64,000 nt of DNA from Desulfobacter postgatei 2ac9 (lineage in GTDB: Bacteria; Desulfobacterota; Desulfobacteria; Desulfobacterales; Desulfobacteraceae), in the NCBI RefSeq assembly GCF_000233695.2, contig NZ_CM001488.1:274049-338048 (forward strand). The letters run 5' to 3'. A program made the position numbers and the translations under genes. How positions within the stretch are numbered: the first letter of the stretch is position 1; every line of letters begins with the position of its first letter. Below are positions 1 to 64,000 of the stretch, one piece after another. The notes beneath the pieces were generated by a model. That model ran no database searches, was not told where the DNA came from, and saw only the letters and a list, made by a program, of their open reading frames with translations.

Positions 1-472
1 CTCGTGTTCCGCAGTACTTGGGAGTGCAAAAATAAGAGAGATCATTTTCACTTACAGGACTGTCACCTGCTATGGTCAAGCTTTCCAGCTTGTTCAGCTA
101 ATGATATCTTTTGTAACTTATTGACCCATCCGAAACTGGATCCAATTGCATCCCGCGACCCCGTTAACGCAACGCTTTCGGGCTTGACACGTTAACGGTT
201 TGGGCTGGTCCCCGTTCGCTCGCCGCTACTTGGGGAATCGTTTTTACTTTCTATTCCTGGGGGTACTAAGATGTTTCAGTTCTCCCCGTTACCTTGCCTT
301 TCCTATCTATTCAGAAAGGCATGACACGGTATTAACCGTGCCGGGTTGCCCCATTCAGAAATCCCCGGATCAAAGGATGTTTAGCTCCTAACCGAGGCTT
401 ATCGCAGCTTTCCACGTCTTTCTTCTTCACTTGACACCAAGGCATCCGCCGTTTGCTCTTAGTAGCTTAGCC
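1..472 (-). rRNA. 23S ribosomal RNA, 5' portion
   Basis: The reverse complement starts at about 472 with the conserved 23S 5' end (GGCTAAGCTACTAAGAGC, then a GGATGCC block) and runs off the left edge of the window, so only about the first 470 nt are present. It lies downstream of the 16S gene on the same strand, in the usual rrn order. The exact 5' nucleotide is estimated from the conserved start. Open frames on the other strand here are by-products of the rRNA sequence. Confidence 0.96.
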
Positions 473-510
473 ACTATTCCACAAATAAGTTTAAACGCTT
501 TGATGTTTTC

Positions 511-618
511 GAAAAAATTGCGAACTCCTTCGTTGCTGCGCGTGAATTTTAAAACGGCGTAGTCTACTACGCCTTATTTAAAATCCCCGCTTGCGCCTCG
601 GATTTCATCAATTTTTTC
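511..618. repeat. 108-bp imperfect palindrome in the rRNA spacer
   Basis: The two arms mirror each other about position 564.5. The outer 10 bp (GAAAAAATTG at 511-520) and the inner 18-bp palindrome GGCGTAGTCTACTACGCC (556-573) match best; the middle of the arms is only partly matched. Transcribed, it would form a long hairpin in the pre-rRNA between 16S and 23S. It could be a dispersed palindromic repeat that landed in the spacer, or an RNase III-type processing stem. No second copy was noticed in this window. Confidence 0.75.
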
Positions 619-730
619 TTCAACATAGCCGGCATGTTCGATTTAATCTCACACACCTTTTTATATTTTTAGTTGATTCCGTGCCCTACGGCACTTTATC
701 AACAACGCTATTAATATTTACTACAACAAA

Positions 731-743
731 TTGTCAAAGAACA
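731..743 (-). promoter_or_regulatory. boxA-like antitermination site in the spacer
   Basis: Read on the minus strand this is TGTTCTTTGACAA, close to the conserved rrn boxA bound by the NusB-S10 complex. Its place between 16S and 23S fits the usual location of a spacer boxA. Function is inferred from motif and position. Confidence 0.6.
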
Positions 744-809
744 AAGAGAGGTTTAATCTCTCAAAGTTGGCCAGTGAAGCCGAAAAAAGCTTATTTATTC
801 TTTCCTTTG

Positions 810-2365
<1,556 letters not shown>

Positions 2366-2458
2366 ATAATCCTTTACTAAAACTTTTTAAGGTCTGCACT
2401 TAAAGCTGTTACGCTCCAAAGCGCATTGTCATTGACCCGCTCTTTTCTTTTTCACTGA

Positions 2459-2475
2459 CCAATTTTCAAAGATCA
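2459..2475 (-). promoter_or_regulatory. rrn leader boxA-like element
   Basis: The minus strand reads TGATCTTTGAAAATTGG about 95 bp upstream of the 16S start. It resembles the leader boxA region that precedes 16S genes and is related to the spacer boxA at 731-743. The role in antitermination is inferred. Confidence 0.45.
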
Positions 2476-2546
2476 AACTTACTGCTCTCAAAAAAAATCT
2501 CCCCGAAGAAAACCGCTTTGCTTTGTCCCCTCGAGAAGACCGACGA

Positions 2547-2575
2547 AATATGCCTGAAAATGATACGCCTGTCAA
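2547..2575 (-). promoter_or_regulatory. candidate rrn promoter
   Basis: On the minus strand there is a perfect -35 TTGACA (2575-2570), a 17-bp spacer and a -10-like CATATT (2552-2547). It lies about 180 bp upstream of the 16S start, at a distance usual for an rrn promoter. The remaining 2580-2787 stretch is very AT-rich and could serve as an UP-element region; I see no gene in it. Confidence 0.5.
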
Positions 2576-2787
2576 ACACTTTTTTTATTTTTTTTAGTCC
2601 TTCTGAATGAAAATTCAATTATACATATAATTTCAATTGATTAAATAAAACAATATTTTTTTTAAACCGATAAAATCACAGAGACCCGCACATATTGTAC
2701 GGTTTTCGGTCAGGCAATTTTATGAATGGACACAATTTACAAAATTTATTATATGCTTTTTCGAATTTAACCTTGGGGGACATTTCA

Positions 2788-2925
2788 ATGCATACAGCTA
2801 TTATCTATAATATTTATAAAACCGCTCTTGTTCTTGAGAAAGGTCGGCTCTCTAAAACTGTAATTGAAAAGGCAAAGGCTTTATCCTTATGGGATCTGGC
2901 CACGTTTATACCCGATGAAATCTAA
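2788..2925 (+). CDS. small hypothetical protein coupled to a primase-like fragment
   Basis: This 45-codon frame starts at an ATG preceded by TTGGGGGA at 2773-2780, a fair ribosome-binding site. It ends in a TAA that overlaps the next start (the downstream ATG lies at 2915-2917), which suggests translational coupling. The product is not recognised. It contains a basic helix-like stretch (VLEKGRLSKTVIEKAKALSL). It may be an independent small gene or the displaced N-terminal part of the primase-like protein that follows. Confidence that it is real is moderate, because of the spacing and the RBS. Confidence 0.4.
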   Translation: MHTAIIYNIYKTALVLEKGRLSKTVIEKAKALSLWDLATFIPDEI

Positions 2926-3394
2926 TCTTTACTCTGAAAATAATTCCTGCGTGGATCTCCAAGCCTGGAAAAAAAAAGCAAGGGCCTTTGCCATCAGGAC
3001 ACACAACCATCTTTGGGGCAAAAACAATGAAGACCCTTTATCCTTCTTGTATCTTGAAGGCTTAAATCTTCATTTTATAAATAAAATGTATCTTGGATGG
3101 AATAAATTCGGTCACAGCCGCCCATATGAAGGGTGGGGTCTTTCCGGAAAAGGCTCTTTTTTTATTCCTTCCGGTATTGTCTTTCCATATATCGTAGAAA
3201 AAGAAGTGACAGGTATTTTTATTATTTCAATGGAAAACCCGGGTTCTGAATTGATAATCCCAGGCAGTTTTAAAGGGCCCCTGATTTTAGGTCCCGGTAA
3301 TGGTGACGTCAGAGAAGCGACCGGCATCATGGAAGGTCTTAAAATATACCAGAAGGACCCGGAAGTGTTCAGTGTCAATATTTCCTTGGTCTAA
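2915..3394 (+). CDS. primase-like domain protein (short, possibly remnant)
   Basis: The 159-residue product resembles the segment between the zinc-binding and Toprim parts of phage/plasmid DnaG-like primases. It has an alpha-helical LQAWKKKARAF start, then YLGWNKFG, a WGL...FFIPSGIVFPYI block and a short beta-rich region ending at the expected start of the Toprim fold. There is no CHC2 zinc finger, and the Toprim acidic motifs are missing beyond EGLK. It therefore looks like a truncated or stand-alone middle domain. The start at 2915 overlaps the upstream 45-codon frame by 11 bp. The gene sits next to the rrn operon, a common site for mobile-element scars. The family call is from pattern recognition only. 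Confidence 0.5.
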   Translation: MKSNLYSENNSCVDLQAWKKKARAFAIRTHNHLWGKNNEDPLSFLYLEGLNLHFINKMYLGWNKFGHSRPYEGWGLSGKGSFFIPSGIVFPYIVEKEVTGIFIISMENPGSELIIPGSFKGPLILGPGNGDVREATGIMEGLKIYQKDPEVFSVNISLV

Positions 3395-3406
3395 CAATTA
3401 TGATCT

Positions 3407-4495
3407 TTATTTGATTCCCGAATTTTCCTGGTATACCGTAGTCTGATTCCGGCCATTGTTCTTTGACTGGTATAGTGCATTATCCGCTTTTGCTATCCAA
3501 TCAGTTGATGTGACCGATTTATCATTGCCTGTTGTCAAAGATAAGCCAAAGGACATGGTAACATTCATGGTTTTATTTTTAATAGTGGTTCCGTTACGTT
3601 CAACTATCGGAAAATCATGATTCTCAATGAGTTGTCTTAGGCGTTCTACCACTTCAAAACCGCCCTGGATATCAGAATCTTCAAAAATAATTAAAAATTC
3701 TTCCCCACCATAACGTCCGGCAAGATCAAAGCACTCTCTCATGGAATTGGATATAATCCTGCCCACTTCTTTTAAAACAAAATCTCCCTGAATATGCCCG
3801 TAATTATCATTCACCGACTTAAAAAAATCAATATCACCCATGGCCAGGACAGCAGAGGCATAGGGTTTGCGTTTAAACCGCAGAATAATTTTTTCAACCT
3901 CTTCCTTTATTTTTCCCGAATTATACAAGCCTGTAAGATCGTCATATTCAGCTTTTTGTTCAAACATGGTTTTCATGATGATCGAGGATAACAGATTGCA
4001 CATAATTTCCATGGCTGAAATTTCAAAGTCCTGGAGCCCGCGCTCTTTGCCCGTAAAATCGCCGCCCACAAGGTAAATACCGCCAAAATTTTCGGGAAAA
4101 TAGACATAGCCTATAATGTCACACCCCATGCCTATTACCTTAATATGGGATGTTTTTTTATTTAAAAATGCATGGACCTCATTAACATACCGTTTATCCC
4201 GGACATCAAGAAAAAGACGAAGTTTCCGGCCCTCCTGAAGATCCATTCTCATTGCGCCCGGATCCACAACCTTGACCACCTCAAGAATCAGTCGATCATT
4301 GATGATATTTGAGACCCGGTAAAGCACACTTACATTGAAAAGCAATGTTTCCGAAATAATTTTAAGGGGATACTTGAACCAGGTTGTTTTATCTTCGCCA
4401 AATCCGGAAGGATTGCGCTCCATGGAATTTAAATAGGCAGTCAGTTTTCTAAGGGCATTTAAAATCTGCTCTGCATTTGATCCCTGTTTCCTCAT
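3407..4495 (-). CDS. GAF-like/GGDEF diguanylate cyclase
   Basis: The 362-residue protein would make c-di-GMP from two GTP. Residues about 30-180 form a GAF-like sensory region with no membrane segment, so it is probably cytosolic. The GGDEF domain (about 185-355) has DDLTGLYN near 186-192, the metal-binding DIDFFK at 221-226 and an intact active loop GGEEF at 263-267. The usual inhibitory I-site RxxD five residues before the loop is ECFD (254-257), so product inhibition through that site is probably lost. The ATG at 4495 is preceded by AGAGGGGGG on the minus strand. It converges with the primase-like gene, with a 12-bp gap. What the GAF region senses cannot be told. Confidence 0.9.
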   Translation of the reverse strand: MRKQGSNAEQILNALRKLTAYLNSMERNPSGFGEDKTTWFKYPLKIISETLLFNVSVLYRVSNIINDRLILEVVKVVDPGAMRMDLQEGRKLRLFLDVRDKRYVNEVHAFLNKKTSHIKVIGMGCDIIGYVYFPENFGGIYLVGGDFTGKERGLQDFEISAMEIMCNLLSSIIMKTMFEQKAEYDDLTGLYNSGKIKEEVEKIILRFKRKPYASAVLAMGDIDFFKSVNDNYGHIQGDFVLKEVGRIISNSMRECFDLAGRYGGEEFLIIFEDSDIQGGFEVVERLRQLIENHDFPIVERNGTTIKNKTMNVTMSFGLSLTTGNDKSVTSTDWIAKADNALYQSKNNGRNQTTVYQENSGIK

Positions 4496-4706
4496 GCCCC
4501 CCTCTCTTTTATAAAATCATTACTTTCATTTTATAGATAATCATTTATTATAACAACTAAAATGGATAATGTTTCCCGTGAAACATTATTAAAATTAAAA
4601 CATGAAAACAATTTTATAAAGATTTGATTTTATCAGATTAATAAAATCTGATATTCTTTTTATTTTGATTTCATGTTTCAACCATTTATGATTAGGAGCT
4701 TTTGAC
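4496..4706. other. AT-rich intergenic region between divergent genes
   Basis: This 211-bp stretch separates the GGDEF gene (minus) and the aminotransferase gene (plus) and should hold both promoters. It contains a short dyad at 4568-4585 (AATGTTTCCCGTGAAACATT; arms AATGTTTC/GAAACATT), which could be an operator. No clear -35/-10 pair stands out. Confidence 0.4.
4568..4587. promoter_or_regulatory. operator-like dyad AATGTTTC-CCGT-GAAACATT
   Basis: This is a perfect inverted repeat with 8-bp arms and a 4-bp centre in the space between two divergent genes. It resembles GTTTC...GAAAC dyads bound by dimeric regulators; TGTTTCCCGTGAAACA also resembles a ParB/parS-type site (parS consensus TGTTNCACGTGAAACA). 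The match to parS is strong except for one central position. Which protein binds is unknown. Confidence 0.5.
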
Positions 4707-5906
4707 GTGGAAGAAGACAAGATTATTCGGTTTGCATCCCGGATGGATTACCTGCCCCCCTACCTTTTCGGTATGATTAATAAAATGAAAATGGAGAAAC
4801 GGCGCAATGGGGATGATGTCATTGACCTTGGTATGGGCAATCCAATGGATCCCACACCTGATGCGGTTATTGAAAAGCTGGTGAATGTTGCCAAGGATCC
4901 CAAATCCCATAGGTACCCGGAAAGTTCAGGACTTCCCAATTTAAAAAAAGAGATTGCCAAATATTATGGCCGCCATTACAACATTACTCTGGATGCGGAC
5001 AAAGAAACCTACTTTACCATTGGCTCCAAAGAAGGGATTTCCCATTTGTGCCTGGCCATCATGGGTCCCGGGGACTGCGTTCTGGTTCCGGCACCGGCCT
5101 TTCCCATCCATATCTATGCAGCGGTGATCGCCGGTGCAAATGTTATGAGAATTCCCCTGGAACCTGAAAAGGGCTTTCTGGACAGGATTATTACAGTATG
5201 TGAATCCTGTTATCCCAGCCCAAAGGTCCTTATGCTCAACTATCCCCATAATCCCACCGGCGTTGTAACGGATAAAAATTTTTTCAAAGAGGTCGTAAAA
5301 CTTGCCAAACGGTTTAAATTCATGGTTATCAATGACTTTGCCTACGGCAAAATAACCTATGATGGATATGTAGCCCCAAGTTTCCTGGAAATTGAGGGTG
5401 CCAAAGATGTCGGTGTTGAATTTGGATCCTTTTCCAAATCATACAATATGGCCGGCTGGCGCATTGGATATTGCGTTGGTAATGAAAAAATTGTCGAGGC
5501 ACTTGGAAAAATTAAAGGCTATTTTGATTATGGTATCTTTTCTGCCATCCAGGTGGCAGGTATTATTGCGCTTCGGGACTGTGATGACACCATTCCCGGA
5601 CTGGCAAAAATTTATGAAAACCGTCGGGATGTACTTTGTTCAGGTCTTGAACGAATCGGATGGGATATAACAAGACCAAAGGCCGGCATGTTTGTATGGG
5701 CAAAAATCCCTGAACCTTTTAATAAAATGGGTTCCATGGAATTTGCCATCCAACTGATGAACAACGGAAATGTGGCAGTGGCACCAGGAGCAGGTTTCTC
5801 CGAAGAGGGAGAAGGATATCTTCGTCTGGCTCTGGTTGAAAATGAAGAACGCCTGCGCCAGGCTGTTCGGCAGATGAAAAAAGCCATGGACCAGATGAAA
5901 ATTTAA
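4707..5906 (+). CDS. alaC: class I/II aminotransferase, AlaC-like
   Basis: The 399-residue PLP enzyme matches the AlaC/YfdZ group, which transfers the amino group between glutamate and pyruvate to give alanine. Related enzymes include aspartate and LL-diaminopimelate aminotransferases. Visible fold-type I motifs are LNYPHNPTG (cofactor Asn near 182), VINDFAYG (Asp210), the Schiff-base lysine in SFSKSYNMAGWRIGY (Lys244) and a C-terminal LRLALVE with the carboxylate-binding Arg. I chose the GTG at 4707 because TAGGAG lies 9 bp upstream and the N-terminus then matches the family length. It stands alone, followed by a strong hairpin. The exact amino-acid substrate is inferred. Confidence 0.85.
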   Translation: MEEDKIIRFASRMDYLPPYLFGMINKMKMEKRRNGDDVIDLGMGNPMDPTPDAVIEKLVNVAKDPKSHRYPESSGLPNLKKEIAKYYGRHYNITLDADKETYFTIGSKEGISHLCLAIMGPGDCVLVPAPAFPIHIYAAVIAGANVMRIPLEPEKGFLDRIITVCESCYPSPKVLMLNYPHNPTGVVTDKNFFKEVVKLAKRFKFMVINDFAYGKITYDGYVAPSFLEIEGAKDVGVEFGSFSKSYNMAGWRIGYCVGNEKIVEALGKIKGYFDYGIFSAIQVAGIIALRDCDDTIPGLAKIYENRRDVLCSGLERIGWDITRPKAGMFVWAKIPEPFNKMGSMEFAIQLMNNGNVAVAPGAGFSEEGEGYLRLALVENEERLRQAVRQMKKAMDQMKI

Positions 5907-5949
5907 GGGACAATGTTTCCGGTCAAAGTGCCGGACAAATTTTCTTAAT

Positions 5950-5994
5950 ATCGCTTTGAAGCCCCTGACATTCAGACAGGGTCTTCAAAGCGAT
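5950..5994. terminator. bidirectional hairpin between alaC and the ykgJ-like gene
   Basis: The 12-bp arms ATCGCTTTGAAG (5950-5961) and CTTCAAAGCGAT (5983-5994) are perfect, and an inner CCCCTG/CAGGG pairing extends the stem. It lies between converging genes and so can serve both. The T-run after the stem is weak on either strand. Confidence 0.65.
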
Positions 5995-6021
5995 TGTATC
6001 GGTTTTGTCACGTTTTCTTCC

Positions 6022-6822
6022 TTAAGCGCGTTCTTCTAACTGACCTTCACCAAACAAAAACCTTTGGATCCAGGAAAGCCCAAGCATGAGCAACTCCCGG
6101 TCATCTTGTTTCACTGCGTCCAGTTGCTGCTGCGCAATAACATAACGCGATAGAAAACTGGTTTCAAAAACAAAGCGGCGAAAGGTGTCCATATTATAAC
6201 TGGCCATGAAAGCCATCTTCATGGGCGGGCTATTCATATCAAGGCCCTGGGCCTTGAACGAATCGACCTGCAAACGGCCTGCAATACGCGCCCAGCAGTT
6301 GTTGGGTTCATGGTATACTTGCATTTCCTGATCCGCCATCCACGCTTTGGCAGTCCATTCTTTATCTTCATCATGTCCCTTGCAGTAATCATGGTGCATG
6401 ACATAATACTGCATATGCATGCTGCCGTCGGCATCACCATAAATGGCCGGTTCCAGGGGGTAAGCCCTGCAGGAGTAGGGTCTGTCTGGATAAATCGTAC
6501 ACCCCTTTTCCGTCAGAAAGGTACAGGGATTGCCCTGCCGGTCGCTCATTTTCAACATTACATTGGGAAAGGTGGGCATGCTGCGGATGGCTGTTGTGGT
6601 ATGGGCAACCAGGAACTCTTCCGAGGTCATGTTAAGATTCTGTTTCATGCGTACAATGTCATAGGGATAAAGATACATGTCGGCATTGTGGCAGCAACGG
6701 GTAAAGCAGGGCACACTGTCGTGACAGGCAAATTTGAAAGTACGGCTGCCAAGCAATTCACGATTTGCCGTGTAGTCCATGGTGTTGTTAGGTGTTGTCA
6801 TTATCTTGTTTCCAGTATTCAT
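6022..6822 (-). CDS. YkgJ family cysteine-cluster protein
   Basis: The 266-residue protein carries the cysteine pattern of the YkgJ (UPF0153, CxxCxxCC-type) family: a CHDSVPCFTRCCHNAD block near residues 34-48 and CTFLTEKGCTIYPDRPYSCRA further on. In this family the cysteines are thought to bind a metal or Fe-S cluster; the function is unknown. The remaining C-terminal half is helical with no other motif. The ATG at 6822 follows a weak purine stretch. The gene stands alone, with the 254-bp repeat element directly upstream, so that element may carry its promoter. Confidence 0.8.
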   Translation of the reverse strand: MNTGNKIMTTPNNTMDYTANRELLGSRTFKFACHDSVPCFTRCCHNADMYLYPYDIVRMKQNLNMTSEEFLVAHTTTAIRSMPTFPNVMLKMSDRQGNPCTFLTEKGCTIYPDRPYSCRAYPLEPAIYGDADGSMHMQYYVMHHDYCKGHDEDKEWTAKAWMADQEMQVYHEPNNCWARIAGRLQVDSFKAQGLDMNSPPMKMAFMASYNMDTFRRFVFETSFLSRYVIAQQQLDAVKQDDRELLMLGLSWIQRFLFGEGQLEERA

Positions 6823-6894
6823 TAAATTTTTCCGTAATCAACAGGGCATATATTTTCATTGCTGAGTGTTATATGTTTTACCATATTCCAACAT

Positions 6895-7148
6895 TTATCA
6901 ACACACTCATATAAAATGTTCAAAAGTTCAAAACGGTATTGATAAAATGTCAATAAATAGAAAATCATGTTCAAAAGCTGATGAAAACTTGTGTTTATAA
7001 CATGTTCAAAACAAATAAAAGCCCTGGCAAACAACAATCTTGATGAAGTTCAAAACAAATGTATTGGTGTTGAAAACAGGTTAAAAAAATGTTGAAAATA
7101 CTGAAAAGGCATCAATCCGGGTTTCTTGAAAGCAAATCCGGATTGATG
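6895..7148 (+). repeat. 254-bp repeat element, intact copy, with phased A-tracts and terminal hairpin
   Basis: This noncoding block recurs at 43957-45943, where an IS splits it. Shared landmarks in the same order are TTATCAACAC (6895), several GTTCAAAA words, TTGTGTTTATAA followed by ATGT(T)AAAACAAATAAAA, a run of 11-bp units GTTGAAAANNN beginning at 7069, 7080 and 7091, and a closing hairpin (CATCAATCCGG 7110-7120 with CCGGATTGATG 7138-7148). The 11-bp spacing places A-tracts on one helix face, so intrinsic curvature is expected. No open frame is conserved between the copies. It lies between the starts of the ykgJ-like gene and the end of glnE. Confidence 0.75.
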
Positions 7149-7216
7149 TCAGGTTCAATAAATAAAAAGAATTTTATCGGTAATTTTTCAAAGATTGTTG
7201 ATGTGTGCGCAGTCCC

Positions 7217-10111
7217 TTAAATCATAAAGGCAGCATCATAAATTTGCGCTACTTTGGCAGCCTGCTCACTGAACAGGTACTCATCAACTGTGGCGGACCG
7301 CTCCTGAAGCGTGAGGCGGTGCATGGCCCTTCGCATGGCTACATAGGCATTCTGGAGAATGCTGCTCTTCTCACCGGATATCAGGCCATCCACACTCAAT
7401 GCCTGAAGCAGGCGGATATTGTCCGTCCATTCCACAACATCTGGATAGTCACAGGCGTGGCGCAGCACAAGATATTGAACAAGGAATTCAATATCCACAA
7501 TCCCCCCCCGGCTCTGCTTTAGATTAAATACTCCGGGTTCGTACTTTAACCGCTGAGCCCGCATTTTTTCACGCATCTGTCCAACTTCTTTTTTCAATGT
7601 TGCATCATCTCGCTTACGGGTCAGAATTTTTTTGCGTATGGTATCAAACCGTTTGAACAATGCCGGATCACCGGCCACGGGGCGGGCCCGGATCAGGGCC
7701 TGGTGTTCAAATGTCCAGGCCTGGTTCTCCAGGTAATCCTCATAGGTTTGGATATGGGTGATAATGGTGCCTGAATCCCCGCCGGGCCGAAGCCGCATAT
7801 CCGCACCGTAAAGGGTACCGGCCGAGGTATGCATGGTCAGGGCATGGATAATGCGCTGGCCTAAATTGGAATAAAAACGGATAATGTCTACCGACCGTTC
7901 GGTTCCGCTGGTAATCCCTGGTTCAGCATCAAAAATAAAAACCATATCCAGATCGGATTTATATCCCATTTCAAGCCCGCCTACCTTACCATAGGCAATG
8001 GCAATAAATCCGCATTCTTCAACACCTTTGCCTTCCATGCCCTTGGGATACCCATATTTTTCAGTTACAATCTGCCAGGATGACGCCACCACCTGGTTAA
8101 GAATGGTTTCAGCAATCCAGGTCAGGTGATCACTGACCTTCATCAGCGGGAAATTACCTGACACATCTGCCGCAGCCACCCTGAGCGTATTGATCTGGCG
8201 AAAAATATTGAGTGCTTCGAGCAGGTATTCCGGATCATCCTGAGGGACCCGGGCCATCAGGCTTTCCATTTCCCGTTCAAGCATATCCCGTTTGGGCGGA
8301 GAATACAGAGTTTCCGGATAAATAAGCTCATCTAAAAGAACGGGGTGTTGACTTAAAAACGAAATAATCCATGGGCTTTTACGGGCAAGAACGATCAGGG
8401 TATCAAGGGCACCTTTATTTTCAATGAGTAAAGACAGATAACACGTACGACGTTCAATGGTTGTCACCAGATCAATGAGTTTGGCCATTACCTCTTCTGC
8501 ATCCGGGTGTTCACCCACTTTTTTAATCAGTCGGGGCAAAAGCTGGGACAGTTTATTGCGCCCGGTCTGGGAAAGCTGGCGGGTGTGGGGATGGGCTGCC
8601 AAAGCTTTAAGAAGCCGAACCACAGATCCTGTATCCTGGTAACCGGAAATAGAGAGATCTTCACCCTGAAACTGGGGATCTGTGATACTGTCCCATATCT
8701 GTTTCAATTCCTGGCTGCTATTGTCTTTGTCTTCGTCATCGGCTTGCACCAGAAGCCTGGAAAAATGTTTATGCACAACACCCTGAATCCTTGACAGTTC
8801 AGCATAAAAGGCATCTTCGTCAACATATCCCATGGACAGGGCAAGGATCTGTCTTTGAACCGGATCGTCTGGAATATCGTGGGTCTGCCGGTCCTGGTAG
8901 GCCTGGAGCCTGTTTTCCACAAGCCGCAAGAAATGATAGGCCTGTTTGAGTTGATCACACACTTTTTGATCTATCAGCTTTTTTTCCACCAGGGTGTCCA
9001 AGACCGGCAATATGGGTCTGACCTGAAGTGCCGGTTCCACACCGCCTCTGATGAGTTGAAAAAGCTGACCGAAAAATTCAATTTCCCTGATACCGCCGGA
9101 CCCGATTTTTATATTGTGTTTCAGTCTGGCATTTTTCACCTGGAATGTTATGCGTTGTTTCATATCCCTGAAAGAATCAAAAGAGCCGTAATCCAGATAT
9201 CTGCGAAAAATAAAGGGTTTCAGGGTTTGAATAATTGTGTAGCCCGCTGCAATATCCCCTGCCACCGGACTTGCCTTGATCATGGCATAACGTTCCCATT
9301 CCCGGCCCTGGGACTGGTAATAATGTTCAAAAGCTTCCGCATCCATAACCAGGGGCCCGTTCTCCCCGAAGGGACGCAGACGGGTATCCACCCGGTAAAA
9401 ATGGATCCCGTTATCCATTGAAAACAGCTTGATAAATTCCCGGCACAGCTTTGTAAAAAATTCATCATTGGATATGGATCTCTCCCCATCAGTCTGCCCT
9501 GAATTGGGATATACGAAAATAAGATCAATATCTGAAGAAAAATTCAACTCGCCGGCCCCGAGCTTACCCATACCCAGCACCACAATGTTCTGGGTATGGC
9601 CGTCCTTATCTCTCGGCGTTCCCCATTTTTGGGTCAGCCCGGGATACAGTTGTTCAAAACCGCAACTGATACAGGCACAGGCAAGATCGGACAGATCGGC
9701 CATGGTTTCGGACAATGGTGCCGCACCTGTAAGATCCCGCCAGGCAATGCGAATGATTTCGTATACTTTGAATTCAAGCATCCGGGCTTTAAGCCCTGCA
9801 TTGTCCTGGCTATCACAGATAAAAGCGGCAAGCTTGTTTTTAAAAGCACCCGGATCATAGGATGTATCAATATCACCACTTTTACCAAGCCGACCAAGTA
9901 TCAAGGGGTTTGCTGTAATATGTTGAGCCGTAAAGGGACTGAACAGCATCATCCGGGTAAAATCTTGGGGTTTGACAGGCAACTGGCTGATATCCTGTAT
10001 ATCCCCGGCGGAAAAATAATCTTGAATCCGCCGCTGCAAGTCCTGGTAAAGGGTTTGGGGAAGCGCAGGAAAGACACCGGATATTAACTGTTCTATAGCT
10101 TCTTGACTCAT
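7217..10111 (-). CDS. glnE: glutamine synthetase adenylyltransferase/deadenylyltransferase
   Basis: GlnE of 964 residues switches glutamine synthetase off by adenylylation and on by phosphorolytic removal of AMP, in response to PII and glutamine. Both nucleotidyltransferase domains are present with their GxxD-x-D active sites: MGKLGAGELNFSSDIDLIFV in the N-terminal (deadenylylase) half and YGKVGGLEMGYKSDLDMVF in the C-terminal (adenylylase) half, each followed by its helical GlnD/PII-uridylyltransferase-like domain (GIREIEF and GGIVDIEFLVQ). The length is normal for the family. It appears monocistronic; the next gene upstream is 58 bp away on the same strand, so co-transcription is possible. 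No glnA or glnB lies in the window. Confidence 0.97.
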   Translation of the reverse strand: MSQEAIEQLISGVFPALPQTLYQDLQRRIQDYFSAGDIQDISQLPVKPQDFTRMMLFSPFTAQHITANPLILGRLGKSGDIDTSYDPGAFKNKLAAFICDSQDNAGLKARMLEFKVYEIIRIAWRDLTGAAPLSETMADLSDLACACISCGFEQLYPGLTQKWGTPRDKDGHTQNIVVLGMGKLGAGELNFSSDIDLIFVYPNSGQTDGERSISNDEFFTKLCREFIKLFSMDNGIHFYRVDTRLRPFGENGPLVMDAEAFEHYYQSQGREWERYAMIKASPVAGDIAAGYTIIQTLKPFIFRRYLDYGSFDSFRDMKQRITFQVKNARLKHNIKIGSGGIREIEFFGQLFQLIRGGVEPALQVRPILPVLDTLVEKKLIDQKVCDQLKQAYHFLRLVENRLQAYQDRQTHDIPDDPVQRQILALSMGYVDEDAFYAELSRIQGVVHKHFSRLLVQADDEDKDNSSQELKQIWDSITDPQFQGEDLSISGYQDTGSVVRLLKALAAHPHTRQLSQTGRNKLSQLLPRLIKKVGEHPDAEEVMAKLIDLVTTIERRTCYLSLLIENKGALDTLIVLARKSPWIISFLSQHPVLLDELIYPETLYSPPKRDMLEREMESLMARVPQDDPEYLLEALNIFRQINTLRVAAADVSGNFPLMKVSDHLTWIAETILNQVVASSWQIVTEKYGYPKGMEGKGVEECGFIAIAYGKVGGLEMGYKSDLDMVFIFDAEPGITSGTERSVDIIRFYSNLGQRIIHALTMHTSAGTLYGADMRLRPGGDSGTIITHIQTYEDYLENQAWTFEHQALIRARPVAGDPALFKRFDTIRKKILTRKRDDATLKKEVGQMREKMRAQRLKYEPGVFNLKQSRGGIVDIEFLVQYLVLRHACDYPDVVEWTDNIRLLQALSVDGLISGEKSSILQNAYVAMRRAMHRLTLQERSATVDEYLFSEQAAKVAQIYDAAFMI

Positions 10112-10169
10112 GGAATGGCTTTCATTTTATAATTCATGGACAAAAACCTCTTTACCGATAGTTTTGGCA

Positions 10170-11606
10170 TTATTCGCTTAGAGGAACCCATTTTTCCAGG
10201 GGCACGGGGATATTGCATATGAGAGAGGTTTCCAGTTTCCATTTGGTTTTTAGTACTTTACCCCCCATCATGACCGAGACCAGGGTATCGGATGAGACTA
10301 CGATTACAATAACATTTTCGTGTTCTGCCGTGAACCGCAAAGCGGAGTTGAACCTGGCTCCCCTGGCCCTGTTTTCACCGGGCACATTCCTGCCCTGCAA
10401 AAGACAGGCAAATCGATGCAGCTTTACATCAGCCCCGATGTGCAGTGCCCCGTCCACCTTGGACAGGGATTTGGCCAGATCATAATTATCCTGATTTTTC
10501 AGGTCCAGGGGGTGCAGCAGCGAATGGCCCATGATAAAAACCGGGGGATCATTGAGGTCAATCACAATACTGCATCCATATCGGTGGCCGGCAGCATTGT
10601 GAACAATCCCGGTCACTACTTTAAATAAAGCGGTGACTTTTTCAGCATCCATATCAGTGTCCATCAATGCCTCTTCCACCTGAACCAGCTTTTCCTTATG
10701 CGTGGTCGATTTAAAGCGCCCGTCGGAGAAAGAGCACACCAAATCATCATTGATTGCCAGAAAACCGTATCCGCCTCTAAAATCAACTGAGATGAAAAAA
10801 TCCGGATGATCTTCCCTGGTGATGCCGATAATTGTATTTTCAGTGGCAACCAGTTTCAAATCTGAATTTTCAACCGAGACAAGCAGCTTTCTGATATGCT
10901 TGACATTATCCAAACACGGTTGCTCCGCTTCGGGAAGCTCTAAAATAAAATTCATTTTAGGGATGGATGCTTTTTCCACAAAAATCAGCTTACCTCTTGG
11001 CCATTCTCTTTCTTCCGGCGTTCTTGAAATTTTAAGCACTGCCTCTAAAATCGGGTAAGCCCGCATTCTGGTATCCCAGCCGATCCGGATATTCATTTCA
11101 TCCACAATAAAATCTCTGACCGCATGGGTGGCGTATTCCTTGAGAAAAGAGCCGGAAATGCCTGTGTACAACTCTTCTTCATTGGCCAAGTCATGAGAAA
11201 ATCTGTAAACGGCATGTTCCAGCCACCGCTCGGTTGGACCTATGTTACACATGTCCGGATGGTGGTCGGTAAACCACATCTGATACACGATAGAGCTTGA
11301 TCTGCCGCCATAGGATATCAATCCGGCCAACCCAAGATTTTTTTCGGGAATCAAATTGCTGAATTTTTTTTTGTCATATTTGATGGAACATTTGGTTCGC
11401 CAATCATCTGAATCAATATACAATTCTTTGAATTTGGGTTCGTGCCCGGCCAAAAGGTTCTGGGGATCAAAGATATACATAGGATCATCGGGTCTGATGG
11501 CATAAATAACTGCCGCCCTGCTCGGCCCGGAAAAAAGCGTCAGTCCCTCTCTCAATCCCTCCAGGGTTTCCGTAATGCATCTGCGAATAAATCCATGGTT
11601 TGGCAA
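10170..11606 (-). CDS. DAC (DisA_N-like) domain protein, candidate diadenylate cyclase
   Basis: The 478-residue protein ends in a DAC domain (about 325-455), the fold that makes c-di-AMP from two ATP. The catalytic DGA motif is intact (VDGALHIGADVKLHRFACLL, DGA at 385-387), and the IVIVVSSDTLVSVMMGGK strand pair matches the end of the domain. The second signature, normally GxRHRAA, reads GARFNSALR (416-424), so the RHR motif is altered to RFN. Residues 1-320 are a soluble, unrecognised N-terminal region unlike the DisA DNA-binding tail or the CdaA membrane anchor. This resembles the varied DAC proteins of deltaproteobacteria and archaea. Activity may persist or be changed. Confidence 0.75.
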   Translation of the reverse strand: MPNHGFIRRCITETLEGLREGLTLFSGPSRAAVIYAIRPDDPMYIFDPQNLLAGHEPKFKELYIDSDDWRTKCSIKYDKKKFSNLIPEKNLGLAGLISYGGRSSSIVYQMWFTDHHPDMCNIGPTERWLEHAVYRFSHDLANEEELYTGISGSFLKEYATHAVRDFIVDEMNIRIGWDTRMRAYPILEAVLKISRTPEEREWPRGKLIFVEKASIPKMNFILELPEAEQPCLDNVKHIRKLLVSVENSDLKLVATENTIIGITREDHPDFFISVDFRGGYGFLAINDDLVCSFSDGRFKSTTHKEKLVQVEEALMDTDMDAEKVTALFKVVTGIVHNAAGHRYGCSIVIDLNDPPVFIMGHSLLHPLDLKNQDNYDLAKSLSKVDGALHIGADVKLHRFACLLQGRNVPGENRARGARFNSALRFTAEHENVIVIVVSSDTLVSVMMGGKVLKTKWKLETSLICNIPVPLEKWVPLSE

Positions 11607-11708
11607 TCAGGAAACCTCCCTTTCAAAGCTGTATTTATATTAATAGGTTGTTTACTAAAGAATATGATGTTTCTCAATATTTTCCCCCCGATTGCATAAA
11701 ATTTTTAT

Positions 11709-13334
11709 TTACAAAAGAAAATTCGTGGATAAAAAGCGGGATTTGCGCTCACGGGTAATGGTCGACATGATCTCCTTGTTGAGGTCGTTGAGTTTACCAG
11801 CCACCAGGGTACGGATGGAAAAAACCCGCAGGGCGTCGGACATGGACAGGGTGCCTTCGGCGGAATTCTTGCGCCCGGTAAAGGGGAAGGTATCGGGCCC
11901 TCGCTGGCACTGGCTATTGATGTTGACCCGGCAGACCTGGTTCACCAGGGGGTCGATGAGTTCGGCAATGGAGTCTGGATCGGTACCGAAGATGCTGATC
12001 TGCTGGCCGTAATCGGAATCGGTCACATATCCTAAAGGTTCTTCAATGGATTTATAGGGGACAACGGGAATCACCGGTCCGAACTGCTCTTCTTTAAAAA
12101 CGCGCATCTGCGGTGTCACCGGATAGAGTACGGCCGGAAAAATGAAGGTCTGGTTGATTAGGCCGCCGCTTTCATTGCGAATGACCGCGCCCGCCTGCTG
12201 CGCATCATTGATGAGTTCCTGCAGATAACCGGTCTTGTTCTCCTCGGGCAGGGGGGTGATCCCCACCCCGCTCTGCCAGGGCAGTCCCGGTTCAAGTTTT
12301 TCCACCTCCCGGCAGAGCATATCCAGGAACTTTTCAACAATGGATTCATGCACGAACAGTAGCTTCAGGGCGGTACAGCGCTGGCCGTTGAAAGACAGTG
12401 CGCCCAGGAGACACTCCCTGACCGCCACGTCGAGTTTCGCATCCGGCAAAACAATGGCCGGATTTTTGGCCTCCAGCCCCAGCACACAGCGCAGGCGGTG
12501 GGGCCGGGGATGCTGCTTCTTGAGGCTGTCGCCGACCCGGCTGGTGCCGATAAAGGCCAACACATCAATGCGGCCCGATTCCATGAGCGGAGTTACAACC
12601 CTGGCCCCACGGCCGTATACGGTATTGACAACCCCCGGCGGAAAGGCGCCCTGGAAGGCCTCAAGCAGGGGCCGGTGCAGCAGGACGCCGAGCTTGGGCG
12701 GTTTGAAGATGACGGTATTGCCCATGATCAGGGCCGGGATCAGGGTGGTAAAGGTTTCGTTCAAAGGATAGTTGAAAGGTCCCATGCACAGAACCACCCC
12801 CAGAGGCGCACGACGGATCTGGGCTGCCACCCCCTGGGTGATGTCAAAGCGCGACCCGGCCCGGTCCAGATCCTTTAACGCTTCGATGGTGCCCAGGATA
12901 TAATCCAGGGTGCGATCAAACTCGTTACAGGCATCCTGAAGGTTTTTGCCGATCTCCCACATGATAAGGCGAACGACCTCCCCGCGCTTTTCCTTCATGC
13001 GGTAGGCGAACTTTTCCATATGGCGAATGCGGTCCTCCACAGCCAGGGTCGGCCAGTGACCGCGACCGCTGTCATAGGCCCGGCCGGCCGCATCCAAAGC
13101 CTCCATCGCCTCCTTTTCCGTAAGCAGCGGATAGCTGCCGATACGCTTCTTTTCAACGCCGCTGTCCCCGGCCAGGCACACGGGCGAAAACACATCCTGC
13201 ACAGGACCGTCCCAGTGATGAATTTGCCCGTCAACCAGGAATTCCTTCTGTTCCACAGGCTCCGGAATCCGAAATTCTTCAGGGATATTTGATTCTGATG
13301 GAAACAGGCTCACAATCTTTTGTTGATTATTCAT
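11709..13334 (-). CDS. gapN: NADP-dependent glyceraldehyde-3-phosphate dehydrogenase (GapN type)
   Basis: The 541-residue aldehyde dehydrogenase would oxidise glyceraldehyde 3-phosphate irreversibly to 3-phosphoglycerate with NADP, bypassing phosphoglycerate kinase. The ALDH residues are intact: Asn188 in GPFNYPLN, Glu288 in LGLEAKNP and the nucleophile Cys320 in [11 protein letters not shown], which is the GapN-style motif. The N- and C-termini are longer than those of usual ALDHs, as in plant and bacterial GapN. Base composition is visibly GC-richer than in the neighbouring primase-helicase gene, which ends 6 bp upstream on the same strand. A broken second gapN lies at 16454-16723. The exact substrate is inferred from family resemblance. 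Confidence 0.85.
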   Translation of the reverse strand: MNNQQKIVSLFPSESNIPEEFRIPEPVEQKEFLVDGQIHHWDGPVQDVFSPVCLAGDSGVEKKRIGSYPLLTEKEAMEALDAAGRAYDSGRGHWPTLAVEDRIRHMEKFAYRMKEKRGEVVRLIMWEIGKNLQDACNEFDRTLDYILGTIEALKDLDRAGSRFDITQGVAAQIRRAPLGVVLCMGPFNYPLNETFTTLIPALIMGNTVIFKPPKLGVLLHRPLLEAFQGAFPPGVVNTVYGRGARVVTPLMESGRIDVLAFIGTSRVGDSLKKQHPRPHRLRCVLGLEAKNPAIVLPDAKLDVAVRECLLGALSFNGQRCTALKLLFVHESIVEKFLDMLCREVEKLEPGLPWQSGVGITPLPEENKTGYLQELINDAQQAGAVIRNESGGLINQTFIFPAVLYPVTPQMRVFKEEQFGPVIPVVPYKSIEEPLGYVTDSDYGQQISIFGTDPDSIAELIDPLVNQVCRVNINSQCQRGPDTFPFTGRKNSAEGTLSMSDALRVFSIRTLVAGKLNDLNKEIMSTITRERKSRFLSTNFLL

Positions 13335-13340
13335 AAGACC

Positions 13341-16310
13341 TCACTTTATTGCATTTTGTTTGTTGAAAAAATCTCTCATACCAATGCTGTCAGTTAATTC
13401 ACATGCAATACTGCTGCTTTCAAGACGCATGATGCTTTCTTCAGAGTAGCCAAAGCTTAAAAGGTTAATGCTCCCGTACCAGGTGATTTTGTTGTCAATG
13501 ATTGCAAATTTCTGGTGGATGTTGGATTTGTAAACCATTTGAACACCGCCGGTTTCTATGGTTGAAAAAAGATCGCTCAACATGGTTTTTCTATTTTCGT
13601 CATAATCATTGGCAGGCCTGGTTATGACTGTTATTTTAACCTGTTTTTTCAACAGGTCATTAAAGTGATCCATCATTTGGAACATTCTTTGTTTTGTGAC
13701 AAAGGGGCTGATGATCAGTACATACTTTGAGGCAACTGCAATATCTCTTAAATACACTGGAAAAAAATCGTCTTTATTAAAAATAAGGTTGGTCGGTGAA
13801 TCGGGAAACCTTGACGCTTTGGTTTTATAACCGATTGAAGCATACCCTTTCAGCCGCTTTCCGTACATTTTTTCAAGCATTTTTACATGAAGATCGATGT
13901 AATCGTAAACTCGAACTTCTTCTTTCCCTTTAAAATAGCGGTGCAGTCTGCCCGCATATTGATGCAATGTCCCTTTCCAGGCAATGGGCATGGCTAAGAA
14001 TAATGTATCCAGCCGCGCTTCATCAAAACCTTCACCAATATAGCTGCCGGTAGCAACCAGTACAAAGGGTTCTGTATCCTTAATTTCATTTATTTCACCT
14101 ATGACCCGGGCTGTTTTTTTATCCCCCATACCGCCCGTCAGGCTTATGACATTGGATAGTCTGTCTTTCAGATTTTCCACAAGCTTGGCCACATGACTCA
14201 CCCGCCCTGTCAAAATAAGTGACTTTCTGCCTTTTTCATAGCATTCCACGACATCGTCTATAATGAGTTGATTTCTGATTTCATCTGATACTAAATCCTT
14301 TGTTATTTCCTGAAGGGACAACCGTCCTTCGTCCTCGCCAGGTGGTATTCTAAAAGATGTGAATCTCGGAATTAAATAATGATCAAAGGGCCGCTTTTCT
14401 GCCTGCTTTTTTGCATCCACGGAAAAACGTACAGGCCCGCAATAAAAGAAAATAATCGGGTGGTGACCATCCGATCTGGCAGGGGTTGCCGTCAGACCGT
14501 AAATATATTTTGCTGTGGCCTGCTTCAATATTTGTTCAAAAGTAACTGCAGGAACATGATGGCACTCATCCACGAGGATCATTCCATAATTTTTTACGAC
14601 TTCTTTGACATCTCCTTTGGTATTCAATGATTGCATGACTGCTATATCGACGATGCCACTGAGTCTGTCTTTGCCTGCTGCCATGTGGCCGATGATATCC
14701 TGTTCTTTTTTACGCCCTCTTTTTTCAGGCGCTTCAGGCAGGGATTCATTGATGATAAGAAATTGTTCCAGCCGTTCCCGCCACTGGGAAAGCAGTTGCT
14801 GCCGGTGAACCAACACCAGGGTATTCACTTTTTTCATACCGATCAATTTTGCACCGATAACAGTCTTCCCGAATGCCGTGGCAGCCGATAAAACACCATT
14901 ATCATGTACCGACAATGCATCAACTGCAAGTTGCTGTTCTTCCCGTAGTTCACCATTGAATTCAACATTGATCACTTTTCCAGGATTGGATTTATCTTCG
15001 TGTATCAGTGTAACATTCTTTTCCCTGAGCAAAGATTTGACATCGCATTCGCAGCCGCAAGGCAATGCTATATGATCTTTATAATCATCTGAGCAGGAGA
15101 CGACCCGTGGTTTGCCGAAGGTTGACTTCCTCATGGCCTGGGCCTTATAAAATAGAGGATTTTTAAAGGCTGCATACCTTTTAAGGATATTTAATGCTTT
15201 CTGGCTTAATCCTCTTTTTTCAATGTACAGCATGCCGGATTTAACAATTTTAACCGTTTTGGGGAAATCATTGGATTTCAGGCCAATGGATTGCTGTTTT
15301 TGCCACGGTTTGGATTCTGATGTTTCTTCTTTCAGCACCCCCAGATCGTTTCCACGGGTCAGCTTGTTGATATACGATGTCAGATCTTTTTCGTTCAGCT
15401 TTTGAATGCCGGATAAAAACTGCCATTGGTCCGGGTATGGATTGAAATCTTCACTGATAAAAACCGCATTGCCGTTACCCCGGGCTTTTTTCTGGAGCGG
15501 CAGAGCGATCAGGTTGCCAAAACCGCCATCCGGCATGGTATCTTGATTGGGAAACAGCCTGTCATAGGATTTGAACGAAATTTGATGGCGTTCACCCATG
15601 GCGTATGTCAAGAGTGATGTCCCGAATTTTCGGGCAAAGGCTGCAGGAATTTTTTGTTCGAAGAAAAACCAGGCATGGCAGCCATTGCCGGATTGAGACC
15701 GCTCTATTGCAACCGGTATGTCAAATTTTGAACAAATGTTCCGGATAACCGCAATGTCTTGTATCCATCCTTCTTTGTCAAAATCAATAGCTATAAAATG
15801 GCAGGTTTCATCAAGATTCATGGGATACACCCCGATGACGAATTCCCCTCTGAGATGCTTTTCAACAACGGATTCGTTTAGCGTCCCATACGATTGATTG
15901 CCACATGCTGAACATTTTATTTTGCGTTTATTGCAGATCCCGGGGACCCATTCATTCAGGCAGACCGGGCTGTATCCTGTAGCGCCTTTTTTACTTTGCC
16001 ATTTTTTTGCATACACATCGCTCCTGCCTCGAAACAAGGACATGAAAAGATCAATCTTTTCATTATTTTGAGAATATCGGGTAACTAAACCGCCATATGT
16101 TCCTCCAGGCACTGCTGCATCGGATTTTGGATTTGATGCAGGTTTCTCAAAGTGGTTGAATGCAGTTACTCCGGATTGGACAGGTTTATGATGAGAAATA
16201 ATATTTTCAGATTTGGAAACAAATTCCCGGATTTTTGCTTTCAGAGCTTTGTTCTCTTCAAGCAGGGCATTATATTTTCTTTTTAATTCATCGTAATCGT
16301 TAATAGTCAT
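13341..16310 (-). CDS. primase-SF2 helicase-PLD fusion, TOTE conflict-system-like
   Basis: The 989-residue protein joins four parts. Residues 4-33 are a coiled coil. An archaeo-eukaryotic-primase-like domain follows (about 80-320) with Cys117/126/133/136, the acidic IDFD pair (Asp176, Asp178) and SQSGNGCHAW (Ser207, His212). An SF2 helicase (about 450-810) has AFGKT (481-483), DECHH (581-585), LTATPARSDG and YAGRLHR. A phospholipase-D-like domain ends the chain with IHQKFAIID (His932, Lys934, Asp939) and YGSIN. This order matches proteins annotated as TOTE conflict-system primases, thought to act in defence or mobile-element biology. The start overlaps the stop of an upstream truncated frame (ATGA). 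It is AT-richer than its neighbours and probably acquired. Confidence 0.85.
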   Translation of the reverse strand: MTINDYDELKRKYNALLEENKALKAKIREFVSKSENIISHHKPVQSGVTAFNHFEKPASNPKSDAAVPGGTYGGLVTRYSQNNEKIDLFMSLFRGRSDVYAKKWQSKKGATGYSPVCLNEWVPGICNKRKIKCSACGNQSYGTLNESVVEKHLRGEFVIGVYPMNLDETCHFIAIDFDKEGWIQDIAVIRNICSKFDIPVAIERSQSGNGCHAWFFFEQKIPAAFARKFGTSLLTYAMGERHQISFKSYDRLFPNQDTMPDGGFGNLIALPLQKKARGNGNAVFISEDFNPYPDQWQFLSGIQKLNEKDLTSYINKLTRGNDLGVLKEETSESKPWQKQQSIGLKSNDFPKTVKIVKSGMLYIEKRGLSQKALNILKRYAAFKNPLFYKAQAMRKSTFGKPRVVSCSDDYKDHIALPCGCECDVKSLLREKNVTLIHEDKSNPGKVINVEFNGELREEQQLAVDALSVHDNGVLSAATAFGKTVIGAKLIGMKKVNTLVLVHRQQLLSQWRERLEQFLIINESLPEAPEKRGRKKEQDIIGHMAAGKDRLSGIVDIAVMQSLNTKGDVKEVVKNYGMILVDECHHVPAVTFEQILKQATAKYIYGLTATPARSDGHHPIIFFYCGPVRFSVDAKKQAEKRPFDHYLIPRFTSFRIPPGEDEGRLSLQEITKDLVSDEIRNQLIIDDVVECYEKGRKSLILTGRVSHVAKLVENLKDRLSNVISLTGGMGDKKTARVIGEINEIKDTEPFVLVATGSYIGEGFDEARLDTLFLAMPIAWKGTLHQYAGRLHRYFKGKEEVRVYDYIDLHVKMLEKMYGKRLKGYASIGYKTKASRFPDSPTNLIFNKDDFFPVYLRDIAVASKYVLIISPFVTKQRMFQMMDHFNDLLKKQVKITVITRPANDYDENRKTMLSDLFSTIETGGVQMVYKSNIHQKFAIIDNKITWYGSINLLSFGYSEESIMRLESSSIACELTDSIGMRDFFNKQNAIK

Positions 16311-16462
16311 ATGGCATCTGATTCATCGTATTCTTCATAAAACCGGATCGCTTCCTTCGTATTCAGGGGTGTTTGAGTTGTAATAATGCGGTCCAAAATC
16401 GGTTTAGAAAGATCGGTTATCTTTGCCGAAGGCACAGGCTTGCCAAGATCAAACAATTTGTA
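16307..16462 (-). pseudogene. C-terminal remnant of an unknown gene coupled to the primase-helicase gene
   Basis: A 51-residue open tail (beginning [17 protein letters not shown] and ending FYEEYDESDAI) ends in a TGA that overlaps the primase-helicase ATG as ATGA. That coupling suggests the two were once consecutive genes of an operon. No start codon or RBS is present; upstream the sequence abruptly becomes gapN-like at about 16465. The family is not recognised. It is the likely lost partner of the primase-helicase protein, or part of its former host operon. Confidence 0.5.
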
Positions 16463-16723
16463 TCGATCTGCTGGCCGTATTCCGAATCCGTCACATACCC
16501 TAAGGGTTCTTCAATGGATTTATAGCGGGAATCACAGGGACGTACAGCGCTGACCGTTGAATGAGAGGGCTCCCAGAAGGCACTCCTTAACCGCCACATC
16601 AAGTTTTGCATCCGACAGAATAGCGGAAAGGCGCTCTGGAAGGCCTCAAGCAGGGGCCGGTGCAGCAGGACGCCGAGCTTGGGCGGTTTGAAGATGACGG
16701 TATTTCCCATGATCAGGGCCTTT
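16454..16723 (-). pseudogene. gapN: decayed second gapN, three joined blocks
   Basis: Three blocks match parts of the intact gapN in the same order: about 16465-16530 (gapN 12000-12055), 16535-16620 (gapN 12370-12465) and 16621-16723 (gapN 12637-12738). Large internal stretches between them are missing and the frame is broken. The last block is almost identical to the intact gene, with only a few differences over about 100 bp, whereas the other two are clearly more diverged. The piece is therefore a mosaic, best explained by deletion plus gene conversion or recombination between two gapN copies flanking the primase-helicase gene. Confidence 0.85.
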
Positions 16724-16879
16724 AAATAACTGGAGTTCAGGCCATAAAAACCGGCTATATTTATTTTGTATAAACCCCGGGACTTGAAAAATAAAGCTTT
16801 TTCATGATATTTAAACAGGTTCTAAATAGATTGTGGAACGCTTTTACCATAAAAATTTAAGGGACAGGTATTAATCCAT
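16724..16879. other. leader region of the carAB-purF operon
   Basis: This is a 156-bp AT-rich stretch between the gapN remnant and carA. GGGACAGG at 16861-16868 lies about 12 bp before the carA ATG and may be its ribosome-binding site. I see no convincing promoter hexamers or riboswitch fold. Confidence 0.4.
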
Positions 16880-18022
16880 ATGAAAGCATTGTTAGCCCTG
16901 GAAGATGGAAGAACATTTTCCTGCACAAGTTTTACAGGGCCGGGGGAAGCCCAGGGAGAGGTGGTGTTCAACACCAGCATGACCGGGTACCAGGAAATTT
17001 TGACCGACCCGTCCTATTACGGGCAGATGGTCACCATGACCTATCCGCTCATAGGCAATTACGGCGTGTGTCCGGAAGATGTTGAATCAGACCGTATTCA
17101 TGTGGCAGCCTTCATTGTCAAAGAATACCAACCGTTTCCAAGCAATTTCAGATCAAAGGGAACTCTTGCCGACTATCTGATAAAATCCCATATCCTGGGC
17201 ATTGAGGACCTTGATACAAGAGCGCTTACCCGGCATATACGAAAATCGGGTGCCATGCGCGCCATGATCTCCACCACGGATCTGGACCCTGAATCCCTTG
17301 TGGCCCGGGCAAGATTAATCCCTTCCATGGAAGGATCAGATCTGGTTGGATATGTCACAACCCGAAAACCCTATTTCTGGAAAGACAACTCTCCCGATTA
17401 TGTGGATGCCAAAAGCCTTGAAGACCCCTCTATATGGCGCCACAAAGGCACAAAACATTCTGTTGTGGCCCTGGATTTCGGCATTAAATACAATATCATC
17501 CGCTGTCTTGAAAACGCAGGATGTGAGGTGCTGGTGGTTCCGGCAAAAACCGATGCCCAGACCATAAAATACCTGAACCCGGACGGTATTTTCCTGTCCA
17601 ACGGCCCCGGCGACCCTGAACCTTTGACCTATATCGTGGAAACCATACGCGAACTTCTCGAACATTTTCCCGTCTTTGGTATATGCCTTGGCATGCAGCT
17701 TTTAGGTCTTGCCATGGGCGGTAAAACCATGAAGATTAAATTCGGCCACAGGGGCGGCAATCAGCCGGTGAAGAATATAGATACCGGAAAAGTCGAGATT
17801 ACCTCCCAGAACCACGGATTTGCAGTGGATCTCAATACCCTTGACAAAAACAAGTGCCGGCTGACCCACATCAACCTGAACGAATACTCCCTGGAAGGGC
17901 TCAAAAATGATACCATCCGGGCGTTTGCCGTCCAGTATCACCCCGAAGCCTCCCCGGGCCCCCATGATGCGGCCTATCTTTTTAACCAGTTTGCAAAAGT
18001 GATGGAAAATGCCAAAGCGTAA
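16880..18022 (+). CDS. carA: carbamoyl-phosphate synthase small subunit
   Basis: CarA (380 residues) is the glutaminase subunit that passes ammonia to CarB for carbamoyl phosphate, the precursor of pyrimidines and arginine. The N-terminal CPSase small-chain domain opens with [11 protein letters not shown] and includes [10 protein letters not shown]. The C-terminal class I glutaminase carries the nucleophile cysteine in [13 protein letters not shown] and the His-Glu pair in [12 protein letters not shown]. Length is typical. It overlaps carB by 14 bp, so the two are translated together in an apparent carA-carB-purF-radical SAM operon. Confidence 0.98.
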
Positions 18023-21000
18023 CGACATCCACAAAATTCTGATCATTGGTGCCGGCCCGATCATCATCAGCCAGGCCTGCGAGTTTGACTATTCCGGCAC
18101 CCAGGCCTGCAAGGCCTTAAAGGAAGAAGGATTTGAAGTTGTCCTGATCAACTCCAATCCGGCCACCATCATGACCGACCCTGAAACAGCCGACCGGGTC
18201 TATATTGAGCCGGTGACGGCTGAAACCCTGTGCAAGGTCATTGAGATTGAACGTCCCGATGCGGTGCTGCCCACCCTTGGGGGTCAGACTGCCCTGAACA
18301 CCACCATTGATGCAGCCAAAACAGGGATATTTGAACGCTATAATATTGAGCTGATCGGTGCCTCCATTGACGCCATCAACAAGGCCGAAGACCGCGAACT
18401 GTTCCGGGATGCCATGAATAAAATCGGTTTGAGAATTCCAAAATCCGGGTTTGCCGTCAATATGACTGAAGTGGAAGAGGTGGCCCAGCAGATCGGATTT
18501 CCCATTATTGTCCGGCCAAGCTTTACCCTGGGCGGAACCGGCGGCGGTGTGGCCTACAACATGGAAGAGCTTGCAAATCTTGCCAAGTCCGGCCTTGACG
18601 CCTCCCTGATCACCCAGGTGATGCTTGAGGAGTCTGTTCTGGGGTGGAAGGAGTTCGAGCTGGAGGTAATGCGGGACCACGCGGACAACGTGGTGATCAT
18701 CTGCTCCATTGAGAATATTGACGCCATGGGGGTTCACACCGGCGATTCCATTACCGTGGCCCCGGCCCAGACCCTGTCCGACAAAGAATACCAGGCCCTG
18801 CGGGATGCCTCCATTGCCATCATCAGGGAGATCGGCGTAGACACGGGCGGCTCCAATGTTCAATTTGCCGTGAACCCGGATAACGGGGATATTATCGTGG
18901 TTGAAATGAACCCCAGGGTATCCAGGTCTTCCGCTCTTGCCTCCAAGGCCACGGGCTTTCCCATTGCCAAAATTGCAGCCAAGCTTGCCGTAGGGTATAC
19001 CCTAGATGAGATTCCCAATGATATCACCGGCGAAACCATGGCCTGCTTTGAGCCGTCCATTGACTATTGTGTGGTCAAAATTCCGCGCTGGACCTTTGAA
19101 AAATTTCCCGAAACAGACGACATACTGACCACTGCCATGAAATCCGTGGGCGAAACCATGTCCATCGGCAGAACATTTAAAGAGGCACTTCAAAAAGGTC
19201 TGCGCTCCCTTGAAATCGGCCGGGCCGGTTTTGGTGCCGACGGAAAAGACCCTGCTCCCGGATCTGTGGCGGGTATGGATCTGGAATACAAATTATCCAC
19301 CCCTAATTCCCAGCGGATTTTTTACATCAAATACGCCATTGAACACGGCATGCCCATCACCATGATCCATGATCTCACCGATATTGATCCATGGTTTCTG
19401 TACCAGATGAAGCAGATTGTCGACCTTGAAAAGCAGTTGAAACTGGCCGGTATGAACCTGCCAAAGGATCTTTTTGAAAAGGCAAAAAAATACGGGTTCT
19501 CCGACACGCAGCTGGCCTATCTGTCCGGGGGGCTGACAGACAAGCAGATCGAACAGAAACGAAAAGATTTAGGCATTGTTCCGGTATATAAACTTGTGGA
19601 CACCTGTGCTGCGGAATTCAGGGCCGTTACCCCTTACTACTACTCCACCTATGAAAGCGAATGCGAAGCCCGGGTGTCGGACAAGAAAAAGGTGATCATC
19701 CTGGGCGGCGGTCCCAACCGTATCGGCCAGGGTATTGAGTTTGATTACTGCTGTGTTCATGCCTCCTTTGCCTTAAGGGAAGAAGGGGTTGAATCCATCA
19801 TGGTCAATTCCAACCCGGAAACGGTCTCCACGGACTATGACACCTCGGACAAGCTCTACTTTGAACCGTTGACCCGGGAAGATGTGCTTCACATCGTGGA
19901 AAAGGAAAAACCCTTTGGGGTGATTGTCCAGTTCGGGGGCCAGACACCGTTGAACCTTGCCACGGACCTTCAAAAAGCAGGGGTTCCCATCATCGGCACA
20001 AGTCCGGAAAGCATAGACCGCGCCGAAGATAGGGATCTTTTTGCGGCCATGCTTAAAAAACTGGGCCTTCGCCAGCCGGATAACGGCATTGCATATTCCT
20101 ACCAAGAAGCCGTGAAAGTGGCCAGGGATATCGGATACCCGGTCATGGTTCGCCCCTCCTTTGTGCTGGGCGGCCGGGCCATGAAAATCGTCTATGATGA
20201 AAAGGATCTGGAATCCTATTTTGAACTGGCGGTCCAGGCATCCCCGGACAAGCCCGTACTCATTGACAAGTTTCTGGAAGAAGCCTTTGAGCTGGATGTG
20301 GACGCCATTTCCGACGGTGAAGACACCATTATCGGCGGCATGATGGAACATATTGAAGAGGCAGGTATCCATTCCGGAGATTCCGCCTGTGTGCTGCCGC
20401 CCTATTCCATTGAAGCGCACCACATCAAAGAGATGTCTGATGCGGCAAAAGCCATTGCCAAAGAACTTAATGTCAAGGGTCTGATGAACATCCAGTTCGG
20501 GATTATGAATGACACGGTGTACATCATTGAAGTCAATCCCAGGGCATCCCGGACCATCCCCTTTGTCTCCAAGGCGATCGGTGTGCCTCTGGCCAAACTG
20601 GCCACCAAGGTGATGCTGGGAAAAACCTTAAAAGAACTTGGGGTGACCACCGAAGTTATCCCGCCCTATTATTGTGTCAAAGAAGCAGTAATGCCCTTTG
20701 ACCGCTTTGAAAACGTCGATCCTGTTCTTGGGCCGGAGATGAAATCCACAGGCGAAGTCATGGGCATTGATAAAGATCTTGGCGCAGCTGTGGCCAAAGC
20801 TCAGTTTGCTGCCGGACAGAAACTGCCCAAGGAAGGCACTGTATTTATCTCCGTCCAGGACAAGGATAAAAAGGCGGCACTGCCTGTGGCAAAATGTTTC
20901 CATGACATGGGATTCACCATCATGGCCACCCGGGGAACCGTCACATTCCTGGAAGAAAACAAAATTCCATCCACATTTGTAAAAAAAGTATCCGCAGGCC

Positions 21001-21239
21001 GACCCCATGTGGTGGATGCCGTGAAAAACGGTGAAATCCAGCTTATATTAAATACAGGCGCCTCCAGCCAGACCCAAAGAGACGGCTATGAAATTCGCAG
21101 GGCCGCCATTAAATATAAAATACCTTATGCCACCACCACGGACGGGGCCCGGGCCATCAGCCTGGCCATCCAGGCCATGAAAAAAGAGAACCTGACGGTT
21201 AAGCCACTCCAGTATTATCACCAGGAAATTAAGCATTGA
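18009..21239 (+). CDS. carB: carbamoyl-phosphate synthase large subunit
   Basis: CarB (1,076 residues) uses two ATP, bicarbonate and ammonia to form carbamoyl phosphate. Both homologous ATP-grasp halves are complete: the first has [20 protein letters not shown] and [12 protein letters not shown], the second [19 protein letters not shown] and [18 protein letters not shown]-terminal MGS-like allosteric domain follows from about residue 940, the usual site of UMP/ornithine control. Length is typical. The stop overlaps a possible TTG start of purF, and the gene overlaps carA by 14 bp. Confidence 0.98.
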
Positions 21240-21250
21240 AAGAACCAGAA

Positions 21251-22705
21251 ATGAATACGACCCACCCAAATTGTTCGACCTGCCCCGTTTTTACGCCCAG
21301 TGAACGTCCCAAAGATGAATGTGGGGTTTTTGGCCTTTACAAACACCCGGAAGCGGCCCAAATTACCTACTTCGGGCTTTATGCGCTTCAACACAGGGGC
21401 CAGGAAAGTGCGGGCATCTCCGTGAACCGGGGGATTAATGATAAAATTTTCTCCCATAAAGGCATGGGACTTGTACCGGAAATTTTCAACATGGACGACC
21501 TTAAACGCATTGAAGGCGGGTCTGCCATCGGCCATGTCCGGTACTCCACGACGGGAGATTCCGTTCTGGCCAATGCCCAGCCTTTTGTGGTGAACCATCG
21601 GCACCGCTCCTATGCCCTGGCTCACAATGGTAATCTGGTCAACGCCCACATCATCCGCGAAGAACTTGAGGAACAGGGCTCCATCTTCCAGACCACCATG
21701 GATTCGGAAGTGTTTCTGCACCTGTTTATTAAAAACCTTATAAAGGGCGATTATGAATCAGCCATATTAAAGGCCGTCTCAAAGCTTGAAGGCGCCTATT
21801 CCATGATTCTTCTGACCTGTAAGGGCGAAATTATCGGCATGAAAGACCCCAACGGATTCCGCCCCCTGGCCCTTGGAAAACTCAACGGGCACTATGTACT
21901 GGCATCTGAAACCTGTGCCTTTGACCTGATCCAGGCTGAATTCATCCGGGAACTGGCCCCCGGTGAAATCGTTATTATCAGTGAAGACGGCATCAAGAGT
22001 ATCAAACATCCCAATGCAGCTGCCAAAAAATCCTTGTGCATATTTGAATATATCTATTTTGCCCGGCCTGACTCCACCATTGACGGCAAAAACGTCTATG
22101 AAATGAGAAAGGCACATGGAAGGCGTCTGGCCCAGGAATCCCATGTGGATGCAGACCTGGTCATGCCGTTCCCCGATTCCGGCAACTATGCGGCCATCGG
22201 CTATGCCGCAGAATCTGGAATCCCCTTTGAAATGGCTATGATACGCAACCACTATGTGGGCAGAAGTTTTATCCAGCCCACCCAGTCCATGCGGGATTTT
22301 GCGGTGCGGGTGAAACTGAACCCGGTACGGGAACTGATAAAAGGTAAAGATATTATCATTGTTGAAGATTCCATTATCCGGGGCACCACGGCCAAAACCC
22401 GTGTGAAAGCACTAAAGGAGTTGGGAGCCGGAAAAATACACATGCGGGTATCTTGTCCGCCTCATAAGTTCCCCTGTTACTACGGCATTGATTTTTCATC
22501 CAAGGGAGAGTTGATTGCGGCTCAGAAACCCTTGGATGAACTGACCGAATACCTTGGATTGGATTCCCTGCATTACCTGTCCATTGAAGGCATGCTCGAA
22601 GCCTCCGGAGTCAATGACCCTGAAGCCAATTTCTGCAAGGCCTGCTTTGACGGTACATACCCTGTGCCCTTTGATCCCAATTTTACCAAACAGTGCATGG
22701 GATAA
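21251..22705 (+). CDS. purF: amidophosphoribosyltransferase
   Basis: PurF commits PRPP to purine synthesis by replacing pyrophosphate with glutamine-derived ammonia. The N-terminal nucleophile cysteine sits in KDECGVFGLYKH after a short propeptide with two extra cysteines (CSTCPVF), so self-cleavage is expected. Glutaminase motifs ALQHRGQESAG and HNGNLVNA and the PRPP-binding loop IIVEDSIIRGTT are intact. I took the ATG at 21251; a TTG at 21236 overlapping the carB stop is possible and would add 5 residues. Several cysteines near the C-terminus (CFDGTYPVP region) fit the Fe-S-containing PurF type. It is linked to carAB, joining pyrimidine and purine pathways. Confidence 0.96.
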   Translation: MNTTHPNCSTCPVFTPSERPKDECGVFGLYKHPEAAQITYFGLYALQHRGQESAGISVNRGINDKIFSHKGMGLVPEIFNMDDLKRIEGGSAIGHVRYSTTGDSVLANAQPFVVNHRHRSYALAHNGNLVNAHIIREELEEQGSIFQTTMDSEVFLHLFIKNLIKGDYESAILKAVSKLEGAYSMILLTCKGEIIGMKDPNGFRPLALGKLNGHYVLASETCAFDLIQAEFIRELAPGEIVIISEDGIKSIKHPNAAAKKSLCIFEYIYFARPDSTIDGKNVYEMRKAHGRRLAQESHVDADLVMPFPDSGNYAAIGYAAESGIPFEMAMIRNHYVGRSFIQPTQSMRDFAVRVKLNPVRELIKGKDIIIVEDSIIRGTTAKTRVKALKELGAGKIHMRVSCPPHKFPCYYGIDFSSKGELIAAQKPLDELTEYLGLDSLHYLSIEGMLEASGVNDPEANFCKACFDGTYPVPFDPNFTKQCMG

Positions 22706-22706
22706 A

Positions 22707-23702
22707 ATGAAAAAACAAACCGTTGCATTTTCAAGGCAGAGCACCAATCTGTTTTTCCACATACTGACACGATGCAATCTGCGTTGTGCCCACTGCTATA
22801 TCAACCGAGACCAGCACGGAAGCAACACCCTTTCCCTGGATACGATCAAGGCGTGGCTTGGTATCTTTTCTTCCAAAGCAAAGGATACCAACCTGATTTT
22901 TTTAGGGGGTGAACCCACGCTTCACCCCGATCTTGCTTCAGCCATAGGCATAGCCGAATCCATGGGATTCAAATCCATCACCATTGATACCAACGGTTTT
23001 TTATTTCACAACATCCTGGACAAGATCACACCCAATCAGATTGACTTTTTTTCATTTTCCCTGGATGGTGTCAGCAAGAGAATCAATGATGCCATCAGAG
23101 GAGAGGGATGCTTTGATGCCGTCATGTCCGGTATCAGCCGTGCTGTGGAAAAAGGTTTTTCCTGCTCAATGATCTATACGGTCTCTGAAAAAAACATTCA
23201 TGAGGTCCCAAAGCTTCCTGAATTGGTAAAGGATCTCGGTATTTCACGATTTTTTATCCAGGTGGTGGGTATGCGGGGCGAAACGGAAAACACGGATGCA
23301 AGGCACCAGGTATCAAAATCAATCTGGCAGAAAACCATTCCAAAAACGGCGGAACAGATTGCAGAACAGGGAATTATCGTTACCTACCCCAAGGTGTTCC
23401 TTACCCATGAAGAAACCTTTGAATGTGCTGCCAATGTGGCGGACAACTATTTTATCTTCCCCAACGGACGGGTGTATCAATGTCCTTTATGTGAGGATTT
23501 TCCCTTTCATTCCTATGAAATAATAAACAATCAACTTATGCCTCGTCCAAAAATCAATGAAAAGGATCTTTTCTCTTTGCAGATTCCCGAAGGTTGTGTA
23601 ATGAACAAATTAATACAGCCGGGAAATCTCTCCTACGATGATAATGAATTCCCCCGCTATAAAATCGCCTGTTGTATGCTCAAGGAGGAATTATACCCTT
23701 AA
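22707..23702 (+). CDS. radical SAM protein with C-terminal cysteine cluster
   Basis: The 331-residue enzyme begins 1 bp after the purF stop, so it belongs to that operon. It binds a [4Fe-4S] cluster through CNLRCAHC near residue 24-31 and S-adenosylmethionine through FLGGEPTLHPD and later TIDTNG and FSLDG motifs. The C-terminal third holds further cysteines (FECAANV, YQCPLCEDF, EGCVMN and CCML), arranged like a SPASM or twitch auxiliary cluster domain. The substrate is not identifiable: related proteins modify peptides or make cofactors, and no precursor peptide gene is evident nearby. The start at 22707 (MKKQTVAF) is preferred over upstream codons lying inside purF. Confidence 0.85.
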   Translation: MKKQTVAFSRQSTNLFFHILTRCNLRCAHCYINRDQHGSNTLSLDTIKAWLGIFSSKAKDTNLIFLGGEPTLHPDLASAIGIAESMGFKSITIDTNGFLFHNILDKITPNQIDFFSFSLDGVSKRINDAIRGEGCFDAVMSGISRAVEKGFSCSMIYTVSEKNIHEVPKLPELVKDLGISRFFIQVVGMRGETENTDARHQVSKSIWQKTIPKTAEQIAEQGIIVTYPKVFLTHEETFECAANVADNYFIFPNGRVYQCPLCEDFPFHSYEIINNQLMPRPKINEKDLFSLQIPEGCVMNKLIQPGNLSYDDNEFPRYKIACCMLKEELYP

Positions 23703-23741
23703 GACAGAACGTTCAAAATGAAATTCCAGCCGATTCATCAA

Positions 23742-23767
23742 TTACCAAACAAAAGTTTGTTTGGTAA
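23742..23767. repeat. perfect palindrome TTACCAAACAAA / TTTGTTTGGTAA
   Basis: The 26-bp inverted repeat with 12-bp arms and a 2-bp centre lies 40 bp after the radical SAM stop. It could be a hairpin in the transcript or an operator. There is no T-run directly after it. Confidence 0.6.
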
Positions 23768-23805
23768 CACTACAGCGACACTTGAACGTCTAATTCTTCA
23801 GCGAG

Positions 23806-23835
23806 AGCCATTTTTCTTTTTCTATGGCTTTTTTA
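23806..23835 (+). terminator. Rho-independent terminator after the car-pur operon
   Basis: Arms AGCCAT (23806-23811) and ATGGCT (23824-23829) are followed by TTTTTT. The position, just downstream of the last gene of the plus-strand operon, fits termination. Confidence 0.65.
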
Positions 23836-23836
23836 T

Positions 23837-23911
23837 ATGAAAGTTATGAGTAGTGAGTAGTGAGATTTAAAACAAGCTGTTTTCTCAATACTCAATACTC
23901 ACATCTTTCAT
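23837..23911. repeat. 75-bp inverted repeat with internal GAGTAGT repeats
   Basis: The left arm starts ATGAAAG and continues with repeated TGAGTAGTGAGTAGTGAGA; the right arm ends CTTTCAT after TCTCAATACTCAATACTCAC. The arms pair nearly throughout (about 29 bp). It lies between the converging car-pur operon and the serpin gene, 29 bp from the serpin stop, and may act as its terminator or be a dispersed palindrome. Confidence 0.65.
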
Positions 23912-23940
23912 TATTTGTTGTGTCCGTCAGGACATGGTCG

Positions 23941-25821
23941 TTATAGAGATGGATCAATTACTCTACCCATGAACAGGATGGTTCCTGTAAAATCATCCCG
24001 TATCAAAAAGATAAATGGTCTATCCATAGAGATGCTTACCGACTCATATGCTGCAACTACATCCACAACAACGGCTGTTGCAGCAGCGGCTTCCGTGCCT
24101 TTCTCATCAACGGCAATAAAGGCTTTATGATAAATTTCATCAATATATGGCGTTGAATCTTCGGGGTCAACCATATTGCTGAAATCTGCTGCATATGGAA
24201 TAAAGGCATCAATCATGCCTAAATTGCGCATGATTTGTTTACAACGTATTTCGCAATCAAACTCAAACTTCGGCAAAGTCAATTCAACATCCCCTATGGA
24301 CAAAGATGAAAGAATAGATTGGATAAAATTATTATCAAGAGCGCTTTCAACTGAATCAAATCTGCCGTTATGGGGAGCAATTAAAAGCATGGAAAGCTCC
24401 TGGGAATATTGAGATTCATCGTGCGGACTCACATAGGGCAGCTCAACAGCATCAAAATCTTCACTTTGAAAAAACCTGGTGCGTACCGTCTGATGCATCA
24501 TTTGTGATGATACGGTAGAATTATCAAGACGTGTAAAATCACCTGGAATTGTAGCTCCCTCATCAAATTGAGAGCACCAGGATGCCTTAAAATAAATGGC
24601 ATTGGTTAGAACCACTGCTGTATCCGATAAAATTGAACCTTCAGGGAGCAGATCTTTAATTTTTTCATTAGTCTGATCTTCCACCCACCGATTAATTACC
24701 AATCGTGAGGCATCAGGCTGTCCTGAAAAATCAAGGGTGTGGACACCGGCATCATAGTTTTGTGCTAAAATATCAAGGTAGGAGGCGAGAAAGGGGTATC
24801 CAATATTGCTCCATACCGCATTGACTAAATTGAGCTGAAAAGCATCCCCCCCTATGAAGAAGGGGTCGGTATCATCCCGGCTGTTTATATCCACATTCAG
24901 AGCGTTCAGTGTGGAATGAAAACTGCTTGACGGAAGTGTAAAGTGCAGACTGTCTGCCATCTCATCGGCGGTATTATTTTTTGCACCGGCCCAGGTCATG
25001 GCAAGGGCGTTTTCTATGCTATAGGTTGAAAAAAATATGTTCTTATCCTGGAGACTTTCATCTGCTGAGGCCTGGTGATAAAAATCAAAGGTATAGTCAG
25101 AAAATCCATTTACCAATTCCTCCATATCAGCAGAATCATAATTTGGAAAATCGTCATAAGAGGCAGATGATTTTACAATTTTGAGCTGTACCTCAATATC
25201 AGATAACAATTCTGCAATATACTCTTCTGCCTCTTCTACATCAAAATCATCATTTGCCGCAGAACTTATAATATTGGCTGCCCAATCCATAAAACTCTCG
25301 TCATCAGTCATAGATCCTACGTCAGAATAAGCAAAAAGAAGTCCGATTTCAGTCTTTTTAGCTAACGTAGCGGCATCTTCGGAACTTCCAGTTGCGGACT
25401 TTGCACCATTAATGATAGCCATAATAGCCTGGTCACGCCGTATCTCTCCACTGTCCAGTGCGTCCACCCAATAAGTTAAGCCCGCGTCAGCTGGAGCGCG
25501 GTTCAATACATTATCAAAAATATTAGTAATAAACTCTGAATTGCTTAACGCTTCTGGAAGTTTTTCTTTAGTTTCAGGTTGGTCAAAAAAGGATTGTGCA
25601 ACTTGATCAATGGTAAAATACCCTGTGTCAACTGATTCAGCCCAGTAGTTCAAACCAGCATTCGCGGGTGCCCTTCCAAAAGTTGCTACATAAATTTCTG
25701 AAATAAGATGTTCCGTACTCATATCACAACCATCACAATGCTGATCTGTACAAAAAGCAATGGAAGTCAAAATGAAAACTCCGATGAATAGAATGAAAAA
25801 CGGAACAAAAACTTTCTTCAT
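23941..25821 (-). CDS. secreted DUF4214-serpin fusion protease inhibitor
   Basis: The 626-residue protein has a strong N-terminal signal (MKKVFVPFFILFIGVFILTS). Two DUF4214-type repeats follow within residues 35-180 (FGRAPANAGLNYW and LNRAPADAGLTYW), and a full serpin domain runs from about 240 to the end. The reactive-loop hinge is of the inhibitory type: GTEAAAAT, counting to a predicted Val-Ala P1-P1' bond, which suggests an elastase-like target. FMGRVIDPSL matches the serpin C-terminus. I chose the ATG at 25821 because GGGGGGAGGA precedes it. It is monocistronic. The role is probably protection from foreign or own proteases outside the cell; this is inferred. Confidence 0.85.
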   Translation of the reverse strand: MKKVFVPFFILFIGVFILTSIAFCTDQHCDGCDMSTEHLISEIYVATFGRAPANAGLNYWAESVDTGYFTIDQVAQSFFDQPETKEKLPEALSNSEFITNIFDNVLNRAPADAGLTYWVDALDSGEIRRDQAIMAIINGAKSATGSSEDAATLAKKTEIGLLFAYSDVGSMTDDESFMDWAANIISSAANDDFDVEEAEEYIAELLSDIEVQLKIVKSSASYDDFPNYDSADMEELVNGFSDYTFDFYHQASADESLQDKNIFFSTYSIENALAMTWAGAKNNTADEMADSLHFTLPSSSFHSTLNALNVDINSRDDTDPFFIGGDAFQLNLVNAVWSNIGYPFLASYLDILAQNYDAGVHTLDFSGQPDASRLVINRWVEDQTNEKIKDLLPEGSILSDTAVVLTNAIYFKASWCSQFDEGATIPGDFTRLDNSTVSSQMMHQTVRTRFFQSEDFDAVELPYVSPHDESQYSQELSMLLIAPHNGRFDSVESALDNNFIQSILSSLSIGDVELTLPKFEFDCEIRCKQIMRNLGMIDAFIPYAADFSNMVDPEDSTPYIDEIYHKAFIAVDEKGTEAAAATAVVVDVVAAYESVSISMDRPFIFLIRDDFTGTILFMGRVIDPSL

Positions 25822-26025
25822 GTCCTCCCCCCATAACGTTAGAATATTAGAATACCGGATCACCTCTAAATGGCAACCCAGTTATAATCAATGGAACCGC
25901 GCCTTTCCGTGCCTGTCTTTCGGCAGGTTTGGCTTTGTCGTCTCGTAGATGTATCAGAACAAGTAACCCAATATCGCCTAAAAACGAGTTTGTCAATCAG
26001 GTAAACCCTTAGAAATGTCAAATTT
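25822..26025. other. serpin upstream region
   Basis: This approximately 200-bp stretch separates the serpin start from the CotH remnant on the same strand. It should carry the serpin promoter, but I see no good hexamer pair and no other gene. Confidence 0.3.
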
Positions 26026-26489
26026 TTACTTTTTCATTTTTTCATTTAAGGTGATCCCCCTTGTTGGTTGATCCCGTGGATCAGGATAGCTTGGCTCACC
26101 GTCATCATGAGAAAGATCATTCCAATGCACATCAAAGGGGAAAAATCCGGAAGCGAACCTGGAACGTCTAAAACGGAATGCCCCATCCTGGTACAGATAA
26201 AAGTTATGGGCGACGTTGACCGGCGAATCCAGATTAAAGATTAAAGATTAACTGTCAGAATATCAAACGCCAGCATCCACAAAAGGCGATCCACATCCAG
26301 CACATCCTCAACCTGGGAATGACGGCATGTATTTCCTGGCGATTTCATAGCTGAGCACTTCCCGGACAAAGCTTGGATCATTATAAACGTTTGCAAGTTT
26401 AAGGGTCCCGTACCCGTCGAGGGGTCTGGCCGTTATTGATATAATCAAGTTTTATATTCTGATCAGATGATGCCCGGCATAAAAAAAAT
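26026..26489 (-). pseudogene. CotH-family protein remnant
   Basis: The minus strand contains pieces of a CotH-like (spore coat H, kinase-like fold) protein in order: NIKLDYINNGQTP, YGTLKLANVYNDPSFV and YEIARKYMP, then after a large deletion DVDRLLWMLAFDIL and DSPVNVAHNFYLYQD, ending NEKMKK. Reading frame is lost at least twice: near 26425 by about one base, and at 26231-26252 where two extra copies of a 7-bp unit (ATTAAAG) shift it. The missing middle and the IS on its 5' side show it is dead. CotH proteins are protein kinases in spore formers and occur widely in other bacteria. Confidence 0.8.
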
Positions 26490-27572
26490 GGCTCATGTCG
26501 TGTTTTGGGGTCTTTTGAAATTTGGTAACAAAAAAGCAAGAATTGACTTGCATTACGGACTGTTATGATGGTAGATATTCGCTTTGCTATTAACTGGTTA
26601 CACTTGGATTGGAGCCGATGAAGGTAAATATCAAGACCCTGATAGATGATGTGCAATGCTATGAAACCGTTCGTGAGCTGCGTTGGCCAGAAATACGTGA
26701 GTGTCCGTTTTGTGATTCCATAAACACAATCAAAAAAGGTTACGATGATAGGGAATCTGCCAAACAGCGCTATGAATGCAAAGAGTGCGGAAAACGCTTC
26801 GATGATCTCACCGGGACCATTTTTGCCGGACATCACCAACCCCTTAAAGTGTGGATATTGTGCCTTTATTTCATGGAGTTAAATTTGTCAAACAACCAGA
26901 TTTCCAAAGAGTTGGACCTTAATCGTGGAGATGTTCACAATATGACTGCTCAGCTACGCGAAGGCGTGGTAAAAAAAAGCCTTGGATAACCCTTCAGGAT
27001 GAGGTTGAGTGCGATGAGGTGTATATCGTTGCAGGGCACAAAGGCAACCCCGAAGCTGTATCAAAAAAAGGCCGGGATGGTCGCCGTAACCGATTAAAGG
27101 GTGATAGAGGGCGTGGTACGCTGGAAAAAGAGAAACCACCTATTTTCGGGATAATACAGCGGTGTGGGCAGGTTGTGATTCAAATGCTCCCCAATGTCCG
27201 GCAGGCCACCATTGAGCCTTTGATAAAGGCCACTATACAGCCAGAAACATTGGTCTACACCGATGAGTATGCCATTTATAACCGGTTGAATGAATGGGGT
27301 TATGACCATGAAAGTGTGAATCATGAAGCCGGTGAATATGCCAGAGATGATGATGGAGATGGGTTTTATGAAGTCCATGTGAATACAATGGAAGGCTTCT
27401 GGTCATTACTCCGAAGTTGGATTCGCCCACATCGGGGTATCTCACAGGAGAAACTTCCTTTTTACCTCGGATTTTTCGAGTTCGTTCATAATGTTGGTAA
27501 ACGAGGGAAATCCCTGCTTCACTCACTTATTGAGGTGCTGATTAAGTAAGACCCCAAAACGCGACATGAGCC
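26490..27572 (+). mobile_element. IS1595-type insertion sequence
   Basis: The element is about 1,083 bp with 25-bp terminal inverted repeats (GGCTCATGTCGTGTTTTGGG start at 26490-26514; complement at 27548-27572, one mismatch). It carries one transposase gene in two frames. No matching 8-bp target duplication is visible: the left flank is AAAAAAAT and the right flank TTTTTATT. Insertion may therefore have been followed by a deletion. It abuts the CotH remnant. Confidence 0.85.
26618..27549 (+). CDS. IS1595-family transposase, read across a -1 frameshift
   Basis: The N-terminal part (to 26989) has a zinc ribbon (CPFCDSINTIKKGY...CKECGKRFDD) and a helix-turn-helix region. The C-terminal part (in the -1 frame, to 27549) has the DDE catalytic core typical of ISXO2/IS1595 transposases: DEVECDEVYIVAGHKGN, VYTDEYAIYN and NTMEGFWSLLRSWIRPHRG. 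The two frames meet at eight consecutive A residues (26972-26979), where A_AAA_AAA would allow -1 slippage. So it may be a programmed frameshift or a single-base loss in an IS that normally has one frame. The ATG at 26618 follows TTGGAG. Confidence 0.8.
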
Positions 27573-27782
27573 TTTTTATTTTAACTTAAAGGTACCAAAA
27601 TGATAACCAGCTTCCTCAGTGGGATATTACCATTCGACCATTAACGGTAAGTTGAGATCGGCCAAGTCCCTAAAATGGTAAATATAGCGGATAGAGATGG
27701 GAAGCCACCCGGAGGAAGCTTCCCGAATTAGTTATTTTCTAGATTTTAACGGGCATAAACACTCCGGGTTAATTTGGGGGTA
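27573..27782. other. unassigned sequence beside the IS
   Basis: About 210 bp lie between the IS right end and the end of the downstream hsp20 gene. I found no matching remainder of the CotH gene here, so the IS and its flanks have been rearranged. No gene or convincing hairpin is visible. Confidence 0.3.
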
Positions 27783-28169
27783 TTATGCGCTTTTTATCTC
27801 AATCTGTCTGGGTTTGGCTGCCTCAGACTTTGGCAGATGCAGCCGTAATACACCGTTTTTCAGTTCAGCCTCAACTTTTTCAACATCAATTGTCTGGGGG
27901 ACAGAAAAATTTCTTACATATTGAGCATTTGAGAACTCTTCGTAGGTGACCGGACCGGTTACAGGCAATTTCCTGACACCGGATATTGATAAGGTGCCGT
28001 TGTCTATATCAACAGATATATCGTCTTTTACAACCCCGGGCATGTCGGCGTAGATAAGTATTTCATCCTCATTTTCATAAATATCAACGGCAGGGGTTGC
28101 TTCATATAATTCTTTGGTTTTTTCAATATTTTTTTCTTCCTGTTTAGCTATCTCCTGGCTCCTATCCAT
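27783..28169 (-). CDS. Hsp20/alpha-crystallin small heat-shock protein
   Basis: The 128-residue chaperone holds an alpha-crystallin domain: AVDIYENEDEILIYADMPGV opens it and ELKNGVLRLHLPKSEAAKPRQIEI closes it, with the conserved GVL and a C-terminal IEI motif for oligomer assembly. Small heat-shock proteins bind unfolding proteins without ATP. It is the second gene of a two-gene hsp20 operon, 36 bp after its relative, with the RBS AAGGAGG upstream. The N-terminal arm is short and charged. Confidence 0.95.
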   Translation of the reverse strand: MDRSQEIAKQEEKNIEKTKELYEATPAVDIYENEDEILIYADMPGVVKDDISVDIDNGTLSISGVRKLPVTGPVTYEEFSNAQYVRNFSVPQTIDVEKVEAELKNGVLRLHLPKSEAAKPRQIEIKSA

Positions 28170-28205
28170 GACAATCCTCCTTTGGATAAACTTTTCATTG
28201 ACGAT

Positions 28206-28646
28206 TTAGATGATGCTGATTTTTTTGGGTTTTGCCGCCTCATGCTTGGGAAGGATAAGGTACAACACACCGTCTTTCAATGTGGCCTCAACTTTGGTGG
28301 AATCAACATCTGCCGGTAATGTAAAACTTCTGGAAAAAGACCCGATACCCCGTTCCGTTCTATGGATTTTATAATTTTCAGGTGCATCGGATTTCCTTTG
28401 CCCGCTGATTTCAAGATAGTTCCCCTGAATTTTTACATTCAAGTCGTCTTTTTTAAGTCCCGTCACTTCCGCCCTTATTTCAAAATTGTCTCCATTTTCA
28501 TAGAGGTTGGTCCGGGGAGCAGTTTGTTCAAATCCCCATCTGTAACCGGATGATTTTTCATAGTCGCCGTAAAGATTATCCAGTCTTTTTTGAAGAAGGT
28601 TCATGCTCCCGAACAATCTGTCAAGATCACTGATTCTTGTAAACAT
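28206..28646 (-). CDS. Hsp20/alpha-crystallin small heat-shock protein
   Basis: The 146-residue protein has a longer N-terminal arm (MFTRISDLDRLFGSMNLLQK) than its downstream partner and a complete alpha-crystallin domain (PRTNLYENGDNFEIRAEVTG to TLKDGVLYLILPKHEAAKPKKISII). The C-terminal ISI is the I-x-I anchor. Two unlike Hsp20 subunits in one operon can form mixed oligomers. The RBS AAAGGAGGAA lies directly upstream of the start. A candidate promoter lies at 28794-28821. Confidence 0.95.
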   Translation of the reverse strand: MFTRISDLDRLFGSMNLLQKRLDNLYGDYEKSSGYRWGFEQTAPRTNLYENGDNFEIRAEVTGLKKDDLNVKIQGNYLEISGQRKSDAPENYKIHRTERGIGSFSRSFTLPADVDSTKVEATLKDGVLYLILPKHEAAKPKKISII

Positions 28647-28793
28647 AATTATTCCTCCTTTAAATAGTTTTTATTTTAGAATACTGATGGAGCGTTCGGG
28701 CTGGTAGAATCGACGTCTTTATGAAAGTTTTAAGGTTTGTCCATCCTATCCCCTGATACCTTTGCTCCCACAAAATCATCTCTATTTTTGCTT

Positions 28794-28821
28794 AATTTAA
28801 TTCTGTTTTTTTTCATGTCAA
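28794..28821 (-). promoter_or_regulatory. candidate hsp20 operon promoter
   Basis: On the minus strand TTGACA (28821-28816), a 16-bp spacer and TAAATT (28799-28794) lie about 150 bp upstream of the first hsp20 start. The -35 is perfect, the -10 moderate. No sigma-32 consensus or CIRCE repeat was seen. Confidence 0.4.
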
Positions 28822-28841
28822 TATAATTTTTATTACCATAT

Positions 28842-28860
28842 TTGATCATATAGTGATCAA
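28842..28860. promoter_or_regulatory. operator-like dyad TTGATCA-TATAG-TGATCAA
   Basis: This is a perfect 7-bp inverted repeat with a 5-bp centre, upstream of both the hsp20 operon (minus) and the 31-codon frame (plus). It resembles Fnr/Crp-type half sites (TTGATnnnnATCAA) and would be a plausible site for such a regulator. The binding protein is not known. Confidence 0.5.
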
Positions 28861-28916
28861 TTCAAATATGAATCTTGATATTGTTCAATTGAGGATTTTT
28901 ATAAGGAGGTGATATT

Positions 28917-29012
28917 ATGCCGAAGGATTATTACCTTGTTTTTAGAAAAAAGGCCGATTCACCTATTGGGTGCATCGGCCTTTTTTATACTAAGTCAAAA
29001 AAACTGAATTAA
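28917..29012 (+). CDS. 31-residue small protein with a perfect ribosome-binding site
   Basis: The ATG follows ATAAGGAGGTGAT at 28901-28913, which is fully complementary to the 16S 3' end and ideally spaced. The frame reads MPKDYYLVFRKKADSPIGC and ends KSKKLN. A strong terminator hairpin sits inside the frame (28946-28986), and its end overlaps the last 4 bp of pyc on the other strand. Either it is a real small protein whose mRNA is prone to early termination, or a leader/decoy. The product is not recognised. Confidence 0.4.
   Translation: MPKDYYLVFRKKADSPIGCIGLFYTKSKKLN
28946..28986. terminator. bidirectional terminator downstream of pyc
   Basis: AAAAAAGGCCGAT and ATCGGCCTTTTTT form a 13-bp perfect stem around a loop that can pair further (CACC/GGTG). 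With A-runs and T-runs on both sides it works in either direction: for pyc (minus) and for any plus-strand transcript starting near 28880. Confidence 0.85.
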
Positions 29013-32000
29013 TCTTCTACCTGCTTAATAACAATCAGGAGATCTTTTGCATCAACCTGTGTTCCAACGGATGTGACGATTCTTTGAACAATACCGGAGA
29101 CATCAGAGAGCACATTGGTTTGCATTTTCATTGCTTCAATGGTAGCAAGAACATCCCCTCGTTCGATCTTCTGGTTTTCAGTAACGCAAACGGCAGAGAT
29201 CAGACCCGGCATTGGTGAACCAATTTCACCAAGAACAGCCGGGTTGGCCTTTTCCCGTGGTGCTCTTTCCGGCGCTTTCGAGCGGTCAGGTACTTTAACA
29301 ATCCGGGATTGACCATTCAGTTCGAAAAAGACCTCTCTTTTTCCTTCTTCATCTGCCTTCCCCTTGGCCATGAGACGAACAATAAGGGTTTTTCCGGACG
29401 CGAGATCAACAGAAAGTTCTTCTTCCCGTTTCATTCCATAGAAAAAATTAAGCGTTGGAAGCACACTCACATTTCCATAGGTCCTGCGATGTTTGGCGTA
29501 ATCAATGAATACATCCGGATACATTAAATAGGAAGCAAGTTCGCAGTCTGAAATTTTCCTTTCTGCCAGTTTTTCTGCTTCCGCACGCGTTGAGTCCATG
29601 TCAACAGGCTCAAGCAGTTGTCCTGGACGAACCGTAATGGGTTCTTCACCTTTCAATATCTTTTTCTGCAACTCTTTGGGAAATCCTCCCGGAGGTTGTC
29701 CCATCATTCCTTTAAAGAAGCTAACGACGGATTCCGGGAACGACACTTCTTTTTCCGGATTCAAAACATCTTCTTTGGTCAGACCGCTGGTAATCATGGA
29801 CAAAGCCATATCGCCAACCACTTTGGAGCTTGGCGTGACTTTTACAATATCACCGAACATCTCATTTACATCTCTATACACCTTTGCCACTTCAGGCCAT
29901 CTTTCTTCAATGCCCAGTGCCCTGGCCTGCTGGCGCAGATTGGTATATTGTCCGCCCGGCATTTCATGCAGATAAACTTCAGAGGTGCCGCTGTGAAATT
30001 CACTTTCAAAACCAACATACATCTGCCTTACTTTTTCCCAGTAGTTGGAAATAATTGCCAGTGATTCCGAATTCATACCGGTATCACGCGGGGTATTTTT
30101 AAGTGCGGCCACAATGGAACCTAAATTGGGGTGCGAGGTCAACCCGCTCATGGCATCCATTGCCGCATCAATGGCATCAACGCCTGCGTCTGCTGCCGAC
30201 AGCAGTGTTGCTGCGGCAATGCCGCTGGTATCATGGCTGTGAAGGTGAATGGGCAGACCAATTTCATTCTTTAAGGCTTCAATCAGCACCTTTGCCGCAG
30301 CCGGCTTTAACAATCCTGCCATATCCTTAATCGCCAAAATATGGGCACCGGCTTTTTCGAGCTCTTTTGCCATATCAACATAGTATTTCAGGCTGTATTT
30401 GGTCCTTTTGGGATCCAGAATATCACCTGTATAACATATGGCAGCTTCACAAATTTTATTGTTTTCCAGAACCGAATCCATGGCCAATCTCATATTTTCG
30501 ACCCAGTTCAGGGAATCAAAAACACGGAAAAGGTCCATTCCGTTTTCAGCAGCCTGTTTGACAAAGTACTTGATAACATTGTCCGGATAATTGGTATATC
30601 CCACACCATTGGAGGCTCTGAGCAGCATCTGCGTCAAAAGGTTCGGCATGGCCGCACGCAATTTCTGAAGCCGTTCCCAGGGACACTCTTTGGAAAACCG
30701 CATGGCAACATCAAAGGTTGCGCCGCCCCAGCACTCTACTGAAAACAGGTCAGGCAAAAGCGCTGCATAGGTTGGTGCAATATTCAGAAGATCAAAACTT
30801 CTCACCCTGGTGGCAAGAAGGGACTGATGGGCATCACGCATACTCTTATCCGTAATCAGCAATTTTTTCTGCGCTTTCATCCAGTGTGCGACGGCCTGGG
30901 GTCCTTCTTTGTCCAGTAATTGTTTGAGTCCCGGCTGGGCCTGCTGTGCAGAATATTTGGGTATGGCTGGCTGATGCACGTGTAATGCCGGAACGGGTCG
31001 ATTTTTGACGTCCTCATTTCCGTTAACAATGACTTCTCCAAGGAATGAAAGAAGTCTGGTTGCCCGGTCCCGTCTTTTGGTAAACGTGAAGAGCTCTTTG
31101 GTTTCATCAATGAACTTAGTGGTATATTCGGCATTTATGAAGGTTGGATGATTAACCAGACCTTGTAGAAACTGCAGGTTTGTGGCAACGCCCAGAATCC
31201 TGAATTCCGTCAGAGCCCGATTCATTTTCAAACGTGCTTCTTCGGCATTTGCGCCCCACGCGGTTATTTTTGTCAAAAGGGAATCAAAATAGCGGGTAAC
31301 GATTGCCCCGGAATAAGCGGTTCCGGCATCCAGACGAATGCCGAATCCTGCTGCTGTCCGATAGCCTGTAATTCTTCCGTAATCTGGAATAAAGTTATTT
31401 TCAGGATCTTCCGTGGTAATACGGCATTGAATGGCATGGCCGCTTAGTCTCACATTCTCCTGGGTAGGAATAAGGCTTTCAGGAGTCCCGATCACCATTC
31501 CCTGGGCAATTCTTAATTGCGCCTTGACAATGTCAATTCCGGTTACTTCCTCTGTTACCGTATGTTCTACCTGTATTCTTGGATTGACTTCCATGAAGTA
31601 GAACTTTTCTTTTTCCATATCCATGAGGAACTCAACGGTTCCGGCACTTTCATATCCTACTGTTTTGGCAATGGCCAGGCCTGCATTACACAACTCCTGG
31701 CGCTTTTCCTCTGAAAGAAACGTGGATGGCGCCCTTTCAACAACCTTTTGATTTCTTCTTTGAACAGAGCAGTCCCGTTCGTATAGATGAATGATATTGC
31801 CTTGGGAGTCCCCCAAAATCTGGACCTCAAGGTGTCTGGCTCTTTTGACAAGTTTTTCAAAATAAACTTCATCACTTCCGAACGCAGCGCTGGATTCCTT
31901 GCGGGCGGCATCAACCTGGGTCAAAAGCTCCTTTGTGCTTTCCACAGCCCGCATGCCTCTGCCGCCACCGCCCCAGCTGGCTTTCAACATAATCGGATAG

Positions 32001-32476
32001 CCAATCTCTTCAGCGATTTCAATGACTTTTTTATCATCATAAGGTAATGGACCACTTGCCGGAACAACAGGGGCTCCCGCCTCTATAGCCACCTTGCGGG
32101 CAGAAACCTTATTCCCCAGTTTGCGCATAACATCCGGAGAGGGCCCGACAAATATAATGCCGGCTTCAGCACACGCCTCAGCAAATTCCGGCTTTTCTGC
32201 GAGAAATCCGTATCCGGGGTGGATGGCATCTACATTTTTTTCCTTGGCAAGCCGAACAATCCCTTCAATATCCAGATAGGCTTCAATAGGGCCTTTTCCT
32301 TCTCCGATCAAATAACTTTCACCGGTTTTAAACCGATGAAGTGCAAATCGGTCCTCCTGGGAGTAGATAGCAATAGTTTCCAGTCCAAGCTCATGTGCCG
32401 CACGTGTCACACGAATCGCTATCTCACTGCGGTTGGCAATCAAGAGACGCTTGATTTTTTTTCCCATAACATCCAT
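29009..32476 (-). CDS. pyc: pyruvate carboxylase
   Basis: The 1,155-residue single-chain enzyme carboxylates pyruvate to oxaloacetate with ATP, bicarbonate and biotin. The biotin carboxylase part (about 1-460) shows RLLIANRSEIAIRV, an ATP-grasp loop KASWGGGGRGMR and EVNPRIQVEHTVTE. The carboxyltransferase barrel (about 540-820) shows WGGATFDVAMRFS and HLHSHDTSG. The C-terminal carrier has the biotin lysine in EAMKMQT (Lys1117). The length is standard. It would refill the TCA cycle of a complete acetate oxidiser, together with icd in this window. The ATG at 32476 follows AAGGAT. It is monocistronic, with a strong terminator directly after it. Confidence 0.97.
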   Translation of the reverse strand: MDVMGKKIKRLLIANRSEIAIRVTRAAHELGLETIAIYSQEDRFALHRFKTGESYLIGEGKGPIEAYLDIEGIVRLAKEKNVDAIHPGYGFLAEKPEFAEACAEAGIIFVGPSPDVMRKLGNKVSARKVAIEAGAPVVPASGPLPYDDKKVIEIAEEIGYPIMLKASWGGGGRGMRAVESTKELLTQVDAARKESSAAFGSDEVYFEKLVKRARHLEVQILGDSQGNIIHLYERDCSVQRRNQKVVERAPSTFLSEEKRQELCNAGLAIAKTVGYESAGTVEFLMDMEKEKFYFMEVNPRIQVEHTVTEEVTGIDIVKAQLRIAQGMVIGTPESLIPTQENVRLSGHAIQCRITTEDPENNFIPDYGRITGYRTAAGFGIRLDAGTAYSGAIVTRYFDSLLTKITAWGANAEEARLKMNRALTEFRILGVATNLQFLQGLVNHPTFINAEYTTKFIDETKELFTFTKRRDRATRLLSFLGEVIVNGNEDVKNRPVPALHVHQPAIPKYSAQQAQPGLKQLLDKEGPQAVAHWMKAQKKLLITDKSMRDAHQSLLATRVRSFDLLNIAPTYAALLPDLFSVECWGGATFDVAMRFSKECPWERLQKLRAAMPNLLTQMLLRASNGVGYTNYPDNVIKYFVKQAAENGMDLFRVFDSLNWVENMRLAMDSVLENNKICEAAICYTGDILDPKRTKYSLKYYVDMAKELEKAGAHILAIKDMAGLLKPAAAKVLIEALKNEIGLPIHLHSHDTSGIAAATLLSAADAGVDAIDAAMDAMSGLTSHPNLGSIVAALKNTPRDTGMNSESLAIISNYWEKVRQMYVGFESEFHSGTSEVYLHEMPGGQYTNLRQQARALGIEERWPEVAKVYRDVNEMFGDIVKVTPSSKVVGDMALSMITSGLTKEDVLNPEKEVSFPESVVSFFKGMMGQPPGGFPKELQKKILKGEEPITVRPGQLLEPVDMDSTRAEAEKLAERKISDCELASYLMYPDVFIDYAKHRRTYGNVSVLPTLNFFYGMKREEELSVDLASGKTLIVRLMAKGKADEEGKREVFFELNGQSRIVKVPDRSKAPERAPREKANPAVLGEIGSPMPGLISAVCVTENQKIERGDVLATIEAMKMQTNVLSDVSGIVQRIVTSVGTQVDAKDLLIVIKQVED

Positions 32477-33007
32477 TTTACATATCCTTGTTTTAGATAA
32501 TAACGCTCCTTCAATCTGTTTGCAGTATCCGCAACAGATTCTTCAATCCAAAATCGGTAAGAGTTCCTTCCACTGCCTTACTACGTCCGTTATGGCGTAT
32601 TTTAAATCAATCAATGGTTTGGAGAACCGTCCCTAATTATTTTTTTCTATGAAATTCTATGAAAAAATTAAAATTCCATGAAAAAATTAAAAATTTAATA
32701 AAATAGGAAACGCTTGTCAATCTATATTTTAGGAAACGCTTATCAATCTATTTTTTTTATTTTGACGCGGAATGACCTGTCAATAAAGGTTTGGGGAATC
32801 ATTAATTGACGCGGAAAAAGAGTCAAAAAAGGCTTGGATTAAAAACTATTTCCATCGTCCGGGCGACATCTGAAAAGAGATAAGCATGGGAATCCGGGAC
32901 CAGGAGAGTACAACCGATTATATCCAAGGATTTATCGATCTTGCCGGATAGTAAAAGAATCTGATATAAAATTGTAAATTGAAATTTAGTAGACAAAGGA
33001 ACCTAAG
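32477..33007. other. 531-bp regulatory region between pyc and the methyltransferase gene
   Basis: This region carries the divergent starts of pyc and the RlmL-like gene. Two near-identical 22-bp copies of TAGGAAACGCTT(G/A)TCAATC (32704-32725, 32730-32751) sit 26 bp apart. Two copies of TTGACGCGGAA (32762-32773, 32806-32817) sit 44 bp apart, and CTATGAAAAAATTAAAA recurs near 32650-32690. These look like repeated operator sites. No coding sequence is visible. Confidence 0.45.
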
Positions 33008-34213
33008 TTGAACATACCCAAAAAGGCTATTCTCCAGAAGGGACAGGGCAGAACCCGGAAACTGGCAAAACTTGAATATATTTACGAGCGGGAATCCCGC
33101 TATTTTGCCCAGGTGGCGGAAAGCGTCAAAGATCTGGCTTTAAAAGAGATCCGGGATCTTGGTGGAAAAAATACACAACCGGTGTTTCGGGGCATCTGGT
33201 TTGAGGCGGATCAATCCACATTTTATAAAATAGTCTACCTTTCCCGCCTGGCGTCACGGATGCTTGTCCCCCTGGTCGAGTTTCAATGCAAGGACAAGGA
33301 TGCCTTGTACAAGGGGGCCAGAACAATCCGATGGGAAGAGTTTTTAACACCCCAAAAAACCTTTTCCATTGCCTCCAACGTATCCGAGTCACAGATCAAC
33401 CATTCCAATTTTGCCGGATTGAGGGTCAAGGACGCCATTGCCGATTATTTCAGGGACAGGACCAACCACAGGCCTTCAGTAAATACCGAATCGCCTTGGA
33501 TCATGATCAATGTCCATATCCATAAAGATCGGGCCGCCATTTCCATTGACGCAGGTTCAGGGCCTTTGCACAAACGCGGATACAGGGAAGCCAGGGTTTC
33601 TGCCCCGATGCAGGAAACCGTGGCCGCAGCCATTATTGCCTTAAGCGGATGGAATGGAGAAGAACCGTTGTTGGATCCCATGTGCGGATCCGGAACCCTT
33701 CTGTGTGAAGCCCTAATGCATTACAGCCGGATTCCGGCCCAGATTTTTCGTGAACAGTTCGGATTTGAGCGCCTGCCTGATTTTAATGTCCGCGAATGGG
33801 AAGCGGTTAAAGCGGCGGCAGACAAAGCCATCCGGCCACTTCCCAGGGGACTTATCCGGGGCAGCGATATTTCCGACCTTGCCGTTGAAGCCACAAGAAC
33901 CAACCTGATGGGACTTCACTATGGCGCCCAGATTGACGTGGAGCTGGCAGATTTCAGACAGCTTAACCGGGTGGAAAACGCGCTCATTGTAACCAATCCC
34001 CCTTACGGGATCCGCATGGGCAAGGATCAGAACATGAAATTGTTTTACAACGACCTTGGCCAATTTTTAAAGGAACAGTGCAAAAGCTGTACTGCCTATG
34101 TCTATTTTGGCGACCCGGGCTTTATCAAACATGTGCCCTTGGCCCCTTCATGGAAAAAAAATCTGGAAATCGGGGGGTTGGATGGAAAGATAGTAAAATA
34201 CCAGTTATACTGA
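33008..34213 (+). CDS. RlmL-like THUMP-domain RNA methyltransferase
   Basis: The 401-residue protein matches the N-terminal half of E. coli RlmKL, which makes m2G2445 in 23S rRNA. A THUMP-like RNA-binding region lies at about 60-165. The Rossmann methyltransferase follows with LLDPMCGSGTLLCEAL (SAM site) and the catalytic VTNPPYGIRM. The RlmK (m7G2069) half is absent, which is common outside enterobacteria. The start is a TTG at 33008, 8 bp after AAAGGAACC; it gives the best-fitting N-terminus. It is followed by the interrupted PEP-synthase-like gene with a 68-bp gap. Confidence 0.85.
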   Translation: MNIPKKAILQKGQGRTRKLAKLEYIYERESRYFAQVAESVKDLALKEIRDLGGKNTQPVFRGIWFEADQSTFYKIVYLSRLASRMLVPLVEFQCKDKDALYKGARTIRWEEFLTPQKTFSIASNVSESQINHSNFAGLRVKDAIADYFRDRTNHRPSVNTESPWIMINVHIHKDRAAISIDAGSGPLHKRGYREARVSAPMQETVAAAIIALSGWNGEEPLLDPMCGSGTLLCEALMHYSRIPAQIFREQFGFERLPDFNVREWEAVKAAADKAIRPLPRGLIRGSDISDLAVEATRTNLMGLHYGAQIDVELADFRQLNRVENALIVTNPPYGIRMGKDQNMKLFYNDLGQFLKEQCKSCTAYVYFGDPGFIKHVPLAPSWKKNLEIGGLDGKIVKYQLY

Positions 34214-34281
34214 TCTTAAAAAAAGCAATTTCTGAAAGTGAAAATCGCATGGACATGGATTAAGCGGCTCGGGAAAAAGTC

Positions 34282-34821
34282 ATGAAAACAGACGAAACAG
34301 GCGCTGATGCACCTTCCATAAAAATATATCATGAACTCATGGCCTATAAGGTGGCCGATATCCTTCTGGTATCCAGCCCCTATGATGCGTTTATTATGGA
34401 AGAAGAGGGCCGGCTTTCAAACCGGATTATCAATCAATATAAGGGGCTGAATCTGTCCAAACCCCCGAAACTGACCTTTGCCTTCTCAGTCAAGGAAGCC
34501 TTTGAACAACTTGAAAGCAAACCTTTTGACCTGGTTCTTGCCATGCCCGGACTGGCCGGGATGGATGTATACACCTTTGGCAGACAGGTGAAGGAGCAAT
34601 ATTCACAGATCCCCTTTTGCCTGCTCTTTCACAACACCTGCGATATTAATCGGTATGCGGATACAGACCCGGAATCCCCTATTTACCGGACCTATATATG
34701 GGGAGGAAAGGCCGACCTGCTGGTGGCCATCATAAAAAATTTTGAAGATGAAAAAAATGTGGCCTTTGACACACAAAATGGAAAGGTCAGGGTCATTATA
34801 ATGGTAGAGAATTCCCCCTAG
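34282..34821 (+). pseudogene. N-terminal part of IS-interrupted receiver/PEP-synthase-like gene
   Basis: The 179 residues form a receiver-like domain (ADILLVSSPYDAFIMEEEGR and FDLVLAMPGLAGMDVY), without the usual aspartate cluster intact at all positions, and stop at VENSP where the IS begins. Joining 34820 to 36224 (removing the IS and one TA) continues the same frame into the 36264 part and gives a protein of about 992 residues. It is therefore the front of one gene, not a gene in its own right. A truncated receiver domain could still be made. Confidence 0.85.
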
Positions 34822-36221
34822 GAATGCGGATTTAATAACATCCTAAATGCTAATTGCCGTAGGAAGAGCAACATAGTTCCATTGCGGTAAATATTCATCA
34901 AACTGAATTCTCATATTTTTTTTAAAATCGTCCGCTACTTTACGACCAGTTTTAAAATTTTTATCAAGGATAGACGTAAAAACCTTCAACCCCGTAGATG
35001 TTTTTGTTTTTGCTACGAAATCATTAACGATTTCGATACTCTTAAAAATAACACCTTTACATGCCCTTGTGATATGCGGGAACAATCGATGTTCAATGGG
35101 GTTATACTTTGATGTGTACGGTGGAAAATGAGCAATACGAATTTTGATTTTTAATTCATCCGACAATTTTTGCAAATCTTCTTTGAAAATATAATAACGA
35201 GCATTATTGCTTCCCCCACAATCACAAAGTAACAATAACGAATTAGATCCGGAATAATCATATTTTCCGTAAGTTAACCACCACCGCCGAATACACTCGC
35301 AGGCAAATTCAGAAGTATCATGGCTTGTGGTCAAAGTGACATAACCAATATTCCGATAGATGTCATATAGTCCATGAGGGGCCACTTTGCCGTCTGAATT
35401 TGAGACAAAATCGTGATCATTTACACGAATAGGTTCTTGTGTATAAAGCTTTCCTGAACGAAAAAAATTCCCAATCAATTCTTTTTTTTTACATCCATAC
35501 TTAACACGGGATGGCCCTCTTCATGATATTTTTGATTAAGTCGCTGAATATTTTTAAATTGTTCATCTCGTTGGGGAATGTTTTTTTTGCCTGCCTCTGA
35601 TTTAAATGCTTGGCGGGAATGGAAATGATGCTTTTCCAGTAATTGATCAACCACGGTAACACTCACTGGAAAATTGTGTTCTTTAAGTTTTTCAGCGATG
35701 GCAGGACGAGATAGATTGGTCCATTTTATAGTCTCATCCATTGGAGAACCAGCGGTATGGTTTTTTATTACTTCTAAAAATGCATCATCCAATCCTTGAG
35801 TCGTTGCCAAGAGTGATTTGCGTCCTCCACCTATCTTCCGAATGCGTTGGGCTTCACCGGATATACTCGCCCCCAACTCCTGTTGCCCCCGACGAATGGT
35901 GCGATCATCACAACCGAAAAGCCTACGCATATAGCTCGCACCGCCATGTCCTAATTTTGAGGTTTCAATGGCAGCATAACGACGCCGATCTTTTTCTGAT
36001 AGGCTATTATAAAAATCACGCATTTGCGCTTCTATCTCTGGAGAGTAAGTTTGTATCGTCATAATCGAATATGAATACTGAATTTATAGTCTGTCCACAA
36101 CCACTATCTGTATATTTTTTAAACATTCCAAAAATTTGAAGTGCTGTTTTTTTGCATAACTACTAAGACAGTAGAGGAGATACATGAGATCATATTCGGA
36201 AATTATTAAATCCTTGGTCCC
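34821..36221 (-). mobile_element. ISAzo13-type insertion sequence
   Basis: The 1,401-bp element has imperfect terminal inverted repeats sharing GGATTTAATAA and flanked by TA (34819-34820 and 36222-36223), consistent with TA target duplication. The flanks share CCCTA, so the duplication could be longer without changing the reconstruction. It lies antisense to the interrupted gene. Confidence 0.85.
34843..36062 (-). CDS. ISAzo13-family transposase, read across a -1 frameshift
   Basis: The first frame (36062-35475, 195 residues) carries the helix-turn-helix and the start of the catalytic core (HPVLSMDVKKK). The second (35478-34843) continues as ELIGNFFRSGK with LLLLCDCGGSNNARY and IEHRLFPHITRACKG. 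They overlap at nine A residues (minus strand, 35490-35482), where a -1 slip after MDVKKK joins them. The fused protein would be about 405 residues. As in the IS1595-type element, a poly-A slip site sits exactly at the junction, so the break may be programmed. TA target choice agrees with the family. Confidence 0.8.
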
Positions 36222-38663
36222 TATCATTACTCTTCTTTACTGCCGGTTCTGTACAAACACATTGTGATCCAGACCCAGTCAGTCATGGAGGATTCCATTA
36301 ATGAAGAGCAAAGGATTTTAAAAAGGAGGGGCCGGCCCAAAATCCTTGTGGCCCACGACTATGACCAGGCCATGACCCTTTTTGAGCTGTACAAACCCTA
36401 TGTGCTCAGCGTTTTCACGGATATGCGCTACGTCATTAACGGCCAGGAAGATCCTTATGCCGGCTGCAAACTTTTAACCCGGATCAAATCGGAAATCCCG
36501 GATCTGCCCCTCCTGATCCTGAGTACGGAGGAAAAAAACCGGGAGATTGCAGCAACCATACCCGCTCAGTTTATCAATAAAAATTCAAATAACCTCCATG
36601 ACCAGATCAAAAGCTTTTTTGTCACACATCTGGGATTCGGGGCCTTTGTGTTCCGTATGCCGGACAACAGTGAAATCGCCCGGGCTTCCAATTTAAGAGA
36701 GGTCGAAAAACTGCTGCCGGATCTCCCCGATGCATCCATCCTCCATCATGCCAGGCATAATGATTTTTCCCGATGGCTGCTTGCCCGCAATGAAGTCGAT
36801 TTTGCTCTAAGCCTTAAACCGTATACCATTGACGATTTTACCGACGCATCAGAAATTAAGCGGTTTCTCATAGAGCGCATCCGTGCCCGACGGAAAGACT
36901 CGCGCCAGGGGCTTGTCATTGAATTTGACCCTGAAAAATTTGACTCGGACACGGATTTCATGAAAATAGGAACAGGATCCTTGGGCGGCAAGGCAAGAGG
37001 ACTTGCGTTCATGTCCCATCAACTGGGCATAGACCCCTCTTTGAGCCAAAAATTCCCGGAAATTGACATTACCATCCCCCAGACCTTTGTCATTGCCACG
37101 GACGGATTCAATATGTTTGTGGAGGAAAACAAGCTCTTCCGGCTTATCGAACAGGACAAAATGCCCGATGACGCCCAAGTAATAGAACACTTTCTTAAAG
37201 CAGAAGTGCCCCGCCCGCTGAAAATGAGATTAAAGGCGTATATTCAAAATGTACATTACCCCATTGCCGTCAGATCTTCGTCCCTGTTTGAGGACGCTCA
37301 TTACCAGCCCTATGCCGGACTTTATAAAACCTATATGCTGCCGAATACCGATACAAGCACTGAAAACCGGCTTGAGCGACTGATCACGGCCGTAAAGCTG
37401 GTATATGCCTCAACATATCTGAAAGCCCCGAGATCCTATACCCAGTCCACCATGCACAGAATCCAGGACGAAGAGATGGCCGTGGTGCTTCAGCAAATCA
37501 CCGGCACCCGGCACAAAAACTATTTTTACCCGTCTATCTCAGGGGTTGCCCTCTCCTATAATTTCTATCCCATTGCCCATCTCAAAGCCGAAGATGGCAT
37601 TTCGTACATTGCGCTGGGGCTTGGAAAAATTGTTATGGACGGCGGGAAAACCCTTCGGCTCTGCCCGAAGTATCCACAATTTCTGCCCCAGTTTTCCATG
37701 ATTGATGATATTCTGAAAAACTCACAGAAATATTTTTACGCCCTGAAAATGGATGAATTCCCGATCCATGAAAAATTTTTCGGCATTGGTGAAGATCCCT
37801 GTCTGACCAAACTATACATTACCGATGCCAAGGACCATCCGGCCGTTCGGATGCTTTGCTCCTCCTTTAATATGCAGGATAACCGCATCCGGGACCACTT
37901 TTCAGACAAAGAATTTCCTGTGCTCACTTTTGCTAATATCCTGAAGTACAACGCCTTTCCCCTGGCAGAAATCCTGTCCGAAGTCACTGCTTTAGGCGTC
38001 CGTTGGATGGGCACATCCGTTGAAGTGGAGTTTGCCGTGGACCTGCCCGTTGAAGGTGTCCGGTCAAGGCCGCGCTTCTCCCTGCTGCAGATCCGGCCCA
38101 TGTCCCAATATAAGCAGAAACTTGGGGTAACAATTACGAAAAAAGAGATTAAAAAGGCATTGTGCCATTCCACCCATTCCCTTGGCAATGGGGAATATAA
38201 GGATATCCGGGATATCGTGTATGTGGATCCCAAAACCTTTGAAGCGAATAAAACGCCTCTGATGGCAGAGGAAATTAATAAAATCAATGCCATGTTCAAT
38301 GATACCGGAACAAAATATGTGCTCATCGGACCAGGACGCTGGGGGTCTTCGGACCCGTGGCTGGGCATTCCCGTGGCATGGAACGATATTTCCAACGTGG
38401 GGGTGATGGTAGAGACCACCATTGAAAGCATCAGAGCCGATTTTTCCCAGGGATCCCATTTTTTTCAGAATATCACCGCCCTTGGCATTTCATATATAAC
38501 CGTAGAGGACACGGGCAACGATTTTATTGATTATGATTTTCTCTATAACCTGGAACCTGCCACTGCCACCCGGTATCTGAAGCATATCCGGTTTGACAGG
38601 CCCCTAAAAATCCTGGTGGACGGGACCACATCCCAGGCTGTAATCATGCAGGACCTTGGCTAA
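36222..38663 (+). pseudogene. C-terminal part of IS-interrupted receiver/PEP-synthase-like gene
   Basis: From TAT at 36222 the frame continues YHYSSLLPVLYKHIVIQTQ, then a second receiver-like segment (RPKILVAHDYDQ, VFTDMRY), and a pyruvate phosphate dikinase/PEP-synthase-type ATP-grasp domain: GSLGGKARGLAF, PIAVRSSSLFEDAHY and LLQIRPM. GPGRWGSSDPWLGIPV follows near the end. The phosphohistidine and PEP-binding domains of true PEP synthase are absent, so this is a signalling or regulatory relative. A GTG at 36264 could still start this part, giving 799 residues. It may be translated from an internal start and partly functional. Confidence 0.85.
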
Positions 38664-38733
38664 ACCGATATCATGGATAATATTCCAGTAATAAACGCCA
38701 ACCTTGGGGTAAACTTACCATAAGGACGGATAG

Positions 38734-40077
38734 ATGAAAATTCTCATCGTGGATGACGAAGATATATCCAGAAATATTCTGCTCGCAAAAATGACACATA
38801 TGGGTACTTGCGTAGCTGTGGATAGTTCTAAAAAGGCTCTGGAAGAACTTGACAAGGCAAAGGCGGAAAAACACCCGTTTGATATCATAACCCTTGATGT
38901 ATCCATGCCCGGCATGGGTGGCCAGGAACTTCTTGAACATATTCGAAAAAAAGAGCTTCAGGACAAAATTCCCAAAAAAGACCGGGTAAAAATTCTAATG
39001 ATAACCGCCCGAATGAACATGGGAACAATCAATGCCTGCATCAAACGCAGGTGCAACGGGTACCTCACAAAACCGGTCAGCCATGTCCAGTTGATCCAAA
39101 TTTTGTCCCAGCTGGGCTTTGAGTCTGCCACCACAGAAAAAACGGGCAAAGAAGGCATGTCCCACAGCGCCGGAGTGGCCGAAATTATCAAACGGTTTTA
39201 TTCGGGGAAAATCATACTGCCGGTGTTCCCGAACATTGTTAAGGAAATTGAGGAACTGCTGACCAGCAAAAACCCCTCTGTTGAGGAGCTGGCAAAAATT
39301 GTGGAAAAGGATCTGGTAATATCAGGAAAACTTATCACCATTGCCAACTCTTCCCTTTACAAAGGCCTGGACGATGTAAACAGCCTTAACGGTGCACTGG
39401 TGAGGCTTGGCCTTCAACATACCCTGGGCGTATGTTCGGCCCTTGCAACAAAAAATCTTTTTAATTCAGAAAATGAAGCGCTTAAAACCGAAATGGACAA
39501 ATTATGGGTTCACTCCTTTGCTGTGGCCACCCTGGCAAGACGCCTGGCCGAGGAAAAAGGGATTGATAACCTGGAAACCGTTTTCCTGATGGCCCTGGTC
39601 CATGATATTGGCAAAATGCTTTTGATGAAGGTCTTTGTGGACATGTATCCGGACCTCTGTATCAGTGATGAGGATCTGCAGTTTGTCATTCACGAAATTC
39701 ACACGACCTTCGGCGGGGTTCTGCTTAAAAAAATGAATTTTTCCAAACAGATTATAAAAATAGCCGAAATTCATCACTGGGAACAGTTTGAAGAGGATAC
39801 AGACAAGGAATTGCTTGCAGTCAGCCTTGCCGATTCCCTGTCCGAAAAACTGGGATTTGGCTTTTTTTCAAAGCAGGATAAAAACAATACCCTTAAACTT
39901 GAAGAAGGCGATCTTTCCCTGGAAACCGACGATGAATTTGAACTGGACCACGATGAAATCATAGAAAAACTATCCGGCCTGTCAGCCCTGAACGTTCTGG
40001 GCCTGGATCCTGAAAAAGTTTTTTCAATCATCAAGCAGATTCATCCCATGATTAAGGAGACCTGCCGTGCGTTCTGA
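38734..40077 (+). CDS. REC-HDOD response regulator
   Basis: The 447-residue protein starts with a receiver domain (MKILIVDDEDISRN, phospho-acceptor Asp in TLDVSMPGMGG, Lys in YLTKPVS). An HDOD domain follows (about 155-400), with VEKDLVISGKLITIANS, SLNGALVRLG and ALVHDIGKMLL. HDOD domains lack the catalytic metal set of true HD phosphohydrolases in most members, although an HD pair is seen here. It lies 70 bp after the interrupted receiver/PEP-synthase-like gene and is probably co-transcribed with it. A histidine kinase partner is not in the window. Confidence 0.9.
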   Translation: MKILIVDDEDISRNILLAKMTHMGTCVAVDSSKKALEELDKAKAEKHPFDIITLDVSMPGMGGQELLEHIRKKELQDKIPKKDRVKILMITARMNMGTINACIKRRCNGYLTKPVSHVQLIQILSQLGFESATTEKTGKEGMSHSAGVAEIIKRFYSGKIILPVFPNIVKEIEELLTSKNPSVEELAKIVEKDLVISGKLITIANSSLYKGLDDVNSLNGALVRLGLQHTLGVCSALATKNLFNSENEALKTEMDKLWVHSFAVATLARRLAEEKGIDNLETVFLMALVHDIGKMLLMKVFVDMYPDLCISDEDLQFVIHEIHTTFGGVLLKKMNFSKQIIKIAEIHHWEQFEEDTDKELLAVSLADSLSEKLGFGFFSKQDKNNTLKLEEGDLSLETDDEFELDHDEIIEKLSGLSALNVLGLDPEKVFSIIKQIHPMIKETCRAF

Positions 40078-40087
40078 TGGATGGATA

Positions 40088-40130
40088 TAAAAAAACCCAG
40101 CCACCGAAATGTGTTTCAGCGGCCGGGCTT
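40088..40130 (-). terminator. Rho-independent terminator of icd
   Basis: On the minus strand AGCCCGGCCGCTGAAA pairs with TTTCGGTGGCTGGGT and is followed by TTTTTTT. It lies 24 bp past the icd stop, between converging genes. Confidence 0.75.
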
Positions 40131-40153
40131 AAGAATGTCAGATGATAAGCTAA

Positions 40154-42834
<2,681 letters not shown>

Positions 42835-43794
42835 ATGAAAATAGTTGTTCTTGATGGATATACACTAAACCCGGGCGACCTCAACTGGGAAAAATTTTCG
42901 GAAATTGGAGAGCTCAAGGTTTACGACAGGACAAGTCCGCAAGATATTTTGGAACGAACAGCTGACGCCAATATTGTGTTGACAAATAAAACCGTGCTGA
43001 CGGCTGAAAACATTGCGGCAATGAACAAGGTTGAGTATATCGGGGTTTTAGCAACAGGGGTCAATGTCGTCGACCTTGAATATACAAAAAAAACAGGGAT
43101 TACTGTTACCAACGTTCCCGGCTATTCCGGCTCTTCGTCAGCGCAAATGGTTTTTGCCCTGATTCTGGAACTGACAAACAGGGTTGGACACCACAGTCAG
43201 ACGGTAACGGACGGAAAATGGTCGGCATCTAAGGATTTTTGCTATTGGGATTATCCTTTGGTAGAATTGGAAGGCATGACTTTAGGTATTGTGGGTTATG
43301 GCGGTATCGGCAAAGCCGTGGCACGGATCGGATTGGCTTTCGGGATGAACATTCTGATCTACAACCGCTCTGTTCCCCCTGATCTTCCTGATGGAATCAC
43401 CTATTCGGATCTGGATAACCTGATCCACAGCAGTGATATCATATCTTTGCATTGTCCGCTTACGCCGCAGACAAAAGGAATGATAAACAAAGAGTCTCTG
43501 GCTCAAATGAAAAAAACGGCCTATTTGATCAACACCTCCCGGGGCCCCCTGATTGTGGAAAACGATTTGGCAGATTTTTTAAATGAAGGTCGTATTGCCG
43601 GAGCTGCGATGGATGTCCTGGATGTAGAACCGCCGGACAAGAATTGCCCGTTGCTGACAGCTAAAAACTGTTACATTACGCCCCATATTGCCTGGGCAAC
43701 GATTGCATCAAGGGAACGGCTGATGTCTATAGCCATTGAAAATATAAAAAGCTATCTGGCAGGGAATCCTCAAAACGTGGTACCCAGAAAATAA
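42835..43794 (+). CDS. D-2-hydroxyacid dehydrogenase
   Basis: The 319-residue NAD(P)-dependent oxidoreductase belongs to the D-isomer 2-hydroxyacid dehydrogenase family and is closest in pattern to glycerate/hydroxypyruvate reductases. Visible are the nucleotide-binding GIVGYGGIGKAVARIG, the catalytic Arg in NTSRGPLIVE, Glu in DVLDVEPP and His in TPHIAWAT. I chose the ATG at 42835 for its AAGGAAGGTG ribosome-binding site 8 bp upstream; the ATG at 42802 adds 11 residues without one. Followed by a strong hairpin, it appears monocistronic. The exact substrate is not decided by the sequence. Confidence 0.9.
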   Translation: MKIVVLDGYTLNPGDLNWEKFSEIGELKVYDRTSPQDILERTADANIVLTNKTVLTAENIAAMNKVEYIGVLATGVNVVDLEYTKKTGITVTNVPGYSGSSSAQMVFALILELTNRVGHHSQTVTDGKWSASKDFCYWDYPLVELEGMTLGIVGYGGIGKAVARIGLAFGMNILIYNRSVPPDLPDGITYSDLDNLIHSSDIISLHCPLTPQTKGMINKESLAQMKKTAYLINTSRGPLIVENDLADFLNEGRIAGAAMDVLDVEPPDKNCPLLTAKNCYITPHIAWATIASRERLMSIAIENIKSYLAGNPQNVVPRK

Positions 43795-43847
43795 AAGGGG
43801 TTCATTTGATCAACTTTAATTGAGAAAAAAGAAGAAATCCAACTTTT

Positions 43848-43896
43848 TCGGAAGAAATAAATTCAGCAGGTTTTGCGCGCAATTTATTTCTTCCGA
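43848..43896 (+). terminator. long hairpin after the dehydrogenase gene
   Basis: Perfect 16-bp arms TCGGAAGAAATAAATT (43848-43863) and AATTTATTTCTTCCGA (43881-43896) enclose a 17-nt loop. The T-run after the stem is lacking, so termination may be weak. Confidence 0.6.
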
Positions 43897-44057
43897 GTCC
43901 CCCCTAACACATCCCTGCGTTTCTGTCTGTGAAAAATAATAGAGATCTCCTTATCTTTTATCAACACCCGTCCAACATGTTCAAAACGATGTTAATAAAA
44001 TATCGATAACCATAGTACCATGTTAAAAACCGACAAATATTGTGTTTATAAATATGT

Positions 44058-45781
44058 CCTGGATTCCCGGCATAAAATTTGCTTAGCCAACCCTTGCGCT
44101 CTGATACATAAAAATCTGCTGAGGCTTGGCCTCTGCAAACCCTGACCCAAGATCATATTTGATGACTTATTGGCCAGCAATCTTAGCTAATCCATTTTTT
44201 TACTGAACTATACTTGATTACCCATGGTCAAATCACGCCAGATAGGCACAGTTCACCATTAGCGCTCTGCGCATAACTTCTCCATCCCGATTTTTTACCC
44301 AATAATGTGCTTATCCTGGAGAACAACGTAACCGGTACAATACGTTCTCAGCCAATTGGGCAAACGGGTTGATCTTACCAAATGAAATGCTCCACCGCCG
44401 ACCACTATATATTAAACGGCCAGCCATATACATTAAATCCTGCATAACTGTTCTTAACCTCCTTCGTGAGACTTTTTTTCTACGGTTGATCGGAAGATTG
44501 TTCTCATCCTGCTCCTCAAGGCTAATTTGGCCTATGATTCTAAGAATGTTATACGCCAAAAGAGCAAGATGGAGAATCAGGCTGTTGCTGCTAAAACGGC
44601 AACTGGGGAAGCGTTCTAACCCAAGATCACTTTTGATTTCTGAATGAAATTGTTCACTGGTTCCATGATCATGGTATAAATTGATGACCTCTTGGGGGCT
44701 CAGCCCGGCGATGGTAACCCAATAGGTCTCGACTTCAATTGTGGGAAAAAGCAGGGGCTCCCCTTTTTCTTCATATCGTTCAGTCACTTTGAAGACAATC
44801 GGACGTGGCAATGCCCGCCCTTTTGGGTCAACAGTTGTTTGCCCGACCCACACACTTTTGTGTCCACAGCGAATCAATCTAACGCTTTCAGTATTCTGGG
44901 CCAGGATAAGCCAACCATCCAAAGATTCTTTACGTAAATTGCGCTTAACCAAGACATCAACACCTTCGCATGTTTTTATTACTTCAAAATTATCCTGACT
45001 GTCATTTCCTGAATCAAGACGGATAAGAAGAGGTTCCTGGGTAATCTGCCTGGTTAATTTTAATATTTCTTGAATGAATTCCGGGGTGTTTTTTTGACAA
45101 TGCTGGCTGCCTTCTCTAAGCTCTACATTGATTAAGTATCCTTCAGTTCCTAAATATCCGAACATTGGTGCATAGCCATCACAGCCTTTGTATGTCCTGG
45201 AAACTCCCTCTTTTTTCGTTTTTGAATTGTCAAAAGGGCTAACGTCCAGATCTAAGGGAATATAATTGCCGACACTCGTCTGAACCGGTGAAATGGCGGG
45301 TGCTTTGCCTCGAATCATTTCAACTGAAGCCTCCTTGATAAGTTCATTGGCAGATTCCCCGATCAGGTCAATGCGTTCACGCAATGTTGATTGAGAAGGA
45401 CAATTGCTGATTCCCAGAGATTGTGTAAAGAAAAATGGATCCTGCCTGAAAATTTCAATAGCGATATAGTCTGGCTTACCAACACAAATAAGTCCCAACA
45501 TGGACGAAAGGATCTCTCCATGAGAAATATTAGGATCAACACAATGTACATCCGGTAAATTTTTGAACCGCTGGGCAAAATTAATCGACTTAAGCAATGC
45601 ACCTACAGGGAGCAATCCGCTTTGACTGACAAGGTTTTCATTTCCATGTTTTACATTGATAGTGGTCGGCATCGGTCTTCACCTCCGAAGTGAATGTTTT
45701 TTTAATGCCATTGTATTAATTTTATATTAAAATTTCAATATGTTATAATTAAAAAAGCAATCTTTATGCCGCTAACTCAGG
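44058..45781 (-). mobile_element. IS1380-type insertion sequence
   Basis: The 1,724-bp element begins CCTGGATTCCCGGCATAAA and ends with the imperfect complement (CCTGAGTTAGCGGCATAAA on the other strand). It is flanked by a perfect 5-bp duplication TATGT (44053-44057 and 45782-45786). It sits inside the second 254-bp repeat element. The ends and duplication show a recent, intact insertion. Confidence 0.92.
44311..45672 (-). CDS. IS1380-family transposase
   Basis: The 453-residue DDE transposase is complete. Acidic residues lie in PLDLDVSPFDNS, IRLDSGNDSQDN and the YHDHGTSEQFHSEIKSDLGL block, which is the family signature. The N-terminal part (SISNCP-like GISNCPSQSTLRERID) matches the IS1380 helical region. 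The frame is uninterrupted, so the element may be active. The RBS GGAGGTGAAGACCG precedes the ATG. Confidence 0.92.
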   Translation of the reverse strand: MPTTINVKHGNENLVSQSGLLPVGALLKSINFAQRFKNLPDVHCVDPNISHGEILSSMLGLICVGKPDYIAIEIFRQDPFFFTQSLGISNCPSQSTLRERIDLIGESANELIKEASVEMIRGKAPAISPVQTSVGNYIPLDLDVSPFDNSKTKKEGVSRTYKGCDGYAPMFGYLGTEGYLINVELREGSQHCQKNTPEFIQEILKLTRQITQEPLLIRLDSGNDSQDNFEVIKTCEGVDVLVKRNLRKESLDGWLILAQNTESVRLIRCGHKSVWVGQTTVDPKGRALPRPIVFKVTERYEEKGEPLLFPTIEVETYWVTIAGLSPQEVINLYHDHGTSEQFHSEIKSDLGLERFPSCRFSSNSLILHLALLAYNILRIIGQISLEEQDENNLPINRRKKVSRRRLRTVMQDLMYMAGRLIYSGRRWSISFGKINPFAQLAENVLYRLRCSPG

Positions 45782-45977
45782 TATGTTTAAAACAAATAAA
45801 AAGATGCTTTACATCATGATCTTGAAGCGGTTCAAAAAAACTGTCTGATTGTTGAAAACCGGTTGAAAACCGATTCAAAACCAGTTGAAAATATGTCGAA
45901 AATATTCAAACGCTATCAGCCCGGTCCCTGAATCAGGATAGCGCCATGGCAGATTATTTTTTTAAATTGATTTCATG

Positions 45978-46014
45978 TTGACAGAATACATATTTGTGAG
46001 TAAGTATCACTTAC
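45978..46014 (+). promoter_or_regulatory. tetR operon promoter with an operator
   Basis: TTGACA (45978-45983) is followed at 18 bp by a poor -10 AAGTAT. The dyad GTAAGT-ATC-ACTTAC (46000-46014) overlaps that -10, which is the usual layout for self-repression by a TetR protein. The ATG lies 47 bp further on. Promoter strength and binding are inferred. Confidence 0.5.
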
Positions 46015-46060
46015 CTTCTTTCCCTCATGTAACTTTTTTACATCAGACAGGCTGTTTTAT

Positions 46061-46654
46061 ATGACCGGTAAAGAAAAACCAGATCCCCCCGGGCGGATAA
46101 AAATCATGGCATCCTTTTCCAGGCTGATGCAGGAAAAAGATTTCCACTCCATTACCACGGCCCAGATTGCCAAAAATGCCGATGTCACCGAAGGACTGAT
46201 TTACAAGTATTTTAAAGATAAAAAAGACCTGCTCTACCAGGTGCTTAACGCCCATTTCCAGGAATTCCATGAAAAAATAAAAATCCGGATGACCCAGGCC
46301 ACATCCAGTATTGGAAAACTCGACCTTATTATTCTTGCCAGCCTTGAAGAGTATTTGGAGAACCGCCTGCTGTCCAAAATTCTGCTGCTTGAAGTCAGAA
46401 ATTCCCAGGCTTTTTTCAATTCAGGCGCCTATGAAATGGTGACGGTATATGCCCGAACCATTCTTAAAATTATCCGCGAAGGTATTGCCTCAGGGGAAAT
46501 CGCTGCCCATACGGACCCCTATCTTTTACGAAAAGTTATTATAGGGGCCATTGAACATGCCTGTCTCGGGGAGGTTATTTTCGGAAAACCCCTGGACATA
46601 AAAAAAACTGCTGCCGGTATTTCAGACATCATTTTCAACGGAGTGAAACCATGA
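46061..46654 (+). CDS. TetR/AcrR family transcriptional regulator
   Basis: The 197-residue repressor has the TetR helix-turn-helix near residues 30-60 (ITTAQIAKNADVTEGLIYKYF). The C-terminal ligand pocket is unlike well-known subfamilies, so the inducer is unknown. It overlaps the ADP-forming acyl-CoA synthetase gene as ATGA (stop at 46654), making regulation of that operon likely. A matching dyad overlaps its promoter. An acyl-CoA or fatty acid inducer would fit the context but is inference. Confidence 0.88.
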   Translation: MTGKEKPDPPGRIKIMASFSRLMQEKDFHSITTAQIAKNADVTEGLIYKYFKDKKDLLYQVLNAHFQEFHEKIKIRMTQATSSIGKLDLIILASLEEYLENRLLSKILLLEVRNSQAFFNSGAYEMVTVYARTILKIIREGIASGEIAAHTDPYLLRKVIIGAIEHACLGEVIFGKPLDIKKTAAGISDIIFNGVKP

Positions 46655-48852
46655 GCCAACTCAAACAGATCGCGGCCACCATCAGCAATTACATCAAAAG
46701 CGGAATCGAAAGCCTCAACGAGGACCGGACAAAAAATATTTTCAAAAAACTGGGAATTGCCGTGGTGCCGGAAATACGGCTGGAATCCATTGAAAATATC
46801 GATGGCGCTGCCCAAACTGTCGGGTACCCTGTTGTACTCAAGGGTATTGCAAAACAGATCCTGCATAAAACCGAAGCCGGAATGGTGGAAGTGGGCATCA
46901 CCAATGAGGTGCATCTGAAGGAAGCAGCTCAAAGGATGAAATCCCGGGCCGGCGAAAGTTTTGAAGCCTTCCTGGTCCAGCCCCAGCTCCAGGGCCGAAG
47001 GGAATTTACCGCAGGCATGTTTAAAGACCCCCATTTTGGCCCGGTGATCATGTTCGGGGTGGGGGGTGTACTCACCGAAGGCTTGAAGGACATAGTTTTG
47101 CGGCTTGCCCCATTGTCCGAGGCAGACCTTGATGACATGCTGGATAACTTGAAAGCCAATGCCCTGCTGGGATCATTCAGGGGGGAGGCGGCTGTAAACC
47201 GCCCGGAACTTAAATCTGTACTCAGAGGGCTGTCTGACCTGGCCATGGCCTGTCCGGGCATCCGGGAAATTGATATCAATCCTTTAATTATCACTCCGGA
47301 CGGGTCACCCGTGGCAGTTGACGGGCTGATGATTCTTGAAAAAACCGAAAGCTGTGACGCCTGTGTGCATCAAAAAATCGATTTCAAGGCATTATACAGC
47401 ACCTTTTATCCCAAAACCATTGCCTTTGTGGGCGCTTCTGCACGCCCCGGCAAATGGGGTCATCTGCTGCCCACAAATGCCTATGCCGGGGGATTCAAAG
47501 GCGAATTTTTCCTGATTAATCCCAAGGGCGGCAAGATTATGGGCCGGCATGTATACAAAACCATTGCTGACATAGAAGGCGATGTGGATCTGGCCGTGCT
47601 AACCGTACCTGCCGGCCGGGTAATGGACCTGATTCCTGTTCTCAAAAAAAAACATGTCAAAGGCATGCTGCTGATCACCAGCGGATTCAGGGAAGTCGGG
47701 GACCAGGGCAGACAACTTGAGGATGAGATCATGGCCGCAGCCCGAAAGGCCGGCATTCTGGTGATTGGCCCAAATACCATGGGCCTGTGCAATCCCCATG
47801 CATCTCTTTACGTTTCAGGGGCCAATGCCCTTCCTCTTCCCGGCTCCACCGCGCTTGTCTCCCAGTCGGGCAATCTTGGCACCCAGCTTCTGGCCTTTGC
47901 CGAGCAGCAGGGCATCGGCATCCGGGTATTTGTAGGCTCAGGCAACGAAGCCATGATCACAATTGAAGATTATATGCAGGCCCTTGAACCTGATGAGCTC
48001 ACCCGCACCGTAGTGCTGTATATCGAAAGCGTGAAAGACGGGCGCCGATTTTTTGAATCTGCTGCCCAACTGTCAAAAAACAAACCCGTGGTGGTACTCA
48101 AGGGCGGAAGAACCCAGGTGGGGGAAAGGGCCGCCTCCAGTCATACCGGGGCCATGGCCTCGGATGCAGGGGTGTTTAATGCGGCCTGCACCCAGGCCGG
48201 AATCATCCAGGTGGAGCAACCCATGGAACTTTTGGATATGTCTACCGTATTTTCATCCCTGCCCATGCCCAAGGGGGGACGTGTGGCCATCATGACCCTG
48301 GGGGGCGGATGGGGTGTGGTCACCACAGATCTTTGCTCAGAATACGGGCTTGGGGTACCACAACTGTCCAGAGAAATTATTGAACGGCTTAACAAGCGCC
48401 TGCCGTCTTTCTGGAGCCATTGCAACCCAGTGGATATTGTCGGCGAAAGAGACCCTGAAATACCCATGATCTGCCTGGAGGAACTTTTAAAATGGGATGG
48501 GTGTGATGCGGTCATTCACCTGGGCATCCACGGCAGACGCATCCTGTTTAATGCCATGGCAAAAGCTGTACTGAAAACAGATCCCGGCATAACAAGAGAA
48601 ACAGCAGACATATTTATGGCAGGCTATATCAAGGAAGAGGAGGACTATACTCGATATATTGTTGAAATGACACATAAATACAACAAACCAGTCATCGGCG
48701 TCAGTCTTTTAACCGATGAACGGAGCCGCACCCTTTACCCTTATGACGATCTGGACTATAAAGGGGTATTTTTCCCTTCGCCGGAACGTGCTGTCAAGGC
48801 GCTGGCCGGAATGGTCCGGTACAGAAATTGGCTTGATTCGACAAAAAATTAA
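46651..48852 (+). CDS. ADP-forming acetate/acyl-CoA synthetase
   Basis: The 733-residue fused enzyme makes acyl-CoA with ATP giving ADP and Pi, or the reverse. The order is ATP-grasp domain first (about 25-225: [28 protein letters not shown] and EIDINPLI), then CoA-binding (about 250-345: [15 protein letters not shown]) and succinyl-CoA-synthetase-like ligase domains. The phosphohistidine is probably in SSHTGAMAS. This order is a circular rearrangement of the alpha-beta fusion found in some bacteria. Overlap with tetR and a 29-bp gap to panB suggest one operon. The substrate (acetate, propionate or a branched acid) is open. Confidence 0.88.
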
Positions 48853-48881
48853 TATACAAACCGAAAACTCAGGAGAAACTC

Positions 48882-49673
48882 ATGAGCAAAAAAATTACCA
48901 CTTCCAGCCTGATGAAGATGAAACAGGAGGGCAAAAAAATTACCGCCCTCACCGCCTATGACTATCCCTCTGCCGCCATGCTGGATCGTGCCGGAATTGA
49001 CGTCATTCTTGTGGGCGATTCCGTTGGCATGGCGGTTCAGGGTTGGGACACCACCCTGCCCGTGACCATGGATGAAATGATTTATCATACCAAACTTGTG
49101 ACCCGAGCCTGCACAAGATCCATGGTTGTGGGTGACATGCCCTTCATGTCTTACCAGAGCAGCCTGGATAAGGCCGTTGAAAATGCCGGGCGTTTTTTAA
49201 AGGAAGCCGGTGCCACAGCTGTAAAACTTGAAGGCGGTGCTGCTGTCTGTCCTGCCATTTCAGCCATGGTAAATTCAGGGATACCTGTCCAGGCCCATAT
49301 TGGGCTGACCCCCCAGTCCGTACATCAGATGGGGGGATTCAAGGTGCAGCGGGATGAAGAGCGTCTGCTTAAGGATGCCAGGGAGGTTGAAGCAGCCGGG
49401 GCTTTTTCCGTAGTTCTGGAAGGCATTCCCTCTTCCATTGCCAAAAAAATTACCCAGGCCCTGACCATTCCCACCATCGGCATTGGTGCAGGTCCCTCTT
49501 GCGACGGCCAGATTCTGGTATTCCATGACATGCTGGGCATCAATGACGGATTCATACCCAAATTCGTGAAAAAGTACGTGGATATTGCAGCCCTGGCTGC
49601 CCAGGGGCTTAATGAATATATAAAAGAAGTCCAGGAAGGCAGTTTTCCGTCCCAAGCGCATGAATATAAATAA
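48882..49673 (+). CDS. panB: 3-methyl-2-oxobutanoate hydroxymethyltransferase
   Basis: PanB (263 residues) adds a hydroxymethyl group from methylenetetrahydrofolate to 2-oxoisovalerate, giving ketopantoate, the first step to pantothenate and CoA. The metal-binding residues are in [23 protein letters not shown] and KLEGGA, and the active loop in [15 protein letters not shown]. The RBS AGGAGAAA lies 7 bp before the ATG. It overlaps the next gene by 14 bp. CoA supply next to an acyl-CoA synthetase is a plausible reason for the grouping. Confidence 0.96.
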
Positions 49674-50562
49674 AAATATGAATACGTCCAAACGTAAATT
49701 TTCCGTGATCGGTTGTGGACGGGTGGGGATCTGCCTGGCCGCATTCCTATTTAAAAAAGAGTATGAACCGGCTGGATTTTTCAGCAGAAGCAGGACTTCA
49801 GCCCAGGCCGCCAGGGCAGCAGCCGGGTGCGGCACCGTGTTTGATACGGCTGCTGACTGTGCCCGGGCCGGGGACATTGTTTTTGTCACCACCCCTGACG
49901 GCCTCATAGAGACTATCTGCGGCGATCTTGTCCAACAAAAGGCCCTGGGACCACAAACCCTGGTTTTTCACCTGTCAGGCGCCCATTCTTCAGAAATTCT
50001 TGCCCCGGCAAAACAGGCCGGGGCCATTGTGGGCTCCATTCATCCCCTGCAGTCCTTTACCCCTTATGAACCGGGACAGGCAAATCCATTTGAGGGAATC
50101 AATATCTCTGTTGAAGGGGACCCTGATGCCGTTTCCCAGGGCAAGGATATTGCTTCAGCCCTTGGCGCTCGCGCCTTTGCCATCCCAACGGAATCCAAAA
50201 CCCTTTACCATGCCTCGGCTGTGGTGGCGTCCAACTACCTTGTGACCCTGGTGCGGTTTGCCCTGACCCTTTTAATGGAAACAGGGCTTAAAGAAGATGT
50301 GGCATTTGAAATCTTGTCCCCCCTGATTCAGGGCACCCTTTTCAATATCGGGTCCAAGGGATGCACCCGCGCCCTGACAGGCCCTGTGGTCCGGGGGGAT
50401 CATGAAACAGTGTTCCGGCACCTGGCTGACATTGACGAAAAAACACCTCAATTTTCAACCCTTTACCGTCTACTGGGCGCCCATACCCTGGATATTGCCA
50501 AAGCCGGGGAAGGACTTCCTGAAGAAGCGGAAGAAATACTATCCAAACTTTTTGAAATGTAA
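49660..50562 (+). CDS. Rossmann-DUF2520 oxidoreductase, possible ketopantoate reductase
   Basis: The 300-residue protein has an N-terminal NAD(P)-binding Rossmann domain ([18 protein letters not shown]) and a C-terminal DUF2520 domain ([21 protein letters not shown] and [10 protein letters not shown], the conserved features). It overlaps panB by 14 bp. DUF2520 proteins near panB are candidates for the ketopantoate reductase step, replacing the unrelated PanE/IlvC; no panE, panC or panD lies in the window. The start could also be the ATG at 49678. The function is inferred from neighbourhood and fold. Confidence 0.75.
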
Positions 50563-50662
50563 AACGATTGCCCGATCTTTTTTTATAACAGCCATGGGCT
50601 GACCTGACATATCAACTGCCAGGCAAGCCCACAACAAAGCTTCATGATCAAGTATTAAATAC

Positions 50663-53647
50663 CTATATTTTATAAAGGGTCAGCGGCGCACGCCCTTCTG
50701 CCAGGAGTTCCTGATTGGCTTGATCCAGCAGGGATTTTGAGGAAATCACGGAAATACCCTTGTCCGCGTCATCCCGGAAAAAATACCGGATAGCCGTTTC
50801 CACGACCTTTTGCTTGTCCATACCCAACAGGGCATCCTTGAATCCCTTGCGAATCTCATCGGATAATTTGGTTATCTGGCGATAAAAGGCTTTCATGGCA
50901 GACGGAGCGGGTGTTTCAGGCTTGTCAATGTCCGAGCAGACTTGAAGTATGGCCTCTTTCACATCTGTCTGAGTGAATTGCCCCTGGGTGATGAAATCAC
51001 AGGCATCTGCATAAACATCCAGGGTCCGTTTGATATGGGGATCACGATAGGAGCCAAATGAAAAAAAACCCTCTTCCATGTTGTACAGGGCAAATCCCCC
51101 GTATGCCCCGCCTTTTTCCCTGATTTCCCGGTGCAGAAACAGGGAACGCAAAAGTTTTGCAATAACGGACAGGGCCGGGGCGTCTTCATGAGAGATGCGA
51201 ACCGCTTTAAAGGACTGACCCACAAAGGAGACCGCTGTATTGGTCATCCAACCGTCGTAGGGCCGCAGGGTCTGTGTTTCTATATCCGGTGTATGAAAAG
51301 CCTGGCTGCTGCCGTTGGGCAGGTTGTCATAAATTTTTTTAATGCGTTTATCGGCCTGGATCATGGACGAAGCAGACCCGATGACCGCAGGTTTAAAATT
51401 ATCTTTTCTCATGACGGCACAAGCCATGGCAGAAAGGTCTTTTTCCAGTTCAGCCAGGGCCGGGGCGCCTGTTTTCGCATTATCGACTTTGGCGGTAAGA
51501 TCCTTGATCCGGGTGTACTGGGCAATGCCATGCCACAATTCATTAATACTGGCCGCCGTTGACAGGTGTCGGGCGGACAAGGTTATCGCATACCTGTGTC
51601 CGGATCCAACGATGGAGGCTTCAAGAGCTGCCTGATATTGCAGAATAAGGCTTTTAAGCCGGACGTGGTCTTTAAATCCACCATCATTGATATATTCATC
51701 CATCATATCAAAAAGATGGTCAATATTCCGGTCCAGGGCTTTTCCCTGCAACGCCAGAAAGGAGTGACCTTTACCTTCATGGTCAAAATGGGTGCCTGAA
51801 AAGGGGGACATGGAAATGCCGCCGGTATAAAGATCCATACGCTCAGCCATCTGCACATAGGAAGATTTTTTTGTGCCTGCATTCGTAAAAGCCCGGGCAA
51901 AAAACGGCACCATAGGAAAAAGATTCGGCGCAATGTTTCCGGCACCTACCGGACAGGTGAAATAGAGGATGCCCGAAGTAGGCTTGTCAAAAGCGGTGGC
52001 GCAGGTGATACCTCTGATCGTATCGGGGTGAATGATTTCAATCTCAGGCGGCACGTCTTCAAGCGCTAAGGTGGGCAGAAGATCCATGTTTTCTTCTGTT
52101 TCCTGGCGTTCTTTCAGGGCCTCAGCATCCTTGTTGATCTGCGCCAGTTCCGCTTCACCCAGTGATTTTAATTTCTCCTGAAGTTCCTGGCGTATATCTT
52201 CGGCCTGGCGGGCTTCAAGCCCTTCATCCGGAGCAAGGGTAAACAGCAGTCTGTGGGGATTATCCAGAAAATACCGGCGAATTCGGCCTTCCAGGAAGGG
52301 ACCTTTGGCCAACTCTTCCTGCAGTTTTACCAAATCACTGTCAATATTAATACCGGTTACGGGATCACCTTCATGAACCATGATTGAGGCAATGCCCAAA
52401 AGCAATTTTATGCCATAGGGGTATGGTGTATTGGTGATCTCCTTGCGTGAAAATTCGATCTGATGGATGGCAGAATCTATTAAATGTTGATCAATTCCTT
52501 TGCCGACAAGGGTTTCAAGGCTGCTAAAAACAATCTTCTCCACTTCGGGGACTGCAGATACTTCAATATCCTTCAACCCGCAGACAAACATGGTGTCCCG
52601 GTTATCTGAATCAAACCCAGTACCATCGCACAGGGCAGAACCCAAGGCGCTGTCAATGAGTGCCTTTCTCAAGGGGGATGCCGAATTTCCAAGGAGAATC
52701 TGTTCAAGCACCGCCATAATCAGCACTTCAAAATGATCCGCGATATCAGGTGTCAACCAGGCCACACATCCCTGGTATTTGGCGGCGATATTATTGGTAT
52801 CTGAATAGGCATATGTCTGGGTCATGACTTTAGGGGTGTGCCACCGGGGCTGAGAAGGCACTCGGGTATCCATATCAAGAAAATCAAATCCGGAGAGCAC
52901 CTTTTTTTCAATAAAGCTTAAGCTCTCTTCCAGAGGCAAATCCCCATACGTATAAAAATAGCTGTTGGACGGATGATAATACCTTGCATGAAACGACTTA
53001 AGTTCGTCGTGGGTGAGTTTTGGTATATCTGCGGGTTCGCCGCCTGAATTATTGGCATAGGTGGTATCCGGGTAAAGCCCTTTAAGCAAGGCCCGGGACA
53101 TGACCTGAGCAGGTGAGGACATGGCGCCTTTCATTTCATTGTAGACCACCCCTTTATACACCAGTTCAGGTTCCCCGTTTTCCCCTGGTTCCAGTTCAAG
53201 CCGATGGCCTTCCTGCTTAAAACTTAAATGATCAAGATCGGGAAAAAACGCCGCATCCAGATAAACATCCATCAGGTTAAAATAGTCTTTTTTATTCTGG
53301 GTAGAAAATGGATACATGGTCCAGTCCGACGCGGTAAATGCATTCATAAAGGTGGACAGGCTTCGTTTGAGCATGGAAAAGAAAGGATCCCGGACCTTAT
53401 ATTTTTCGGACCCGCACAGCACGGTATGCTCAAGAATATGAGCAACCCCTGTGGAATCCGTGGGAACGGTTCTGAAAAATACCCCAAAGGTATTTTCCTT
53501 ATCCTCATTGGCAATGTGGATGTGGACAGCTTTTGTCTTCTCGTGGAGCAGTTCGATGAGATGGGCGTTAATTTCGGGCAGGGGCGATACCTGTTTAATT
53601 GTGTAGCCGCTTATGGCCTGCCCGGGTGTAAATGCAATCTTATTCAT
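50663..53647 (-). CDS. M16C zinc metallopeptidase (PreP-like)
   Basis: The 994-residue protein belongs to the insulinase-type M16C family related to presequence protease. The inverted zinc motif HxxEH is HILEH at residues 70-74, with a distal glutamate in VVYNEMKGAMSSP. Two homologous halves follow, joined by the M16C-associated domain. There is no signal peptide, so it should be cytosolic and degrade short unstructured peptides. It is monocistronic and converges with the DUF2520 gene. Confidence 0.93.
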   Translation of the reverse strand: MNKIAFTPGQAISGYTIKQVSPLPEINAHLIELLHEKTKAVHIHIANEDKENTFGVFFRTVPTDSTGVAHILEHTVLCGSEKYKVRDPFFSMLKRSLSTFMNAFTASDWTMYPFSTQNKKDYFNLMDVYLDAAFFPDLDHLSFKQEGHRLELEPGENGEPELVYKGVVYNEMKGAMSSPAQVMSRALLKGLYPDTTYANNSGGEPADIPKLTHDELKSFHARYYHPSNSYFYTYGDLPLEESLSFIEKKVLSGFDFLDMDTRVPSQPRWHTPKVMTQTYAYSDTNNIAAKYQGCVAWLTPDIADHFEVLIMAVLEQILLGNSASPLRKALIDSALGSALCDGTGFDSDNRDTMFVCGLKDIEVSAVPEVEKIVFSSLETLVGKGIDQHLIDSAIHQIEFSRKEITNTPYPYGIKLLLGIASIMVHEGDPVTGINIDSDLVKLQEELAKGPFLEGRIRRYFLDNPHRLLFTLAPDEGLEARQAEDIRQELQEKLKSLGEAELAQINKDAEALKERQETEENMDLLPTLALEDVPPEIEIIHPDTIRGITCATAFDKPTSGILYFTCPVGAGNIAPNLFPMVPFFARAFTNAGTKKSSYVQMAERMDLYTGGISMSPFSGTHFDHEGKGHSFLALQGKALDRNIDHLFDMMDEYINDGGFKDHVRLKSLILQYQAALEASIVGSGHRYAITLSARHLSTAASINELWHGIAQYTRIKDLTAKVDNAKTGAPALAELEKDLSAMACAVMRKDNFKPAVIGSASSMIQADKRIKKIYDNLPNGSSQAFHTPDIETQTLRPYDGWMTNTAVSFVGQSFKAVRISHEDAPALSVIAKLLRSLFLHREIREKGGAYGGFALYNMEEGFFSFGSYRDPHIKRTLDVYADACDFITQGQFTQTDVKEAILQVCSDIDKPETPAPSAMKAFYRQITKLSDEIRKGFKDALLGMDKQKVVETAIRYFFRDDADKGISVISSKSLLDQANQELLAEGRAPLTLYKI

Positions 53648-53767
53648 ATATTTTCCTGTAAAAGGTTTCCCTTAACCATCTTCTGGGCATGGGCCTTGTT
53701 TCGCATGTTTTTGCTAAGGTTACCACTTGGAGTAATCCCAGGTTCAATATAAAAAAATTTAAGAAAA

Positions 53768-54127
53768 TTAAATTTTTTTATAAATTCCCCGGCTGAGCCG
53801 TTCGATCTTTTTTATTCTATCCAGTCTGAAAATAATATTTCTCAATTTTTTATCGTCAAAACCCGTGGCCGCCTTAATGGTTTTAAAATTAGTGCCTTCC
53901 GGATGGTTGCCGATGATACTCAGAACAATGGAAGATGCACTTTTTTTTGTTGGCGTCCGGCTTTTGTTTTTCTGCCTGCTCAACGGATGATTCTGATAAA
54001 TTAATTGTTCTAGCTTATCAAGCCTTTTGTGAAGATTAGCAATATCCTCCTTAGTTGGAATGTCCAAGCGATGGAGAAGCATTTTAATAAAGTTCTCCCA
54101 ATTGTTACTGAATTCTGTAGGTTCCAT
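53768..54127 (-). CDS. small coiled-coil/winged-helix protein
   Basis: The 119-residue protein is not assigned to a named family. Residues 20-45 form a short coiled coil (IPTKEDIANLHKRLDKLEQL). A Lys/Arg/Thr linker (SRQKNKSRTPTKK) follows, and residues 65-119 look like a winged helix (TNFKTIKAATGFDDKKLRNII, ending RLSRGIYKKI). It resembles small DNA-associated or polyhydroxyalkanoate-granule regulators. The ATG at 54127 is followed directly upstream by the repeat-bounded cassette at 54161-54412, whose left repeat may overlap its promoter. Confidence 0.6.
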   Translation of the reverse strand: MEPTEFSNNWENFIKMLLHRLDIPTKEDIANLHKRLDKLEQLIYQNHPLSRQKNKSRTPTKKSASSIVLSIIGNHPEGTNFKTIKAATGFDDKKLRNIIFRLDRIKKIERLSRGIYKKI

Positions 54128-54160
54128 AGGTCAATCCTTCTTGAAACTTAAGGTTTTACC

Positions 54161-54412
54161 GTACCTTAAAATAAATACCGGTAAATTCTATATTCTGTCC
54201 CGCGCTTAATTGTTAATTAGTTATAGTAATTTTCAAGGGGCCGGCTTGTGCTTCAAGCCGCTTTTTTAATATGATATTTTAGAAATTACTTCTTAACTCT
54301 ACTAATGTCAAGTAGGCCATATCTAAATAAGTAAAAAAAGTATCTGCCTGTGGGCGTTAAATTTTATGGAATTTAATAAAAAACTGTGATTTACTGGTAG
54401 GTACCTTAAAAT
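54161..54412. repeat. 240-bp cassette bounded by 12-bp direct repeats
   Basis: GTACCTTAAAAT occurs at 54161-54172 and 54401-54412, exactly 240 bp apart. Just inside are imperfect inverted repeats TACCGGTAAAT (54176-54186) and ATTTACTGGTA (54389-54399). The interior is AT-rich and holds a terminator hairpin at 54242-54267. The design is that of a small nonautonomous (MITE-like) element, although the direct repeats are longer than most target duplications. No gene is inside. Confidence 0.45.
54242..54267 (+). terminator. plus-strand terminator hairpin without an obvious gene
   Basis: CGGCTTG (54242-54248) and CAAGCCG (54254-54260) are followed by CTTTTTT. No plus-strand gene ends just before it, so it either ends a short RNA or came with the cassette. 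TATAGT at 54222-54227 is the only -10-like word close by. Confidence 0.55.
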
Positions 54413-54522
54413 TTCAAAGGAAAACCGCTACTGTCAATCTTTTATTCTTTTTCCAAGGCGAAAAATATGTGACATATGGCGTTCTGGAGATAAACAGCCA
54501 AGAAACGGAGAGCAAAACGAGT

Positions 54523-55374
54523 ATGACACATCCTGGAGAGTTATTAAAGAAAAGCGGGTTATATGCGGGAAAGGAGTTGGGCCAGAACTTTTTGTCACAC
54601 CCGACTACGGCCCAGATGATTGTAGAAAAAACCGGCGTTGATAAAGAAACTACCGTGCTTGAAATAGGTCCGGGTTTAGGGGCAATCACCCTGCCATTGG
54701 CAAGGTCCTGCAAGCAGGTTGTGGCCGTTGAAAAAGACCGCCGTATAATTCCTCTGCTTGAAGAGGAGCTGGCCGGTGAAGGAATCTGCAATGTTACGAT
54801 TATAAATCAGGATATATTAAAAACAGATATCAGGGAAATTGCAGGAACAGAAAAACTTGTTGTAATAGGGAATCTGCCATACAATATTTCATCCCAGATC
54901 CTTTTTAAACTCGTTACAATTCGCCAGGTTGTGACACGCGCATTTCTGATGTTTCAAAAGGAGCTTGCCCAACGTCTTCTTTCATCAGCCGGCACCAAAG
55001 ACTATTCAAGGCTCTCTGCGGTGGTTCAGTATGCATCAAAAATCAGTCGGGTTGCAGATATCGGGCCCAATAATTTTTTTCCAAGGCCGGAAGTGAACTC
55101 CACGGTCCTGCGCTTTGATTTTTTTGAAACCAAAGGCATGGGCGAAGCCGACGAGATCCTGCTGTTCAGCGTAATCAAGGCAGCGTTTTCCAAACGAAGA
55201 AAAACCCTTCACAATGCCATGTCCGGCGGAGAAATGGGCTTGACAAAAGAACTCGTCGGTATTGCCCTTAAAAACGCCGGCATTGACGCCTCACGGCGCG
55301 CTGAAACCCTGAATGTTCAGGAGTTCATAGATTTGTCAAAGGCCGTGGGAAAGCTTAACGCCCTTGAATCATGA
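54523..55374 (+). CDS. rsmA: 16S rRNA dimethyladenosine transferase
   Basis: RsmA/KsgA (283 residues from this start) dimethylates two adenines near the 3' end of 16S rRNA late in 30S assembly. The signatures are KELGQNFLSHPTTAQ, the SAM site VLEIGPGLGAIT and the catalytic IGNLPYNISS. I prefer the ATG at 54523 with GGAGAG at 54505-54510 since it gives the family length; a GTG at 54469 would add 18 residues. It overlaps the HD-GYP-like gene by 4 bp (ATGA). Confidence 0.95.
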   Translation: MTHPGELLKKSGLYAGKELGQNFLSHPTTAQMIVEKTGVDKETTVLEIGPGLGAITLPLARSCKQVVAVEKDRRIIPLLEEELAGEGICNVTIINQDILKTDIREIAGTEKLVVIGNLPYNISSQILFKLVTIRQVVTRAFLMFQKELAQRLLSSAGTKDYSRLSAVVQYASKISRVADIGPNNFFPRPEVNSTVLRFDFFETKGMGEADEILLFSVIKAAFSKRRKTLHNAMSGGEMGLTKELVGIALKNAGIDASRRAETLNVQEFIDLSKAVGKLNALES

Positions 55375-56783
55375 TTGAATCAAAAATTTCCATAGATAAG
55401 CTCATTGACATTGTCCGCCAGGGTGGCCGGGTTAAAACCGGTGTGGATGTATATAACGGCAACGGCACCCTGCTTCTGGCCAAAGATGTGATGGTGGATA
55501 AGACAAAGCCCCTGAAAATACTTCGGAACAATGGCCTTCGGCAGGTTCCGGTGGCAAGCAACGGGGGCGTGTTTGACGCATCCGGTAATAAAATAGAGAT
55601 GGGATCCACCGCCATTTCCGACCCCTTGCCAGATTCTTTTCCCGATCCGGAACCCGTCAAAACTCAAAACGTAACTGAACGGCTCAAGGAGATTCTGGAA
55701 CTGCGCAGGTTTGGCGAATCCATCAGTGTTAAAGCCCAGGCCAGGATAAAAAATGCTGTGAACCAGATCCGGCAGACAAAGGGTGAGTTTGATGTGAATG
55801 CCGTATCAGAGCAGGCATCTGAACTTGCATCATTTGCCGAACACAAACACCACCCCTTTGCATACGCGCCAAGGGATTGGTTTTTCTATGATGACTATTT
55901 TTACAGCCATGCCACCAATGTCTGCGCCTTGGGCTCCCAAGTATTGCGTCAATTTAACAGGGCTTTCTCCAGCGTAGTGGAAAAATCGCTTTGGTCATCA
56001 TCATCAGCGCTTGCCGGCAATGGATCTTCCGGAATGTTTTCCTATTACTACCCCGAGGAGATAGAAGAGATGTCCTTTGGGCTGTTCATCTATGATCTGG
56101 GAAAGTCCATGGTACCGGAAGAGATTTTAAACAAGACATCCGCCTTGAGCAAAGATGAAACCGAACTGCTGCGCAGGCACACCAACGATTTCGGATTTAC
56201 GGTAATTGAAAAAAACCATCTGGGCAGTACTGTGCTCAGCAACATGATCCGGTATCATCATGGGCCGATATATGAGGGAGAGCCTGGATGTTATCCTGTG
56301 GGACTTGATTGCGGGATGATGCCGCCCTATGTCAAAATATGCAAACTGATGGACATCTATGACGCCATGATTTCCAAACGCAGCTACCAGGATGCCGTTA
56401 ACCAGGTTACTGCCGTCACCGGCCTGTTCCGCAGTTATGTGCACAAAGACCCCATCTTGCAGTTTATTCTCCATGCTTTTGTTAAAACCGTCGGGCTCTA
56501 TCCGCCGGGCAGCATTGTTTTTCTTAAAAGCGGACATATGGCCTATGTTCTTGAAAACGAGGGTCCCCTTGTTCTTCCTTTTACAGACAGAAACCAAACC
56601 CCGTTGACATCCAGGCCGGATCCTTTTAACGCCGGAAAACAGACCGGGGTTCTTGCCATTGACAGTGACAGAAGTATCAGACAACCCAAAAAAATATGGA
56701 ATTGCCTTCCTGTATTTATCAGGGAGTTTGCCCTGCCCAAGGATCAGGTGGCAGCGGCAGTTTCTGCTATTTCCCCCATATAA
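55371..56783 (+). CDS. degenerate HD-GYP domain protein
   Basis: The 470-residue protein is related to HD-GYP c-di-GMP phosphodiesterases but several signature residues have changed. HDxGK reads YDLGK, HHE reads HHG, and GYP reads GCYP (RYHHGPIYEGEPGCYP). The family framework is clear: HATNVCALG, VPEEILNKTSALSKDE and DIYDAMISKRSYQDA. Loss of the HD histidine makes catalysis unlikely, so it may bind c-di-GMP or a partner. The N-terminal 170 residues match the usual DUF3391-like region, with a variable linker. It is coupled to rsmA by an ATGA overlap. Confidence 0.8.
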   Translation: MIESKISIDKLIDIVRQGGRVKTGVDVYNGNGTLLLAKDVMVDKTKPLKILRNNGLRQVPVASNGGVFDASGNKIEMGSTAISDPLPDSFPDPEPVKTQNVTERLKEILELRRFGESISVKAQARIKNAVNQIRQTKGEFDVNAVSEQASELASFAEHKHHPFAYAPRDWFFYDDYFYSHATNVCALGSQVLRQFNRAFSSVVEKSLWSSSSALAGNGSSGMFSYYYPEEIEEMSFGLFIYDLGKSMVPEEILNKTSALSKDETELLRRHTNDFGFTVIEKNHLGSTVLSNMIRYHHGPIYEGEPGCYPVGLDCGMMPPYVKICKLMDIYDAMISKRSYQDAVNQVTAVTGLFRSYVHKDPILQFILHAFVKTVGLYPPGSIVFLKSGHMAYVLENEGPLVLPFTDRNQTPLTSRPDPFNAGKQTGVLAIDSDRSIRQPKKIWNCLPVFIREFALPKDQVAAAVSAISPI

Positions 56784-56903
56784 TCCTATTTGTTATCCGT
56801 AATGTCCGGTTATGTTTTTGCACACACTGAAAAATATTGTTTTTTTTAAGAAAACGCTGTAGCATTAATTTTTCCGAACCCGCTAAAGCCCCTTAATTTG
56901 TTT

Positions 56904-57530
56904 TCAGCAAATATCGACACCGGCCGCTTTCATCTCTTCCAACCCTGCAGCCGTGCTTTCCGGGGCAACGCCCCGGCACAGGTCTTTGATCAGTGTCACC
57001 TCAAACCCGAGCATTATAGCATCCATGACCGTGGCCTTGACGCAATAATCGGTTGCCAGTCCGTAAATGATGAGCTTTTTTATCCCTGAACCTTTAAGGA
57101 TATCCGCCAGGCCGGTCTCTTTTTTGCGGTCATCAAAAAAACCGGAATAGGAGTCAAAGGCCGGATCCATGCCTTTTTTTACAATGGCCGTAAACAGGGA
57201 TTCATCCATCAAAATCCGGGCACCTGGGCTCTCCTGCACACAATGGGGGGGCCATAATACCTGTTGGCGTCCCTCAATTTCAATGAGATCATAGGGGGTG
57301 GTGTTATCGTGGTTGGAAAAAAAGGAAATGTGGTTTGCCGGGTGCCAGTCCTGGGTGGCATAGATCGGGTAACCCAGTGACTTGAGCCGCCGGGTTTCGG
57401 TTTCTGTCGCATCAAGGTATGCCTGGTCAGCACCCCCAACGGCCAGGCTCCCCTGCATGGCCTGGGTGAAATCTGCCTGGATATCCACAACAACCACTGC
57501 TGTATGGTCCTGTTTTGTATTTATCTGCAT
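56904..57530 (-). CDS. pncA: nicotinamidase
   Basis: PncA (208 residues) hydrolyses nicotinamide to nicotinate in NAD salvage. The catalytic triad is visible: Asp in VVVDIQADF, Lys in VKKGMDP and the nucleophile Cys in ATDYCVKAT. Metal ligands are in TQDWHPANHISF. It is divergent from pncB, 87 bp away, so the two salvage steps are together. Confidence 0.95.
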   Translation of the reverse strand: MQINTKQDHTAVVVVDIQADFTQAMQGSLAVGGADQAYLDATETETRRLKSLGYPIYATQDWHPANHISFFSNHDNTTPYDLIEIEGRQQVLWPPHCVQESPGARILMDESLFTAIVKKGMDPAFDSYSGFFDDRKKETGLADILKGSGIKKLIIYGLATDYCVKATVMDAIMLGFEVTLIKDLCRGVAPESTAAGLEEMKAAGVDIC

Positions 57531-57617
57531 AAAGTCTCTGTCCTTTTTGAAAATTATGCCATAAGATAATTCTTTTAGCTGTCATATACAAAAATTTTTT
57601 AGAAATATTACAGGCCC

Positions 57618-58781
57618 ATGATTGAGACCATACTTGACAATGATCTGTATAAATTCACCATGCAGCAGGCCGTGTATCAGCTCTATCCCAAGGCCCGGGT
57701 CCGGTATAAACTGACGAACCGGGGGCGTACCCCTTTTCCTCCAGGATTTGACGGCTTGATTAAAGACCGGGTGGCGCAGATGGCAGGTTTACGCTTGACC
57801 CTTGATGAAAGGGTGTGGCTGGAAAAGGCCTGCCCCTATTTTACAAAAGCGTACCTGGATTATCTGGCCTCATACCGTTATGACCCTGACCAGGTGGAAA
57901 TTTGCCAGCACGGGCATACGCTTTCGGTCAAGATTTCAGGGCCATGGTGTCGGACCATTTTGTGGGAAGTGCCGCTGATGGCCATCATTTCCGAAACCTT
58001 TTTCAAGGTTGCCAACCCTGAAATTTTGTCCAGGCAGGCCATCCGGGACCGCAACCAGACCAAGGCGAAAATGATGTCCAATGCCGGCCTGACTTTTGTG
58101 GAATTCGGTACCCGGCGGCGATTTTCCGTTGCCAACCACGCCCATTTTCTTGAGGATGTTCTGGCGCTGGACCACCACCGCATGGCCGGCACCTCCAATG
58201 TGCATTTTGCCAGAAATTACGGACTTGCCCCGATGGGGACCCTGGCCCATGAATGGATTATGTTTCATGCGGCCTTAACCGATTATGCCGCGGCCAATGC
58301 CGCGGCCATGGATGCCTGGCTTAAGGTCTATCCTGATGTGCTGGGCATTGCGCTGACCGACACCTTTACCACGAAGGTTTTTTTAAATGCCTTTAATAGA
58401 GACCGGGCCGGCCGGTTTTCCGGTGTCCGCCACGATTCCGGAGACCCTGAAATTTTTACCCGGGATATCCTCAGCCATTACAGAGAAAAGGGTATTGATC
58501 CGGCTTCCAAGGCCATTGTATTTTCAGACGGCCTGGATGTGGAACGGGCAATGAAAATTCATAGGTTCTGCCGGGGAAAGGTAAAGGACTCCTATGGTAT
58601 CGGCACCAATCTGACCAATGACGTGGGGGTTGATCCTTTGAATATTGTGATCAAATTGTCCTGGGCAGAGCCTGAACCCGGCATGGAAGGCAGACCCACG
58701 GTTAAGTTGTCGGATGATCCGGGCAAGCACACCGGTGATCCCGGAGAATTGCTACACTGCCGAAAAGCCCTTGGCCTTTGA
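57618..58781 (+). CDS. pncB: nicotinate phosphoribosyltransferase
   Basis: PncB (387 residues) turns nicotinate and PRPP into nicotinate mononucleotide with ATP. TMQQAVYQLYP at the N-terminus, FGTRRRFS and the phosphorylated His in MGTLAHEWIM match the family, as do RHDSGDP and SDGLD for PRPP binding. It is divergent from pncA and completes the route to NAD from nicotinamide. It is not followed by other salvage genes. Confidence 0.96.
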   Translation: MIETILDNDLYKFTMQQAVYQLYPKARVRYKLTNRGRTPFPPGFDGLIKDRVAQMAGLRLTLDERVWLEKACPYFTKAYLDYLASYRYDPDQVEICQHGHTLSVKISGPWCRTILWEVPLMAIISETFFKVANPEILSRQAIRDRNQTKAKMMSNAGLTFVEFGTRRRFSVANHAHFLEDVLALDHHRMAGTSNVHFARNYGLAPMGTLAHEWIMFHAALTDYAAANAAAMDAWLKVYPDVLGIALTDTFTTKVFLNAFNRDRAGRFSGVRHDSGDPEIFTRDILSHYREKGIDPASKAIVFSDGLDVERAMKIHRFCRGKVKDSYGIGTNLTNDVGVDPLNIVIKLSWAEPEPGMEGRPTVKLSDDPGKHTGDPGELLHCRKALGL

Positions 58782-58965
58782 TTTTTCCTGTTCTGTCAGC
58801 CAGATTTCAAAGTCCAGGATAAAGTGTTCGGGAGTTCGGGGTCGCCGATCTGACGGTCTGTAGGGGGGAGTGGTTTCCATAAGCCGTGATTTTGTTGCCG
58901 ATCCCTTTGGGGGATGCCTTAAAGGGTGAACGGATAAATCAGAACAGATGACATGGAGGAAGAAG

Positions 58966-59895
58966 TTGGCAGATGCTGATCGAATGAAACGGTACTCCGA
59001 TTATAATGCTTATCTTCGCAACCTGTTTGGTGAGCGGGTGCAGAAAATTTCCGTGGATGCCGGGCTGACTTGTCCCAACCGGGACGGAACCCTGTCCAGG
59101 TCAGGGTGTATTTACTGTAATGCCAAAGGGTCGGGTACAGGTGCCTTTGCCAGGGGGCTTTCCATTTCCCAGCAGATTGAAGCCGGGAAGATCGGGGCCA
59201 TAAAAAAATATAAGGCTCGAAAATTTCTTGCCTATTTCCAGTCTTTTACCAATACCTATGCCCCGGTGGATCATCTTAACGCCTTATATGACGAAGCCCT
59301 GTCCTGTGAGGGGGTGGTGGGTATGGCTGTGGGCACAAGACCTGACTGTGTGGATAAAGCCAAAATTGATCTGCTTGACGCCTACACAAATGATTATCTT
59401 ATCTGGCTGGAATACGGGCTTCAGTCTGCCCATGACACCACCCTTGCCCTGATTAACCGCGGTCATGATTTCAAGGCCTTTGAAACAGCCATGGACCTGG
59501 TTGCGCATAGAAAAAAGCTTAATGTCTGTGCCCATATTATTCTGGGTCTACCCGGAGAGACCCGGGCCATGATGCTTGAAAATGCCCGTATTTTAGGAAG
59601 CATGGGGGTTAATGGCGTCAAAATTCACCTGCTTTATGTGGTCCGCGGCACCGCTTTGGATAAGATGTATGGTCAGGGGCGTTATACGCCCTTAGAACAA
59701 CAGGAATATGTGGACCTGGTCTGCGATTTTCTGGAACGGCTGCCCACGTCCGTGATTATCCAGCGGATCACAGGGGACCCCCATTCTGACGAACTTGTGG
59801 CCCCATTGTGGTCAGCCCGGTACAGAGAGACATTCAACATGATTCAGTATACCCTTGAAGCCCGGGATTCATACCAGGGAAAATACTGGATTTAA
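58966..59895 (+). CDS. YhcC-like radical SAM protein
   Basis: This is a radical SAM enzyme of the TIGR01212/YhcC group; its reaction is unknown. The cluster motif differs from CxxxCxxC and is spaced as CPNRDGTLSRSGCIYC near residues 30-45. Other conserved parts are VGTRPDCV, WLEYGLQSAHD, HIILGLPGE and HLLYVVRGT. I placed the start at a TTG (58966), 5 bp after GGAGGA, giving 309 residues; ATG 58948 lacks an RBS and ATG 58984 would be shorter. It converges with the RRM gene, 33 bp away. Confidence 0.85.
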   Translation: MADADRMKRYSDYNAYLRNLFGERVQKISVDAGLTCPNRDGTLSRSGCIYCNAKGSGTGAFARGLSISQQIEAGKIGAIKKYKARKFLAYFQSFTNTYAPVDHLNALYDEALSCEGVVGMAVGTRPDCVDKAKIDLLDAYTNDYLIWLEYGLQSAHDTTLALINRGHDFKAFETAMDLVAHRKKLNVCAHIILGLPGETRAMMLENARILGSMGVNGVKIHLLYVVRGTALDKMYGQGRYTPLEQQEYVDLVCDFLERLPTSVIIQRITGDPHSDELVAPLWSARYRETFNMIQYTLEARDSYQGKYWI

Positions 59896-59928
59896 AATCC
59901 TTATTTTTCTCGGATTTTGAGCCGCCTT

Positions 59929-60210
59929 CTAATAGCTTCTTCTCCTGAAAGGCTTTTTCTTCTTTTTACCACCGGAATCGGCATGATTCACTTTGATGGG
60001 CTTTTTATCAACTATGTTGCCGTTCAAGGCCTTAATGGCCTTGTCCGCTTCAGAATTGCTTGGCATCTCAACAAAACCAAATCCTTTGGAACGTTCGTTA
60101 AACCTGTTTTTTATAATTTTAACGCTTTCAACTTCACCAAATGCTTCAAAGGCCTCTTTAAGCGCCTCTTCTGTCATATATTCCGTTAGATTTCCCACAT
60201 AAATTTTCAT
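59929..60210 (-). CDS. RRM-domain RNA-binding protein
   Basis: The 93-residue protein is one RNA recognition motif with RNP2 (MKIYVGNL) and RNP1 (KGFGFVEM), followed by a basic tail (GGKKKKKPFRRRSY). Such bacterial RRM proteins bind single-stranded RNA and often rise in the cold. It is the last gene of a cluster with a methyltransferase, a Lys-rich small protein and a ruined DEAD-box helicase, so an RNA-related function of the cluster is likely. Confidence 0.93.
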   Translation of the reverse strand: MKIYVGNLTEYMTEEALKEAFEAFGEVESVKIIKNRFNERSKGFGFVEMPSNSEADKAIKALNGNIVDKKPIKVNHADSGGKKKKKPFRRRSY

Positions 60211-60228
60211 TCACGGATCCTTTTGTTT

Positions 60229-60891
60229 TTAAATTATATCCTGGCGGGAGAAAGTCAGCACCTGACAGATGACGCTTTTTCCCATACTGTCTGTCTGATT
60301 AATTTTTTCCTGTGAACAGGCATAACCCAGCCCAGCCATTTTTTTGCTGAATTTTGCATGATAGCCCCGCCTGGGGTCCACAATGATTACATCACAATGG
60401 TCACGGGCATGGCGGTTTATAAAAGTTGACAAAAGATCGACATGTTTAATTTCATAAAGAAGATCCGAACCGATGATCAGATCAAAATGACCAAGATCAT
60501 CATCCAGATCCGCCCATCCGGTGCGAACAAAGGGTATTTTTTTCCCGTCATTGAGTTTTACATTGTGAATCAGGAATCCTTCCGTTTCAGGATGGTAGTC
60601 TGTGGCCGTAATATCTGCCAATCGCTGATTCAGAATCAGACTGGCCAGCCCAATGCCGCAGCCCACTTCAAGCACCCGTTTTCCGTTCACATAATGATCA
60701 AGCATCAGGCGGGCAAGCAAGCAGCTGGAAGGCCAGACCACGCCGAATATCGGCCAGGTCGCCGAAGATATCCCAAGTCTTTCGGCCTCACCGTTGATAT
60801 CCTCAAACTGCAGTGTATCTCTAAGCGTCCGGATATGAATATCCATTGCTCCGATTTCAATGGTTGTATAACGGACGCGTATAGTGGACAT
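60229..60891 (-). CDS. class I SAM methyltransferase, METTL21-like
   Basis: The 220-residue protein has a class I methyltransferase fold: VLEVGCGIGLASL for SAM binding, then TATDYHP and the catalytic-loop-like LIIGSDLLYE. This set (DLLYE, WPSSCLLARL upstream) is typical of protein lysine methyltransferases of the METTL21/FAM86 group and of related bacterial enzymes. A translation factor or ribosomal protein is a plausible substrate. It lies 9 bp after the Lys-rich gene and 18 bp before the RRM gene. Confidence 0.82.
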   Translation of the reverse strand: MSTIRVRYTTIEIGAMDIHIRTLRDTLQFEDINGEAERLGISSATWPIFGVVWPSSCLLARLMLDHYVNGKRVLEVGCGIGLASLILNQRLADITATDYHPETEGFLIHNVKLNDGKKIPFVRTGWADLDDDLGHFDLIIGSDLLYEIKHVDLLSTFINRHARDHCDVIIVDPRRGYHAKFSKKMAGLGYACSQEKINQTDSMGKSVICQVLTFSRQDII

Positions 60892-60900
60892 GAGACCTTT

Positions 60901-61056
60901 CTATTCCTGCAGTTCCTGTTGATTCTGTTCAGAATCGGTTTCGGTGTCTGTCGGGTTCTTTTTTTCAGCTTTTCGTTTGAGCTTTTCTTCTTTTTTCTTT
61001 TTTTTATTCAACTCTTTTTGTCTTTTTTCCCGGGAAAATTGATTTCGGACTGCCAT
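60901..61056 (-). CDS. 51-residue Lys-rich small protein
   Basis: The frame (MAVRNQFSREKRQKEL to NQQELQE) starts after AAAAGGAGAGGC on the minus strand, a very good ribosome-binding site. Residues 8-33 are strongly basic (LNKKKKKEEKLKRKAEKK) and the tail is acidic, so it is likely an RNA-binding charged helix. It sits directly between the helicase remnant and the methyltransferase, 9 bp from the latter. Proteins of this style are often seen next to DEAD-box helicase genes, but no characterised family is recognised. Confidence 0.7.
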   Translation of the reverse strand: MAVRNQFSREKRQKELNKKKKKEEKLKRKAEKKNPTDTETDSEQNQQELQE

Positions 61057-61107
61057 GCCTCTCCTTTTGGTTGGTCCTGCTGTTATGGCTATTTAAGCCG
61101 GAAGTAA

Positions 61108-61735
61108 CTATTCCTCTGTCATTTTTCTGCCCAGGGCTTTTTCGATTAAGGTAATGGTTTTATTATCTTGCATGGTTGTAAAGGTCTATGCCTGGCCGGC
61201 TTGATTAGCCCTTCCGGTCCTTCCGGTTCTGTGGATATAGGTTTCAACCGTATCCGGCAGATCATAGTTGAATCCGGATTTCTTTACTTTAATTGGTCCG
61301 CAAGGCTTTTGGCCTTATGTTTGGTTCGTGTAAACACAATGGTGCTGGCCATGCCGTTTTTTGCAAACAGCGTTTTGAGCAGGTCTGTTCGCTTTTATTT
61401 TTGGACATTAAACCGGCCATGGGCGATGCGGGGTGCAGGACCGGTTTGGTTGACCTGAATCGTGATGGGATGGTTTAAAATATCCTGGACCAGATTGCTA
61501 ATCATCTTTGGCATGGTCGCAGAGAAGACCAGGTTCTGGCGATTTTTTGGGCAAAGACCGGATAATTCGCCTGATATCAGGCAGAAATCCCATATCAAAC
61601 ATCTGATCTGCTTCGTCCAGAACAAGGGTATCAATTCCCCTAAGGCTCAGGGCCTTTTCATTCATAAGATCCAGCAGCCGTCCCCGGGCATGCCACAATA
61701 ATGTCCACGCCCTGTTCATACTGTTTTCACGGTTA
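61108..61735 (-). pseudogene. DEAD-box RNA helicase (RhlE-like) remnant
   Basis: The minus strand has broken pieces of an RhlE-type helicase: GRLLDLMNEKALSLRGIDTL followed by VLDEADQMFDMGF (DEAD box), then in another frame LVFSATMPKMI (motif III), [12 protein letters not shown], and [15 protein letters not shown] (motif VI), ending KALGRKMTEE. At least two frameshifts, a stop and an internal deletion between motifs IV and VI are present, and the first third, including the ATP-binding motif I, is missing. It is therefore dead. The downstream cluster keeps the same orientation. Confidence 0.88.
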
Positions 61736-61924
61736 ACTATCAGTAAAAACGTCAACGTTAACGTACGATGTTTGTCAGACAACGCGGTCAGCGAGGAGTG
61801 CCTGAGAGAAGAAAATTCAAACAGGAAAAGTGCCTTTACTGGCATTTACATAATTTATCATACACAACGGTTGAGACAGCACAAGGTGCCTGCTGCCACT
61901 GTAGGCCATGACTGTCAACAAAAA
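61736..61924. other. junction region beside the helicase remnant
   Basis: About 190 bp of sequence that matches no neighbouring gene. It holds short dyads such as AACGTTAACGT near 61750-61760 and may be left from the event that removed the helicase N-terminus. I see no gene. Confidence 0.3.
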
Positions 61925-61955
61925 AAGCCCCTGAGAACAGAATTCTCAGGGGCTT
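61925..61955 (-). terminator. terminator of the cold shock gene
   Basis: Arms AAGCCCCTGAGA and TCTCAGGGGCTT form a perfect 12-bp stem, followed on the minus strand by TTTTTT. It lies 139 bp beyond the cspA stop, in the right direction. Confidence 0.85.
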
Positions 61956-62060
61956 TAATAACTGTTCAGATGAAAGCGTCCGGAATGGTTCAAAACCCTT
62001 CCGGATTCGTCACTGGGTGGCCCGGAACAAAAATCGGGTTGGCCCAGGACTGTTATAAAT

Positions 62061-62101
62061 AAAAATGGTCAGCTATTGCACAAAAATGGTCATCTATTGC
62101 A
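62061..62101. repeat. 20-bp tandem duplication at the cspA 3' end
   Basis: AAAATGGTCAGCTATTGCAC and AAAATGGTCATCTATTGCAC follow one another directly, with a single mismatch. The second copy includes the cspA stop codon (62094-62096), so the tail of the gene has been copied into its 3' untranslated region. Confidence 0.8.
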
Positions 62102-62297
62102 CGATGACATTTGCAGCAGACGGCCCTTTGGGGCCCTGCTCAATGTCAAATGTGACCCGATCGCCTTCGTTCAGGGTCTTAAAACCTTGTGCATTAATGC
62201 CTGAATGATGAACAAAGACATCTTTTCCACCATCTTCTACTTCGATAAAACCAAAACCTTTAGTCTCGCTGAACCACTTTACGGTACCTTTTGCCAT
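62094..62297 (-). CDS. cspA: cold shock protein
   Basis: The 67-residue CSD-fold protein has both nucleic-acid-binding motifs, KGFGFIEV (RNP1-like) and VFVHHS (RNP2-like), and starts [12 protein letters not shown]. It binds single-stranded RNA and DNA as a chaperone. TTAGGAGACTGCC precedes the ATG. The upstream gene is 481 bp away, leaving room for the long 5' leader that controls many csp genes. Loss of a nearby helicase and an RRM gene underline an RNA/cold theme in this region. Confidence 0.96.
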
Positions 62298-62778
62298 GTT
62301 GGCAGTCTCCTAAATAAAAAAAATAAAAATTTGCTTCTAACTTTGGGGGGCAATCACAGAGATATTGAGATATACACCTTAAGGAAGGAACATATGCAAA
62401 CCATGCATTCTTTGTATAATACTGAAAAAATAAAAAATGTCAAATGTATTCTTAAAATTCAGCAATTCAGAGTGTCGCACCTGCACCGTAGTAGTCAATG
62501 CGGTTGACTTAAGAGACAACTCAAAGTATCAAGCCGGTTGCCTGTATTCCAGATTGGATATAATGCACTGATTTTTAGAACGAAATGGACCAAAAATTAT
62601 TTTTCGGATAGATTCAAGGTGATGCTTTGACTCTGGAAAAAATATAAGATGAGCTTTCTTGATTCATCTGTATCTGATAATCATAACAATTTGTCAAAAA
62701 TTTTTTATACATTAAACACGGCTGTAAGAGACTTAAACAAGCGTTTAACAGCCGTTTAACATGAAAGAAGGAGTATAT
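62298..62778. other. 481-bp intergenic region between csp and the RdgC-like pair
   Basis: This is an AT-rich divergent promoter region, and the part next to cspA may be its long cold-sensitive leader. CGTTTAACAGCCGTTTAACA near 62741-62760 is a short tandem repeat just before the RdgC-like gene. No coding sequence or tRNA is seen. Confidence 0.35.
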
Positions 62779-63396
62779 ATGGGATTGATATCTTCCACCC
62801 ATTCCATCAGCCGTTATTATATTGACGGTGAATTTACTGACGGTGCTGCAGAAGGTGTCCGCCGGGGATTGATTGAAAACGCCATCCCTGAAATTGAAAA
62901 CGAATACGATGAAATATCAGCCGGATGGTCTCCCCTTGAAACCCCCTATAAACCAGACTTTCAATCAACTTCTTTTATATTCGGCACCTATTTTGCCTTT
63001 TCTCTGCGAATTGATAAAAAATCAATCCCGGCTAAACTGGTTCAAAAACATATGGCCATTGAAATGGAGAAAAAAAAGAAAGAAAGCGGCAGACCCTTTA
63101 TTTCAAAAAATGAAAAAACTGAAATAAAGGAGATGGTCATCGATATTTTGATGCATAAAACACCCTTTATTCCAAATATCTATGATGTGTTATGGGATTA
63201 TGAAGATAAAAACTTAATCTTATTTTCCACCCAAAAGGCGGCCAATGAATTATTTGAAACCTTGTTTTTCAAATCCTTTGACCATAAACCCATTAAAATA
63301 TTTCCCTATACAATAGTGGAAAAGCTGGGCAGATTTTCAAACGATAAAAAAGACAGGGTGCTGGCTCTATCGCCCTTAAATACGAAAGGTGCATGA
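62779..63396 (+). CDS. RdgC-like protein, N-terminal partner
   Basis: The 205-residue product looks like the first two thirds of a recombination-associated RdgC protein, which binds DNA ends and single-stranded DNA. It has a GWSPLETPY stretch, KKSIPAKLVQKHM, GRPFISKNEKTEIKEMVID and a LFSTQKAANELFETLF segment, in the family order. It is about 100 residues shorter than E. coli RdgC (303), because the rest is encoded by the next frame. The ATG at 62779 follows GAAGGAG; the ATG at 62761 has no RBS. It overlaps the next gene by 4 bp (ATGA). Confidence 0.7.
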   Translation: MGLISSTHSISRYYIDGEFTDGAAEGVRRGLIENAIPEIENEYDEISAGWSPLETPYKPDFQSTSFIFGTYFAFSLRIDKKSIPAKLVQKHMAIEMEKKKKESGRPFISKNEKTEIKEMVIDILMHKTPFIPNIYDVLWDYEDKNLILFSTQKAANELFETLFFKSFDHKPIKIFPYTIVEKLGRFSNDKKDRVLALSPLNTKGA

Positions 63397-63926
63397 TGTT
63401 AGATATAGCAACGGCTTACAATAAATATGGATTTTTAGGCAACGAATTTTTGACATGGATCTGGTACCTCATTGAAACGGATCAGGATATTACAACCCTT
63501 GCAAGTTCAAAAGATCCGGTAATTTTTGAGATTGGAAATTCCATCAGTCTTGAAAATAATCTTGGCGATAAATCAAAAGAAAAAATTACCATTAAAGGTG
63601 ATCAGGCCGGTCTTGAAGAAGGGGGCACAGCCCTTAAAAAAGGGGCATGGGTAACAGATATGAACCTGATCTGCAGGATGGGTGAAGAAGAATATAAATT
63701 TTCAATCAAAGGTGAAAGTTTCAATATCACCGGTTTGAAAACCCCAACCATTGACATCTCCTCATCAGAAGATGAAATAGAAGGTTTGATTATTGAAAAA
63801 ACCTTTTTAATCATGAAGGTTATCAAAGTTATTGACACCCTTTTTTTAAAATTTATCGAAAAAAGAATTTCAGATGACTGGAATGCGTCTGATTTAAAGG
63901 GTATCAGGGATTGGATTCAATCCTGA
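63393..63926 (+). CDS. RdgC-like protein, C-terminal partner
   Basis: The 177-residue product opens with FLGNEFLTWIWYLIE, which is the conserved FLG-EFLTWLW segment normally found in the last third of RdgC. It continues with about 130 residues rich in beta strands (IGNSISLENNL, EEYKFSIKGESFNITGLKTP). An ATGA overlap couples it to the first gene, so both parts would be made in equal amounts and could form one RdgC-like ring. A natural two-chain form or an old split of one gene are both possible. Confidence 0.65.
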   Translation: MMLDIATAYNKYGFLGNEFLTWIWYLIETDQDITTLASSKDPVIFEIGNSISLENNLGDKSKEKITIKGDQAGLEEGGTALKKGAWVTDMNLICRMGEEEYKFSIKGESFNITGLKTPTIDISSSEDEIEGLIIEKTFLIMKVIKVIDTLFLKFIEKRISDDWNASDLKGIRDWIQS

Positions 63927-63940
63927 CAACAAATTGTTTA

Positions 63941-63978
63941 AAAAGCCTGTTTTATGGACCCTTAAAAAACAGGCTTTT
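63941..63978 (+). terminator. terminator after the RdgC-like pair
   Basis: AAAAGCCTGTTTT and AAAACAGGCTTTT form a 13-bp stem around a short loop, 15 bp after the stop. The flanking A- and T-runs allow action in both directions. Confidence 0.8.
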
Positions 63979-64000
63979 AATACCTTCTATTTTTAAAAAC

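Follow-up and report, generated by a model that had tools for sequence, protein, structure and literature searches.

CRISPR-associated prim-pols (CAPPs) include a type in which the prim-pol is joined to a helicase. The available parts of PMC8211822, where the CAPP_A types are defined, place the non-CRISPR relatives of these proteins typically or mostly in mobile elements, with a helicase as the commonest partner, and an excerpt of PMC5862659 counts a Bradyrhizobium bll5242-like family among the prim-pols. A prim-pol of Thermus was reported to be a barrier to environmental DNA and to be dispensable for the replication of its element (PMC7693054, accessible portion); a later study found AddAB mutations in every Thermus ppol mutant and, in the sections at hand, stresses genome stability (PMC9751324). 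Archaeo-eukaryotic primases (AEPs) also give their name to the Pfam domain AEP-TOTE, in which TOTE stands for TPR, OB, TBP and Effector (excerpt of PMC12458937, which cites Aravind, Iyer and Burroughs 2022). PLD nucleases paired with SF2 translocases are known from restriction: as the available part of PMC7913695 describes them, SauUSI carries PLD, SF2 and target-recognition domains in one chain, and CglI/NgoAVII have PLD and SF2 in separate subunits. The whole word "primase" is absent from the main text of a BREX survey (PMC12839542), and a literature search thin on subscription journals returned nothing on an AEP–SF2–PLD protein itself.

Here, we describe such a protein from a stretch of 64,000 nucleotides of Desulfobacter postgatei 2ac9 (the window), which lies in a single-contig genome of 3.97 Mb. 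Judged from its sequence and those of its relatives, it is a good, although not startling, candidate for a defence enzyme of a known family.

Results

Domain architecture and conserved residues

The gene opens with ATG and encodes a protein in which a zinc-type AEP, an XPB/UvsW-like SF2 motor and a single PLD half-site (HxKx4D) are fused (Table 1). The first-pass annotation of this DNA had proposed a primase–helicase–PLD fusion in one polypeptide with intact catalytic residues, and both proposals are borne out by Pfam domains, motifs and alignment. AEP-TOTE (PF22548) matches residues 84 to 312 with 338.6 bits (cut-off 27; E = 2.3e-101), a match that covers the model nearly end to end (positions 1–229 of 230). 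It is followed by ResIII at residues 454 to 612 (E = 4e-22), by a Helicase_C match at residues 688 to 792 that stays under its cut-off (20.8 versus 23.5 bits) and by PLDc_2 at residues 854 to 973 (E = 2.6e-12). The AlphaFold model of the protein has a mean pLDDT of 82.7 and a pTM of 0.72.

The three residues singled out earlier, Asp176, Lys482 and His932, are correctly placed. The AEP follows the DxD plus SGxGxH pattern (D176 in IDFD; SGNGCH, 207–212), with D176, D178, S207, H212 and D250 as its key residues and a conserved C-C-C-H set (C126, C133, C136 and H152) as candidate zinc ligands. SF2 motifs comprise K482 (TAFGKT), DECHH (581–585) and QYAGRLHR (784–791), and the PLD half-site is formed by H932, K934 and D939 (HQKFAIID, 932–939). 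No substitution occurs across 24 aligned rows (alignment A1, made up of the window protein and 23 homologues) at the AEP acids and histidine, at the candidate zinc ligands, at the Walker A lysine, in DECH or at the motif VI arginines.

Table 1. Features of the AEP–SF2–PLD gene and its surroundings, in window coordinates
Feature	Coordinates	Strand	Evidence
AEP–SF2–PLD gene, 989 aa	13341..16310	-	ORF, Pfam, alignment A1, AlphaFold model
Residues 1–83: helix 4–34 (possible coiled coil) and low-confidence linker	16062..16310	-	AlphaFold model; relaxed selection, dN/dS 0.44
AEP domain, residues 84–312	15375..16061	-	Pfam, alignment A1, structure and sequence matches
Pre-motor segment, residues 321–450; partly covered by the XPBII match, from residue 407	14961..15350	-	PDB match, AlphaFold model
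XPB/UvsW-like SF2 motor, residues 451–832	13815..14960	-	Pfam, PDB sequence and fold matches
PLD domain with one HxKx4D half-site, residues 850–979	13374..13763	-	Pfam, alignment A1, motif
Intact aldehyde dehydrogenase (ALDH), starting 6 nt after the AEP–SF2–PLD gene; adjacency by rearrangement	11709..13334	-	
Decayed ALDH remnant upstream of the AEP–SF2–PLD gene, matching two ALDH stretches	16465..16720	-	
Rearrangement junction: similarity to other gene copies stops at 13373–13377; similarity to the ALDH leader starts at 13360–13364	13341..13377	-	
DACND-DACNH-DAC gene, with glnE the conserved flank of the variable locus	10170..11606	-	
Variable locus as filled here, between conserved DAC-glnE and carA flanks	11680..16741	.	

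Relationships of the AEP and the motor

By sequence and fold, the AEP is closest to CAPPs, namely the Marinitoga CAPP domain (7nqd, 7nqf and 7p9j; TM 0.77–0.78 by target length; E = 1.4e-11 for the isolated domain as query), and motifs I and II fall in register. Since an SF2 domain follows this Marinitoga-related AEP, the protein has the order of a CAPP-like prim-pol plus helicase, and the PADLOC PrimPol model labelled "CAS associated" matches it with 293.8 bits. These likenesses, together with the CRISPR-linked prim-pol–helicase type described in the accessible text of PMC8211822, would suit an accessory of CRISPR adaptation, the role proposed for CAPP proteins, but we regard that role as highly improbable for this gene. 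The window holds no array-like repeat, the scanned neighbours of the gene include no Cas protein, and we rejected a CRISPR link on these grounds; moreover, a different AEP of this genome adjoins Cas1. In that second locus (L194, at ~2.73 Mb), Cas1 (PF01867, 299 bits), a 400-aa AEP and a TPR protein adjoin, the AEP matching the PADLOC "adaptation polymerase" with 293 bits and the TPR protein matching the PADLOC TPR model with 668 bits. This module resembles a split version of the CAPP-TPR type, and one cell therefore maintains two AEP types, each in its own setting.

The Pfam name AEP-TOTE is no proof that a TOTE system is present, and the likening of the gene to TOTE conflict-system primases fails at this locus, which has the domain name in common with such systems and lacks their partners. 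A Pfam scan of the window neighbours detected no TPR, OB or TBP gene beside the AEP–SF2–PLD gene. TBP (PF00352), a family whose divergent bacterial members could escape the model, matched none of the 37 carrier genomes tested and none of 395 genomes from the phylum; in a control, it matched in 4 of 14 genomes, all four presumably archaeal. Cold-shock genes occur in 36 of the 37 carriers. The window genome has six cold-shock matches, one of them inside the window (62103–62291) and the nearest of the five listed lying ~28 kb from the gene, outside the window (contig 259484–259675); in one other genome (G197), a match is found ~12 kb from the gene copy. The AEP-TOTE model is also broader than TOTE systems, as it accepts the Cas1-adjacent AEP of the same genome (139.8 bits). 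An effector of a true TOTE conflict system is thus scarcely credible here even with an AEP that scores so far above the cut-off, and we do not file the gene as TOTE; the missing partners weaken the TOTE claim, not a conflict role.

For the motor, the nearest solved structures are XPBII, T4 UvsW and RadD (archaeal XPBII: E = 5.5e-17; TM up to 0.66 by target length). A weaker match is 7clg, a 953-aa "putative helicase" that we take to be the PLD-SF2 restriction enzyme SauUSI (E = 6e-7 for the single sequence and 1e-12 using the alignment). A PDB search with the PLD piece gave no significant match, and this domain is assigned from Pfam and its motif.

A variable locus in Desulfobacter

The genome contains one full copy of the gene and one weak AEP match (27%), which is the AEP of L194. 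The closest named loci belong to Desulfobacter latus, D. postgatei and D. vibrioformis (87–92% identity over the matched parts). An earlier argument from AT-richness loses its force, because the GC content of the gene (42.0%) is within the common range of the window (mean 45.8%, SD 3.3, over 123 stretches of 2970 nt, 12% of which are equally low); the apparent contrast arises from the adjoining GC-rich ALDH gene (56.8%).

The neighbours in the window (ALDH, DAC, glnE, carA and carB) are metabolic or sensory, and an Rfam search over positions 5000 to 25000 returned nothing at the gathering threshold. ALDH was rejected as a functional partner: the boundary between the two genes is a rearrangement junction, where the last few codons of the AEP–SF2–PLD ORF look like an ALDH leader, as measured against the copies in two other genomes (G013 and G015). 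A partnership with DAC is likewise unsupported, as DAC in Desulfobacter stays with glnE or carA with the gene present or absent.

In the ten genomes with both flanks at most 25 kb apart on one contig, the gap from carA to DAC-glnE measures 0.5, 2.5, 2.5, 5.3 (window genome), 9.1, 10.5, 12.0, 16.7, 16.8 and 21.7 kb; in G013, 141 kb separate the flanks. Similarity to the window ends at ~16742–16776 on the carA side in all six gaps that were read, and at ~11622–11679 on the DAC side in five of them. The gene occupies 4 of the 10 gaps (G000, G005, G015 and G016), lies beside DAC on contigs without carA in G002 and G006 and is found elsewhere in G009 and G017. The gaps otherwise have mixed contents, with AbiEii by Pfam in G009 and, as judged by eye, glutamate synthase, dehydrogenases, a chemoreceptor and transposases; most of what fills the locus in other genomes looks metabolic or is a transposase. 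We read the locus as generally variable rather than as a pure defence island. Beside the D. latus gene (L003/L046) are matches to BrxA, PglZ and BrxC/PglY as well as a HEC-01A-like AAA protein and a PglXI-like piece of 177 aa. Among 18 other Desulfobacter genomes, some of them incomplete, five have a full ORF, three a split, contig-cut or interrupted one, three a remnant and seven no gene; in G005, a DDE transposase element has inserted into the gene and is accompanied by a target duplication of 9 bp.

Phylogeny and selection

A 63-row tree, built by a quick method without bootstrap and with some long branches (L133 the longest), divides into two sides (SH-aLRT 99). On one are 33 rows without PLD; the 30 rows of the other comprise 27 with PLD and three cut short by contig ends (L021 and L138) or a stop (L062). 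This split points to one gain or loss of PLD, probably. HxKx4D is intact in 24 of the 27 PLD rows and gone in three rows from viral contigs (L122, L123 and L133).

Mean dN/dS (NG86; 10 pairs of five Desulfobacter copies) is 0.12 for the AEP, 0.16 for the segment after it, 0.09 for SF2 and 0.14 for PLD, compared with 0.44 for the N-terminal 83 residues. The flanking genes, in slightly different genome sets, give 0.14 (DAC, 10 pairs) and 0.15 (glnE, 6 pairs from four genomes). All three enzyme domains are under purifying selection and seem to be functionally maintained, changing about as fast as the flanking genes do, and the values carry no arms-race signature.

This housekeeping-like pace would also be expected of an accessory genome-maintenance enzyme, a single-chain excision or fork-repair machine whose motor would remodel stalled forks or lesions, whose PLD would trim them and whose AEP would prime anew or fill in gaps. 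Such an enzyme is the main rival to a defence role, and we consider it possible, at somewhat better than one chance in four. The motor's closest solved relatives are repair helicases, XPBII among them with its nuclease partner Bax1, and the Thermus prim-pol, at first called a DNA barrier, was later linked to genome stability in the available text of PMC9751324. Speaking against it are the absence or decay of the gene in about half of the genus, its occurrence in only 28 of 246 other genomes of the phylum and the placement of homologues among defence and toxin–antitoxin genes.

Distribution and genomic neighbourhood of homologues

The search behind the 28 of 246 genomes used the AEP plus the segment after it (E ≤ 1e-25). 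In plasmid records, where the homologues bear no other name than "DEAD/DEAH box helicase", 274 match, 13 of them over at least 80% of the protein. The five that were read are all typed as conjugative; near the homologue they have tyrosine recombinases, a set of TniQ, TniB and transposase, or genes for plasmid partition and transfer. No record in the phage collection reaches 80% of the protein, and the matches listed there (40 of 1228) are all to the motor part. A single-protein query found no viral homologues; with alignment A1, the viral search returned 13 IMG/VR contigs, some of which look by eye like integrative elements rather than phages.

Neighbours were compared with controls by taking up to two ORFs per side of homologue loci (36 of 38 loci; L138 and L152 had no usable ORF) and ORFs from the middle of arbitrary stretches, mostly of the same genomes (35 of 40 stretches had enough ORFs, and 122 of 134 ORFs, from 32 stretches, were scanned to match total length). 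The 13 viral contigs, the five plasmids and most other Desulfobacter copies at the same locus (e.g., L046–L048) had been excluded beforehand, and the ORFs were called mechanically, so that some in both sets are spurious. At E ≤ 1e-10, 246 PADLOC models matched the 133 homologue-side ORFs versus 34 for the 122 control ORFs, a trend rather than a gene count, because redundant models inflate both figures and fewer proteins than models are involved. Recurrent models beside homologues were AbiEi (three proteins), PDC-S01 (up to four), DpdE and ZorD (two each); no model matched more than one control protein. Among the Pfam families listed (25 of 178 and 25 of 229), the homologue side has DUF4143/AAA_14, HATPase_c_4/AlbA_2, Fic, AbiEi, ResIII, SNF2, serine recombinase and a few metabolic families, and the control side has ferredoxins, response regulators and sigma factors. 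Individual loci include a PLD-less homologue that overlaps McrC by 4 nt behind an McrB-like AAA gene (L131), an AlbA_2/HATPase gene 25 nt upstream (L122), a macro-domain gene upstream (L139) and a serine recombinase directly upstream (L014).

Homologues are patchy and sometimes decayed, and AbiE, Fic, AlbA/Schlafen, BREX, McrBC or recombinase genes adjoin them more often than they adjoin controls. Association with defence islands or mobile elements, the lack of which the first-pass annotation had named as a point against its defence reading when it proposed this survey, is present in the PADLOC and Pfam comparisons and on plasmids. The conjugative plasmids, their recombinase, Tni, partition and transfer genes and the recombinase of L014 are also what a helper of the replication, transfer or maintenance of a mobile element would leave behind if stranded in the chromosome. 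We think such an origin of the gene's function unlikely, as no mobile-element module accompanies the gene in Desulfobacter, where it is under purifying selection; the plasmid copies read have no PLD; and the Thermus element replicates without its prim-pol (accessible portion of PMC7693054).

Discussion

We favor, with a probability of about 0.5, an accessory single-polypeptide anti-invader enzyme, restriction-like in action, that would load on exposed foreign single-stranded DNA, translocate and cut. In the mechanism that we envisage, the N-terminal helix would bring the protein into at least a dimer and so pair two PLD half-sites into one active center; the CAPP-like AEP would engage DNA with exposed single strands or forks, such as foreign DNA that is entering the cell, being conjugated or replicating fast, and perhaps prime on the engaged strand; the XPB/UvsW-like motor would translocate and open the duplex; and the paired PLD center would cut. 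This defence reading draws on the domains, the conserved and intact active sites, purifying selection, the single PLD clade, the patchy and decaying distribution and the neighbourhood of defence, toxin–antitoxin and mobile genes. Counted against it are the metabolic or sensory neighbours in the window itself, the mostly metabolic-looking genes and transposases that fill the same locus in other genomes (by eye), dN/dS values like those of DAC and glnE and the loss of HxKx4D from 3 of the 27 PLD rows.

A bolder version, which we hold to be a long shot, is a one-protein immunity that tells foreign DNA apart through its exposed single strands or forks, with sequence and base modification playing no part in recognition and with copying or priming by the AEP making the track for the motor and PLD. 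If so, this would be a restriction enzyme with a polymerase as its reader. Should the protein prove protective, it would provide a function for a widespread AEP–helicase group (those 28 phylum genomes and many plasmids) and an example of a prim-pol that serves as a weapon independently of CRISPR.

Set beside known systems, the protein has its AEP domain in common with Pfam AEP-TOTE, at a locus without TPR, OB and TBP partners. The repair helicases XPB-Bax1, T4 UvsW and RadD are the nearest solved structures of its motor and have no fused AEP or PLD; Bax1 is a separate nuclease of a different kind. With SauUSI and CglI/NgoAVII, as covered by the available part of PMC7913695, the protein shares a PLD nuclease and an SF2 translocase, combined in one chain as in SauUSI. 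It differs from them in that PLD is at the opposite end of the chain, the SF2 motor belongs to a different branch and an AEP takes the place of the target-recognition domain; no SRA, B3 or similar domain gave a Pfam match at E ≤ 0.001. ICETh2 of Thermus thermophilus offers a mobile-element prim-pol with a helicase partner (Ppol/Hel), tested as a barrier to DNA uptake; its Hel is a separate protein, likened to the helicase domain of DnaG, and the comparison is by description (PMC7693054 and PMC9751324, in part). The CAPP_A prim-pol-plus-helicase type and its non-CRISPR relatives, as far as the accessible text of PMC8211822 describes them, share the AEP sequence and fold and the order of AEP then helicase, a likeness drawn from the Marinitoga structures and the described architecture; the window protein differs from the CAPP_A helicase type in its extra PLD and in having no adjoining Cas genes. 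As a whole, the protein resembles the published non-CRISPR prim-pol-plus-helicase architecture, with the PLD tail marking one clade.

A variable locus between carA and DAC-glnE

The gap between carA and DAC, compared between the window and the corresponding locus of nine further genomes (loci L217-L222 among them), ranges from 0.5 to 21.7 kb across the genus, and its gene content differs between Desulfobacter genomes. In the window, the AEP-SF2-PLD gene is flanked on both sides by aldehyde dehydrogenase (ALDH) sequence, an intact gene on one side and a decayed remnant of that gene on the other. An intact ALDH occupies the carA end of the locus in Desulfobacter genome G015. Elsewhere in the window, DUF4214 repeats are fused to a bacterial serpin.

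Positions of features in the window and in extracted loci
Sequence	Positions	Feature
Window	11680-16741	carA-DAC gap
Window	11709-13334	Intact ALDH
Window	16465-16720	ALDH remnant
Window	23941-25863	DUF4214-serpin fusion
L050 (genome G005)	8874-10752	DDE transposase element interrupting the AEP-SF2-PLD gene
L014 (Petroclostridium)	8759-12954	Two recombinase-like ORFs and split gene copy
L131	3967-10232	McrB-like AAA, McrC and AEP-SF2 genes
L194 (own genome, ~2.73 Mb)	8699-12483	TPR protein, AEP, Cas1

Altered homologues and possible associated systems

The G005 copy is broken by a DDE transposase element with similar, inverted ends and a 9-bp target duplication. The Petroclostridium copy is split into two ORFs and lies directly downstream of a pair of short recombinase-like ORFs, of which the second begins like a serine recombinase. 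The PLD domain of viral-contig homologues (L122, L123, and L133) has lost the HxKx4D motif.

At L131, the AEP-SF2 gene, which lacks PLD, shares a 4-nt overlap with McrC; this locus may represent a McrBC system with an AEP-helicase partner. The second AEP of the window's own genome (400 aa) adjoins a TPR protein and Cas1, a set that is probably a CRISPR adaptation module of the split CAPP-TPR type (CAPP, CRISPR-associated prim-pol).
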